NCBI RefSeq assembly: GCF_000003815.2
Contig: NC_049984.1
Coordinates: 11,220,718-11,284,717, forward strand
Direction: 5' to 3'
Length of the DNA stretch: 64,000 nt
Origin: Branchiostoma floridae
Lineage: Eukaryota > Chordata > Leptocardii > Amphioxiformes > Branchiostomatidae
Shown here: one piece after another, positions 1 to 64,000 of the stretch
Position numbering within the stretch: the first letter of the stretch is position 1
How the letters are laid out: the number at the start of each line of letters is the position of its first letter
The notes under the pieces: generated by a model
The model's input: the letters and a program-made list of their open reading frames with translations, nothing else
What the model was told of the DNA's origin: nothing
Databases searched by the model: none
Position numbers and translations under genes: made by a program

Positions 1-180
1 ATGGCTCGCTCAAGGTTGAGTTATGGACCTTAACTGGCTATCGAAACCTTATGTAAGAAAGTACAATTTGGGCATTATGTTCGCACTGTGCAGGTTTGAG
101 AGACAAAAGACTGTGTTAACTTTTAAAGAGCAAGGTAAAGGTGTTTTAGAAATAACAATTATGACGAATATGTAAATTTT

Positions 181-273
181 GTACACTCAACCACGGCAGA
201 GAATGATGCGCACTTCATCCTAGATTGCAATATGTATGTTAATGACAGAAACACGCTATCTATCTCTATATAG
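181..273 (+). pseudogene. Degenerate LINE fragment (3' end of reverse-transcriptase ORF)
   Basis: One frame reads a short peptide with the pattern AENDAHFILDC, then NMYVNDRN, ending at TAG. This matches the Cys/His-containing tail that follows the reverse transcriptase in the two better preserved LINE pieces at 6946-7582 and 9340-9600 (vEDE-HFI-C-Y-R pattern). Upstream codons are broken by stops, so this is a relic. The LINE clade cannot be named from this piece. Confidence 0.5.
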
Positions 274-1613
274 AAAGTTAATCCTCTCACTTAAGATATA
301 TGAGTAGCAAGGACAAATTATGTTCCTCATCCGCGTAGATAAACCAACTGTAGCTAACCCTTCACAATCCTATATTTGCACCATCACCAAGAAGTGAAAA
401 GATGCCGGACCTATACCTCAGACTGCTAAACTCGTATCCACATGTTCATGTTTGTAAATGCACTTAGCTTAGTAGGACAAAATGTACTTGTATGTAGATC
501 TCCATTCATCAGTCAGCATCGTCAGCATTTTTCGCACACTTTTCCAGAACCTGTTCCTCCTTCAATTTTTGAAACGCAGCCCTCCACTTTGTTAGCCTGG
601 ACACCATCACATTTCTACCGGGGCTCTTTTACATTCGCTGCCCAGACGATTTTTTTCAGGGCAGCAAGTGTAAGGAGCCCCTGTAGTAATCGAATGGTAC
701 CCTGGCTGCAACTTTATCTCGAAAACCCCAGCATTAGACCCCGCCATCATTGATTCATCCGCTGTCTTACGGTACTCGGATTTATTGCAAAGAGTATATG
801 TTATCAGATCTTTCTGGTCTCTTATATTTCTTTCGCCTGGATAACTTTGGGGCTGCATGTATAATAGTGATCCCACTGCGATCTATTCAGTGCCGTCTGC
901 GTCACAATTGACTGATTGTAAAGCAGTCACCTGTGGCAAAATTACTGTGAAGTCGCTGACTCATTTCTAGTCAAATAGGCAGAAAACATTACAACTTTGC
1001 GAGGGATCAATCTAAACTTGGGGAATGTGACGGGTAAATGAATGGTGTTCCTGGGCAGTAGTTAAGCCTCTCATATGTAACTTGGAAAGAGTCCAGGCTT
1101 GAAAGATTACCCATAGTAGTGGGATGGAAGAAATTTGAGCACATATAAGCGCATCGACTGCCACGAAACCGTCCGCGTCATCAGTTTTCCGGGACTATGA
1201 TGTTTGGGGTGACCTTTCTTGTTCAATAGAACTTTCAGAAGCCAAGCTCACATGACCTGACCACAATGTGGATGGATCCATTTCGTGTGAGCCAGACGAG
1301 AGCAGGCCCCTGTTACAAATAACACAGAGTACCACTGTAAGGCTAAAATTGGACTATTGCTGTCACACCAGGGTTGGAGCTTGATCCCCAAAGCTTCCTT
1401 ACATGTCTCAACAGGGTACACATCCGCATTACCAATTGTTTTTGGACGAGACCTGTTTGCCCTCTCTCAAATGAGTAATGTAGCAAGTTTGGTGTTACTT
1501 TATCGCTATTTCATGTGGCCGCGGTAACGCGCGGTTACTAGTACTCCATTCACCCGGACGGGAGAACTGGCGTATCCCCGTCTTGTATTTAGCTATAGCT
1601 AGAAGAAAGGATA

Positions 1614-1651
1614 TACCACCCCGTAAGGGGCGGTATATTTACGGGGTGGTA
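1614..1651. repeat. Perfect short inverted repeat (hairpin)
   Basis: The 13-base arm taccaccccgtaa (1614-1626) is perfectly inverted at 1639-1651, with a 12-base loop. It is too short to classify; it could be a transposon end or a chance hairpin. Confidence 0.5.
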
Positions 1652-3589
1652 CAACCCCAACCGTGCTGTGATGCACCGTATGACTATAACTATGAATGAC
1701 GGATACTCCGCTGAGGTTCTCACTTGTATCCCAACTCCGAAGTTCTACATTAAGGACATGTTTTTTCCACTGCCACTACCATCTTTTGACCTCCATATTT
1801 CACTTACTAGGAGGTAGTGTAACTCAAACATTTGAGAGACCCACAATGAGTATTGTTTTGTATAGTAAACAAGATAAAAGATTGTAATCCTCTCTAGCTA
1901 TTGCCTTCCTTTGATAGAACTTTCAAAAAGTAAACAAACAAACAAATAAATGATGAACGGATAGACAATATACAAAGTACCAGTATGAATTGACAGAAGT
2001 ACATATACTACATGATCCATTCTGTACATGAGACGCCTGGAGCCATATAACAAGTGGAGTCACCAATCACAACTCAATTGAAGCCTTTAGTATGTGTGTT
2101 CACGGCGTGAGCTCGCATCAAGACTGGTAATAGTCTCGTAATACCCTTCTGGAGCCCAGTAAAAACACCGTCCGTATTATTTCCTGCCGACCAGTGGGGA
2201 AAGTAATCGATTGAGGGATCTCTGCCATGATAGCTTCCGCACAGTCTTTTCTCCCGAGTGAAAGTTTATCGGGCTTCTCTGTCATAAAAACCTTTCAACC
2301 TAAAGATGCAATCTAAACACATTTTAACGTTTCTGTAGGAGGTCGACTGGAAGGGTTTTATAGGGGACCGTCAACGTCACTGGCTCAATCTTATAACCGC
2401 TTTATTTTCCCCACCCCATTATAAAGACCGGAATCAATCAACTACTTCTGTTGTCCAAGCAAAGACATTTATTTTTTACGGAAATGCATATAAACTCGTC
2501 TTGACAATGATGAAAGCTTTTCAGGTAATGAATGATTTTAGATACGTTGTACCGAAATAAAGAAAGGTCACAAATACATTATACTGTGTGTGTGATTTAT
2601 GATTTTACATATACCTGAAGTTGAATTGAAGGGAATACAACAAAAGATTGCCGTGGTCACATTTCCTAGACGATTTGGCGCTGACAGAAAAGGTGTAAAC
2701 ATTGAGGCATTTTGTCTATCTAGCGGGTAAAATCCTGTGGGGTGCAGTCATTTTGCCGTCAGGGCTTATATACGTGTTCAAATAGTGAAGTAAGGCAGAA
2801 TATATGTCATAACATCATTTTACTGCAGTTCAAATGTGCTTTGACTCCTGTTGATGTAGATAACGAAGAAAACCACGCATCACCCAAGCAAGTTTTCAGC
2901 CTAAATCTCTAGTAAGTGCCCGATAGATTGGACAATAAATTACGAAATGCCACATGGGTGGAAACTGCAAAAGGGTAATGGTGATCTCTAGACGGTAGTT
3001 TTATAGTGAACTGACGCCAGGAATGGCGTTTTCATGCAGGGAACACATTAATCGAACGTTTGAATATGCCTGCCTGTATAGACGAGTCAATTACTGCTCC
3101 AGCTTTTCTGAGGATTACGCAAGCGCCGAGAAAATATAACGATTCAGTACTGCAATAATCGATAAGATCGGAATATAAAACAGGATATGAGACGCTTTCC
3201 GTAGTTATAAAAAAACGTAACGTTGATATGATATATTCAGCAATATCATCATCGAGCCTGCCAACATGTTTTGTCGTCATGTTCCATTTGATATTCACTT
3301 ACCCAAGCTGAGATACATGTATCTGTTTTTCAGAGGGAATCACTCTACCAGTGCCATCACATCATCTCAGCTTCAACGCACGTTAAAGCTGGGGGTGGGG
3401 CAGCTAGTTAGAATAGCCAGGAGGTCCTTCAGACGACCTGATTGAACTCAGGCATAGCTGTGTCAAAATTCTAATCTATGTAATGGATGGAAAACAATGA
3501 GGAAGAGAATGATGCTTTGGCCTTTACACATCGATATGCACTTATCATTCCAATATGCAATAGAGACGCCGCATCGCATAATAACCTCC

Positions 3590-3836
3590 ATTCCCACCAG
3601 GGCTGCGACCTCGCTGAGATTGTCGTGCGAACGAGTGATTGACAGAGCGCACAGCTAATTTCAGACATAAAAGCGAATCGTTTTACGCTTTGTGTGTTTT
3701 TGTCTGTTCCGTCATACTTTAACATTTTACATAATACATGTATTTCATTGTGAAGAGAACTGTTACACAAATGTAGGTTTAGGTCTCAACGAGCCTGCAA
3801 TGAGGTCACAGCACGATCGCCGTCTAGTGGAATGGG
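3590..3836. repeat. Probable MITE, same family as 39157-39382
   Basis: The right end carries gatcgccgtctagtggaa followed by tgggg, almost identical to the right end of the element at 39157-39382. The left part (ccattcccaccag, then gacag and a stretch resembling ttttacgctttgtgtg) also resembles that copy. The ends are imperfectly inverted and no clean target duplication was seen. Confidence 0.35.
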
Positions 3837-4885
3837 GCTGTACGGGAAATGTCTCTTGAATGTATGCAAGTCATGTACGTGTTCTGTACTTCTCTCACGG
3901 CAAAGAAAAGGAGAATATGCATTGGAAAGAATTTAACTAAGGGGTTAGACATTCGTGGTTCAAACCTTTGTACATCTGTAGCAGCCAGAGTGCAGTAGAA
4001 CCATCACCATTCTTGTCTGTAACTGGAATATTGCACATTTATATATCGTTCCTCCCCTCTGCCTTATGTCGCCCAGCACTGCTGTTAAACACTCGCACAC
4101 CAATTTTGCTATTCTCCCCCTCAGTGCGTGTGTCACTGATACATTACTGTATCATGTGTTGTCCCATCTGTTCGGCTCAGTTATTGATTGTAGACCTACA
4201 GAAGTCATAACCGGTAGGAATGAAGTGTATAAATATTTAAAAAGGTACTCTTGATACATGAGGGAATGTTTCGGGTTTTAGATAGACGCTGTAAGCCATT
4301 CGATATCTGCCCCTTTTTGGCACACAGCCTTCTGTCGGAGTCTCTGGCAATACTCTGGGGCACTTTCTTTCACAAAGTTCGCCTCTCACTGTCGGCGTGT
4401 TTCATCTTGTCGTTGAACACGAAGTACGGTCGTTGGTCGTCCATATGCGGGTATTTGAAAGTGCGTGCGGGTTTTTTTATCATGCTTTTACGTCGCAAGA
4501 AGGTTATGTTTGAGTGGTGTGCGTATGTTTGTATGTTATGTGGTTGAATAACTCATTAAGCTATGAATGTATGTCACGAAATTTGGTGTATGGTCAGATC
4601 TTCTACCAAAGACTAGATTTTGCCCGACACACCCACCCACACCCCCTGCCCACCGGCGGTTTTCCTTGGTGCTGTAGGAGAGCGTCCGTTTTTTCTCTCG
4701 TGTTCTACACAAGCTATGGTCATCAATTTCTGGAGGTAGATAGTTCTTGCACGGTAGTATGTAGGTAGCTTTCTTGGTCACTTTGCACGAAGTTATATAT
4801 AATTTTTATTCTATCAGCAGAATCAATAAAGAATTTTTAGCTTTTGCTATACCACTAGCTTCGAATATGCGATTGATATTCTCAC

Positions 4886-5123
4886 CAAAACTTGATGCAC
4901 TTCGTGTCGTTCTTCCTGGCGGTCCACCGGAAGTCCACCCGAACCATTTCCTGTCTGTCCGTGTGGGTGACGGCGTTCATGGAGCCGCAGCCGGCCATCT
5001 CCTGGGTCCCCCCGGGCAGGGGACCGCGGAAGGTCCCCCTGAAGATGCCGGGATCGTCCTTGGCTGTGGCCTTGAGGGCGAAGCCTCGAAACGGCGGCCA
5101 GTTCTCTGTAGTGACGATGGACA
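4886..5123 (-). CDS. Reeler-domain protein, second coding exon (partial gene)
   Basis: On the minus strand the acceptor CCCCAG precedes 5123 and the donor GTGAG follows 4886. The exon enters in phase 1 and leaves in phase 2. It encodes VSIVTTENWPPFRGFALKA, then a Cys in the motif GCGSMNAVTHT, then VDFRWTARKNDTKC. This is the core of a Reeler domain: the F-R-G-F strand, a C followed by AVTH, and W-A near the end. It joins in frame to the exon at 12563-12803, which has the domain's N-terminal part and ends in phase 1. Reeler domains occur in reelin, ferric-chelate reductase-like proteins and small secreted defence proteins of invertebrates. Which type this is cannot be decided without the later exons, which would lie below 4886. 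The plus-strand and other-frame ORFs over this GC-rich exon are shadows. Confidence 0.72.
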
Positions 5124-6190
5124 CTGGGGAAGACAATAGTAGCCATGAGGAATCATTACAGAAGTTGGAATCTCTCTCCCCACCTCTCTCTCTAAGTATA
5201 AATATATACATAAAAGTTATATGTATGATATATTAATATCTATATTTGTATTTGGCTTCAAATCGTCACAACCGCCAGACCGATGTTTCAAACACATTTC
5301 AGTAGTGTTTAATAACAGATAAAATGCAACTCATGTATAATCTAAAGTTTTCAATTTCAACAAAAAGGTATATGCTAATATACAAGACGACTCTACCGAA
5401 AATATGCTATAACAAATTTGTGAAGCAAATGACCCATTCCATGTCCATGTCATTAGTGATATCGAAACATTTGTAGTTCACACAGTCAGACAGATGGCAA
5501 TTCTACCCTACCCAAGAACAGGTGGAAATAGACCAATTCAGAGGTTATGTTTATTTCATTTTTACTGCCATCTTCTACAACACGCCAAAGCGAAAAATCA
5601 CCATTTTCTTGAATATGGGGCATATATTTGCACGGTCACTGAAGACCGATTGGACCGGATGGCTTCCCGCTCAGTTCTATACATCCGGTGACGACGATGG
5701 CCACGGGGAATGGTCTAAACTCCAGGAACTGCCGCGTTCAATCGCCGTAAAACGGGCCATATGGCGCCTTCAAAGCCTGCATGTCAGAAGATGGGCATCA
5801 TTTATGTCAGCTTTGATAGTGAAAGATGGACCATTTGAACCGTAATTGTTGTCTAAGCGAGGCTTTTAAAATTTGTATTGGACAAAAGTGCTTTTTCGGC
5901 GTGAGTTACAGGAGAGAGGGGTGGGGAAAGGTAACGTTTTCTGACAGGAGATAAGCACAAGTAGTGATGGAGGAGAAAAGTTACAAAGGTACCCGCATGC
6001 AGCCATTTGTCCGGACATGGCACCAGGCCAGCGGTAAAAAAAAGTTGCCAATATGCAACACGAAGAAATTTGTCGTTTGTCAGTTTTAAGATAAGCTTTT
6101 GCATTTCTCAAGGCGTTTCACCTTAAGGGTCGTAACCTGAGGAGCAATCACAGTGTGGACTGATCTGGGGTATGACGTCAGTTCAGTGGC
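5124..6190 (-). other. Reeler gene intron, left part; no other feature seen
   Basis: This is intron sequence between the two Reeler exons. ORFs at 5494-5845 and 5853-6111 have no recognisable domain. The stretch ends at an assembly gap. Confidence 0.4.
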
Positions 6191-6945
6191 NNNNNNNNNN
6201 NNNNNNNNNNNNNNNNNNNNNNNNNNNNNNNNNNNNNNNNNNNNNNNNNNNNNNNNNNNNNNNNNNNNNNNNNNNNNNNNNNNNNNNNNNNNNNNNNNNN
6301 NNNNNNNNNNNNNNNNNNNNNNNNNNNNNNNNNNNNNNNNNNNNNNNNNNNNNNNNNNNNNNNNNNNNNNNNNNNNNNNNNNNNNNNNNNNNNNNNNNNN
6401 NNNNNNNNNNNNNNNNNNNNNNNNNNNNNNNNNNNNNNNNNNNNNNNNNNNNNNNNNNNNNNNNNNNNNNNNNNNNNNNNNNNNNNNNNNNNNNNNNNNN
6501 NNNNNNNNNNNNNNNNNNNNNNNNNNNNNNNNNNNNNNNNNNNNNNNNNNNNNNNNNNNNNNNNNNNNNNNNNNNNNNNNNNNNNNNNNNNNNNNNNNNN
6601 NNNNNNNNNNNNNNNNNNNNNNNNNNNNNNNNNNNNNNNNNNNNNNNNNNNNNNNNNNNNNNNNNNNNNNNNNNNNNNNNNNNNNNNNNNNNNNNNNNNN
6701 NNNNNNNNNNNNNNNNNNNNNNNNNNNNNNNNNNNNNNNNNNNNNNNNNNNNNNNNNNNNNNNNNNNNNNNNNNNNNNNNNNNNNNNNNNNNNNNNNNNN
6801 NNNNNNNNNNNNNNNNNNNNNNNNNNNNNNNNNNNNNNNNNNNNNNNNNNNNNNNNNNNNNNNNNNNNNNNNNNNNNNNNNNNNNNNNNNNNNNNNNNNN
6901 NNNNNNNNNNNNNNNNNNNNNNNNNNNNNNNNNNNNNNNNNNNNN
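6191..6945. other. Assembly gap (755 N)
   Basis: A run of N. It ends inside a LINE coding region, so the gap probably contains the missing upstream part of that element. Confidence 0.95.
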
Positions 6946-7720
6946 CCTTTACAAATAGACGCACTACTCTGTCAACAAAATGCTACCTTTAAACAATCAT
7001 AAGAAAACTTGGCTCCAACATGTAAAACAAATACTTGATGATAATGGTTATTCCTATCTATGGAACTATGCTCACTCTAGAATAGACAACAAACATATTT
7101 GTACATTGTTAAGGAAAAGACTGTCAGACGTGTATGTCCAAACCTTTTTCCAGCAATTGTCTAAAGATAACGGCAAACTAAGATTTTACAAACATATCAA
7201 AACCGAATATGCCATGGAAACCTATCTATACCAGAACGACGCTGACAAGAGATCCAATGTATGTAAGATAAGAATCAGTGCTCACTCACTAGAGATAGAA
7301 AAGGGTCGTTATAAAAAAGTGCCAGTTCAAGATAGATTGTGTAAATACTGTGCGACGGATGCAGTGGAAGATGAAATACATTTTATATGTAACTGCCCCC
7401 ATTATGAGGACGAAAGAAACAACCTTTTTGACACAATCAAAACATTATTTCCAACTTTTCACCAGTTAGTAGACCTAAAAAAAACTATATTTCTGTTAAA
7501 ATCACAGAACCCACTAATCATTAAAGAAGTGGGACTTTTCATCAGCCACTGCCTCCAAAGAAGAAGTCAAACCACCCAGTAAAGAAGTAGAAGCATGTAC
7601 TTAGATAGCTGACGTGTGTGTATTTAGAATAGACACTTGTTACTTTTCACTGTCTGTATCATTGCAATTAGCCTACGGGCATGGATTTGCAAATAAATAA
7701 ATAAATATAAATATAAAATA
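6946..7720 (+). mobile_element. LINE retrotransposon, 3' end (RT C-terminal region, 3' UTR, A-rich tail)
   Basis: An open frame at 6980-7582 encodes 200 residues that start abruptly after the gap. They end with a zinc-binding type tail: RLCKYC, then AVEDEIHFICNCPHYEDER. This Cys-rich segment is typical of the region after the reverse transcriptase in non-LTR elements. After the TAA come about 100 bp of UTR with gcaattagcctacgggcatg, then an aaataaataaataaat tail at about 7690-7720. The same UTR motif recurs at about 19707-19750. The element is cut at its 5' side by the assembly gap, so intactness cannot be judged. It lies on the opposite strand to the host Reeler gene. Confidence 0.75.
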
Positions 7721-9339
7721 TAAGACGAAGGTGACTGACTTAACTTGGTAGTCTGGCAAAGCTGAAATGTAGACAGTTTAATCAGTTTGAAATTTACCCT
7801 GAGCTGGGAAAACCAGATCCAAAGCGCTTTCGATTCCTCTGCCGCCAGACATGCGGCTAAACCACTTATTCAACAGAAGGACTCGGGGATTTTGCTTAAA
7901 ACACAGGTGATCGGCGCGCGGATTGGTGAGCAAGTTTATGTGTTCAGCATAGTACTCGTACGTACACTTCCCTTTGTAGTTATGGTTACGTAGTGGAATA
8001 GTAAGCGGGACAATGCTCAAGTTAACTTGAACATTTTGGAAAAGATGATTTTTAAGTGAGCAAAATATAGTTTGATAACAAATCAAATGGACAAGAGGCA
8101 TAATGATTGTTCTGAGCGCAATTTGTGCTTATCACAACAGAAATATGTCGTAGAAACCAGTGTTTTACAAAAATCTTACAACAGCTAGAGCGCTCTCACA
8201 CATACAAAGTGAGGGAATTCGAAACAGTTCACAACAGTTAATCAGTACAGCAGACATACAGTCTACTAAATCTACTTTGTGTTAATCTAGATAATGCAAA
8301 TCAATAAAGCAACATTGTGACTTCACGGATTATGTTCAATCAAAATATCAATCTTTTGTAGCTGTGAGAGACTCCTATTATTCCTACCGTTATACATCAG
8401 TCAACAGTCTAGTATCATGACAAGATAGACTTTTATCCCTCCATCTTGTATCAATTCCGTTCACGCCCAGCGGATGAGACAGTTTGGAACGATTTTGAAG
8501 ATGGGAATAGATCGCTGAGTGATAAGATCTACCCTGCGATCAGGTTATGTCACCCGCTAATTAAATAGATACATGTGATGTCGATCCGAGTATTGACATT
8601 TGCAGGAGGTTGAAAGGACGCCGGTATCTCTGTTGGGTCCATCCTGCACCAGTGGAGAGGGAGGCAGAGGAGGCAGGAATTCCCGGAGCCAATTTTTCTT
8701 TTGCAATTGCAGCCGCACGGGAAGCTGGGCTGGGAGGCTTGATCATGGTCGCTTCATCAATACACAACAAGACATCGAAGACTACATACCTCCATGAAAT
8801 ATTTACTGTTTTTGTGAATGTCTTAAAACCATAGCCTAATCATGGGCTATAACAGTTGATGTTCAACAAGTTCCAGATCACCTAGGTATCCCAAATTGAG
8901 GTTAATGACTTCACCTGGCAGGCTAGCTGTCTATGGGCTATTCCATTAAACTTTCAGGAAGAGGGTGTCAACCTGTAATGCTACAGTACCTGAATACCTT
9001 CGTGACAATAGCTACCAAAAGTCATATAATGTCACCATATGGCTAACACATACACAACCAAAAACAATATCCCCGTCGGAGGCGAACCTCCTTCTCGAAA
9101 GATGCTCTTGCTATTAAATCTAGATAGGTTTAAAGATATGACTCCACAAATACACAACGGTCATTCACACAATCACAGACATTGTCAACTCTTGAACCGG
9201 GTGATCTAACGATAGATCGTCTACTTTTCGAACAGGAAATTGAAGATCTCATACCTTCGTAAAAGTTACTGTGAATTTCTTGTTGATTGTGTCCATGAAT
9301 TTTTCTGCCAGCCTGTGGGAACCTACTCTGGACTCTATT
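7721..9339 (-). other. Reeler gene intron, central part; nothing recognised
   Basis: No domain-bearing ORF was found. ORFs near 7787-8101 and 8561-8834 look like chance frames. Confidence 0.4.
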
Positions 9340-9600
9340 TATAAAGAAGAAGAATATCTGATGGTGAAAAACATACAACACAGAGTGGCTGTCACTAAAC
9401 TCCGGATTAGTTGCCACAAGTTACATATCGAAACTGGAAGGCACAACCGCACCCCTCTGCAGCATAGAGTCTGCCAATTTTGTGATTTGCAACAAGTAGA
9501 AGATGAACAGCATTTTATTTTACACTGTAAACTGTACCATAATGAACGGATTGTGCTTTATGAATATATAAGAAAAGAGTTCCCATATTTTGAGAAGTAA
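9340..9600 (+). mobile_element. LINE fragment (Cys-rich tail of RT ORF)
   Basis: The reading frame contains the pattern RVCQFC, then QQVEDEQHFILHCKLYHNER. This is the same C-x2-C ... EDE-HFI-x2-C-x2-Y-x3-R arrangement as in the LINE at 6946-7582. It is a different copy: sequence identity to the first is only moderate. The frame ends with TAA at 9598-9600, two bases before an assembly gap. The upstream part of the listed ORF (9271-9339) does not clearly belong to the element. Confidence 0.65.
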
Positions 9601-9602
9601 TT

Positions 9603-10148
9603 NNNNNNNNNNNNNNNNNNNNNNNNNNNNNNNNNNNNNNNNNNNNNNNNNNNNNNNNNNNNNNNNNNNNNNNNNNNNNNNNNNNNNNNNNNNNNNNNNN
9701 NNNNNNNNNNNNNNNNNNNNNNNNNNNNNNNNNNNNNNNNNNNNNNNNNNNNNNNNNNNNNNNNNNNNNNNNNNNNNNNNNNNNNNNNNNNNNNNNNNNN
9801 NNNNNNNNNNNNNNNNNNNNNNNNNNNNNNNNNNNNNNNNNNNNNNNNNNNNNNNNNNNNNNNNNNNNNNNNNNNNNNNNNNNNNNNNNNNNNNNNNNNN
9901 NNNNNNNNNNNNNNNNNNNNNNNNNNNNNNNNNNNNNNNNNNNNNNNNNNNNNNNNNNNNNNNNNNNNNNNNNNNNNNNNNNNNNNNNNNNNNNNNNNNN
10001 NNNNNNNNNNNNNNNNNNNNNNNNNNNNNNNNNNNNNNNNNNNNNNNNNNNNNNNNNNNNNNNNNNNNNNNNNNNNNNNNNNNNNNNNNNNNNNNNNNNN
10101 NNNNNNNNNNNNNNNNNNNNNNNNNNNNNNNNNNNNNNNNNNNNNNNN
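9603..10148. other. Assembly gap (546 N)
   Basis: A run of N directly 3' of a LINE fragment; probably unresolved repeat. Confidence 0.95.
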
Positions 10149-12562
10149 TTTACGAGTATCTAAAAATCCGCTTGAGACTTTATCTAAAGATCCATTTGTG
10201 ACGTGCCCTAGGGCACACCACTTATCTTCCTGGACTTCATGACAAAATAAAGACGTACATACAAAATATTTACATACATGTCATGTTGCAGTTGACAGTA
10301 CAGCAATTGGTAAAATTATCAATTTCCTTGAATGAACTTGAAGATTGGGGTGATCTATGAGACTGTCTGACTTCTATAACTAAAATACAGCTTTTAAGAG
10401 CAAATATTCGCTCATATTGGCCTGTTGTTAGAGTATATTTGCATGGTTAGGCCCCATTCGCATATAAGTGAAATCTGAAGAGCAACATTGCTCTCAATTC
10501 GCACGCCAAAGCAACCATGATAGTACTCGTAGAAGTGGCTTAATGCATTATCTGACAAAAGAACTTCTACATCGACGCACTCAGAAAGGAAATCTAAGAG
10601 AGAACTGCTCCATTCATGCTCACCAGTTGCCCCATAGTGAAAAAATGAGACAGAAGAGAGAAGAACATTCTTGCCAGCTGCGCTGAAGAAGCACACAATA
10701 ATCCATACATTGTCTGATAAAGTCTACCGAAGATGCCCAGAGGAAATAGTTCGCAACCTCCGACGCTCGTAGTCAACTTTCCTTCCCTCCTCAGAGACTA
10801 TACGAGTAAACTAGTGTATCCCATTGTTATACAACCGACCTAGAGAAGTTTGATGATAATTCTGAAACTTAAAAGATGTACAGAATGTACGACCGGCATA
10901 CAATGACTTTTTGTTTGTTCGAACCTTAATTTATTGTTATTCACGAGAAGTTCACTACATGTAGGCCTGCAGGTCGCTTCACATCGATCCTAACCCAGCC
11001 CAACTGGCTATGATATCACCATTGCTACATTACAGCTAAGTCTGATGTGCTGAGCTAGAGATCCTTTCTTACATGCCACGCTACACACAGCACAGTGTAC
11101 CCTGGCCGGGGCCGTATATTTGCACTTCTTTTATTACTGTTATTATTTACGGAACATACATCATGGATTTTTCAATTACTTCTAGCTTTAAATGCTTATG
11201 GATCTATTCCACACAATCCACGAGTCGGGTATTTCAACACAGTAGTATTGTCAATCAAGTCTATATTCAATGTCGTATCAACGATGAAACGTTCGTACAA
11301 TGTCACTCAATGTGAAAAAAAAAACGAACCAGACAGGGTCCGCTTGGCAATGTGCTATTATCTCAGCGTCGGGTACTTTCAGAATCAATGACGGTACCGG
11401 TTAGATGAGATTCTAATAGCTTGAGATGTATGAGTGCACGGGAAAATAGACATAGCATGGAATTGAGTTCACATCAGAGGAACACGTCAATGAAATTTTA
11501 CCGCTTTTCAATCGGCAAAGATAAACGTTTTCACCGCACTTATTGGTCAAGCAAATATTATGGCTGCGAATTTTACCTCATTACAACAGAAGAGACGCGC
11601 AATCGGGACATCTCGCTCAATTCATGACCCAGAAATAATCCGATAAATGACATTTCATTGAACGTAACTTCATCAGGAGAAGAAACCCGTGGGTCGACAA
11701 CCTACTCCACCCTCCTCGCCCGCTTTGCGAGCGCCACAAATTAATCTGTCCGTCCTAAATGGACGCTTTGCTTAATGACACACGGCGCGTATACACTACA
11801 CGGGTAGTAAGTCATAATACTGACCGCCTAAAAACCAATTTATCGTGGTGCCATATCTGAGGATACCGTATTTAGCAGCGGGAATAGCTAGGTCTTTCAC
11901 TTACACAATGTGTGACAATGTAAATTGGACTATCTTTGGGGGCCATAGACTATACAAGTCCCTGCTATATCATATCCAGAATAGTACACTTTACGCCAAA
12001 TACTTTGCAAGTAGTATTGTAGCTACTGTATGTGTCCGTGAAGAATTACATTACATTACATACATTGTACGACCTGCTAGATCTACTATAGTCAGCCATC
12101 ACTAGCAACCTACTACGCATTGCAATAACGTATACAATTGTAGTATTGAAGAGGTGTTAGAGACTGTAATATGATGTTTGCATCAACTACTTATCTAATC
12201 ATCGATGCTTTCGGCTCTGAACGAGAGTTGATGAAAATGTTTTCATTGTAGATTTCGCCGACAGCTAGTAAGGTTGGCATTTGGCTGAGATGAAATGCTT
12301 TGTGAATCAATATCCTTTGATCGTTCATCCCACAACAAGGGGCTTCTTTCAAACCCATGTGCCTCTACGGCTGCCAGTAACCGTATATAAGACACCTGGT
12401 TGAGACGTTTATGGCATTAAATCAATGGCAATCATGATTATGAGTAGATAACGGGAAGGAGCATACAGCTCTGTTGTTGGCTGAATGTCAGCTACTATTG
12501 ACGTTCACTCCACTGTGAATTAGAAATAGCATTGTGAGTAAAAGAAATTGCGTTCAATTTAC
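10149..12562 (-). other. Reeler gene intron, right part; nothing recognised
   Basis: The first about 110 bp contain acaaaataaagacgtacata, which may be the tail of the LINE interrupted by the gap. The rest carries only short ORFs without recognisable domains. Confidence 0.4.
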
Positions 12563-12803
12563 CATGATAGGTCTTCCCTGTAAGGTATCCATCGACGCCG
12601 TTCCCCCAGTTGTCGGTAAGCTCGAGGCGGTATGCCCGGCTGGACGCCCCTGCTTTACCGTGGCCCGGAGTCAGGTCTTGGCAGGCGACCGACGGTGCTC
12701 CGAACGGGTACGCCCGCGAGTACCCGACGATGCCAACGAGGACAGCCCCGATGAAATGTAGATAGCTCCCTCCCGGGTTCTCTAGCGGTCTCAGCATCCT
12801 CAT
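12563..12803 (-). CDS. Reeler-domain protein, first coding exon with signal peptide
   Basis: Read from the minus strand, the exon has a hydrophobic segment LHFIGAVLVGIVGYSRA, a plausible signal peptide. It is followed by YPFGAPSVACQDLTPGHG and then YRLELTDN and YLTGKTYH. The P-x-GAP-x-x-AC-x-x-(M/L)-x-P-GH pattern is the classic start of a Reeler domain. The donor is CATG|GTAAAT (exon end 12563, phase 1), which joins in frame to the exon at 4886-5123. I took the start at the ATG at 12803 (MRMLRP); a second in-frame ATG six bases on, at 12797, is equally possible, and an upstream exon cannot be excluded. The protein should be secreted. A single Reeler domain behind a signal peptide is typical of insect defence proteins of the noduler type and of the N-termini of FRRS1-like proteins. 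Confidence 0.72.
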
Positions 12804-14956
12804 AGAAGCATGGCGTAAGTTCAACTAAAAGCAATGAACGTGTTATTTCACCAGCATCTGCGAGCATTAGCACTCCTACAAGCCTCTGTGCAATTGTCGC
12901 CGTGTTAAAACCACCAGCTGACATACAAGGAGTATAGCCTTAGACATGGTTCTACCTATGACATTGCAGAATGAAGATTTGGATGTTTTGAAGGCGTGGC
13001 TTCGTGCAGCCAGCCTGGTCTGATTGACGTCTAGCTGTAGTCAGGTGACCACCTCGTACGCGACCTGACTGAACAATAACGGCTATATAGCTGGGGCAAT
13101 GAAAGTCGAATTCACGCCGCAGGCCTGGCTTATGAAATTCGAGTAAAAAAACAGACCAGCAAATGAGGTTTTTGCGCCCCTGATTGGCTTTTTGTTTTGC
13201 TCTAACAACAATTAGATATTCGGTCATATTGAATATGTCATCATAAACCAAGAAGGTTTTAATAAGGGAAATGAAATGTTGATAAAACCATTGCAATATC
13301 ATGAACGCTGTGATACGAATTGTACTTCCAAAGATGAAAAACACATTCCATTCAATTCTATTTCTTATAATTTAATGTAATATACCACAATGTCTGAGCG
13401 GAACACGTAAAATGGATTCGACAACAAGATAAGAAATTAGCATATGCGACATGTGAGCTGGAAAGCCATAGTGCGCACATGAATACTTGATGTAGGCAAA
13501 TTCAGGGAATTTGTGAATGCAGTACGTGTGCACGTGATATTACGAATAAAGATGATTCCTTTGTTAGAGTAGTAAACACTCTCGAACCGGGACGGGGGGC
13601 TGTATAAACCTCCGGCAACCTTTGATCCATTGTTGACGTCACACGTGCAGAAAGTCACGTTTCCAGAGCTATGGGGTCAGATAGCGTATTTGGGCGCATT
13701 TTTGCGAGTCTCGATTTTTTAATTGGCAAACAAAAGCTTGAATTCTCTACAATATAATTTACCCACTCAGCTGAACTTTCAGGCGAAGATAGCTTCGGAT
13801 TTTGTATGAAGAATGGGAAGACAGAGAGCATCACTTTACAGACCTGCCTCGATATGAGTCTTTCTGTAAAACTCAATAAAACATGTTGAGACGTATGGGC
13901 AATATCGTTTTCCTGTACAAGCTATCACTTGTCACTGTCTTCCAGGACGAGATAAAATGTCAAGTGTTATCTGTCACGCTAAGGAACAATTTCCTGTTAC
14001 AATTGGAAACGCAGATAGTGACTTAAGCGATCCATACCTTACATCTCTACGTGGCAAGAATGTCAATGCCACATGAAGTTTGGGCATTAAACACTGCAGC
14101 CGTTATGACAAGGCTGGAAATTGGGGTCACCTTATAGAGATAAAAAGTTTCAATAGCCAATGTCATTGCAATAGACAAAGTTAACTTGTGGACGAATAAA
14201 GTACTTGGGACATTTTAGCTCGTTGGAAAGCAAGAGGTTCCAGTATGATCTATTTACCATGGAGATATTGGCAAGATTGTATTTCTGTAATGTCTTGACA
14301 AATATATGTTCGACTCAGAATGAAATTTTCTTTGTACTGAATAAAATAGTATTCGAGTCGATCTGCAAGTGGCGACCATTCATTCAAATTGATTGATTCT
14401 GCGAAGATGAGCACGCGTTGGTAGTTGGTGATGGAAGAACACAATGATTAAGAAATAGTTCTCATGCAATAAGTTTTAATTCTTTTGGGTAGCATGACAG
14501 AGAATACGTGATAAGATAACTGTGCAGAATATTTGACATTTGTCCATTTTTACTAGTAATTAGCCCACAACATCAGCATAACACATGTACCAACATGTCT
14601 GTGTTGCATACCCAAGGATTGTGCTGACTTTTACTTTTTTTTCTCAAGGCCAAAAACATATCAGTACCATTTTATTTCTACAATTTTCATTGATGTCTGA
14701 GCAGAGTAACATATGCAAAAGTCGGACGGTTTCTAAGGTACAGATTGTAGTTGATTTTTCAATAGCAATCTATATACTCCATTGTATTTTTGCATTGAGG
14801 TTTAAATTAATGGAAAGATGACATAGTTAAGACGAATTTATAGCAACGATAGATTTGAGATAAATTTTGTATTCTGCAAAGGGATCAGTTAGCCTGCGTT
14901 ACATAAACTTTCGCAGTGCTAATTGACAGGTCAGTAGGGCGGACAGTGAGCGCTAA
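12804..14956. other. Intergenic: between Reeler gene start and 3' end of the CARD/FN3 gene
   Basis: No coding region was recognised. A minus-strand AATAAA (plus ttttatttc, about 14669) lies about 285 bases beyond the stop of the CARD/FN3 gene and could be its poly(A) signal. A diverged repeat at 13561-13680 is listed separately. Confidence 0.4.
13561..13680. repeat. Diverged interspersed repeat, related to 18765-18890
   Basis: Both stretches share cgggacgg(a/g)ggg, then tata, an aac-tttga core, acgtca, and a ccagagc-at-ggg end in the same order. The similarity is patchy, so family and boundaries are uncertain. Confidence 0.3.
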
Positions 14957-15267
14957 TTAGTCAGGCTTGGCATCTGTAACCCCCGTCAAGGTAACGCTTT
15001 TCGAGGTTTTGCTCGCACTCTTTGCAAACAGCTTGATGGTGTAGGCTGAGTCAGGCTCCAGATCCTCGATCACGTACTCAGTAGCGAGTTGTGGCACCAC
15101 ACGTATCGGGGCAAGGAAGGGAAGACTCGTTCCTGACGCCTTTTCCTTGTACTGCAGGAAGTAGTCCTCCCAGGGGTCGTCCTCGACACGCCCAGGTTTC
15201 CATGACAGGGTTAGCGAGGAATCCGTCCTTTTCTTGATGGTGAGAAAGTCCGGATGAGCAGGAGCCC
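14957..15267 (-). CDS. FN3 5, terminal exon with stop codon
   Basis: Acceptor CCCTCAG before 15267, entering in phase 1, stop TAA at 14959-14957. It encodes APAHPDFLTIKKRTDSSLTL, SWKPGRVEDDPWEDYFLQYK, EYVIEDLEPDSAYTIKLFA and VTDAKPD. It is a diverged fibronectin III domain that lacks the PGSDGG block of the other four, suggesting it is the ancestral C-terminal domain rather than part of the duplicated array. Confidence 0.78.
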
Positions 15268-18200
15268 CTGAGGGTAGGTAGATGATGTGGTACTGAATAC
15301 AAAGCATCTGGTCAACTTCCCATAGATGTTTTGAACTTCAAAGAAAACGTTTTAGATTACATATGGTTCCACCCGAGACTAATTGTAACATCAGAATAAT
15401 GATGAAAAAATGATATATTGCGGCCATTATAGAGTCGCAATGAAATAGCATTATTAAGAAACTTCAAATCTCAACATGATCATATAACTTACATCTATGT
15501 ACATGACAACAGGGTATCATATGGGTGTGAAATAATTACCATTACTCAATGATGTAGGTATGAATGAGAGTGTAGCACAGAAATTTAAAATTGCGCCTAA
15601 TATCAACAATGCATTTACGAGGGGCGTGCAATTAGTAATGGTCCTGACCCTTTTCCCATAGCAGGAGATTAATGAAACTTGGCACAGTTATTAGTCTTTC
15701 TCTTCATAGGAATCACCCAGAGTTATGCATTTCTCCCATCGTTTGATGCAGCTCTGGACACCGATTTTGTAGGACACCCCAGGTTGGTCCTCCAACTGAT
15801 GCCTCATCAATGGCACAAGAGGGACGACCAGGTCTGGGAGCTGTTTCCACAGACTTCCAGCCACGTTTGAATTCAGGATGCCAGCGTTTTACAAGGTCAT
15901 ATGATGGGGCATCATCACCATAAGTTTCATTTATTTCATCAAAAGTCTTCTTTGGTGTGCGTCCTTTCAAATACAAAAACCGGATCACTGCGCGACACTC
16001 AACTGGTTCCATTTCACACCTGGTCCATTTCGCACCTGACTAAGTTCAAACACCAGTAAATCAGAAACCACAATTAGTTCAGAGCTGTCTTTTGCAACAT
16101 AACCCATAGAGATATGAATTATTACACATACAAAATTTCATTTAGATCAGACAACTGGAAGTGGGTCAGGACCATTACTTATTGCACGCCCCTCGTAATG
16201 TATAAAAGAGTGTTTGATAAAATCACAACTGGTTACCTCTTGTAGTTCCCTCGGCGTCTTGAGCCTGGTAGTCCCCTGGCCCTAGCTCATTCACTCCCCT
16301 TACTCTTACCACATACGTTGTGCTCTCCTGCAGGTCCTCAATCTGATGGTTGTTGACGTTCGATGTCTTGACTTCGATCGGCGGTGCAGTAAAGTTGTCA
16401 TCTCGGTCCTTGTCTCGATACGTGATTTCAAAGTATTGCTCAGACCCTCCGTCATATCCTGGCATCCAGCTCACGTTCAGCGCGTCGTAACAGTTGGATA
16501 TGAGGGTTACGTCTGTTGGAGGTGACGGTTTTTCTGAAAAAAAAAAGAGTTGAATGTTGTGTTTCGGGTTACGGTCCTGAAAAAATATGGTCAGGTCGCT
16601 CTTTTCTATTTACTAGTATCCCAGCCGAAGTTATCCAACAAAACATACAAACTCGCTATTGATATAAACATAGTCTAATCATTAACGAACAGATGCTAAA
16701 GGCACTTCTGTTTTACCTACTCACATATACGTAGCTTTGGCGCTGGAACCATAATCATGAAACAAATGAAATATCATGGTAAAGGGCAATAAAGAATATG
16801 TATAATGCCATGAAATCGATGCAGTATTTACGGATATATCAGTAAACGAAATCAAGTTGACTACAATAGCTAATTCAAATGTTACGGTGTTGTGTAACTG
16901 NNNNNNNNNNNNNNNNNNNNNNNNNNNNNNNNNNNNNNNNNNNNNNNNNNNNNNNNNNNNNNNNNNNNNNNNNNNNNNNNNNNNNNNNNNNNNNNNNNNN
17001 ACCTTTCCCAGAACACACAGGGGCCAGGAGGTTTGGATTGGTCTCTTCAAGTGCCGTCAGCAGTGCTCCGTACCCCTCATCACCCTATTAAGGTAAGACG
17101 TCTAGCAGGGCACAGGTGATTTCATTGGTTGACTTGCGAGAGCGGATCATCTTCGCCTCTGCTGGTTCCAGCACGCTGGCGTTGATGAGGTGGGATATGA
17201 CACCTTCTGGTAACATATTCTCCGCTGCTTCACTGCGCGCTTTCTTCAGCAGATCCTGATACCCCTTGGACATTGTCGGCCCAGCTACAAAATGAAAGAT
17301 AAGCAGTTAGAAATTAGAATGGCAAACAAAGTGTAAGGGCTAAAAGCTGTTACTTGTTTTTAGCTTGAACATTTTTATAATCTTGGTCAAATAACGAACA
17401 GTCATTTGCACATATGATACTTACCTTCATGAAAAATGAAGGTATTGTTTTTTGTCTCTCTCTCTCTTTCTTTCTCTCTCTCTCTCTCTTGTCTTTCTCT
17501 CTCTCAATGTGTGTTTGTGTGTGTGTGTGTGTGTATTTCTAGATATTTGTGACATTGGTATTGCAGTAGAACGTCTGGTTTTGTATCTTATGTCCTGGAC
17601 AGGCTTTGGTTTTGCTTCAAGGCTGACTTGATTAACTAGCTGCGTAATTGCGCGGACATTCATTATGCATATGATAAACAGGAAAAACGACTCACCACGT
17701 GTAGCGGCTTCTGTGTCTTGAGACTGAAACTCTCCTGGTCCTAAGACATTTACTCCTCTGACTTTCACGACATACACTGTGCTCTGCTCCAGTCCTTCTA
17801 TCAGATGGTTTGTGATGCCCTCTTCCTTCAGCTCAATGGTGTTTGGTGTAGTGCCATTTCCTTTCTTCTGGTAGACAATCTCAAAGTGCTGAACAGAACC
17901 TCCATCAGACCCAGGTGTCCAGCTCACATCCAATGACTCATGGGAGAAACATGTGACAGTTACGCCAGAGGGAGGGTCAGGTTTCTCTGAAAAGCAGTAC
18001 AGCAAACATTACGTTTAAAGCAGATGGAAGCCATGGCTTACATTACAATGAAAAGGCAATCACAGTACATAAACTTTTAAGCGCTGATGTGATCGTTAAT
18101 GATTATACACACGTCACTGCATGTATGTGCTTATCTTTACTGAGGGAAAACGTTGTCATTTTTTGCAATATTGACTTTTGCAATATAGACATGGATACGA

Positions 18201-21200
18201 ATGGATCAAGAAAAGTAATTGAACTCCGTGCTGGTGAAGACCACGTCTACAAGGCAGTGTACACAAGTTTCAATATCTTACCAACACCACGAAGCAAAGC
18301 ACTCAGGTAATCCTGTTTTGTCTCTTCCAGGAAAGATAACAGGCCGCTAAAAGCTCGGTCACCATTGTAAGGTAGACATTCAAGTAAGCGACGGACAACC
18401 GCTTTGCTCGACTTGTCGATGTGTTGCATATTTTCTCCCTCGATGGCCTCGATAGCGTTTCTTTGGATGAGGTAGTCCACCACATTCTGGTGCTGCATCT
18501 TATCCACTAAGGCAGCACTGTGTTTCTCCAGAATCTGCTGGCATTTCTCGGACATTGTCGGCTCAGCTATAGAGTGGTGGTTGATAGGAACATCAAGTTA
18601 ACTCTATGATATGTTTATCAGATCTGTCACCTATCACATAGCCGGCATGTTATACATATAAACACTCATGATACAATTAGCTCATATGATTTTACAAAAC
18701 AGACAGAATACTGAATCTTGTAAGTGAAGACATGAACATTACTAGCAGCATTAGCATGGAAGTAATTCTCTTAACCGGGACGGAGGGCGATATAGGCTTT
18801 CAACAAACTTTGACCGATCGCTAACGTCAAATGTTCATACAAGTCATGTGCCCAGAGCAATAGGGACATAGACAGGACTGAATAATTCAGTTGAAAATTC
18901 CATGTTTCAGTTTAGACTCTCTATGTTGATGAAGCAGTACAACACATTTTGTACTGACCTCTTGTTGCTGCTTCTGTTTCCTGGTACTGGCCTTCTCCCA
19001 TCACATTCACTCCGCGGACTTTAACGGTGTATATTGTTTGCGGCTGCAAGCTGTCAATGCGATGACTGGTGGCACCTTTCTTCATTTCAATGGGTGATGT
19101 GGCAAGGCCGCTATCTTCCTCCTTTCTGTGGCAAATGATCTTAAAATGCTGCTCGGCTCCTCCGTCAGATCCAGGCGTCCAGGAGACGTCAAAAGAGTCG
19201 TGCCGAGCAAACGTAACCATGACCTTAGCGGGTTGGTCGGGTTTCTCTGTAACATAAAGAGCAGCTTTTGTCAAAGTCCATTGAGTGGTAGACCTCTTAC
19301 AGAAGATTGAGCATTTATGGTCTGTTACAGACGTGCAACATTGCTTTCATTTCATTCTGTCACTATGTATAACCTCCTTGCCCCACACAGAGCATTGCTT
19401 GAGGCCTCTGCAATATACCTGGGGAGGGGCTCTACCTAGCTGTCAGCCAATCAGCGAATCGCATCAGGATCCTTTAGGTAAAGCGAATTATTTGATGGGC
19501 TGACAACTGGTTAAAGGCCACGCCCACAAACGTGGAAACCGCAGAACGGATTAGCAGGTCCTGCCCAAAAGGTATTAAACAGCTTAAGCAGAAGTAGATT
19601 TAGAATAGATGTTATTCCCCGTTCATCTGTAAATATCTTGTTCCTTCCTTGTTGAGTATACAATAATGTATACAACTTCCTTGTTGAGTATACAATCGTG
19701 TATACCACGCTGTTTGCAATTAGCCTTCGGGCATGAGCTTGCAATAAAGATTATCCACATGTAGGTCGCAGGCAAGGCTCTTATGCTTTTACAGTACTAG
19801 TGTGGCCTCCAAAGAATTTCTGATGTGACTCAATTGGTAGAAAATGTATTTCAGAGGAACTAGTACCTGATCCACACAGCAGAGCAGCAAGGTAAGGCTG
19901 GTTCGTGTCACGGAGAGCTGACAGTAGCCCCGTGTATGCCCGGTCCCCTTGGAATGGCAGAAGATCCAGCAAGGCCATCACGATGGCATCACGACTTGAC
20001 TGGCTGGTACGGATTTCTGTCGCCTGCTCGTCAGTGACGACCTGATCTTTAACAAGATGGTCGATCACCTTGTCGGGTTGCATCTTTTTCACCACTTCAT
20101 CTCGTTTCTTTCTTAAGATATCTTGATTGTGCTTCGACATTGTTGGCCCAGCTGTAAAAACAGTGACGGAGTAAAACATTTAAACTGATATCTAAACATT
20201 CTGATGGGATAGTATTGAATTGGATGACAGTCAATCGGCCGCTTGATAATATATCAACTTGTTTGTTTTATATCAAGATATAATCTGCTGTAACTTCTGA
20301 TAGGTAACCCATTTGTTAAATGTATCTAGAACATAGCTTATGCTTAGATCTACATGGATAGCCAAATAGTTACCAGCTAGCCAGCTAGCAAACTAGGTAG
20401 CTAGCTACATGTTGATAGATTTTGCAAACCTTGTGTTGTTCCTTCTGCGTCTTTGTATCCCCCTGGCCCTAAATCGTTCACTCCACAGACTCTGACGGTG
20501 TACGTGGTGCTCTCCTGTAAACCGGTGATTTGGTAGCTCGTGACGCCTGGAGGTTTCACCTCATGTGGCATACTAAAGTTGCTGCTACCCTTCTGACTGT
20601 ACGAGATTTCGAAATGCTGCTGGCAGCCTCCATCGGATCCGGGTGTCCAAGTAATATTCAACGACTTGGAGGACTCAGATTTAACTTTGACAAGAGTTGG
20701 TGGATCCGGCTTTGCTGCAAAGTGCAATTTCTTTCAGTTAATATACGCAGGTTAGGACCAGTTTGTTAAGCAGAGCTAAAGTAAGCTGAATATCGATTTC
20801 CATGCATACACTTGTGGTATGAGTGTCCCTTCCCTATTCCTCTTTTTTACCTCTTATCTCGCCAAAGTAAACAGGATCAAAAGTATAGCTACAAACACAG
20901 ATAGGTTTAAAAGTACGAGGCCATCCAATTCCAGTATGTGATAGAATAGGATGAGGAATACCTGAAAATAGGAAGTGATCATACAAATGGCAATAATACA
21001 GTTGTACTCAAAATGGCATCGAGTAAATTTTGCATTTTACTAAAGCCTTTCGACATTTTCAGATTTAGAGGTCCTGACATGTATGATTTCGTGGTACAGC
21101 AAAACATATGAATTCTCACCTTTCCCCTGAAGCAAAGCGGCGAGATACCCATGCTTTGTCTCTTTAAGCACTTCAACAAAGATATCGAACGCCTGGTCGT

Positions 21201-23358
21201 CTTTATACGGTAATTTATCCAATAGGGCAGCGACTTGCTTCGTTTTAGTAGGTTGCGTATTTCGAATTTCTTCCACCTCGTCTGCATCAAGTACCCATTT
21301 CTGAATGAGATAGTCCATCACTTCTTGTGGTTGCATGTTGTTCATAATCTCAATACGATTGTTTATCAGCAACCGTTGGTTAGCACTGCTCATCTTTGGT
21401 TCACCTGCAAAATATGAATGAAGACCTCTATTGTACGCTTATGCCCTTACAATCTCTCTCTCTCTCTTTCTCTCTCTCTCTTTCTCTCTCTCTCTCCATG
21501 TCTAAACATAGGATCAAAAATTAAAATTTGACTTACGTTTTGTAGACGCAGTTCCTGGTCCCTGTGAAAACAGAATCATTATTTGGTTATTATCTATCAG
21601 GACCATTATGAACATATAATTCATAATTGTGACTGTCAATGGTTACTTACGTTCTTTTTGCATTCAATCTGCGCAGCAAGTACTCAAATACCATGCACAC
21701 CACTCAATAAAGGGCACACTATTTTGACAGAAGATGCATTGCCACCCTTACCAATATCTCTTTTGGCAAACAGACTTCCATCTTTAGGAAACATTCATCA
21801 TGAGCTGTCTTCCTCTTGTGAAGTTTTGTGTCTCCACTACCTGCCTGGTCTTCTCCCTGGCTAGGCCACTTAAAAAGTATGTTCGTTCTTGGTTCCTGGG
21901 TGGTGTCCACAACTTTAACACTGGTTTCGGTGTGATTATTCCTTTTCTTCGAATGGAAGGTAAACCACAAACTGTCCTCAATTCCCTCCTCATCACGGGG
22001 TTTCACGTTACCAGAGAATTCTATGTAGAACTTCTCCCCTTCCCGGATGAAGATGTCTTTACTAGGTCGTTGAAACATCTTGTATCCATCTTCTTTGAGA
22101 TCTTTCGCCTCACCACGTGTTTTGTCATTGAGACAGCATCCAACATAAAGCTGGACATTATCAGGGTTTTCGTCATTGTAGAATATCAGCATGTTGACGT
22201 TGAAGATGTGCCTGTGCAAGAAAACTCGACCAAAAGCCGCTGCCAATCCTTGCAGATGCTTAGCAAAGATTGTGATGTACCTGCAGTGAAAAGAAACAAC
22301 AGCAATACATTGATAAATGTGGCAGAAGTGCTCTATTCAAAGTATTATTTGTTCAGCGGCATTACCACTGAAGGCTTTCTGGAGATCATCACATTCAGTC
22401 ATGATATATGGTGCATCCATACAAATGTAATACTTGCAATACTGGTATGACACACTACGTACACTTGCATGTACATGTAGTTGTAGCTGTATCAAATGAT
22501 CTACATCTTGGAACTGTATATCCAGATCCAGAAATACTCACCCAGCAGTTTCCAACTTTTTCACTTGACATTTCACACTCCCTCCGTCCCGGTCCCGTTT
22601 GGGTTCCAAGCTATCTGTCACGTCGTTCCATTCATTATCGTGGCTGTCCTGCAAGATCCTCAATTCATCATCATCATCGTCATCACCGTCACTTTGCTCC
22701 TGCAATAGTGTTGGAGCTGGCAGCTGTAGTTCCACTGGGCGACTTGTTTCTATGCTCTCGTCGTTGCCCTCTGGTCCGGTTACTTTGACTCGCAGGACAG
22801 CACCAGCGGACTGTACGAGCTTACACTCATCCTCGTGCTTTTGTGCTCGTTTTGTGGTTGACTCGTCTACTGGAAGGATCTACGGGAAATTACAAGGGTA
22901 AAAGTAATCATAAGTTATTACCTTCAGAGTCCTACTTGTGATTGTATCAACAAGCTCTACATACCATCCGAAAACCAGAAAAAGATTTGGATCTCCTCAT
23001 TGAAATAGTCGTGAGAAGGGTAAAGAAATATATCCTGAAAATGCAAAAGACTAGATAAATCCCCACCTCGAGGACTACTTTCATGTCATTTGAAGCGTTC
23101 TCCGGTATCTTGACAGATGCTCTTGGATCGGCAGTTGACGTCAGTTCGCCGCCAGAAGAACCAACAGTGAACGTATCCGTAAGTGGTCTGGACAGGACAG
23201 CGAAGCACGACAACTGCGCTAAGTCTGCCACAACATATGGCTTGGGCTGTAAGAAATAAGAATAAGGCATTGCATTCATCAGTGCCTCTCAAAGTTTATT
23301 CAATAATTTGGATTGGCTGTTCAGCAAGCATAGGCAGAACCGCCCTATCAGTCTGTTG

Positions 23359-23423
<65 letters not shown>

Positions 23424-26298
23424 GTTTCCTCACTCGCATTTCAAAGTTTGAGTATATTGCTTCAACATGAAAAGGGAGGTACAGACTTACTTTCTCGGTT
23501 TTGAAAAAGAATTCCCAGGTCGGATGTCCCGTCAAATGTTTGCTTCCTACGTTCACTGCCACGAGCCTCCGTGACTCATCAGGATAGACTTGGTCATGTG
23601 GGAACTTCACGATGCACACTTGGTCAGGGGATAGCTCGCCTGCAATATGTCTGAAGTCGAAAATGTCACTGATGAGCTGATCTTCTTCGTCAAGCTTTAG
23701 TTTAACGTTGTTAGGGTTGATGATTTTCGGAGGGACGACGAGCCATTGATGGTGCTCCGGCTGGTACAGCCTGATGTTTGTAGAGAGTTGGAGGAGGTCC
23801 TCCTGAAAGGCAGAAATGTTTTTTTTTTCGATTAAGACACTTTCTAAAACATTTCACAGCTTCTCCGGGTTAGCCCAACGTACACATGATATAGATATAG
23901 TGGCATTAGTCGTGTACAATGCTGGGACATTAGTCTTGCACATAAAACATGAAGATGTGACGAAAAGAACGTTTGTGTCCTCACCTCCAGGTTACGCTGT
24001 ATTGCACGACTCTCGTCAAGGAGACAGTGGACGGCGGCCCTGTATCCACGCTCGGACATGATGTCTAATGCAGTTTTCCCTCTCTATAAATTATGACAAA
24101 TATATACAAATGATATAGATGCAAAATACAAATAGGCAGACCAAAAACGATACCTCCACGTGAATAAATATTTCCTCCTATGTACTTTTCGGTCATGTCT
24201 GACTAATTACTATTTCTATCAACTCTGACTCCAACAAATCTGACCTTCCGCCTGACATGTTTGTACACAACTGTACACATACACCAAGACAAACACAATT
24301 CAAACATACCTCGGAGGTAAAAAGTTAAGTCTATATCTGTCAGTTAATTTGTTGTTGTTAATCTGTCAATTATTTTGTTGTGATGGTTGTTGTTAATCTT
24401 CCCATTGAATCTATTTATGTAATATAATTATCAGTCAGAACATGGATACTAGTAGCTCATAGGCAAACCGATTGTACCTGGCATAGTCAAAATAGTATCT
24501 AATATGTTAAAGCCTGACAAGCAAACAAGAAAGCAACAAACTATTGTTACATTAGGCCGTATTATGATTTGATATTTTTCTTTTTATTTTCTCGCACTAC
24601 TGCCATGGTGCTTTAACTTTACAAACTTCACTTCACAACATTTGACGTACACCGTCTTTTCCTCCAACGTTCACTCCAGCTCGCACTAGAAGTTGCATGA
24701 TCTGACGATGGTCCCTCTCGCCCCTTTCGGACGCCTCGTGCAGTGCGCTTCGGAACTGCAGTAATACACACGAAGTTAGACAATTTACGATTCATTTAAC
24801 ACAATTCTAAATGCTTACTGTGAAGAACAGCATATTTGAATTAACCTGGACACAATGATCACTCGTAATTGTTATTAATTACCATGTTATGTTATGTTAC
24901 GACTATAAGTATCGCCATGATGAAATGATGTTCAGTACCATCCACTTGTAAACAACCTCTCAATGACATAACTCCATAACTGTGCGGGCGTAGCCATTGA
25001 AACAATTTCCTGCTTGTCAGAGCCAAACCAGACTTCCAATTCTCCGAGTATCATATTCACTGATGACTCACACAAGGACAGTACCTCCATTTACAAAAAC
25101 ACACACCTGAACTGCCGGCTCAGCACTGCTGGCAAGCATGTTGACGTCCGCTCCAGCCTGGAGCAGTAGTCGCACTATCTCGACATCCCCAAGGAAGGCC
25201 GCGCGATGTAATGGTGTTTTCTTAGACAAGTACAATCAGAAAATAAATATAAGTATGCAAAGAGGTCTAATAAATGTAGGTCTAAGACTCATTGGTATCA
25301 ATTTTTCTATTACTCGTATGATTACTTCTTGAATCGTAGTCGGATCATAGCTTTATAGAGAGAGGGAGAACTTTGTTGCACGACAATTGTACATGGTACA
25401 ATCACTCATGAGTCAACAGCAAGCGACGATAGATTCATTGATAATTATGTATAAGATAGATCTAATAATAGCATAGATTTTTACGCTTTATTGCTTTGTA
25501 TCTACCCTGTTTCACTATTATACTGGTAATGATATTTTACCTTGAATCTTTGATAGTAGAACTACTGCATTTAGCCCATGTGGACAAGAACATTCAAATG
25601 ATCATTCATTCATTCAAATGAACGATCATGAAATAAAACAAAACGGTTACCCCAAATGGATCGTAAAAGTTGACATTTTTCAGGCGTTTAATCCAGTGAT
25701 GGGTGTCCTGTACGTTTCGTGACGTCACAGCATAAAGTAGTTGTACTTCGCCATGCGCCTTCGAAAGGTTGTGAGCCTTTTCCTCCGATTCTTTCAATTC
25801 CCTCTCTCTGGAATCTCTCGAAGCCTGTTTAGCCATTAATGGAAATACAAAAATAACTCAACATGTCAAAGATATTAGTAACAATGTTTGCCTGCATCAA
25901 CAAGGCGCAGTAACAGGTCGTAGGTCGTCGTACGATTTTGATGTCGTACGATTTCCAAACAGGCTGCGACGGAACCAATCGCCGACAAGGATCTAAGACA
26001 GCCTTTCCTGTAGCAGTACAGGTGAGTTTATATACGGAACATATGCACAGTTTGTCCCAGTGGATCCATAGCAAAGCTGGAAAACCCAGGTTGTGTTAGA
26101 TACTAATGTACATGTACAAAAGGTTACAAGGCATGCAGACGGACTGTGTGGTTCTGCAACAGTTGCCTATTTACATTCCGATTTGATTCACACACACATA
26201 TACACACGCACTAACTCCTTGTAGTTCACCATGTCATGACTATGCAAACATTACCGATAGTTCAAAGGTCATGATGTTGCACTTACCCCAGTGCCCAT
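14957..26298 (-). CDS. ANK-ZU5-UPA-(CARD-FN3)x4-FN3 multidomain protein, 19 exons
   Basis: I assembled this minus-strand gene from GT-AG sites with matching phases. Exons: 26298-26287, 25824-25651, 25220-25107, 24755-24651, 24083-23985, 23802-23491, 23246-23067, 22879-22542, 22280-21752, 21561-21537, 21404-21120, 20714-20430, 20151-19867, 19246-18959, 18566-18282, 17986-17696, 17284-17003, 16533-16237, 15267-14957. Together they give 4,497 nt, 1,499 codons including the TAA at 14957. Approximate order by residue: ankyrin repeats 63-168, a pre-ZU5 region 169-290, ZU5 about 290-400, UPA about 450-620, then CARD/FN3 pairs 630-1395 and a last FN3 1396-1498. No transmembrane segment or signal peptide is seen, so it is probably cytosolic. 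ZU5-UPA with ankyrins or death-fold domains is known from ankyrins, UNC5 and PIDD. CARDs mediate homotypic assembly. A signalling scaffold is therefore likely (inference). In-frame TAA TAG in CARD4 breaks the model as assembled. Confidence 0.78.
15618..16195 (-). mobile_element. Internally deleted mariner element in the last intron
   Basis: Terminal inverted repeats of about 33 bp (left from cgaggggcgtgcaatt, right ending cacgcccctcg) differ at one position and are flanked by TA on both sides (15616-15617 and 16196-16197), the target duplication of Tc1/mariner elements. Read from the minus strand, the ORF 16012-15713 starts MEPVECRAVIRFLYLKGRTP and continues with DAPSYDLVKRWHPEFKRG and APRPGRPS, the helix-turn-helix DNA-binding half of a mariner transposase. 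The sequence then jumps to a C-terminal-like piece (MGEMHNSG, with stops). The catalytic D,D,D region is missing, so the 578-bp element is non-autonomous. Confidence 0.85.
16237..16533 (-). CDS. FN3 4 exon
   Basis: A 297-nt exon, phase 1-1: KPSPPTDVTLISNCYDALNV, SWMPGYDGGSEQYFEITY, TTYVVRVRGVNELGPGDYQA and EGTTR. Fibronectin III signature, slightly diverged at the WTPGSDGG block. Confidence 0.8.
16901..17000. other. Assembly gap (100 N, probably arbitrary size)
   Basis: It lies in the intron immediately after CARD4; the donor GT is at 17002-17001. An extra module pair could be hidden here. Confidence 0.95.
17003..17284 (-). CDS. CARD 4 exon, interrupted by TAA TAG
   Basis: A 282-nt exon, phase 1-1: GPTMSKGYQDLLKKARSEAA, GVISHLINASVLEPAEAKMI and CALLDVLP. 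Two adjacent stops follow (17090-17085), then the frame continues as GDEGYGALLTALEETNPNLL and PVCSGK to the donor. In the other copies the two stop positions are Y-K, F-Q and Y-N. One point change each could produce the stops: TAY to TAA and CAG to TAG. Everything else is intact. The stops lie about 85 bases from the edge of an assembly gap, so sequencing error is a real option. If true, the protein would end at about residue 1267 and lose FN3 4 and 5. Confidence 0.75.
17456..17533. repeat. TC/GT-rich microsatellite
   Basis: Short tct-rich and gtgtgt runs in the intron after FN3 3. A similar CT run lies at 21451-21496. Confidence 0.8.
17696..17986 (-). CDS. FN3 3 exon
   Basis: A 291-nt exon, phase 1-1: KPDPPSGVTVTCFSHESLDV, SWTPGSDGGSVQHFEIVY, VYVVKVRGVNVLGPGEF and EAATR. 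Fibronectin III signature. Downstream intron sequence includes TC-, GT- and CT-rich microsatellites (17456-17533). Confidence 0.8.
18282..18566 (-). CDS. CARD 3 exon
   Basis: A 285-nt exon, phase 1-1: EPTMSEKCQQILEKHSAALV, VVDYLIQRNAIEAIEGENMQ, RRLLECLPYNGDRAFSGLLS and YLSALLRGV. Complete CARD with the LP-Y-x-GD-R-A motif. Confidence 0.8.
18765..18890. repeat. Diverged interspersed repeat in the intron between CARD3 and FN3 2
   Basis: Shares the ordered motifs cgggacgg, acgtca and ccagagc-at-ggg with 13561-13680. The family is unknown. Confidence 0.3.
18959..19246 (-). CDS. FN3 2 exon
   Basis: A 288-nt exon, phase 1-1: KPDQPAKVMVTFARHDSFDV, SWTPGSDGGAEQHFKI, TIYTVKVRGVNVMGEGQY and EAATR. 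Fibronectin III signature, closest to FN3 3 by eye. Confidence 0.8.
19490..19760 (-). repeat. Intronic retroelement 3' end, same family as the LINE at 6946-7720
   Basis: The intron between FN3 2 and CARD2 carries gcaattagccttcgggcatg followed by a gcttgcaataaa end (about 19707-19747) in plus orientation, opposite to the host gene. This matches the 3' UTR of the LINE at 7663-7700. A 30-bp direct repeat (cttccttgttgagtatacaa twice, 19645-19695) lies just before it. The left boundary is uncertain. Confidence 0.5.
19867..20151 (-). CDS. CARD 2 exon
   Basis: A 285-nt exon, phase 1-1: GPTMSKHNQDILRKKRDEVV, DKVIDHLVKDQVVTDEQATE, then MALLDLLPFQGDRAYTGLLS and YLAALLCGS. This is the best consensus copy of the CARD in the array. 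Confidence 0.82.
20430..20714 (-). CDS. FN3 1 exon
   Basis: A 285-nt exon, phase 1-1. It encodes KPDPPTLVKVKSESSKSLNI, then TWTPGSDGGCQQHFEISY, TYTVRVCGVNDLGPGGY and EGTTQ. The conserved Trp in strand B, the Y-x-V-x-V pattern of strand F and the N-x-LG-x-G turn identify a fibronectin type III domain. The WTPGSDGG block is almost identical in FN3 2 and 3. Confidence 0.8.
21120..21404 (-). CDS. CARD 1 exon
   Basis: A 285-nt exon, phase 1 at both ends, encoding one complete six-helix CARD. It starts EPKMSSANQRLLINNRIEI; later motifs are VMDYLIQKWVLDADEVEEI and AALLDKLPYKDDQAFDIFVE, ending YLAALLQGK. The LLxxLP-x-x-D-x-AF block is the usual CARD helix 4-5 signature. It shares an internal methionine five codons in (21393) with the other three CARD exons. 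Confidence 0.8.
21537..21561 (-). CDS. 25-nt microexon linking UPA to CARD1
   Basis: Minus strand: acceptor TTTTCACAG before 21561, donor GTAAGT after 21537. It encodes GPGTASTK plus one base. It changes phase from 0 (end of the UPA exon) to 1 (start of CARD1), which is exactly what the frame needs. The CT-rich repeat at 21451-21496 sits between it and CARD1. Confidence 0.65.
21752..23802 (-). CDS. ZU5 and UPA domain exons of the multidomain gene
   Basis: Exons 23802-23491, 23246-23067, 22879-22542 and 22280-21752 splice in phases 0, 0, 0, 2 and 0. The first encodes a lead-in with HHQWLVVPPKIINP and DQVCIVKFPHDQV. The second contains LAQLSCFAVLSRPLTDTFTV and then the ZU5 start VGSSGGELTSTADPRASVKI with PENA. 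The third completes ZU5 and has an acidic linker (DGDDDDDDE). The fourth has UPA-like sequence with VFLHRHIFNVNMLIFYND and VQLYVGCCLNDKT. ZU5-UPA tandems form a supramodule in UNC5, PIDD and ankyrin. The HFS autoproteolysis motif of PIDD is not seen. A 216-aa plus-strand ORF over the UPA exon (21800-22450) is antisense. Confidence 0.72.
23361..23419. repeat. (AT)n microsatellite
   Basis: About 59 bases of uninterrupted alternating A and T in the intron between the two exons preceding and starting ZU5. Confidence 0.95.
23985..25220 (-). CDS. Three ankyrin-repeat exons of the multidomain gene
   Basis: Exons 25220-25107 (38 codons), 24755-24651 (35) and 24083-23985 (33) are all phase 0 at both ends. 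They carry ankyrin signatures: KTPLHRAAFLGDVEIVRLLL with QAGADVN; SALHEASERGE with QLLVRAGVNVGG; and GKTALDIMSERGY with AVHCLLDES. The second exon ends KDG and the third starts RGKTAL, a canonical repeat junction. Nothing else of known type is in the introns (24084-24650, 24756-25106, 25221-25650). Confidence 0.8.
25651..26298 (-). CDS. Start of the multidomain gene: MGTG exon plus N-terminal helical exon
   Basis: Minus-strand ATG at 26298 gives a four-codon exon, MGTG, followed by a strong donor GTAAGT. The next exon (25824-25651) starts after AACAG and runs in phase 0: ASRDSRERELKESEEKAHNL, then a segment ending FYDPFG at the donor GTAACC. The charged start could form a helix; the second part is a degenerate lead-in to the ankyrin repeats. 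Alternative starts exist: the ATG at 25836 (MAKQAS), if the exon is read through its acceptor, and a separate first exon at 27042-27101. Confidence 0.6.
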
Positions 26299-29146
26299 TA
26301 TGTTTGTCGCTGTCCGTTGGTCTTTACTTCACCAGCATTCGTGCTACATTTGCAAAGAAATCAAAGGGTTTTATAACTCCTATGTTATTCACACACTTCT
26401 TGTGTTCTTCAAACTGGTGACTTACGGATATTTCAAGCTAATCCTACAGGTAGCTAACTGTTAGTTGGTTTATTCCACCTTTTTGAACCAATGTTATCGG
26501 AGTTGCACGTGTGTTCTCTGTTTTCCAAACTTTTCAGACTAGTAGGGTTCTTTGTATTCAAATCTTCACGTCTAAAAACTACAACATAAATACGTGTAAC
26601 CAATATCGATGGTTTATATAAATGGTAACGTTTCATGTATGTCAATGGTCTATCATAGCGCCATACGGGCTAACGTTACATGAAGACATATCAAATTACT
26701 TGATTATCTATGGTGACTATAGATACGTCTGGAGCTAAACGTTCCACCCTACATTGACCGTCAAGCCCAAAATAAATATCGCATGCATATTGGGTCTAAC
26801 GTTACATGTTAACTATGATGTAATACAGAACGGTATTACGGTTCTTCATGACAAAATGTTTCAATGTTTGAATGATTTACCAACATGTCTGAAGGTGTAT
26901 CCAGGTGCCATTTTACGAGTACCTTCCGAGGTCTTTCTGAAAACTTTTTGACAACTTAGTCTAAAACCTCATCATATTAGTAATATATGACACTAGCAAG
27001 AATAACTGTCGTAACTCTGGAATGACGTAGAAGACACGAACCTTGACGTTCGTGGTGCTGCCGATCCCCACACTGACGTCTCCGTGTTCGGCATCCGCCA
27101 TTACGTCTGGGAGAAAATGCACGCCACGCTCGTTTTGTTCAAACAAACAGAGGAGTTTTTAAAAGCTACATGTCTCTTGTCACTTATGACTAGGTCCACG
27201 CCTAAATCGTTAAAAAACGACATGTTACATACAATACTGCAGTGCATAGATTTGTGGCAGTGAGCTACTCTAGTCTTATAAGGAGTATAGATTTCCTTAC
27301 ACTGTTTACCGTCAGCATTGATGCGTGTAAGGTTGCCGGCCACTTTTTACCTTGCTATTGTTCTCGTTCTGCGCCAGGAGATGGCGCAATGCCAGATACA
27401 GGAGATCTCTGCTATTTAATATTTGTACCAGTTAACTTTGATTTATGATGTTGATGAATGCAAGGCTTGGTAACAACACGGGCACAAAGTCTAACGGCCA
27501 TAGCGCAAACATACGGGTGTTGAAGTACGCGTTCTACTGTAATCAGTGTATGCTCTATTCTTTGACGCTTTGTTATGGGTAAACCTTCCTAGAATTTGAT
27601 GAAAAGGTATTAGTAAACTTCCCCGAATTAGCACTAAAGGTGTTAGAGTACACCAGCCAGTGTAGGAAAGGGGGGGGGGGGTCACATGCTTGCATATAAG
27701 TATACTATCAATCCTCAAGTGAGCAAAAAATGACTACAGGATAAAAACTTCTCGTGTCATTGGCCAATTGGAAAAGTCTTAATCAGTACACATACATTGA
27801 AAGCCGGGCGCATATTGGAACATGCTATTGCTTGTACATTTTGGCTAACCACATCGAACATATTTTGGTGAAGTGCGTGAAACGCTGTGTACATGGTAAA
27901 GAGTATAGGTGGTGCAAGCCAGCACGTATATATATTGACAATTGTACGTAGTTTAATTTAAACCAGTTTGGAGTGTGTTTGAGACACTGAATGAGATGCT
28001 GACTGACTAACATTTAGTGTTATAGTATTGCTGTCGTGCCAGCGTAACAATAATGCAGTAGGTCTGTTTCTTCTCTTTGCCACAGATGTCGAGTTCGCTG
28101 AGTTATTTACAAGCCTGTCAGCTCCTAGGGGGCGGACCTTGGCATGACACTTGGTACTTGAGGAGACAGCATTTTATCGCAGGGCCAGCAAGGTCAAATA
28201 CTTCCTGGTAAAGCCTTCAGGGCGAGCTGGCCGGAGAACAAAACAGGTGGGTTTTGTCACATGCAGTGGTACTAAGACACTTCAACCTGCCAAGCCCCAA
28301 TTGCTGCGTGGAAATTATACTGCATACGTGCTGCTGGATATCTATATTAGATTATGGCAAATTTCACAAGTTGTAATGCTCAAGTATCCTCAAGTACTCA
28401 CACCAACATGTAGGTAGCATACAGCATTACTACATAGCAGCGCCGTCTAGCAGATTGATGTGGAATTGGACCGAGTCTCTTGGTGGGCGTGACCAATTGT
28501 TAGGAACATACCAACTCAGGTGACCGTATCCACCGAGGTCTTCCACAAGTTTGATTTGTAATCTGCGTAGCTACTAACTGTCTGGTGTACACATGTCGAT
28601 TCAAAGCAAAATGACGCAGTATTCGTACGGAGTTCGGGTGCAAATTTTGGCCGCGGTTCTTTTTTTTAAATAGGAGCATATACTTTATAAATTGTGCACT
28701 GGCATAAACAGGTGAAGTTTTACTTTCTATACATGAAACTCTGCTAGTCCCATATTAAACCACCGCGAATATTTTCCCCTTCACAGTATTCTTGGTTTTG
28801 TCAATGGCATGTACATGTTGTATACATGTTTATTACTTTATGTTTTATCATAAGCAGGTTTCCTGATAAACCATCCCCAAGGAAAACATTGTAAAGTAAC
28901 ATTGATGATCGACACACCGCTCGGTATCGTTAACGTTTTTCTTATGCCTTTGGCGGCAAGCCGGTTAGCATTACACCATCTCAACATTCTTCATGCCATT
29001 TAACTCACACCACCGTTGCTTTCATTCGCATTTTATACATTTGAATACGATTGGCCCAGATACATAAACCATGTAGTTTTAACTGGACGCTATGCTATTC
29101 AAATCTAAGTATTATTTTAACTACACACAGGATATCCCATGATAGG
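26299..29146. other. Intergenic: upstream region of the multidomain gene
   Basis: It holds the presumed promoter and 5' UTR on the minus strand. There is a run of G at about 27670-27680. No other coding region was recognised; the short ORFs lack domains. Confidence 0.4.
27042..27101 (-). CDS. Possible alternative first exon of the multidomain gene
   Basis: Minus-strand ATG at 27101 opens MADAEHGDVSVGIGSTTNVK, ending at a weak donor AAG|GTTCGT in phase 0. This phase would join directly to the exon starting at 25824, in place of the MGTG exon. There is no other support; it could equally belong to another transcript or be chance. Confidence 0.3.
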
Positions 29147-29151
29147 TAGCC

Positions 29152-29252
29152 TGGACACCATACCCCAAACTACTAAAAAAATATCTTTCGTGTTGGGCGC
29201 ACGATAGATACTTTGAGATCGGACTGGCCGGGGCCTGGTAGACAGGCTACTT
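29152..29252. repeat. Small foldback element
   Basis: The end tagcctggacacc is imperfectly inverted as ctggtagacaggcta about 100 bases on. It shares the tagcctgg terminus with the foldback at 35217-35429. Confidence 0.35.
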
Positions 29253-29570
29253 GGGATAGGATAATAGATGAGACCGTCTTCTGTACTGCATCGTTCTGGT
29301 AGGTGGCGCTGTGTCAGCAAAACAATAAAACTGAACAAACGGGATATTCCTGTCTTCAAGGCTGGCTCTTTATCTGTTAGGATCAAATCGTAGGAATGCT
29401 CTTTTGAATCATGAGCTTTCAAGATCTTTCAAGAACTAAAGCTGACTTAGAATACAACTTTTCTAAACTTGTATTCAATACGAACTAAAACATTTGAACA
29501 GTTGTAGCATGGGCCGTTCGAAAAATATCATCGCTGGCCCGGAAGAGGTCATTATTACATGTATACGTGG

Positions 29571-29986
29571 TAGGGCTGGGTATCGGTACTGCGTACCGGT
29601 ACAAAACCGGTTTTTCTTATTGGACCGGTCCAGAAAAATCGGACCTGAAAAAATTAGGTGGACCGGATGTTGGACCGATTCGAAAATTAACAGATTATTT
29701 TATCAGGCATTCACACATTTTAGCGCTTGCAGATGGAAAAAAATAACAAGAGTGAAGTAGAGTAGAATTTATAGTAATTTCTACCAAGTTTTACAGCCAA
29801 TCGTACAGGTGCAGTTAGCGTTGTATGGTTTTAAAACGCCAGTGTAAGTGTAATACTCCACCAAACAGATTTCTTTGTAGTAAAATGGACCATTGGTATG
29901 AGTCATACTGCATCAGGTCCAGGTTCAGGTCCTTTGGACCTGAACCGGACCTGGACCTGAATTTTCTGTACCGGTACCCAGCCCTA
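29571..29986 (-). mobile_element. Non-autonomous hAT-type element, copy 1 (416 bp)
   Basis: The termini are tagggctgggtatcgg and ccggtacccagcccta, inverted repeats of one another. A perfect 8-bp target duplication, atacgtgg, flanks it (29563-29570 and 29987-29994). 8-bp duplications and a (C/T)AGGG-type end are characteristic of hAT elements. There is no transposase ORF. The internal sequence has stacked short palindromes built from aggtcc, ggacct and accggt. It is inverted relative to copies 2 and 3. Confidence 0.88.
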
Positions 29987-29994
29987 ATACGTGG

Positions 29995-31030
29995 AGTCTC
30001 TGTTGCTTTCCACCAAGGAGCTTTTATCAAAAAGCTCCTTGTTTCCACATAAGAAAAAAAAAACTCATTTCCGGATCACATTTTATCACGTGAAAATGGT
30101 ATAACTCCCCGTTTGAGTCAGATACATTTGTGGCCACACTTTAAGTTAGTTACTTGCTCTCTAGAGTCTTCTCAAAAATGGTGTGTTGTCGACCTTGCTA
30201 CATTTAAACTCTGAGCACATTGACGCAAGGTATGATGTTAGTTGTAAGCCAGTTTTCATCCGCGCACTTTGAGTTTATTTATTTTCGTCCAGTATTTCAT
30301 AGAAACCATCATCTGAACATAAGACATTTTCAAAGCACCTGTCTGTGTTAATCACTTACACATCAATCATCAAACCTAGCCTACGGCGATACACTCGGTT
30401 GATTGATAGGACAGTATGGGGGTCTGGGACAGTACTACTAGTGCGGTTGCATCGTTTGGGATGTACCATTCCTGGGTGCACCCACTACATGTATCAAACC
30501 AGCTTGATTCAAGATTATAAAGAATGCAGTACTTCTCATGAGTTTTTTTATCGTCAAGTTTGTGCTGTGTTATTCTTTGATCCCTTTTGGGACTTGAGGG
30601 TTTAATTTGTAACTGAAAACATATGGCTCCTCCATTTAATTTTGGTATCGTCCACTGACCTTCGTCAGATGTGTTAGCTATAACGATATGCCAGGCTTTC
30701 CAAGAATCGATTGGAGTTCCCTCAGTGCGTTTCTTTACCAACGTTTGCCATATGTATGCGCGTAAAAGGCCGACCGGTGGCGGGCGCACTGACGCCCAAT
30801 CACGCTTTTGACGTCGGCTTTACTTTCACTTATACTGCTTTCTTGGAAGTCCCCGCTGGCGCGTGCAAAGAAATGTTGGGTTGTCGCCTTAGCAGTGGAA
30901 GAAATGTTTGACACGTGGATTATTGCACAAGCAGTTTCTGTCAGTTTAGTGTCAGGCAGTGGAGACCGTCCATGCATTTGATCGCCAGCTAGCAGTGTGG
31001 ATAGCAGAACCTCCATATACCTGCAAACTG
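29995..31030. other. Upstream region of the SOCS-like gene
   Basis: No ORF with a domain. A hairpin aaggagcttt/aaagctcctt lies at about 30015-30045. At 31030 a consensus donor, ctg|gtaagt, may end a 5' non-coding exon of the SOCS-like gene. Confidence 0.35.
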
Positions 31031-31199
31031 GTAAGTTCTTTAAAATTATTTCTTCCCAACTACTCGTGCGTCGTGTACCTTTCTCTGCACTTGAAAAATA
31101 CATTATAATAATGTAGCTTGCGCGCGTGTATATATTGTGTTCGGGGAGTAATAGAGGCGTTTATTTCAGGCACCCTTGTTGCGACACCCACGCACTTCT

Positions 31200-31808
31200 A
31201 TGGAATGCCTCCACCACACACACCGGAACAAGTGGGAAACTACGGTGGCTACCCGACAGGGCATGACAACTACGGGCCTGGACAGGAGCACGGACTTCGA
31301 TCTTCAGAGACTAAGCCGGGCGGTGCACTTGCTGGAGGCTTGCGGGTGGTATTGGGGCTCCATGACGGGCGAAGAAGCAAAGAGATTACTACGGTGGAAA
31401 GAAGTCGGGACTTTTCTACTTCGCGATAGTAGTGACTCTGCTTACTTGTTCTGTATCAGTGTGAGGACCGCCAGAGGCACAACAAGTGTTCGAATCGACT
31501 ACACCCCGGAAGGGAACTTTCGGCTGGATTCGGACGGTAGCTCGCCCGAATATGACTGTGTAATAAAGCTTGTTCACCACTACATGAAGGACTCGAACGC
31601 GGAAAACCCCAAACATTACTGGCTAGAGCCCACGGGGAGAAGGGCGATCGCGGTGAAGTTTTCACGACCACTTGTCGGGAAGGTGACCGACCTGCAACAC
31701 CTGTGTCGGACGGTGATCAACAAGCATACCCCCGAGGACCGCGTCACACAGCTTCCCTTACCGGAACGGCTCAAAACATATCTAAGAGACTACCCTTACG
31801 GACAATAA
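31200..31808 (+). CDS. SOCS2/CISH-like suppressor of cytokine signalling
   Basis: One exon encodes 202 aa from the ATG at 31200. Residues about 48-140 are an SH2 domain: CGWYWGSMTGEEAKRLL, then the phosphotyrosine-binding FLLRDSS with Arg75, LFCISVRT and FRLDS. Residues about 157-202 form a SOCS box: LQHLCRTVINKH and LPLPERLKTYLRDYP. The WYWGSMT start and the position of the SOCS box at the extreme C-terminus match SOCS2 and CISH rather than SOCS4-7; the length is also that of SOCS2. Such proteins bind phosphorylated receptors and recruit an elongin-cullin ubiquitin ligase to damp JAK-STAT signalling. A splice acceptor, tttatttcag, at 31169 suggests an upstream 5' UTR exon; the open frame upstream of the ATG lacks another Met. 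Confidence 0.92.
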   Translation: MECLHHTHRNKWETTVATRQGMTTTGLDRSTDFDLQRLSRAVHLLEACGWYWGSMTGEEAKRLLRWKEVGTFLLRDSSDSAYLFCISVRTARGTTSVRIDYTPEGNFRLDSDGSSPEYDCVIKLVHHYMKDSNAENPKHYWLEPTGRRAIAVKFSRPLVGKVTDLQHLCRTVINKHTPEDRVTQLPLPERLKTYLRDYPYGQ

Positions 31809-34800
31809 TGAAAAGATATTATTTTGCCAACTCAGATGAACTTTCATGCTAATTATAAAGATATGTTGGCATAATTGTGAATTTCAGACAGTGAAAACAA
31901 GATAGAGAACTTTTGAACTTCCAAAGAATCCTGAATTTTGCTGCTAATACACGGTAATATACGTTGTACTTTGCTCTTCAACATTATAATTTTGCCGGCA
32001 ACATTTAATGATCATAATTCATATGCCCTGCTGTAAATAGCAGGGACTTTGAAATGTGGCGTTCTTTGATTGAATCGCTCAAAATTAATCCGTATCTTCA
32101 CGGCTGCAATAACAACTATCATTTTCATAACTAGACGGCAAATAAAATGACCATGACCAAACGGCACAGTGAAAGCTTCTTTGTATTGCATTTCATCGCT
32201 ATATACTAAAAATCGGCAGGGAACTCTGAGCGAGGGGATATCCGTATGTCTTTGTTGTCAGCTTTGTTTTGCTTTTTTCCCGAATGTAGTCTCAGTTAGC
32301 TCAGGTCTATACTGTACATGTGTGAGACATATGTAGCATGCTAGCTTATAACCGGTACATACTTTTATACCTCTTTCTTCTTACTCCACCGTGAAAATGA
32401 TAACATCTTCTCGAAATGCCTGGCACGTCCATATTTTACATACAAACTGGGCAATTATTGTCTAATCTTGATTCTACCTTCTGAGAAACCATGGTGGGAG
32501 GTTTCTATCAGGCGGGTTCTGCGAACGAAACGGTGCGTCAAGAGGGCACCGCGCGAAATTGACGAGGTCGCGGACTTTCGTACCCTGGAAGAGAGTATTG
32601 TTGTTGTTTCGGTGCAACGTCATACGTAAGTAAGTACTTCGTTTGAAATGGTTGTCGGGAAGCAAGCTTATCCTACACTAACGTAATGAGCGAAAACGGT
32701 GCGGTCGATGAACTGTTCTTGTCCGTCTCTGCAAATTCACTCATGTTGCTCCCAATACGCCGAGGTAATGCAATTCCCAACTGCAATGTCCGGGAACTTT
32801 CCAGAGGGTTTCGCTGGTTGCCCACATTTGTTTTCTACCTCAAGATCTAACGTTAGTATTGTACTCTTAGATTCACCAACACAAAATTGGATGACATGGA
32901 ACTTTGTCACGGAACGGTGCCCGATGTATACATTGAGTATGTTGCATGGAATTAAGCTGTTTGGTATCATCTTTCTATCTTTACGTAATAAGGATTCTGA
33001 TTTACTTATAGTCGTATAACAGGATATATCACCACACCATACCCTAGGGCAATGGTATATGGACTGCTCCATTTTGAAAGTCTCGGAGAATAAAATACCA
33101 CATCGATTACAAATGTTTCATTTGGAAAATCATTGGGGGTTTATTGGGGGTTTGTTATGTGGAACTATGAGTGGTGGAACACTCAGAGAATATAATAAAA
33201 ATAGGGAACAAATGTAGTCATACAGATATGATCACCCTCATAGAGCGATTAAAAAACTAATACGAGAATGTTCCTATTGAATCGTCAAGTGTTCATGTGT
33301 TCGTGTGTTTGTGTGCGTGTGCATGTGTGTGCGTGTGGGTAGATGTTTGTGTGTGCTTGTGCGTATGCGTTTGTGCGTTTGTGCGTGTGTGTAGAAGACC
33401 AGCATAATTCAAGAATGCCTGAGTGGATTGTCTTGATATTCGGTATGTCGGTAGGTCTTGATGAGACCTAGAAACGATTAGATTTTGGACTCCCTAGTGG
33501 CAACGAGAAAATTATCGGACTATTTGAACTTGTGACATACATAACCAAGGAAGGGAAAAACATTGATAGATGAAAACCGTGCAAATGAAGACCTAATGTG
33601 CATAATAGATGGAAAATGCTATATTGCCGTAGCGGTAAATTACAGGAATTTCAAACTTGTAACATTTGGAAGTTTCGTGAAGGTGAACATGCGAATGACG
33701 ACCTCATTTGCATAAATGATCAGAAATGCTAATATAGCCTTCTTTCTTAAGACTGTCCACTTTTGGGCGTCCGGGAAGTAACTAACTAAAACAATGATGT
33801 AATTTAAGAGCATTATTTGCACAATTAATGAGAAACACTTATGGCAAAGGTCGTGGACCTCTAGTTACCTATAATTTCTCTCAACCATTGGCTGACACCC
33901 TAACTATTGCGTGGAGTCAGTTATAATCTTTCCTTATCGGCAAGTTGACGTACGTCATAGAAATCTCAATTGCGAACATGGTCTACTTAACGACCAATCC
34001 AGATACATGTAGATCTATATTGACGTACGCCGGCCAAAGAGCCGTCCACTCTTAAATCCACTTGGCTCCATCGCCTAACGTGTGTAGCTGGTATCTTTCG
34101 CACGAACGTTGTAACCACAGCGTTCGTGTGGTGATTTACTAAAGCGCCTCAGGGCAAAGACTACTGGTGATATTCCGTACTTTATCATGATTGTGTGCGA
34201 AAGTGCCTCCTTAGGGTGCTACTTAATTCCAACCAACCACAACATTTATACCACTAACAACCATAAACCTTTCTCATGCCAGGTGTTTATACCTGGGGGT
34301 TACTGGTGCCTTATCTTTCCTTGCCAGGCGGGTGTTACAGACATTCAAATCTTCCTTTCGTAGCTTAGACGCAAGTACGCATTTTGGACCACCAGATACA
34401 TATCTATGATAAGTCTGAGCGTTAGTCGAGAGCATACATTTTGTCTTTCCCCAGTCATCAAGTAGGTATCTTTTTCCGACTTGCGCTGTTTGTCACCATC
34501 AAACATATAGGCGAGGTTTGTGTTTCAAAAAGAAATATTTTTCTTCCAACGTTTTTGCCCTAAAAAGAGGACCATTGCTCAGAAAATAAACATGAACGTT
34601 CCTAGTCCAATCGTCCGTGAACAGTGTAGAAGTATACGTTCTGTGAGCTGTCTAGCGTTATAGGGATTTATGTACATATAGCTTTCACATAATATCACGT
34701 AGCATGCCCGGATGTACTTGCTACACTGATCTCTTATGGCTGGCTTGTATTTATGTGACAGGGGGATGGCCGCCTCGTTTGTAAATGTGCCAGTGAAAAA

Positions 34801-35216
34801 TGTTGTTTATAAGTGGTCTGACCATTTCTACCCTCAACATGCAGCAAGATGGACATATTAACAATGATACACTAGCCTCAGGCCTTATACAGCTATCTAA
34901 ATTTATTTCTAGTCTCAGCCAGAGTCCATATGTTGTTGAAAGACAGTAGACCAAATAATTTGCCAAAGAAGTTCACCGGCCATATATATATAGGGCTATA
35001 GTAGGCTGCAAACTGTACTCCTATGGCCGACTAACTCCGCTAGCAAATTGTTGGGTCTGTGTGACTAATTTCTAATTTCTGTCTTCATTTCTCATCAATT
35101 CATATGCATGGAGTCTGGTAGAGATTCACTTCAACTCAATCCAGACTTCTTCGGATTTACAGGTCGTTGTTGTGATTTACGGTGTTTCGAGAAACCCGGT
35201 TGGTCTATAAATTACG
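31809..35216. other. Downstream of the SOCS-like gene; no gene recognised
   Basis: aataaa at 32140-32145 in plus orientation is a candidate poly(A) signal for the SOCS-like gene. A GT-rich low-complexity stretch lies at about 33290-33395. Remaining ORFs are short and featureless. Confidence 0.4.
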
Positions 35217-35429
35217 TAGCCTGGAGTCCAGCCTTGTTCGTTTTTGGTCCGCTCCCGATGGTCGTTGGAGGGGTAGTGACCTTCGGGAGCGGTCCAAAGC
35301 GAACAAGGCTNNNNNNNNNNNNNNNNNNNNNNNNNNNNNNNNNNNNNNNNNNNNNNNNNNNNNNNNNNNNNNNNNNNNNNNNNNNNNNNNNNNNNNNNNN
35401 NNNNNNNNNNAAGGCTGGACTCCAGGCTA
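35217..35429. mobile_element. Foldback (MITE-like) element interrupted by a gap
   Basis: The left end tagcctggagtccagcctt (35217 onward) is inverted as aaggctggactccaggcta (35411-35429). Inside, gttcgtttttggtccgctcc is inverted as ggagcggtccaaagcgaac. The flanks taaattacg and taaattatg look like a 9-bp target duplication with one mismatch. The 100-N gap (35311-35410) sits within the fold. Confidence 0.7.
35311..35410. other. Assembly gap (100 N)
   Basis: A run of N inside a foldback element. The strong hairpin probably explains the failed assembly. Confidence 0.95.
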
Positions 35430-37660
35430 TAAATTATGATCCTGGAACTGATTTCATCATCAAGTACTGGCCTGGTAGCATGGAGAAGTCTGAAGATAAG
35501 GCTATTCCGAATTGTAGCTTGTCTAGAATACCGGTTTCCTTTAAAAGTGAAAATGGAAATGAAAGATATTTGAGAGCGACAATACCTCAGGGCAAAGGTG
35601 TTCATTGTAGCCTGACTAACCCAAGCTCAACTCACGTCCTTAGATATACAGTTCACACATACATATGACAATAACAGTAGAACTAGAAGGTATCTTTCAG
35701 CTCGAGAGATGGTGGTACCAGTCTGGTGTCAGAGCCGTTGGCAGCATCTTGTTATATTTGTCAATGTACGTTGTGTAGGAGTTCAGAAAAGCAAATTCTG
35801 TGATGTTGTCGCGGTGAAGACTTTGCTGTTTTGAAGTGTTGCGTTCTCTCTATTATTAGAGGTCCATTGAGCCCCCGACAGCGAGAAATTGTACAACACA
35901 GGCTATTCATACTGATCTTGTGTCTTATGCTAGGTTGTCAAGTGTAGTGAGAACAAGATTAAGAAGAGTACTTAATCTTGTTACCTTTACTTAGCGCTGC
36001 ACCTCCCCAAGGTCAACAATACTTCCATAGAACTATTAAACGCCGTTTATTGTGTTCCGACTTTGATTTCACTTTCATTTTTCGGGGAGCCTTTCAGTTT
36101 CAAACATTTTTCAACGCTGACAACCGGCTTTGCAGATGGAATAGCCCAAAATAGTATTTATAGCTGCGAAGTATCTGCTCTGAAGCGGAACCACGAAAGA
36201 AATTCAAACAGTTTCAAACCTACATGAAACATTTCAAAAAGACGCCTTGTTCTATTTATAGTTTGTTTTCTGGTGTGGGAATTACGTGAATGGAATATAT
36301 TAGATCTCAGTGAACCATGTTCAATGTGATGGGGTAGAGTTTCAGGCCGGCGAAAAGTACGCTCGACTCTCGGGTGACTTATAGATCCGGCCACCTTCTG
36401 GCGATACGACCGAAGCTCGTCGACTGGGGCAGACCCACTTTCCACAAGGCTTAGGTCCAATTTCCGAAACGGGGCCCGGCCGGGCTGTTTGCGGAAACGA
36501 AAAATATACTAGTAACTGTTTACCAAGGAATATACACAAATTATGCCCCTAACTATAGTTCTGTGTGTTTTGTTGCCTTTCTTACCATATTTTTCGTTAC
36601 CGAAAGCTACTCGGCCGGATCCGGCCGGGTTAGGAAGTGGGACGGCCTAGGCCTTAGACGGCGATTGCGATGCGGTCTAGCTGCGGCCATGATTTCATAT
36701 CTGTTGTCTTTCATATGATTAGAATATAATGCAAAATTTATAACTGAAAAGCTGTAAAATGATTCGTTTTTTTTTAATCTATGAAATTCGTTGAACAATA
36801 TGTTTAGTGGTAGCGAGGTCACGACCCTGGTTTTAGGGGGTGGGATAAAAAATGAAAATTGAAATCCCGCTACAGCCAATTATTAATCAAGTCTCCCCCG
36901 ATCGACTTAACGTCACCAAAGTGCCCATTGTTCACAGTCTCTTTTGACTTATAGGTATTCTTTTTAATGTTCTTACCTACCAGGAAACCTAACTATCGTC
37001 CAGGCAGTGGTTTCTCAGAAGTCGTCTGGAACACCAGGAGACCGATAGTCTAGGTTAACCTCCAGGTGGTTGACAGGTGTCTGGTTATAGTTAGTCATCT
37101 GTCGTGGACAATAACTTAAGTGAAGTGCGGCCTAAAAACATCTAGGAGAATCCAGTCTTATATCAAGGTTGTCTTAGTTAACTTTAAATGGCGGTCATTT
37201 GAACAATCAAGCTACACCAAGCTTCATCAATGTTGTACGTCTTTAAGATTTCAGCCACTTAGATTTTCGGACGTTTTTGACATCATAAGCACAAAATTGT
37301 AAAAGTACACATTGTCTACGACATTATATTCAATGTATAACTTATGTTTCTTGGAGTAACAATCATCCTGCAATAATCAGTTATGTTTCTTGAAGTTACA
37401 TGTATAAGCCACCCACTTATAGTTAAGATGCAATGCTCTTTCGTTTAAAGTACCAAGACGTATCTACGCAAAGGCGAACGACCGCGGGTTACCCCGCTTT
37501 ATCCACCTTGTTATTTAACAAGCTTTATACGTATTATCTTAGGGACGTCGTGTGCGGCAAATTTAAATCTCCTGTGACGACAGCGGATGGTATCCAAGGA
37601 GAACTGGAAACGCAGCACATCCATTGTATCCATCACAAATTTTCTAGGCACTGGGGAAAT
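35430..37660. other. Intergenic; nothing recognised
   Basis: ORFs are short and lack recognisable domains. I see no clear repeat boundary. Confidence 0.4.
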
Positions 37661-38290
37661 TAAGTATATCCTCATTATTTCTAACGTTACCTCAAATGAA
37701 TCGTATCCCACTGTCATAACGGTGTGCAATATATACATAGTGGAAGAATATTGTGCACATGTGCATGTTAACGGTTAAAGCTTAGCAATTGCATATTATA
37801 TAGAATGGATAAAGTACGATGGGACGGTGGTCTTGTGGTTAGGGTTGTTGACTCAGAATCCGGAAGTGCTGAGTTTGAATCCCTGACAAATCCCAATGTT
37901 GTTCCCTTGGGAAAGGCTCTTTACACCAATTTCATCACTTGACTTTGGTTAGATGATCTTAGATGATGACCTGACTTCGGCTATCTAGTAACCTCCCCTC
38001 GATAGGATCTGTATCTGTATCTATATATTCGGTATATCCTCATTATTTCTAACGTTACCTCAAATGAATCGTATGCCACTGTCATAGCGGTGTGAATATA
38101 TACGTAGTGGAGGAATGTTGTGCAAATTTTAACATTTAAATATTAGCAATTGCATATTATAGAATGGATATAATACCCGCGGCCTGGAGGTACTGAGTTC
38201 GAATCGCTGACAAATCTTGATGTTGTGCCCTGTAGAAGGCTCTTTACACCAATTCCCTCACTTGACTCAGGTTAGACGATGACCTGACTA
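37661..38290 (+). repeat. Tandem duplication of a segment carrying a tRNA-derived SINE
   Basis: Two copies, about 37664-37990 and 38036-38290, start with the same tatcctcattatttctaacg and share long stretches (gcaattgcatattat, ggctctttacaccaatt, cacttgact). In copy A the central part, ggtcttgtggttagggttg followed by gagtttgaatccctg, resembles RNA polymerase III A and B boxes of a tRNA. Copy B keeps the B box (gagttcgaatcgctg) but has lost the A box region. Confidence 0.6.
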
Positions 38291-38409
38291 GCGTAACGGC
38301 CATTGGAGAGGATGTTGAACAGAGGTCCCGTGTTTGAGGATAAGTGTGGGGCCATCCCGACGTGATTGTAAATTGCATCTGGATATATATGCACGTTCTG
38401 ACGTGTACT

Positions 38410-38562
38410 CATCAGTACAGACCTGGTGTGTTATATCATGAGTCAGTTTACCGGTTATGCAATACAAACAAACAAATAAACAAAAACAAACGTGTTTTTA
38501 CAAACCTGGTGTGTTACGTCATGAGTCAGTTTACCGCGTATGTAATATACACAAACAAATAG
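38410..38562. repeat. Two tandem retroelement-like 3' ends
   Basis: acctggtgtgtta, then catgagtcagtttaccg and an aacaaacaaata tail, occur twice about 92 bp apart. This looks like a duplicated A-rich element tail. Confidence 0.5.
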
Positions 38563-39156
38563 ACACATAACAAGCATCCCTCGTGAATGGGATGTATCGA
38601 TTTAACAAGGAACTTTGTGTTTCTGTATCTCAATCAACTTTGCAAACTTTGCAGAACCTTGACAAAATTTACGAGCAGGGTCGGAGAAACAATTTGTCGC
38701 TGTCGCCTGGGCTTGAGGTGTCACACATACAATGCAACTGCAGCTAGCTGGCAACACAAGGACGTTTTCAACTTTTATGGAAAATTAAGAAGGAACGGAA
38801 ATGCCTCCTTTGGAAACTTTCTGGAGAAACGATTTAAAATAAAAAGGAGCTTACATAATATGACCATCAGTCTATTACTCCAAAAAGATACGAACTGATA
38901 AGATGTGACGTTGACGACTTTGACCAGACAGATGCAGATGGTAAGAATTAACCTGCCAACCTGGCTGTTTGATCCTATTACAGGTTGTTGACCCAGGTAA
39001 ACCGGAACTTCTAACATGTCAACAGCTTTATAAGAATAAGACAGATAGCATTGTTTTCTAGTTTTTGTAAATGGTTGCATAATTTATACAGTTGTAATCT
39101 AATGGGGGGTTTGTGCGCACATCATGAGTGAGTGAAAAATCCGGGGTGTAATAACA
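38563..39156. other. Intergenic; a 103-aa ORF without recognisable domain
   Basis: The ORF at 38587-38898 (+) is open but shows no family motif that I recognise. I see no splice or promoter evidence for a gene. Confidence 0.3.
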
Positions 39157-39382
39157 CCCCTTTCCACTAGGACAGCGCTCTCTCTGTGACCTAAAATTTG
39201 ACACATAGCTCAACGAATTGTATAGAAATGAAACAAATCTTTTTACACTTTATGTGTTTTGTTGTCTTCTAAGTCACACTTTTACGTTTTATATGATATA
39301 CCCAGTGTGAAAGCCAAGGTTACACATATCCTATTTAGGGCGCAGTGAAAGCGCAGCGCGATCGCCGTCTAGTGGAAAGGGG
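39157..39382. mobile_element. MITE with CCCCTTTCCACTAG ends
   Basis: The left end cccctttccactag (39157-39170) is perfectly inverted as ctagtggaaagggg (39369-39382), giving a 226-bp element without coding capacity. A related right end is at about 3815-3836. Confidence 0.65.
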
Positions 39383-39391
39383 GGTCTAAGG

Positions 39392-39460
39392 AATGAAAGA
39401 CCTTTATTGTACATTTATGCTCAAACAAGCTAAGTACAAGTCATAGTGATAGAGCACAAT
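39392..39460 (-). repeat. 3' end of a retroelement, minus orientation
   Basis: gaaagacctttattgtacat is the reverse complement of the atgtacaataaaggtctt element end seen at about 44605-44622. The body probably extends to the right, but its limit is not visible. Confidence 0.45.
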
Positions 39461-40639
39461 TCTTGACTTAAGAGAATGGTATCTTCAACGTCTACAGAGA
39501 CTAAGACATGCTAGTGTGTACAGGTTCAACTTTAGTTCTCACCTCTTGAGACACAATGATCCCGGTTACACAGTAAGATTCATTGAAAAGGTAAGATAAG
39601 GTCTGTGCCCGGAGTTGAGCAGTACTACTTTATAGAAATAAGATATTTGCAGTAAAAACTTTGTACATTTAATTTAAAATGGCCTTAGTATGACTAGATA
39701 AAACTTCTCATTTTTACCTCATTCTTTACTTCATGCTTGATACTCAAATCCGAACAAGTGAATTCTAATCTCTCCTTGAGTGAACAAATAGATTTCTGAA
39801 CTTTTCGCATATAGTATTTCTAAAGCTTCCCAAGTTGACATTCCTGTATATTAGTGGAAATAACAACACGGTGACAAAAGTTTTCAACCAGACTTTTGAG
39901 AGTATCATGTATACGTTGAAAAACAGAGTCGAGTAGATTTCGTTGCAGTCAACAGTCTAGTCCATCAAACCAAAATCGGTAAATATCCCTATCGGTAGTG
40001 GCAAATTAAAGTGTCTACAATGGGAGATGAACCATTTGCAATATAGCAAGAAGGTCATGAGCAAAACTGAAAACTACTAGTATTTTTTTCTTAAGGAAGA
40101 TACGAGATGTTGCCAAACCCGAAATTTTCTCACAGTTCCATCTGACCATTCAGAATTCTTTGCATAATTAGACAAAAAAGCATACTTTATATGTATGAAT
40201 GTCTTTCTGAACTTCTGGTGGTACCTTGCTCGATAATCTTAAGGACACAATATAGATATTTACTTTTTGACGGTCTATGTTATCACAACTACTTGTACCA
40301 CAATACCATACCCGGCCTATTTCATTGAGAAGGTCGCCCAACATCTGAGGAACCAGTAATAATTGTGCAGTTACCGTTGCTATGCGCTTTACCCCAACAA
40401 AGGGACGTTGCGCCTAGTATTTTTCCAGAACCAGATTCAGATTGAATTGTCAGACAATGGTAGGTCTGTCCCTTTGGCATCCAATTGCGCAGAAAAGGTA
40501 CCACCTGAAGGATTTCCAAGAAGACCGGCGTGCAGAAAGTTACATCTTATCGCCTGTTGACCTTCAGCTGTCAATCATCGTCCCCTACAGGTTCCTGCTG
40601 TGAAACGACTTTTGACCCTGACGGACAGGCGGGACCGTG
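39461..40639. other. Intergenic; nothing recognised
   Basis: No domain-bearing ORF. Part may be the body of the retroelement whose end is at 39392. Confidence 0.35.
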
Positions 40640-41830
40640 GGAGATGTGTAGCACGCTTCTAATGTTCACGAGAAGTCAAGCCGCTGTGAGAAGACGGAAA
40701 ACTGTGCTTTTATTGTATCAGACCGAGAAAAATAGTCTAAACTCGCGGCGTTCAAACCCTCACGGTCTGCATATACCTGACATCGAAAAGAACCTCAGAA
40801 AAATTTACATCTAATGTGTAGCACACTCCTAAAGTTCGTGAGAAGTCAAGTCGCTGTAACAAGGCCACAAGACGGGGAACTGTGCTTTGATTGTATCACA
40901 CGAAGGAAAATATTGTAAATCCACGGCGTTACCACAGTCTGCATACTTCCTCTCGAACCTCAGGAAAATTTACATCTAGTGTGTAGCACACTCCTAATGT
41001 ACGCGAGAAGGCAAGTCGCCGTGACAACGGGAAAAATGTGCTTTGCCAGAATATAAATGTATCAAACCAAGAAAAAACAGTGCACATCCACGGCATTATC
41101 ACCCTCACAGTCTGCATACCTTACCCCTAAAAGAACCTCAGAAGAATGTACATTTAATGTGTCGCGCACTCTTAATATTTGTGAGAAGTGAAGTCGCTGT
41201 GATGACGGATAAATGTGCTTTGCCCGAATATTAATGTATCAAAACGAGAAAAATAGTGTAAATCCACGGCGTTATCACCCCCACAGTCTGTATACCTTAC
41301 CCCTAAAAGAACCTCAGAAGAATGTACATTTAGTGTGTCGCGTACTCCTAATGTTCATGAGAAGTCGAGTAGCTTGACAAGGGGGGGATTTGTGCTTTTA
41401 TTGTATCAAACCGAGAAAGAAAGTGCAAATCCACGTACAGCTTTATAATCTTCACAGTCTTCTAGAGTGTAGCACACTCCTAATGTACGCGAGAAGGCAA
41501 GTCCCTGCGACGAAGGATAAATGTGCTTTGTCCGAATATTAATGTATCAGACCGAGAAAAATAGTGTAAATCCACATGTACAGTCTGCATACCTTACCCC
41601 CCTAAACGAACCTCAGACGTCAGATTTACATCTTAAGTGTCGCACACTCCTAAAGCTCGTGAGAAGTCGAGTAGCTTTAACAAGAGGGGATATAGTTTGA
41701 TTGCATGAGACTGAGAAAAATAGCGCAAATCCAAGATGTTCAACTGGCGTCCTCACATTGTACATACTTTACCTCACTTTACCTTAGAAAAAATTCAGAA
41801 GAATTTAGATCTGATAACTGTAACGGATGT
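40640..41830. repeat. Tandem satellite, about seven units of 130-180 bp
   Basis: A unit beginning gtgtagcacactcctaa and including gagaagtcaagtcgctgt, tgtgcttt, tgtatca, aaatccacggcgtta and cctcagaa recurs from about 40648, 40816, 40981, 41159, 41334, 41466 and 41637. Spacing varies between about 130 and 180 bases. The copies are 75-90 percent alike by eye. Short ORFs across it are artefacts. Confidence 0.8.
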
Positions 41831-44560
41831 GTTGCAGCCATGGCCGGGTTATGAGACGTGTGTAGCATGAAATATTGCCTTCCACGCGTGAAAAAAGAAG
41901 CCAATGGGAAATCGTTAGAATATGTTTATGTTTCGGGCTTTTGGTATATGGCAACGGTGTGTGCTATTTAGTTGGTCTCCTATCAACATCTTGAAGTCTG
42001 TTATTTGCAGACTTTGTAAAAAGAATGACTGCAGATCAAAAGCCTCCCTGTTCCATTTGCCACGAAGTCTTAATGGCGCATTGATTAACTTACTTGTTGT
42101 GGGCTTAGCCACTATGGAGACAAATATCGAACAAAGCCATCCCCTACATGGTCAGCTACATCTTAATTGAGATCTCTGTAAATCCCAGTAGCAATTCAGC
42201 TTGGCCAGCTCTCTTAAGTAGTGCGACCTGATTGTGTGGAGAGGGACCTTCTGAGAATGCAGGGACTCTTTACTCCTTCGTTCTAGTGTTACCCACATGC
42301 CCTTGGGCAGTTTTGCAGTGACAAGATGGGGAAGATAGTCTATATTTTACTCCGCTGAAACCATTAATTAACCTACAATGGAAACCATTTCGGAACTGCC
42401 ACAAAGCAAAATATTTAAGATGTACTGATATAATCTGGGGAAGACTGGCCTTGTAGTAATCTATAATTTTGAGTAATCTTGTATTCAGTGTTAAGAGCAC
42501 ACCTGTCCTATGTAATCCATCTATTGTGTTGCTTTTCCGGGTCGCTTGCCTTACAAATCATCGAGGGCAACTGAGTGTTGGCGAGTGGAGCATGCGTTCA
42601 TGTAATCTCGTTATAGTATTAAAAGGCGGTTGTTCGAAGATCTCAGGACATATCTAGAGTTTCCTGTGTGCCAAGGCGGTTATACTAATAAGGTTTTGAT
42701 CAGCATTGCATGTTCAAATGATCACTTCCTGTGTATACGATGATTGTGACCAGCATATGGACATATAGAACTGCGAAACTACAGATACAGACAATTAGAC
42801 AAATAAAATGCATTCACGAAAATAAGCAGTCTATTTCATGACTTGGACTGTCATGTCTGATTGACGACTAGTTCTACGACCTCTGACCTTTTCTTCCTGT
42901 CACACCGACAAGTTTGACCTTTGCGGTCGTCCTCCAAACTCACTTACTGCTACTCAAATAACTGTGGGACAATCCTGGACATACCCAAAGAAAGTCACAT
43001 GCTGAAAACACATGTACTCGTAACGTTACAAGAAGTGCCAAAAAAATGTTATGTTCAGACTTAGAACCATTTCTTCTCAAGGCCATGGGTTTTCTTTCCA
43101 ACTGTCCTCTAACGTTGAATTGGTCTATTCTGCATGTAGCCGATGCGCGACAGACTTCAAATCAAACTCTTCCCCTTGAAACCGATGTTGATATAGTATA
43201 TATATATACTGTCACATCTGTATACACTAAGGGCTCAGATCAAACACTCAGAAAAAAAATCGTTTTTGCAGACGGATTCGCTCGGATAGAATCCCACGAA
43301 ACTTAGTTCAATGTCTGAGGCATGTCTTACCAACAAGATGGATATGAAAAGTACAGCTGTCCAACCATTTCGATTAATTTTGTGTCACAGTAACACCTCA
43401 GGGTAAACGGATGTTTGGTGCGGCAACGTTGTGTGGTTTTCAACAGTTAACAGCGCCATCGTACGGATCATCAGGGATCAACAACGTAATTCGAGTCCCA
43501 AATTTAATTGGGTGTATTTCAATGTCATTCAAACATCCATCAATCAATCTAGCTTATGTTTCTAGCCCCAAAATTGCAGAGGGTGAAGGGAGCCTTTTCT
43601 TGACGAAAGCCCACTGCTTGGGGCGTTCCGACAAGAGATTTGTAGAATTACACAAGGTGCACAGTTTCCGAATTTACTAAGCTACTATTTTGCTGATTTG
43701 ATCATAGATAACATCCCCAAACTGATGTGACATGAATAAAAAGTTGGGTAAAAAAAGTTCCCTTCATTGTGAAATCTAATGGATATGAGTTATGCAAGTC
43801 ATGATCTAATTTGCATAACTAATGAGAAAACTGTACAATAAATGTTAATAAATAGACGAAGTTATATTCATACCAGTAACACACGTATGTTAGATAAAGG
43901 TGTATATTATCAGACATAGATTATGTAAATTTCGACATCTATTGCGTAAATGATAGCGAATAGCTTCCAGAAAAATCTTATCTGCAACATATTTGATTTG
44001 AACAGAGCAGATAATGAATTCACACATTCTATGCCAATAAGAGACGTCTAATCTTTACAAAGTGGAACTCATGTGATTCATTAGTTCCTTCTGTTGTATT
44101 AAAGCACAGCTGTTCGTTCAGGCAATGAAAAATGTCAAACTAAGCTCCTTGATTTAACAGGCGAAACAATATTGATCGTATTTCAAACTGCAATCACGCA
44201 ATGTCCGCTAGAGGCCCTCTTGAGCTGCAGGAGCCTGACCCTGGAGGGTCTGCATGAGGGGTACTGACAATGCTTTACACTGAATTTAGAAGAACCCTCT
44301 ACGCATTAGTCTGTGTGTAACACAAACTCCGCTGTCAAGGGCTGTAACTGGCCCCTCGCCGGTGGATCTTTGGCGGGCTGCTATAAGCGAGGTTCAATCA
44401 GGCTATCTACGCATCACGCTGAAAATAAAGTAAATAAATCACGGCCAAAAATATTGTCACATTGCTACGAACTAGGTGAATAAGACGACTTTCTCTTCGA
44501 ATTACTCGAAATAAAATAGGCCACCGGCTTCCTATTGACCATATTGAATCATTATATCAT
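41831..44560. other. Intergenic; nothing recognised
   Basis: Short ORFs (41922-42170, 43411-43680) carry no recognisable domain. There is no clear promoter or splice evidence. Confidence 0.35.
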
Positions 44561-44640
44561 GTTGTATCATTTGTTGTGACCTGTACTAAACCCAGTGGGT
44601 ATGAATGTACAATAAAGGTCTTCATTCATTCATTCATTGA
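44561..44640 (+). repeat. 3' end of a retroelement with (CATT)n tail
   Basis: atgtacaataaaggtcttc is followed by four cattcatt-type units, as at the end of a LINE or SINE. The same end is found in minus orientation at 39392. Confidence 0.55.
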
Positions 44641-44750
44641 AAGGAACGGGTTCGTCGAGACCCCCATGAAGGCCCTTTAATTTGTGCCCCGCTCAGCGAC
44701 CAGCAGACCATAAGGATCACACTTTCACTTTCGGCGGTAAAAATACAAGC

Positions 44751-47700
44751 ATGGCGGAAAGGAACATGGCACAAAAAGTCCATTTCCACGAAGACGAAGG
44801 TCAACGGTAGGTAGAATTTCGTTCAAAGTTGTATGTAAAGTATTAACGTGTTAATGGAGGGCTCAGAAATCTTCGTACTTGGAGGGGAAATCGTCTTTTT
44901 GCTGGCTGCACTGCACCGTAAATTATGATCCGTAAAACCAAGGAGGTTCTATCCTTAAAAAAATCAAAGTTATGGGTCTATGCTTTTCTGAGGAGTGGTG
45001 CCGAAGTCCTTAACTAAACAGCAAAGAAACAGTGTGTCCAAAACACTATTATCCCTATAACGTTATAAATCTCCTTGGAGAACGATTATTCAGTACCCGG
45101 GACATGACAGCAGCTAGCGGGCCGGCCGCGGTGGGGGAGGGGGGTCTGACCAATGCAGGCATCATAGTCTGATGCATAGTGGCTACAGACATCGACAGTT
45201 CACGCCAGGTTGATCTGTCCTGGGCATTCTCCATCCAGTTAGTTACCAAGAAGGTTAACATTTTAACGTTAACCTCTTTGGGGCAACTTAACTTAATTTT
45301 GTTTGTTTGTTTGTTTGTGCCTTTATTTCAAAAAATAAATTGATTGAATTGATTGCATCTTGATGACAGCTTCTAATCTTACAGATCAGAATGATGTCCA
45401 AGTCTAGTGAATTTTACTGTATGTCATGTGTATTTCATCATACTCATATCATAGGTAGTTAGAGCTTTGTACGGGTAGATTAGATACAGGTCCAAATTAA
45501 TGGAACACTGGTGTTCCAGTTCTGTACTGTTTAGTTGTGGGGGCGAAAATTTCTCATATCACTAAATCGAGGGCCGAAGGCCCGAGGCGTCGCGCCAGAG
45601 GCGCGACCCTTCTAGGGGGGTCCGGGGGCATGCACCCCGCAGAAAAATTTCAAATCTTAACCCTCTGAAACGCTATTTCCTGTATTTTGAGGGGCAAATT
45701 TTGCTGCCAGACTAAGCTAACTTCAATGACATTTCTATCAAAAATACACATAGTTTTAGCTTTAGTTATTGAGGGCGACACCCCCAACATATTTTCACCA
45801 TCTCGAGCGGTTGCAAGGTAGGTTCTGGAAATTTTTGAAGTCTAGACCCTCTGAAACGCCATTTCCTGTATTTTGAGGGACAAATTTTGCAGACAGACTA
45901 AGCTGAATTTAATTAAACTTCTAGTAGAGAAAACGATTTTTGAGGGCGACGACCCACGCACCAACATATTTTGCACTACGTCGTCGTGAGCCCCGAAGAT
46001 GCAAGCCGCCGCAAGGGAGTTTTGGAGAGATTTTTAAATCAGGACACTTTGAATGCCATTTCCTGCATTTGTGGGGAACATTTTGCTTGTAAACAAATCT
46101 AAGTTTGATAATGAAATTTCTACTAGAAAAAGGTCGTGGGGGACGACACTCCGGTAGCATTTTCCCACTATGTCCAGTGCCGACGGCGTGAATCCTCACA
46201 AGGGAGGTCCTTTGAAATTTTAGAAATCTGGACCCTCTGAAACGTCATTTCCTGCATTTTCAGGGCCAAATTTTGCCAGTAGACTAGCGAGATTTGATGA
46301 AATTTCCATTAGTGAAAATATACACAAGGGTTTCAGCTTGATTTTGAGTGTTTCAGCTTATTTTATCGTGGGGGCAACGCCCCCACGATCTATTTTTTGT
46401 GGGGGCGGCGGCCCCCACTGCCCCCACGGTGCCGCCGCCACTGAGGTCCGGACCTGTACCTAAACCCGTGTACCTGTACCTGTACGTACCTAAATTTGTT
46501 TAGGTACACAGCTCTGTAAGCAGCTAAGGCAATTAAGGCCTGTGACAAAAATTTCTGTCAAACATGAAAATCGAACCAAAAAACAACTTGTTTGCTTTTT
46601 TGGCCAAAAAAAGTTAAGCTTCCTTCACTTTAAGCAGAATAACCAAGGATAAAGTTATTCTACGTCTAATATCTTGATGAATGTGAAGGCTTAACATGCT
46701 GTCCCCATCTTTAAGGCTTGAACATATGAAGAGAACAATGTTTTTTTTAAACAAACTGTGTATTTCTAACCCAAAATTCCAGCATATCACATACAAATTC
46801 ACCAGTTTCTAGTACATTTTTAACTTTTAAAGCATTTTGTGAAGTTTTATCTTGATACGACTACGCGAGAGAAAGTTGTAAGAACGTAAGCACTTTAACA
46901 TCAGCTACACGCGTGTCACAGGCCTTAATTTACATGAGAGTGGAAGAATATTGTCATCTGAGATGTTAAAGACATTCAGTATCATTTTCTGCCTTGGATG
47001 TTGATTTAACAAATGTTTGTCATTGCTTACTTTTATTGCAGTTTTGACAAAGTGGACAATCATGGGCATGATGCTCCAGATCTAGATGCAGATGGAAAAA
47101 ACCTCATTAGCATTGGTGAGGGTGCCGATTCCAAAGAGACTAGTTACTACAGTGGCAACACATACCTGGTCCATGAAGACAACGGAACATCTGATGGGAG
47201 TTTGGAAAAAGAGGTTGAGAACTTGACAATATCCAATGGTGATGACCTTGAAGCATCTGCAGAGTCAGCTCCATTGGGGGCAGGCCTGGAGCAGGGTCAG
47301 AGGGTCTCTAGCAAAGAGATATATGCCGCATCCTCATCAAATTCGCTTTTTCCATCTGATGGTGCAGAATGGAAACTAGATGAGTCGACTTTTCTGGACT
47401 ATGCAGACGAGCAGTGCCGTAGTACTCCTAGGAGGTGCAGGAGAGTTACTCAGGGCTTGATATATAACAAAGTGGTTAGTGATATTATTAACATTGCATC
47501 TGACAATTGACTTGATAGTTTGTGTTGATATTTTGTATTTGCAGTCAGTCACATTTGATGATGTGCTTATCTATGACAAACATTTTTGTTTTTTTCTTTC
47601 ATTTTTATGTGACCTAAATGCTTTGTCATATGCATTCTTTTTAATTTCGAGTTACAGTGTATATTTATTTGTCAACATCATATAGATCAGTCCAACTAGC

Positions 47701-50414
47701 CAAGAATACAGGCAAGGGAAAGAGTGGAAGTTAGGGGAATGTTTGGGCAGTGGCACCTTTGGAGAGGTTTATAAGTGCGAGTCACTATCAACAAGAGAGC
47801 ATTATGCAGTGAAAAAGGTAAAGGTGAAAAAGGAAGACTGTATCATAATTGATTAAGCAATGATTTTTATTTTTGTCATTTCTATGTTGTGATTTATTTG
47901 CAATACTTATCACTTAGATCTACTGCTGTTTGTTTTATTTCATTAATTGATGAAGGTAATGTTCATTTTAATAATACATAAGGAAAATTTACATAACTTC
48001 TGCATATATTGTTTGGCTGTAATGCAAATGCAGTTAAGTGTGAAATTATAAGCTAGGGGGTGCACTTGTGTTTATCAATTGTGGTGATTCCCCAGGTTCC
48101 TACTACTTCTCCTGATGGACAGGAAAGGCCAGGGTGGGCAAGATTGGAGGAGATTAAACTATGGCAGAAGCTGGGCAATCATCCCAATGTGTGCGAGCTG
48201 TATGGGGTGACATATGAAGACAAAGCGTTCTGGTTCCATATGGAACTTGTGAAATTTGGTCAGTTTTATGTTTTGTTTATTTCAGTTGTACTTACAAACA
48301 TGTTGTTAGCTGATTGGAAACAAGCTTTTCAATCAGCCCTGAGTAGTGAAAGAGTTATCAGAATACTGCTAACTGATAGCCTCTGTGATGCGGTCTGCCT
48401 AAACACCACAAACGACCACAAACAACCACAAACGACTCTAATAAGCAGTGCATATGGGACCTTATGTGACGCACTGGAGACAAAGTTTATACATTTAATA
48501 TGATTTATGAATTTCAAAAATTTAACAACTCCTACGTATTCACGAGTTATTTCGAGTTAGTCCGCTGGTTTCAAGATGGAAGCAATTCTTGGCCGCCTGT
48601 TGGATCACCTGTGCTACTGGAGTCTGCATGGGGAAGTTCTTGATACCTTCCTCAGCTCCATAGACGACAGGGCGATAAAACTATGGAAGCTGTTGGGTAA
48701 TAGATTATAGCATGCCGCAATTCTGTCGTTATCAACTTATAAAACTTGTATACTAAGTGTTTTTCAGCCTCAAATGCAAGCAAGCACGATCCAACATCAT
48801 GGTGGCCAATAATTGCTTTAATCTTGAAACCGGACTAACTCAAAATACATGTAACTGGTAAATACGTAGGACTTGCTGCGTTTTTTTAATAAATGTATGA
48901 ACAATGTCTCCAGAGCGTGTTGCCATATAAATTGCATATTAGAGTCGTTTGTGGTGTTTAGGCAGACCCTCTGTGATGCATACATCTGTAGCATACTTTG
49001 GGTCATTTGGTAGACATGTTTAGAACTTTGAAAAATGCCACTCAAATTATCAAATTCTTCAAAACACTTTTTGACTTCAGCTGAGGATCCTGCACCCAAC
49101 CTGCCTGCGTATGTGACCAACCTGAATCCCAATAAACAGATCCCAATAGTGGGTTTACTGAAGGCAGGAGGAGGACTGTTTGAAGGACTTGGCTACATGC
49201 ACCAGCAGGAGAGCACACATAGAGACCTATCAAATGGTAGTTATTAGTGATGTTCTAAAATTTTTAAATAATGTCACTGAGTTATGATATGTTTTGCAGA
49301 ATATTTTGCAGAATATTTGATTATGTCTATAACATGTATATACATGTATATATATTGGTACAAATAGCACTCTCTCAGAATTACCAATTCAACAGTGCGG
49401 TAGTACTCCTGAGAACTTTGAGAAGTGTAGGAGAGTTACTCAGGGCTTGATATATATCAAAGTGGTTAGTGAATATATTATTAACATTGCATCTCACATG
49501 ACATGATAGTTTGTGTTGATATTTTGTATTTGCAGTCAGTCACATTTGATGATATGCTTATCTATTACAAACATTTTTCCTTTCTTTCATTTTTATGTGA
49601 CCTTTGTCCTCAATTGCAGCTAAGAACGTCATGGTGGGCACTGGATTCCAACTTAAGATCATTGACTTCTCCTTCATCCGTACTGCCACTGAAGACAAAC
49701 ACTTTGATAAAGACCTGAAAGGAGGACTAGCCTGCTTCTTCCAGCTGGTAACAAGAAAGAAGAAGGACCCCGACAACTGGACAAGCAAAGCTTTGGAAAA
49801 CTGCTTAAAGGTAAGTCTACACAGATTTCATTTTTTGGATGACATTCGCTCATTACTTTTTGGCTAAAAAAAGACATCAGAACTCATGACTGTGCTGACC
49901 CATAATGCCCCCAAAAGACCAACTTGGGGGGGGGGGGGGGAATGCCTAAAAATTGATGCACACGCAGATGTCATCCATGTCATCAAATCAACATGGCCTA
50001 AGTACACAAGATATGTTCATAACTACCAAGTTTTGTGAAATCTTTGCAGGTATGGAACTGAATGCTAAGAGTAGTACAAAATGAACATATACAGCAAGCG
50101 TTCAATTAATTGGTTGGATATAGATAGATGTATATATACTATCATCAAAGTAGCCCATTATATTGTTATTACCTAATGGGGGTCAAGAACAGGCCTGCAT
50201 TTTAACAGAGCTGTATTATATTTTGTTCTTGTTTTTTTTAAACCTTAAGGACAAAGGCGATGTGCAACTGTTGCTGCCACTGTGCCAACAATTGATATCC
50301 CATCTGGACTATCCCAGCGGCAGAGCGATCAATGTTGCAAGGTGGATGGCAGAGGATATAAACAGATGGCTTGCTAACATTCTGCTTGAAACCCAAGGGG
50401 TAAAGCATAATTAA
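44751..50414 (+). CDS. Protein-kinase-like protein with an unusual catalytic core, seven exons
   Basis: Exons 44751-44806, 47042-47474, 47686-47817, 48096-48258, 49081-49236, 49620-49810 and 50250-50414 join in phase (1,296 nt, 431 aa). Residues 1-163 are acidic and low in structure (MAERNMAQKVHFHEDEG, many D/E/S). The kinase domain begins around residue 170: Gly-loop GSGTFGEVY 184-192, beta-3 Lys in AVKK (about 206), alpha-C Glu in LEEIKLW (about 225), HRD 308-310, and the metal-binding Asp in IIDFS (329). Odd points: DFG is DFS, HRDLSNAKN has one extra residue before the Asn, and the segment from DFS to the helix-F-like DLKGG is only about 18 residues with no APE motif. The EYRQGKEWKL lead-in recalls NIK/MAP3K14, and the short activation segment recalls RNase L-type kinase folds; neither is secure. 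It may be a weak kinase or a pseudokinase. Confidence 0.78.
45467..46520. mobile_element. GC-rich element with four internal tandem units in kinase intron 1
   Basis: The ends agagctttgtacgggt and, inverted, a segment including aaacccgtgtac and cacagctct are imperfectly complementary. Inside, a unit starting ccctctgaaacgccatttcc and continuing cctg(t/c)attttgaggg and caaattttgc starts near 45661, 45847, 46045 and 46233 (spacing about 186-198 bp). It is preceded by GC-rich hairpins such as gggccgaaggccc and gtcgcgccagaggcgcgac, and ends with gggggcaacgcccccac-type palindromes. There is no coding capacity. Confidence 0.6.
47412..47615 (+). repeat. Source of an intragenic duplication (end of kinase exon 2 plus intron 2)
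   Basis: From cagtgccgtagtactcct through the exon 2 donor and into intron 2, ending at tttttatgtgacct. It is copied at 49393-49603. Confidence 0.85.
48381..48980. repeat. Large inverted repeat in kinase intron 4
   Basis: The left arm (about 48381-48614) and right arm (about 48778-48980) are inverted copies. Both contain gtctgcctaaacaccacaaa, a tcctacgtatt segment, gagttagtccg with ggtttcaagat, and a gttggatc end. Each arm read in its own direction shows VCLNTTND ... ALETxFIHL and YVFTSY. This suggests two head-to-head copies of one mobile element. The transcribed intron could form a long hairpin. Confidence 0.7.
49393..49603 (+). repeat. Duplicated exon 2/intron 2 segment in kinase intron 5
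   Basis: About 85-90 percent identical to 47412-47615. It has a 3' exon end encoding CRRVTQGLIY and the same gttagtga donor, but an insertion near its start. It has no obvious acceptor in frame, so it is probably a non-functional copy. It ends 16 bases before the acceptor of exon 6. Confidence 0.8.
49926..49940. repeat. Poly-G run (15 G)
   Basis: A homopolymer in the last intron of the kinase gene; its length may be unreliable. Confidence 0.9.
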
Positions 50415-52620
50415 CAGGGTCAGATGCCATCAGTGTTGCCTTCATCTTGTCAAGGTTGCATGATTCTGTACATTGTACATGTATTTGTCATCTCGAAATT
50501 TATGTATCTTTGGATTTTACCATGTTTTACTTTTAGTCAGAGACCCTTTCCTTTCACAGCATCATTGTGTTCAATGTTTTTTAATGAATTGAATTCTCGT
50601 GATGAGGATGTATGTAACTATTTGCAGATACATTTATGGAACATGTTAATGGTTACTTGATTTTTAATGAAATGCAATCTGAGAAAAGTGCCTGGTTTAT
50701 ATAAGATTAAAATGAACATTCCTGTGAAGATATGGGAACTTTGAGCCTATGGTGCATGGGCCTATGGTGCCAGTAAGAAGCTTCTGAATTTACCTGAACT
50801 GCAGAGACTGTCGTGCCCCCGCAGTCAGGAGCTGGCAGGCGGGTATCACTGCCATGCTGGTTGGTTGAAATTCAATTTTACTTGGCAACTTTCAAGGCAA
50901 GGTTAAAGTAAAAGTGAGTAAATGATCCTACTTTGATAAATTAATCATGATTCAGATCATGCATTGAAAGTGTGGTGACATAACATTAAAACTATGAAGT
51001 TAGAACTATGAAATTTCTTAACACATATTTAGACATAACGAATATGAGCATGGTGCTCTTTGTAAATACTGCAACTTCTATGAATTCCAAAATAGAGATA
51101 TTGAATATTATTGATATTATTATACTATTAGTATAAACTTTTAAGTTTAAGCACTATAGCAAAGAAAAAATATTTAGTAGCACTTTGCAGATTGGTAGCA
51201 AATAGAAAATGGTGATGGTTGTATTAATCTTTGAAAATGAGTCTGAAGAAGCTTTGATGTCTTCTGTATTTTGTAACTCAATGTCCATTTTCAGGACACA
51301 AATGCATTTTAGACTGTCTTGAATTTTACCATCAAATTATCTAAAATTTGTACATTTTTAACTATTTGTACATTTTGATATGGAGGGATTATTGCTTAAT
51401 AAATAATCTATATTTGTGAGTACAGGTTTGTGTGAGCTGTTTGATTTGCAGTTTGATCATCCATCAACATGATTGTACAATGATGTTAGAAGTGACAGTA
51501 TGTCATGTAATACACCATGTATTTGTACTGATTTATTTGAAACGATGCCTCAAAGGCTTTACTGATGTCCATAGACATTGTGCCAAACAAGGACTTTTCA
51601 TTTTGTTCTTTCACATCTTTTTCTTCCATTTGAAATGGATTTCCCCATTAGTTACATTTTCTGATTTTGTTTGAGTAAATTAAGGCATATTTTGACTTCT
51701 TTTGCAGCTTAATGACTAATGATGATGGCTGACAGTATGACTGCAGACTTTTTTTGCATTCCTCGGAAATACACTCTGATCAAAATTGATTTTGCAAGCA
51801 TTCATATAGTCATGATGTCCTGGTCGCTATTCATACCTGCAGTGACATGGTAACCTGCACTAATCTCCAAGCAGATCCTACGGTAGCATAAGATTAGTAT
51901 CAAAAGCTGGTACAGATTACCTGATAGCCGCTCAAGGGCCTTTTGAGCGGAGAAAGGCCTGGCCGCAGCACTCAAAACAAAGGAACGTACACATTCTCAA
52001 ATCGATGGCATTACGAAACTTTCCGGCATGATGATAGCAGTAATATACATTGCTTTCATCTCAAATCCTTTTTATATCAAGTCGGGGCGATGAAAGGGAA
52101 TTTATCATCCACCTAAACACAAGTTTTTGATACCCAATCATTTTTTGGGCACATAGTCTTTTCAAGGAGCTTTTATCACTCCTTGCTCAGAGTAATACAG
52201 GAATGAGACCTTATATAAACAATTAGATAATTTTCATGATAGGACTTGACTATATTCAACTTGTAATTCAGCACAGGTGGAACAGACAGATACCAATCAA
52301 TTAAAGGCATATGCCAATTAATTATGGTACTTTGCACCAATTATGCAAATAAGGGTTTAAAAGCCCTAATTTGCAAAAAAACATTGTGGGGATTTGTGAT
52401 GCATAAGTATGATATCAGGTATATGATAATCAGGATATTATACACAAACTCTTTCCAAACCACTTGTTGGGATGAGATTGCATGTCATCTAGTCAGTGTG
52501 GCCTTTGTAATTTGATAACGTACGACTCATACCATGGGCCAGATCAGAGAATCAAAGGTTCAGAAAGATATTTTGATATGGTAAAAGGGCAGGATCCAGA
52601 TTTTTAAGAGAAAAACACTT
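50415..52620. other. 3' flank of the kinase gene; no further gene recognised
   Basis: An aataaa at 51398-51403 is a distant poly(A) candidate. The region is AT-rich with no domain-bearing ORF. A diverged foldback end at about 51862-51910 is listed separately. Confidence 0.4.
51862..51910. repeat. Diverged end of the foldback family at 55322-55503
   Basis: atctccaagcagatcctacgg and the following agattagtatcaaaagct match the left arm of the element at 55322 with several changes. The opposite arm was not found. Confidence 0.5.
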
Positions 52621-52713
52621 CGCCCGATAAGGGACTCGAACCCTTGACCCTCAGGTACCATCTAAGGTGGCAGGCGTAAAAGCCTGATGCTCTACCAGCT
52701 GAGCTAACCGGGC
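52621..52713 (-). tRNA. tRNA-Lys(UUU) with a 20-nt intron
   Basis: On the minus strand the sequence runs from 52713 to 52621. Acceptor stem GCCCGGT/ATCGGGC pairs (one G-U) with G73. D arm GCTC-AGCTGGTA-GAGC. Anticodon stem TCAGG/CCTGA. TPsiC arm with GGGTTCGAGTCCC. The anticodon loop becomes CTTTTAA (anticodon TTT) only when 20 bases, 52676-52657, are removed after position 37, the canonical site for tRNA introns. The remaining length is exactly 73 nt. A and B boxes fit the consensus, and a TTTTT terminator follows (about 52613-52617). Overall it closely resembles metazoan tRNA-Lys(UUU). Confidence 0.9.
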
Positions 52714-52807
52714 GGTTGGGCATTGCGCAATACCCGCATGGTCATAAACTGTGGATAGACATTACACGCGGTGACCTGCGCAATGACCTGCGCACGAGCA
52801 CATGTTT

Positions 52808-52822
52808 GGATCCGCCATCTTT
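52808..52822 (+). promoter_or_regulatory. YY1-type motif upstream of NOP10
   Basis: ggatccgccatcttt is the reverse complement of an AAGATGGCGG-type YY1 site, common in promoters of ribosome-biogenesis and other housekeeping genes. It lies about 45 bases upstream of the NOP10 start codon, so it may be in the 5' UTR or core promoter. Confidence 0.4.
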
Positions 52823-52865
52823 GTTTCCCACCTGGACGCACGTGAGAGTCTAACACTACAGAAAA

Positions 52866-53967
52866 ATGTTCCTGTATTACTACTTAGGGGACAGTGGGGA
52901 GAGGGTGTACACACTGAAGGTAAGAAAATCGTATATTTGTCGTACGAGGCTTCACTTTGGTCGGAAATCTGTGATAATTGAAGAAAACTCGCAATTTGCT
53001 GACATGTGGGGAGGGGGGTAGTCACATGTGAAAAAAAAAAAGCCTTTGGACCCCTTCACACGGTAGTTCCTCGGAGAGGGACAGAATTTTATACCATTTT
53101 CTCCTACTAAGGACATTATATATTAGATTATAAAGTTGACTTTCCAAAAATGATACATCTGAATACTAGTTGATACGTTTATAATGCACTATAATCTCTT
53201 TCTTTAACCTCCTTGATATAACGTTATCTAGTAGAACCAAAAAAGGCAAAATAGAGAAAAAGTATGACGTCAGAGTTCAGAATTTTTATAGTATAATCTT
53301 TTTTTTATTTCTTCCAGAAGGTAGATCCGCATGGGAAGCCAACATTATCCGCACATCCGGGTAAGAACTTTGTTGTTTGTAATATATTTCTTGGCCATTA
53401 TATATTATATAATATATTTCACTATCATTACACAACTGTTACCAACAGACTGATAGAGCATAAAAAATTGAAGAGTAGAGTGACTAGAGAATAAAAGGCC
53501 TATAATATTTTTATCTGCATATCCAGCATAAACACCAGCTTTGCAGGCACACAGCAAGGAAGCTGCTAGCTTACATTAATACTAAATCATGAATCAACAA
53601 CTGCACATCACACCACACTGTAAGACTTTCAAAGCTATCTAATAAGGATGCTTTTACACTACTTTTTTATGATAGTTCTGGAAAAAAAACAAATTTTTGA
53701 ATCCCTAATCCTTGGTTGATAACTATGCTACTTGAAGGCATGACTATTTTTTGTTCTTTTCTGAATTGGTACTTGGTAGTTGGTGCATCCACAAGTTTCC
53801 TACACATGTATATTGAATTGTTGTGTCACAACAAATTGGGAATTGTCTCCCTTTTCTGCCCTGCTATAGCCCGTTTCTCTCCAGACGACAAGTACTCCAG
53901 ACACAGGATCACCATCAAGAAGAGGTTTGGTCTGCTGCTCACACAACAAGCCAAACCAGTCATGTGA
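52866..53967 (+). CDS. NOP10: NOP10, H/ACA ribonucleoprotein complex subunit
   Basis: Three exons, 52866-52919, 53318-53360 and 53870-53967, join in phases 0 and 1 to 195 nt, 64 aa plus stop, exactly the family length. The protein starts [18 protein letters not shown], continues [20 protein letters not shown] and ends [16 protein letters not shown] with a short tail. NOP10 binds dyskerin and is part of H/ACA snoRNPs, which guide rRNA pseudouridylation, and of telomerase RNP. It acts in the nucleolus and Cajal bodies. The [14 protein letters not shown] motif, nearly invariant in animals, is the clearest identifier. An aataaa at 54832-54837 is a likely poly(A) signal for a long 3' UTR. The upstream tRNA-Lys is divergent. 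Confidence 0.96.
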
Positions 53968-55321
53968 TCCTCATCAGCCAATCACCTGCCACTGATCCAG
54001 TCCATCATCTGACCTGAAGTCTTTCATCTGCGTTTTTATCAAACAACAGAGAATGGAAGATCACATCAACTTCTTCACCTATCACGTACATTGAACTGAC
54101 AAGTTCCCAGAGTGGAAATGCCTACCAGTGTTCAGTTTGGACTCAATAATGATGTTAGACTTCCTAAACAATGACACAAGAAACTGTGGACAATATCATT
54201 TTTATGTTATTGTTTTATTCCAATGCACCAGCACAGATGGGCAGAACAACATGTCATAACTTAATGTGATTATGAAAGTTCTTTTTTTTATGAGATTCTC
54301 TCTCAAGCTGTTTTAGGATAGACGCTGTGACTTTATAGTACAGCAAGGAGCTCAGTTTAAAGCTTCTTAGTTACAGATATGTAATATGATATTAGCACAG
54401 AGCCATACAGGTTGATTTCTTATGTAGAGCACACACACATAAGTCTTGACTTGCAGATACGAGATGTGATAGCTCAGTTTAGTAGAAAATGTTGGCATCT
54501 TTGTTGCTTAGATTTACAAACAAATTTTCTGCACACAAATCATAACATACACATATTCAGTAGTTGTACAGCATTAATTTGGAACACTCAGTGCCCCGCA
54601 AGTCTAAGGACATACATCAGGATCTTTTAAAGAAAATATGTGTATTTTTGTCTTAGTTCAGCTATGTTAACTACCGGTACTGTATACTCATCATTTTTGG
54701 GGAAAAAAAGCCAGCTCTCATACAGTACAATCTGGATAGTCTATGTCTCTCCATGTCTTACCTTTTTAGAAAAAGGAATATTGTGACAACTTGGCTATTT
54801 ATTGTAACGTTACCATCCTGTATCACACTACAATAAAATACCATATTGACAAGATGCATTCTGATTCTACCTGGGTATTTTTTGCAGGATATGTATGTGT
54901 GAATATGTTATAATTATTATTATTTCAATGGTTTTGCTGTTTGTCACTCACAGCCAGGGCTGCCCAACTAGCTTGTAGTCAATACAAAGAATTAGGCCTA
55001 CTAACAAAAACAATTACAAATGGAATGATTCAATGATATGTACATTCAGTCACAGGACAACAAGTGGTCAAACCCTCACCTGAATTGCACCAACAGACAA
55101 TAAACTGGATAGTTCCAGTGAGTGAGTGAGGTATGCATTGTTGTCTTATGTGTTGGATGAGAGTTTTGTTTTAAAACCACGTGGTCAAATTGGAATGTAA
55201 TGGTTATGTTTTGATCACTTTTTTCCATGAAATGAAGTGAAGCTTTGTTTCTGTGCCCCTTTTACCATTAAAAGGGGCATGAGTACAAGGGCATTAGGGG
55301 AAGGACTACAGTGCAGGACAG
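53968..55321. other. NOP10 3' UTR and downstream intergenic DNA
   Basis: No second coding region was recognised. A candidate poly(A) signal is at 54832-54837. Confidence 0.5.
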
Positions 55322-55503
55322 TAGTCTCCAAGCAGACCCTACGGTTCCTAAAGAGATAGTATCAAAGCTAGCACGGGACTTAGTATAGCGTCACCGGTGC
55401 CCGATTGACTCCCTTTGGCCAGCTATCTCCCTTTGGCCGGCTATACTCCTTTGCCAGCTTTGATACTATCTCTTTAGGCACCGTAGGGTCTGCTTGGAGA
55501 CTA
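55322..55503. mobile_element. Foldback MITE (182 bp)
   Basis: The left arm tagtctccaagcagaccc, followed by tacggttcctaaagagatag and tatcaaagct, is inverted almost perfectly at the right (agctttgatactatctcttt, then a ggtctgcttggagacta end). Arms are about 48 bp. Flanks gcaggaca and gcaggacc may be an 8-bp target duplication with one mismatch. A diverged end lies at 51862. Confidence 0.75.
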
Positions 55504-55852
55504 GCAGGACCGTAGCAAGGAGAATTGTGACATGAAGATAACAAGAGATAAAATACTCTGAAGCTCTATCTGACATAAAAGAAGAGGAATGAAACTTTTC
55601 TTTTGTGCTTTTGCTGATAGGACTACCTTTCCAAGGACAAGTGTTCCCTGTCCTCCAACCATCAGTGATGGTGTGTTCCAGAGAAGCACGGTGAAGTTAT
55701 TTCAGTGCTGCAATAATATTTTCCACCGTCGGTAGGCGCTTCTACCATGTCAGGAATAATGCCCCATTTACTGCAGTTATATTCTTACTCACTAGTGGGC
55801 GCTGCTCAGTGGATAGCGGGACCTTGGACTGCTGCATTATGGGAATAGGGCC

Positions 55853-55860
55853 TGACGTCA
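55853..55860. promoter_or_regulatory. CRE-like octamer TGACGTCA
   Basis: A perfect palindromic cAMP-response-type element, about 265 bases upstream of the ankyrin gene start codon. A small upstream ORF (ATGGCGGACATC... from about 55875) follows it and could be a uORF if transcribed. Confidence 0.35.
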
Positions 55861-56126
55861 GAGTTTGGAATTTCATGGCGGACATCAAGGGGACGGAAGC
55901 GAAGTCTGGGCAAAAATTGGGCGATATTTCTCTACTTGTATGGTCTATGCCCCATAAGAATACAATATAGAGAGGACAGTTTATACGTGAGGCCAGCTGG
56001 TACCGTTTAGTGACCAAGAGGAGGTATTTTCCGTTGTTGAAAGCCACGATCCGATGGCAGTGTTTTGACTATGTTTTGGAGATGAGATGAGAGGTGCGGC
56101 AGGCAGCAGGACCTAGCGGCCCCGCT

Positions 56127-59100
56127 ATGGACCAGTCCCCGGCCTCCGTGCAGGGCCTCCTGCGGGCCTGTGAGCAGGGAGACCTGGCCGCCGTGCAGGC
56201 CCTGCTGGACCAGGGGGTGCCGGTGGACGTCGCGGATGACGAGGACGCGACGCCGCTACAGACGGCCGCGGCCTACGGGCAGGACTCCGTGGTGCGCCTG
56301 TTGCTGATGCGGGGCGCTGCGCTCGAGAAACCTAACCACCACGGATGGACACCTCTCCTTCAGGTAAACACTATCACAATACATTCGTATATAAACAATG
56401 TTAAAAATCGAACAGTTTGTTTTCCGTGAAGAGATAGCCAACTTCAGGCGCGCTAAGCTCAAATTATCCAAAAGAAAGTGAGATGAAATCGAGCAAAGGT
56501 GTCAATTTCCAAAATATGCATATCAAAGAACGTGTGAACAACCTTAACGCTGCTGATAACAGATTTGATGATTTGCACATTTAGTACAGCTGAGAAGAGA
56601 AGTCAGTACTACACTGTAGTAAGTTATCATGTTTATTGTGTATTGAAGTTCTGTTTTCAAGACATTGAATGATTGATGTGTAAGTTTTACCAGGGTACAA
56701 CCAAGAACCTTATGCAAAGCCACACCTTGCCATTATTTGTAAACAATCACAGGAAGTGATATATCTGAATCAGGTGTGCAGGACAGGATGAGCATACCTG
56801 CCGTGAAGGTACAAGTATCCGACTCCCACCTGAGATTACACTGTCTCTATTGTTCTTTGTGGCAAGCACTTGGCAAACGGTGTTACACGGGATTAAGAAA
56901 TGTCTGCCCACATCAGACCAAATGTCATGCAATGCACACAGGAAGTTACTGAGTACGCTGTATTAATGTGTTGAAATGAACTTCAATGTACCCCTTTTCT
57001 TATGCAACCATATTGCTACAAGTGTCCCCGACTCTGCCGTCGGCAACAAAAGGCCGAAAAAAGAAAGACCAGTTACTAAAAGGACAATGTAATTATACAG
57101 ACAATTGCACTGTTCGCCTTTGGGGCAGTGAGCGTGGGACGAAAACGAGCGGGCTATGACGATAGTGCCACCGGGCTTGCCGATGGCGGTGTAGATTGTA
57201 CGCAACAGTCTGGAGGACTATCGTCATACACATTAGTGTTTCAAAGTGCAGTGGCTCGCACTCGCATAACATTTTATCTTCTTAACATTTTATAATATAA
57301 AACAAAAAGTAACACAACATGCTATTTTACCCATAGCCAATGGATATTCCTGTTTTACAGTTCACGATTTACAGCAAAAGAGTAGTGCTTGACTTCACTG
57401 TATACTTGTTTAAAGACATACAGTCTTACGTAATAAACTACTTTTTGATGGCAATGCATAGGATTACCTTTGTTTTGATATGTTCACAATAGTGACTGCT
57501 GTTGAAAAAGACTGGAATGCAATTGGGTTGTGGCAATGATGTCTGGTCACGCAGACATTGCAGGGACTGACAATGATGTAAATTCATTATTGTGTGCCAT
57601 CTTACCATCACATCAAAGATTCATAATGATAAAGTACAGGATATGACTACATACAATGTCATGTAACACTGCTGAAGTTCAAGTACTAGGAGTGGGATTA
57701 TAATGATGTCTTATGAATAAAGTGCCGTGACAACTTCTAATACAGCTGTCATATGTAATAATGTATGGCCTTGCTTTCCACTGGCATTGTGATCTGTAAG
57801 AGACAAATCACTTGTTTTCATAACTTTTTCGAGTTCTAAAGACTAAACTAACCTGGTTGTCTGACGTGTCAGGATCACAGGACACTAGGGCTGGGTACCG
57901 GTACAGAGAATTCAGGTCCAGGTCCGGTTCAGGTCCAGAGGATCAGGTCCAGGTCCGGACCTGAACCTGGACCTGATTCAGTATGACTCATACCAATGGT
58001 CCATTTCACTACAAAGAAATCTGTTTGGTGGAGTATTAGAATTACACTGGCCTCTTAAAATCCTACAACGCTATCTGCACATGCACGATTGACTGTAAAA
58101 CTTTGTAGAAATGACTATAAACTCTACTCTACTTCACTCTTGTTATTTTCTTCCACCTGCAAGCGCCAAAACATGTGAATGCCTGATCAAAATTCAAATA
58201 ATATGTTAATTTTCTAATCGGTCCAACATCCGGTCCACCTAATTTTTTTAGGTCCGTTTTTTCTGGACCGGTCCAATAAGAAAAAACGGTTTTGTACCGG
58301 TACAGCGTACCGGTACCCAGCCCTACAGGACACATTTTGATGTTTTGTGACTCTACTATGATTTGATCTAGGTATTAGTAGGTAGTATTAGTAAGTTAAT
58401 TTCAAGCCAAGGCCTGTGAATGTGATGGCACAGAAGAAACCATCCCTTACAGGTGAAATTAGGCAAACAATGGTATCTTCGTGTTTTTAACAAGTCAACA
58501 AATTTCAACAAAGTTCACTTTTAAAATCAGACTGTAGCTAGAAAGGAATTTTATCACGAAAAAATTCATGATATATGATGCAATGCAGTGCTATGGGTGT
58601 CATGTGGTACTTCCTGTGTAACTTGATGTGTAGAAATATGCCCAGACATCCATGCGCAGAAGTTGGCATTGTGTTGTAGGTAAATGTGTGTCCAAATTGG
58701 GCCTGTGTGTAAACTACAACTTTTTAAAGTTATCCTAGGACTTATAAGCTAGAAATAGATTCTTTGATGCTGTACTGGAAGGAACATTACTCTGATTCAG
58801 ATAAAAAATCATTTGATCAAATTGATGTAGTATCCACATCTTAGTTGGAAAGTGATTCAGTAGTATTTTACACATTACGGACTTTATTGACTTATTCAAA
58901 GCATCCATAGATAAGTGTGAGCTACAAATCACAAATCCATTTGTTGACATTAGAAGTTTGACTCCTGGTGAAAGCTCGTTAATTGTGACATTTTGCAAAT
59001 TACAGTCGTGTTGTCAGGGGAGAAACGTTTAAGTGATTTGCATAGGCGTCAGGCTGGGACCTTTTCACCTTTACAGTATAGTTTGCACATTGTGACATAC

Positions 59101-60352
59101 ACAATCTGGAACCACATGTACATAACATTAATGTACAACTGGGCTTGCCACAAAAATGAAGATGAGGCTGGCAAAAAGGATCCAATCTTGTCAAAAGAAA
59201 ACTGAAGATCACAGAATGCTCTAGAAAAGCAATTTCAGAAAGTTAAGGCAGGTTTTGTAAAAAAACAAAACAGTAGTTATCTATGACATGTATCAGTATA
59301 CATATTTTTTCTTTATTCGAGATACTGAGCTATTTGTTGGCCTCCTAAGCATTCTTTTTGAGTCAGTCTTTTTTGTCTTATACCTGTAGATCTAGTATGC
59401 TTTTTTGCTGATGGCATAACAAATGATTTTGCACTTGGTTTCTTGTGGATGAAGCCAGAAAAAGTCTGGCTGCTAAAGAAGGCTAACTTCTTGTAATTTT
59501 GTAAGGAATATGAAATGTTTCAAGGGTTCATTGGTGCTTGTCTGTGTACCATAGACTTCTACAGGGTTCCTATATGTACATAGAAACTTTGTTGACATAT
59601 ACAGCCCACAGTGTGACCTTTGGGTGTGACCTTTTGATTGATATTGCTGTGGAAGGTAGAAAGGTCACGACAGGTCAATAACAGTTCAATGGTAACATTT
59701 TAAACTTCAAAGTCCACTCTGGGTGGATATGTACTGTAAAAAGGAGAAATATATGCGGCAGTTTCAATCATGTTCACATTTTTTTCTGTCACCAGCACAA
59801 ACATTTAATTTACTGGAATTTGAACATTTCCCTGAACTGACTACAATGATGTATGTGTTCTCCAGGGTGCCAGGAATGGCCATCTGAGTGCAGTAGAATT
59901 GCTGCTACAGAACAAGGCCAACCTGAACCATCGCAGTAAGCTGGGAGCCACAGCGCTCACGCTCGCTGCACGCGGCGGCCACGCCAACGTCATCCACATG
60001 CTGCTGGAGGCGGGGGCCGACATCAGCGAGGCCGAGAACCAATGGGGAATCACGCCGCTCATGGTCGGCGCCATGTACGGCCACGACAGCGTGGTCAGGT
60101 TACTGTCGCCAATCGATCCCGGCGGGTTGCAACCGCCGCACACGCCGGACATGACGGCGTGGAACGCGTTGATGCTCGCCACGTGGAACGGACACCTGAG
60201 CACGATGCAGCTACTTGTGGAAAATGGGTACGACCCAAACAGGACCAATATACTGGACCAGACTCCCTTAGAACTTGCCATATTGAGAGGGAACAAGGCT
60301 AAAGATATCAGGGGATACCTGGAGAAAAGGACCAGACGGAAGCCAAGACTCG
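56127..60352 (+). CDS. Ankyrin-repeat protein, ANKS6-like, first two coding exons (partial)
   Basis: Exon 1 is 56127-56363 (79 codons, donor CAG|GTAAAC, phase 0). Exon 2 is 59866-60352 (acceptor TCTCCAG, donor CG|GTAAGC, phase 1). The start MDQSPASVQGLLRACEQGDL opens directly with an ankyrin-type helix. About seven repeats follow, with motifs such as HHGWTPLLQ, GATALTLAARGGHANVIHML and MTAWNALMLATWNGHLSTMQ, then an LDQTPLELAIL repeat and a basic tail KRTRRKPRL. The order of repeats, the N-terminal LLRAC-QGD block and the pattern after the last repeat resemble vertebrate ANKS6, a ciliary inversin-compartment protein with a C-terminal SAM domain. The SAM domain and later exons are not in this window. 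Minus-strand ORFs over exon 2 are antisense shadows. Confidence 0.78.
56364..57885 (+). other. Intron of the ANKS6-like gene, left part
   Basis: No coding sequence or clear repeat was seen before the hAT-type element at 57886. Confidence 0.5.
57886..58325 (+). mobile_element. Non-autonomous hAT-type element, copy 2 (440 bp)
   Basis: Ends tagggctgggtaccggtac and gtaccggtacccagcccta form perfect terminal inverted repeats. The 8-bp target duplication caggacac is perfect (57878-57885 and 58326-58333). It lies in the first intron of the ANKS6-like gene. There is no ORF of note. Confidence 0.92.
58334..59865 (+). other. Intron of the ANKS6-like gene, right part
   Basis: AT-rich; no coding sequence or repeat recognised. 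Confidence 0.5.
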
Positions 60353-61471
60353 GTAAGCAAACATTCACAAGTAGCTTCTAGATCGACAGTAACTAAAAAC
60401 GCACATAATTAAAGATTGACATGCAGGTACAGTCAGATCAAGGCTCTAGCCACTGCCTGTCAGTCTGCCATGTGACAGAATTTTGCTGCATATGATGGTA
60501 AGATTTTTAAGACCATTCTGTCAACCATGATGGACATAAATTGGTGGATAGAAATCTGAATTTGAACAAATGACCATGCCCAAACAATGGCATGGAAATT
60601 AAACAATCATGGAAATTCCATATCATAGTGGAGAAAAAAATAACTCTTTTTACTTTAGAATGACAGAAAAAGGTGGTTAGAGAGCTCAGGATCTGATTAA
60701 CATCTCACTCCTTTGTATACACTAGTAATTATCATCAATTCTTTTTCTTATCTGCTGTGTGTCATACAACTGTTTGTCATTCAATCAGTCATGTTGCCTT
60801 GTGCCCCACTCCCCACCTAGGCAATTTGTCCAACACAATGTGCCCAGTGTGCTGTATAGTACGATATATCCCTGTGTGTACTTCTAGTTCTATGAAAACA
60901 AATGCTTCTCATTTGTCGAGGTTTAACTTAAGAAAAGGCCAATGATTGAGTGAAAATGTTGTCCGATAGGATTTGTTCTTAGGGTATTATCCTGTCCAAA
61001 GCTAGTAATTAGAGGATTCCATCTGCTTGTTAATTACTATACCTGGAAAACCTGTCCTCTGTATTTTCTACTAAATGATGTCTGCTGAGAGACTTTTGTT
61101 CCAAGGTGGTCATTTCAGGTTACTTAAGTTGATCCCTTCTCTTTGTTAAGTAAACACCAATTCATCCAAGGACTCTTTTGTTGTCAAAGATAGACACTTC
61201 TGCACCCATGATGCTATGGAATGGTTTGGGGAATGTTTTGTTAATGAAATACAGAAAATAAAACAGAAATGGGTCAGTTTTTAATCAGCTGGACAGAACA
61301 TTTCCACAGAAAATATGTATCAGTACAACGTTTAACTTTTCATCAATTTTGTTGAATGTGATGACGATTAATTTTTCTGAGTGCGTTTCAAATTGACCCT
61401 CTGCAAATACATAAATGATTGATTTTAAAGGATTTCCAATAAGATTCATGGCAAGTTCAGTTCCTGGCAAG
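60353..61471 (+). other. Presumed next intron of the ANKS6-like gene; nothing recognised
   Basis: After the phase-1 donor at 60353 I find no further ankyrin-like exon before the hAT-type copy 3. The gene probably continues beyond the window. Confidence 0.4.
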
Positions 61472-61882
61472 TAGGGCTGGGTACCGGTACAGAAAATTCA
61501 GGTCCAGGTCCGGTTCAGGTCCAAAGGATCAGGTCCAGGTCTGGACCTGAACCTGGACCTGATGCAGTATGACTCATACCAATGGTCCATTTCACTACAA
61601 AGAAATCTGTTTGGTGGAGTATTAGACTTACACTGACGTTTTAAAATCCTACAACGCTAACTGCACCTGTACGATTGACTGTAAAACTCTACTCTACTTC
61701 ACTCTTGTTATTTTCTTCCACCAGCAAGCGTCAAAACGTGTGAATGCCTGATAAAATAATCTGTTAATTTTCTAATCGGTCCAACATCCGGTCCACCTAA
61801 TTTTTTCAGGTCCGGTTTTTCTGGACCGGTCCAATAAGAAAACCGGTTTTGTACCGGTACGCTGTACCGATACCCAGCCCTA
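61472..61882 (+). mobile_element. Non-autonomous hAT-type element, copy 3 (411 bp)
   Basis: Same inverted ends as copy 2, same orientation, with a perfect 8-bp target duplication ctggcaag (61464-61471 and 61883-61890). Compared with copy 2 it has a deletion of about 20 bp in the middle, plus point changes. Confidence 0.92.
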
Positions 61883-61890
61883 CTGGCAAG

Positions 61891-64000
61891 ACATTGTGTC
61901 CTTTGAAAAAGCATGTTACATAACTTACCCACCCATGTGTAAAAATGGGAACCTTATTTTGGCTGGGAAGGTAAAAGACGGTGGAAAGTGGAAGAGGGGG
62001 TGGGTTTTGCCTTCCAATACCATGCCCTGCACATGGTGGGCAACAACCCACTGCCCCACAGCCTCTACCTTACTCTTAATAATATTTGCAATATTTTAAG
62101 AAAATATGAAACCTATTACGGCAAATGATTAAAAAAAATGATCTTCTGACAGTACGCTTGATTGTAGCCCTATATTCCCCAGAAGCTCCCTTGTTCTTGC
62201 TTTAATCTTGTGGCATTGTTTCTGTTGCTAGGCCACTCAAGATGAGAGGGACATTTTTAGACAAATCATCTGTTGCCATAGCAACACAGATCACTCTGCA
62301 CAAAGGTCACACACCTAAATATTTGTATGTGGAGTTTTCAGATCAGGAAACAAACAAAAGGAATGTTTCTTAATGCTGTTTACAGATTGGGAAAGATTCG
62401 ATAGGATATCTAGAAAACATGCCCCTTGTAAATTATTGAACAAAGTAGTACGTCTCTCAGAAATATCAGCAGCTGTACTAGTTTAAAATAGACTAATAAT
62501 AGACATTTGATTGATAACTATAATTTTCTTTTGGAAGGATCTGCTTCGGAATAATGAAAATTGTATTGAATTTGGCCATTTCCGGATGTTCTGACCTAAG
62601 AGTGCTGTGGTATTTCTGTGTGGTAGGACAGTGGTGGTAGGATGGGTGGAATTATGCGGCCACAATCCATTGCGATTGTCTGTTGTAATAAAGCATCCTG
62701 CGTGACCACAACTGTTCGGACATATTGACCCACTTTTGGACAATAGCCATTCTTCTCATAAAGGTGTTTCTCACATATTGGTATTCAGTGGTGTATTTTC
62801 ACACAATAATGTGGGCTATTTTAAGAAATTACGTGTTTTTCCAGGACAAAACTAAAAGTATACTTCTGTTCTGAAGTCACGTGTATGAAACAAAAACTTT
62901 GTCCCATTCATAAGAAATGTAGTTCTGTAACCTTAAAATTACAGACTTTACGATGAACGCAAACAACATTACATGGGCTCCCAAGCAATGAGTAGAGGAT
63001 GTGAAAATATTTAAACCTGGAGACTGCCCTGTACTGTGAAAGCACTGTTTTTCAGGCATGTGGAAATGTCAAATAGCACTTTGAATTTGTCATTGTCAAC
63101 ATATGAGATTGAAAAGTTACCACCATGCTTCACATGAAAGCATTCTAACAACCTATATTTCATTTAGCATTCAGTTTAGTGTACTTCCCAGCTTGACTAT
63201 GTTGAGTTGATTTCCCATATTGTTTGGTCTATTGGTTCTACATTTCCCTTAGGTACCCTTTGTTCCTTTGTACACAGAGAGCTTGCAGTACTCTTGGTAT
63301 CAAGTAAGTGTTATAAACAACTCCATTTGTTGTAGCAACAACATCAAGTGATTGTTCACCGCTGTATTGTCGTCAGTCCCAGTACTTGACGTCTTCCTTT
63401 TACCTTTCGCGAGAAAAACTAGATCTCCATGCTCCCTTGGATGAGATTGAATAGGTGCACTTGCTGTATATGTACTTTGTGAAGTGAAGCCTCTGAAACC
63501 TCAGACACCATTAGTCATTACAAGTGGTAACGTTAGCAAAGGTAAATACATTTGAGCCTTAGAAACCCGGAATGGTTTCTCCATAGTATAGATACCAACA
63601 GAATAGATATTATCTTAAATACTACAACAGTAGCTAAGATAATAAGACTAAGAAACTCATTTTTGTAAAAAAAAGTTTATCTCTGGATTTTACATTTGAT
63701 GGTAGAGTGAACTTTTTGTCATTACTGTCGAACAACTGTTATACATACATTGTACATATACAGGATACATTCTTGGCTGTTTGAAGACAATGAAATAGTA
63801 ATAGAGTATATTGTTATGCTGATAGCAATGGCAACCTCTCTTTTACTGTTACATGTACATGCCATTACTGACTCTGTCCCAAATCCTCTTTAATTCGTGC
63901 ATTTCCCTACCTTCCTTACCTGACCGGTACCACCAACAGATTGTAGCCCTCCTGTTGTTGGTAAGAAATCCTGCCAACACATTAAGCTAGGTGTTCAGCA
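61891..64000. other. Presumed intron or intergenic DNA to the window end; nothing recognised
   Basis: No exon of the ANKS6-like gene could be identified. The ORFs are short and featureless. Confidence 0.35.

Follow-up and report, generated by a model that had tools for sequence, protein, structure and literature searches.

On the minus strand of the window, by which we mean the whole 64,000-nucleotide stretch of Branchiostoma floridae DNA that was analysed, lies a 19-exon gene whose product joins ankyrin repeats (ANK) and a ZU5-UPA body to four CARDs that alternate with FN3 modules, a fifth FN3 module closing the chain. ZU5-UPA bodies precede death-fold domains in ankyrins, UNC5, PIDD and NLRP1/CARD8. 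The architecture found here is real, is kept in three amphioxus species and is a variant of this ZU5-UPA death-fold scaffold, and as an ANK-ZU5-UPA-CARD-FN3 arrangement it has apparently not been described before. We see about an even chance that the gene product is a membrane-tethered cytosolic multi-CARD adaptor built on an ankyrin-type body, which clusters to recruit CARD partners; membrane anchoring, clustering, partners and output, like every step beyond the domain anatomy, are what we infer from that anatomy.

Gene model and exon anatomy

Rebuilding the gene model from the window sequence returned 19 exons in one frame between positions 26298 and 14957, with GT-AG borders in 18 of 18 introns and compatible phases throughout (Table 1). 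The spliced length of 4,497 nt corresponds to 1,498 codons plus stop, so that the exon number, outer limits and totals of the original prediction were recovered, its 1,499 codons including the stop. The sole break in the frame lies within CARD4, where exon 17 has two in-frame stops next to each other. Exons 11–18 are all of phase 1-1, measure 282–297 bases and alternate between CARD and FN3, the mark of a tandemly multiplied two-exon unit; the common phase also means that single units can be skipped without a frameshift.

Table 1. Exons of the ANK-ZU5-UPA-CARD-FN3 gene in window coordinates, with the assignment of each and the matches bearing on it.
Exon	Position	Strand	Phase	Assignment and evidence
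1	26287..26298	-		MGTG; together with exon 2 MGTGAS, N-myristoylation consensus
2	25651..25824	-		Charged N-terminal stretch, reaching first ankyrin repeat
3	25107..25220	-		Ankyrin repeat 1; Pfam Ank
4	24651..24755	-		Ankyrin repeat 2; Pfam Ank
5	23985..24083	-		Ankyrin repeat 3; Pfam Ank
6	23491..23802	-		First ZU5-like part, weakest assignment; placed by position ahead of ankyrin-like second ZU5
7	23067..23246	-		End of first ZU5 (AQLSCF site) and start of second ZU5; ankyrin-3 colinearity from head residue 118
8	22542..22879	-		Second ZU5; within ankyrin-3-colinear stretch
9	21752..22280	-		UPA; Pfam UPA_2, ankyrin-3 5.9e-7 (profile)
10	21537..21561	-		Short linker
11	21120..21404	-	1-1	CARD1; Pfam CARD 1.7e-19; PDB RAIDD 2.9e-5, Apaf-1 4.1e-5
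12	20430..20714	-	1-1	FN3-1; Pfam fn3 3e-15
13	19867..20151	-	1-1	CARD2; Pfam CARD 2.3e-15; caspase-9 CARD 0.0014
14	18959..19246	-	1-1	FN3-2; supported by five fn3 stretches in P0001 and P0003
15	18282..18566	-	1-1	CARD3; Pfam CARD 1.9e-11; procaspase-9 9.4e-4
16	17696..17986	-	1-1	FN3-3; Pfam fn3 7.2e-13
17	17003..17284	-	1-1	CARD4; two adjacent in-frame stops; 2 bases from assembly gap
18	16237..16533	-	1-1	FN3-4; fn3 stretches: five in P0001 and P0003, four in P0067
19	14957..15267	-		FN3-5 and stop; Pfam fn3 9.9e-13

Upstream of exon 1, the minus strand at 27101-27042 could supply another first exon, MADAEHGDVSVGIGSTTNVK; the GT after it is in phase 0 and compatible with exon 2. None of the five homologous models covering the N-terminus uses this exon. 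Intron 18 contains a fragment of a Mos1-type transposase HTH (15716-16039, minus strand). The plus strand of the window carries an open frame with SH2 and SOCS-box at 31155-31805, i.e. a SOCS-type gene, two weak kinase-like pieces below the Pfam cut-offs at 48057-49864 that belong to one or more other genes, and open frames with ankyrin repeats, part of other genes, at 56091-60378.

Orthologous models and integrity of the gene

Six Branchiostoma models were found in all. P0001 from B. lanceolatum, named SDK1, is a single-gene model of 1,495 aa with the complete domain order, as is P0003 (1,492 aa), which stems from a B. floridae x B. belcheri hybrid and groups with the B. belcheri models. At the window locus, a B. 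floridae x B. japonicum hybrid is annotated with two models, P0002 (920 aa, ANK to CARD2) and P0067 (575 aa, FN3-2 to the end), to which the window protein is identical at 897 of 914 and 552 of 575 residues, respectively. P0004, a B. belcheri model, is fused to a neighbour, lacks parts and has a different N-terminus, while P0005 is without CARD1, for which reason CARD number may differ between isoforms or models. A coding piece at 12498-12824 on the minus strand of the window, which is possibly Reeler-like and matched no Pfam family, resembles by eye the C-terminal extension of P0004; the order of genes thus appears conserved, and P0004 has the look of a fusion model. A cryptic terminal exon (GPANPF...) reads from 19560 downwards on the minus strand in intron 13 and has its counterpart in the last six residues of P0002, a shorter isoform ending after CARD2 being possible.

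When read up to the stops, CARD4 of the window scores 20.4 bits, below the Pfam cut-off of 23.9, and when read through them (one TAG, one TAA) it scores 35.9 bits. As the exon adjoins an assembly gap in intron 17 (N at 16901-17000) and CARD4 is intact in all five other models covering it (P0001, P0003, P0004, P0005 and P0067), the stops are probably a local allele or an assembly or sequence fault, which is likelier than loss. Extra CARD/FN3 units could conceivably sit in the gap of this assembly; both full-length orthologues carry exactly four CARDs.

Two alternatives concern the integrity of the gene itself. The B. floridae x B. japonicum annotation would imply two neighbouring genes, one reading ANK-ZU5-UPA-CARD-FN3-CARD and the other a separate CARD-FN3 gene, and it gains some weight from P0002 ending after CARD2 in a short tail that matches the cryptic exon, from P0067 beginning inside FN3-2, and from both models being listed with contigs of one length, 26,755,091 bases. 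Yet P0002 and P0067 jointly cover 1,489 of the 1,498 residues of the window model, a start in the middle of an FN3 exon is expected of a split model, the exon phases match across the exon 13/14 junction, and P0001 and P0003 each run through the full order as single models, which makes two genes unlikely. That the head and the CARD-FN3 exons form one gene, as originally predicted, agrees with these one-gene models, the hybrid locus with its divided annotation, in the genome nearest to that of the window, being at variance. We consider it very unlikely that the gene is decaying in B. floridae, with CARD4 broken and the polypeptide ending there: the two adjacent stops would fit decay, as would the 11 differences from P0067 in the 94 residues of CARD4, the most among the domains compared, and the occurrence of exon 17 DNA at a single place in the window's genome, but the closely similar P0067 is intact at CARD4, three of the differences fall within 34 bases of the assembly gap (the nearest at 19 bases), and the frame runs on beyond the stops to its normal end.

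Domain assignments, conservation and distribution

Pfam recognised Ank (5.6e-17) and UPA_2 (6.7e-7) in the window's head, and ZU5 in neither the window exons nor the three family members scanned; an NCBIfam scan of the head returned no match. The domain search proposed alongside the original prediction hence found CARD, FN3, Ank and UPA_2 in the exons and left ZU5 unrecognised. Only about three ankyrin repeats are recognisable, in stretches within about residues 34–158, and 168 residues precede the ZU5 part. In a phmmer search against solved structures, residues 118–413 of the 453-residue head were colinear with ankyrin-3 (whole-sequence E 4.2e-11), a stretch that spans the end of the first ZU5, the second ZU5 and the UPA; a head profile from three species matched ankyrin-3 at 9.7e-13, split into 116–173 (weak, 0.025) and 301–425 (5.9e-7), and the likeness to ankyrin-2 and ankyrin-1 was weaker. 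The first ZU5 alone, represented by the P0001 counterpart of exon 6, had no PDB match up to E 10. Going by these comparisons, the head is best called ankyrin type, with the first ZU5 unproven, and the predicted order ANK-ZU5-UPA-(CARD-FN3)x4-FN3 is upheld with the amendment that the head probably holds two ZU5-like parts, the first of them weakly supported.

The AlphaFold model of P0002 (mean pLDDT 42.6; 5 sequences) leaves the ZU5-UPA part unfolded at a pLDDT of mostly 20–37 and, at low confidence, places a helix at 6–38 in the region of exon 2. Its best 50 Foldseek matches were ankyrin-repeat chains, mostly designed ones, and the VIA match list held CARD chains, ankyrin-repeat chains and one designed protein; that no ZU5-UPA chain stood among the listed Foldseek and VIA matches is uninformative for a model of such low confidence. 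One study calls the ZU5-ZU5-UPA cassette specific to true ankyrins and reports that no death domain was found in the Branchiostoma ankyrin analysed there (PMC5135030). As far as can be told, this long-exon ankyrin is a gene other than the one described here.

In the array, the window exons for CARD1, CARD2 and CARD3 all scored above the curated Pfam cut-off, as did the three FN3 exons scanned out of five (FN3-1, FN3-3 and FN3-5; Table 1). P0001 and P0003 gave four CARD and five fn3 stretches each, P0067 two and four, and a Pur_ac_phosph_N match falls on the FN3 modules. CARD1 additionally gave a sub-threshold Pfam Death match of 13 bits; up to E 0.1, the Pfam matches of P0001, P0002, P0003 and P0067 included no Death, NACHT, leucine-rich repeat, NB-ARC, WD40 or caspase domain. 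The best sequence matches of the CARDs tested belong to the Apaf-1, caspase-9 and RAIDD group, and the predicted CARD folds match Apaf-1 best, better than CARD8/NLRP1, with RIG-I and MDA5 also listed; likeness to Apaf-1, RAIDD and caspase-9 does not identify the binding partners. A caspase-9-like basic residue in CARD2 was dropped after a by-eye comparison, not being kept in all orthologues, and exon 11 (CARD1) gave no megablast match against phages.

Across the three species, CARDs at the same position are 64–80% identical, as against 30–50% between different positions, and the corresponding values for FN3 are 68–84% and 23–62%. In the trees, CARD1, CARD3, CARD4, FN3-2, FN3-4 and FN3-5 form positional clades with bootstrap values of 98–100; the CARD2 rows form no clade, FN3-1 did not resolve and FN3-3 reached only 91/91. 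Such positional clades and identities indicate that the array probably predates the split of the three Branchiostoma species, and the separate identities kept by its units argue for different jobs. Codon tests within the array were uninformative, dS being at least 1.5 or undefined in 12 of 12 pairs. Amino-acid differences between the window and the hybrid models amounted to 13/285 in CARD1–3 versus 9/481 in FN3 (p 0.04) or 16/1110 in FN3 plus head (p 0.004), in an exploratory comparison of one allele pair that involved several tests and assumed the hybrid haplotype to be B. floridae.

Outside Branchiostoma, the architecture was not found among the roughly 8,000 candidates scored per query from 5.8 billion proteins, candidates being those that shared most exact 5-residue words at 0.55–1.75 times the query length, a filter by which remote relatives or those of other length can be missed. 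Residues 1–1105 of the window protein drew 66 matches, five of them in the ANK-CARD-FN3 family; the 61 others cover 3–17% of the query and list ankyrin families, and one of them, P0048 from hake, which matches 12% of the query, lists both ankyrin repeats and a CARD (PF00619), with neither UPA nor fn3 listed. A second protein search gave five matches, all from Branchiostoma and including the query, and a further one gave eight, five in the family and three FN3 proteins for which no CARD is listed. Among the candidates scored, the same order is accordingly confined to Branchiostoma gene models, and so far the original statement that no characterised protein has this arrangement holds: no paper describing an ANK-CARD-FN3 protein was found among the matches listed from the open-licence literature, an earlier mention, for example in an amphioxus gene catalogue, being possible.

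The animal's own genome (513 Mb, 431 contigs), in which the window occupies C6:11220718-11284717, yielded no second copy of the head, as all four matches at E up to 0.01 were exons of the ANK-CARD-FN3 gene; since this search missed the amphioxus ankyrin too, it excludes close copies only. It also contains 149 scored CARD matches, and some of these cluster on contigs C5, C6, C12, C13 and C158, in places with two per open frame. In 20 ten-kilobase CARD neighbourhoods, the family CARD profile matched 20 of 20 and the family FN3, ZU5 and UPA profiles none, with five FN3 matches in the window; these profiles are family-specific, and ordinary FN3 domains could be missed by them.

Proposed function and alternatives

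PIDD1 (LRR-ZU5-ZU5-UPA-DD), a scaffold for caspase recruitment, resembles the amphioxus protein in having two ZU5 parts, the first of them putative in amphioxus, and a UPA before a death-fold domain, a likeness judged by architecture; in the amphioxus gene, ANK takes the place of LRR and CARDs that of DD, and there is no HFS motif. With NLRP1 and CARD8 (FIIND-CARD) it shares ZU5-UPA followed by CARD (exons 9–11), but it has no listed NACHT or LRR and no SF/S motif, and its four CARDs come with FN3 spacers. Apaf-1, caspase-9 and RAIDD provide the best CARD matches, whereas the amphioxus protein has no listed NB-ARC, WD40 or caspase domain. Several CARDs per chain are also found in RIG-I, MDA5 and NOD2, which have two adjacent to each other, while the amphioxus protein has four separated by FN3. 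Ankyrins (AnkR/B/G; ANK24-ZU5-ZU5-UPA-DD) are alike in the second ZU5 and the UPA, with ankyrin repeats ahead and a death-fold domain behind; they have 24 repeats where the amphioxus gene has about three (PMC5135030). The latter further differs from them in its CARDs in place of the death domain, its FN3 modules and its MGTGAS N-terminus.

The protein start, MG[TS]GAS, fits what we take to be the N-myristoylation pattern (G2 and permitted residues up to position 7) in five of the six sequences, namely the window, P0001, P0002, P0003 and P0005, P0004 being the exception. Hydropathy, which alone served as membrane-span test, showed no signal peptide or membrane span, with highest 19-residue values of 1.22 in the window, 1.43 in P0001 and 1.11 in P0003, and consequently the FN3 modules should be cytosolic. 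N-myristoylation would probably hold such a cytosolic adaptor at the inner face of the membrane, where the ANK-ZU5-ZU5-UPA body would carry a rod of four CARDs spaced by FN3 modules in the place of the ankyrin death domain. The ankyrin repeats and ZU5-UPA body may bind a membrane or cytosolic target and so cluster the protein, and the UPA may self-associate as it does in NLRP1 and CARD8, in which UPA subdomains bring flexibly tethered CARDs together and reduce the threshold for filaments (PMC7794386). A UPA body tethered to a membrane could, in an analogous way, gather four CARDs from every chain. The four different CARDs presented by such clustering would nucleate or draw in other proteins with a CARD, in the first place initiator caspases and adaptors like those of the Apaf-1/caspase-9/RAIDD group, with the FN3 modules serving as putative spacers. 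The caspase genes of amphioxus number at least 45, of which 18 are related to caspase-9 and -2 (PMC3196919).

To read the array as a putative multivalent platform whose CARDs are held apart by FN3 modules is reasonable. Since each of the four CARDs has its own sequence, conserved at its position, the array is better seen as a platform serving distinct partners than as a set of equivalent copies. A tentative, more elaborate version would have a membrane-bound platform whose rigid rail of four non-equivalent CARDs nucleates several CARD pathways (apoptotic caspases, immune adaptors), the number of CARDs being tuned by skipping of symmetrical exons. We are rather doubtful of an ankyrin-like structural or trafficking adaptor whose CARDs and FN3 modules are inert or structural and take no part in caspase or immune signalling: ankyrins are the closest matches to the head and many cytosolic structural proteins use FN3 modules as spacers, but CARDs are kept at family level at four of four positions in P0001 and P0003, they have distinct position-specific identities in three species, and about three ankyrin repeats are few for membrane-protein binding of the ankyrin type. 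The ankyrin death domain, itself of uncertain function (PMC5135030), would also suit such an adaptor. Quite unlikely, in our view, is an autoproteolytic sensor resembling PIDD, NLRP1 or CARD8, in which ZU5 would cleave its own chain, UPA and CARDs being freed once the N-terminal part is lost. Its attraction lies in the CARD8/NLRP1 order of ZU5-UPA followed by CARD, in the serine at the corresponding place (AQLS[CW]F in six of six sequences) and in a weak Peptidase_S68 (PIDD) match at the AQLS site in one of three members scanned, which at E 0.12 is not significant. The cleavage motifs are SF/S in CARD8 and NLRP1 and HFS in PIDD, and where these have phenylalanine, QLS has leucine, as does UNC5b with Leu-677 (PMC3210808); with QLS at the site in all six sequences, self-cleavage is a less likely means of release. 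A cell-surface adhesion receptor of the sidekick or receptor tyrosine phosphatase kind, suggested by FN3 similarity and by the database names of P0001, P0005 and P0067, is scarcely credible given that no signal-peptide-like or transmembrane stretch appears by hydropathy, that the Pfam matches of four models include neither a protein kinase domain nor a tyrosine phosphatase catalytic domain, that CARDs and ankyrin repeats are cytosolic modules, and that the three other FN3 proteins matched list no CARD. The FN3-based names sidekick-1, FNDC3B and RPTP delta were rejected as a guide to function.

The gene couples an ankyrin-type body to CARDs and lacks the known cleavage motif. It provides a natural setting in which to see whether clustering through UPA is by itself able to drive CARD signalling, and what effect four unlike CARDs at rigid spacing have. 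Should the membrane-tethered multi-CARD adaptor be confirmed, the ankyrin type of membrane scaffold would be tied to the recruitment of caspases in a basal chordate whose set of caspases is expanded.
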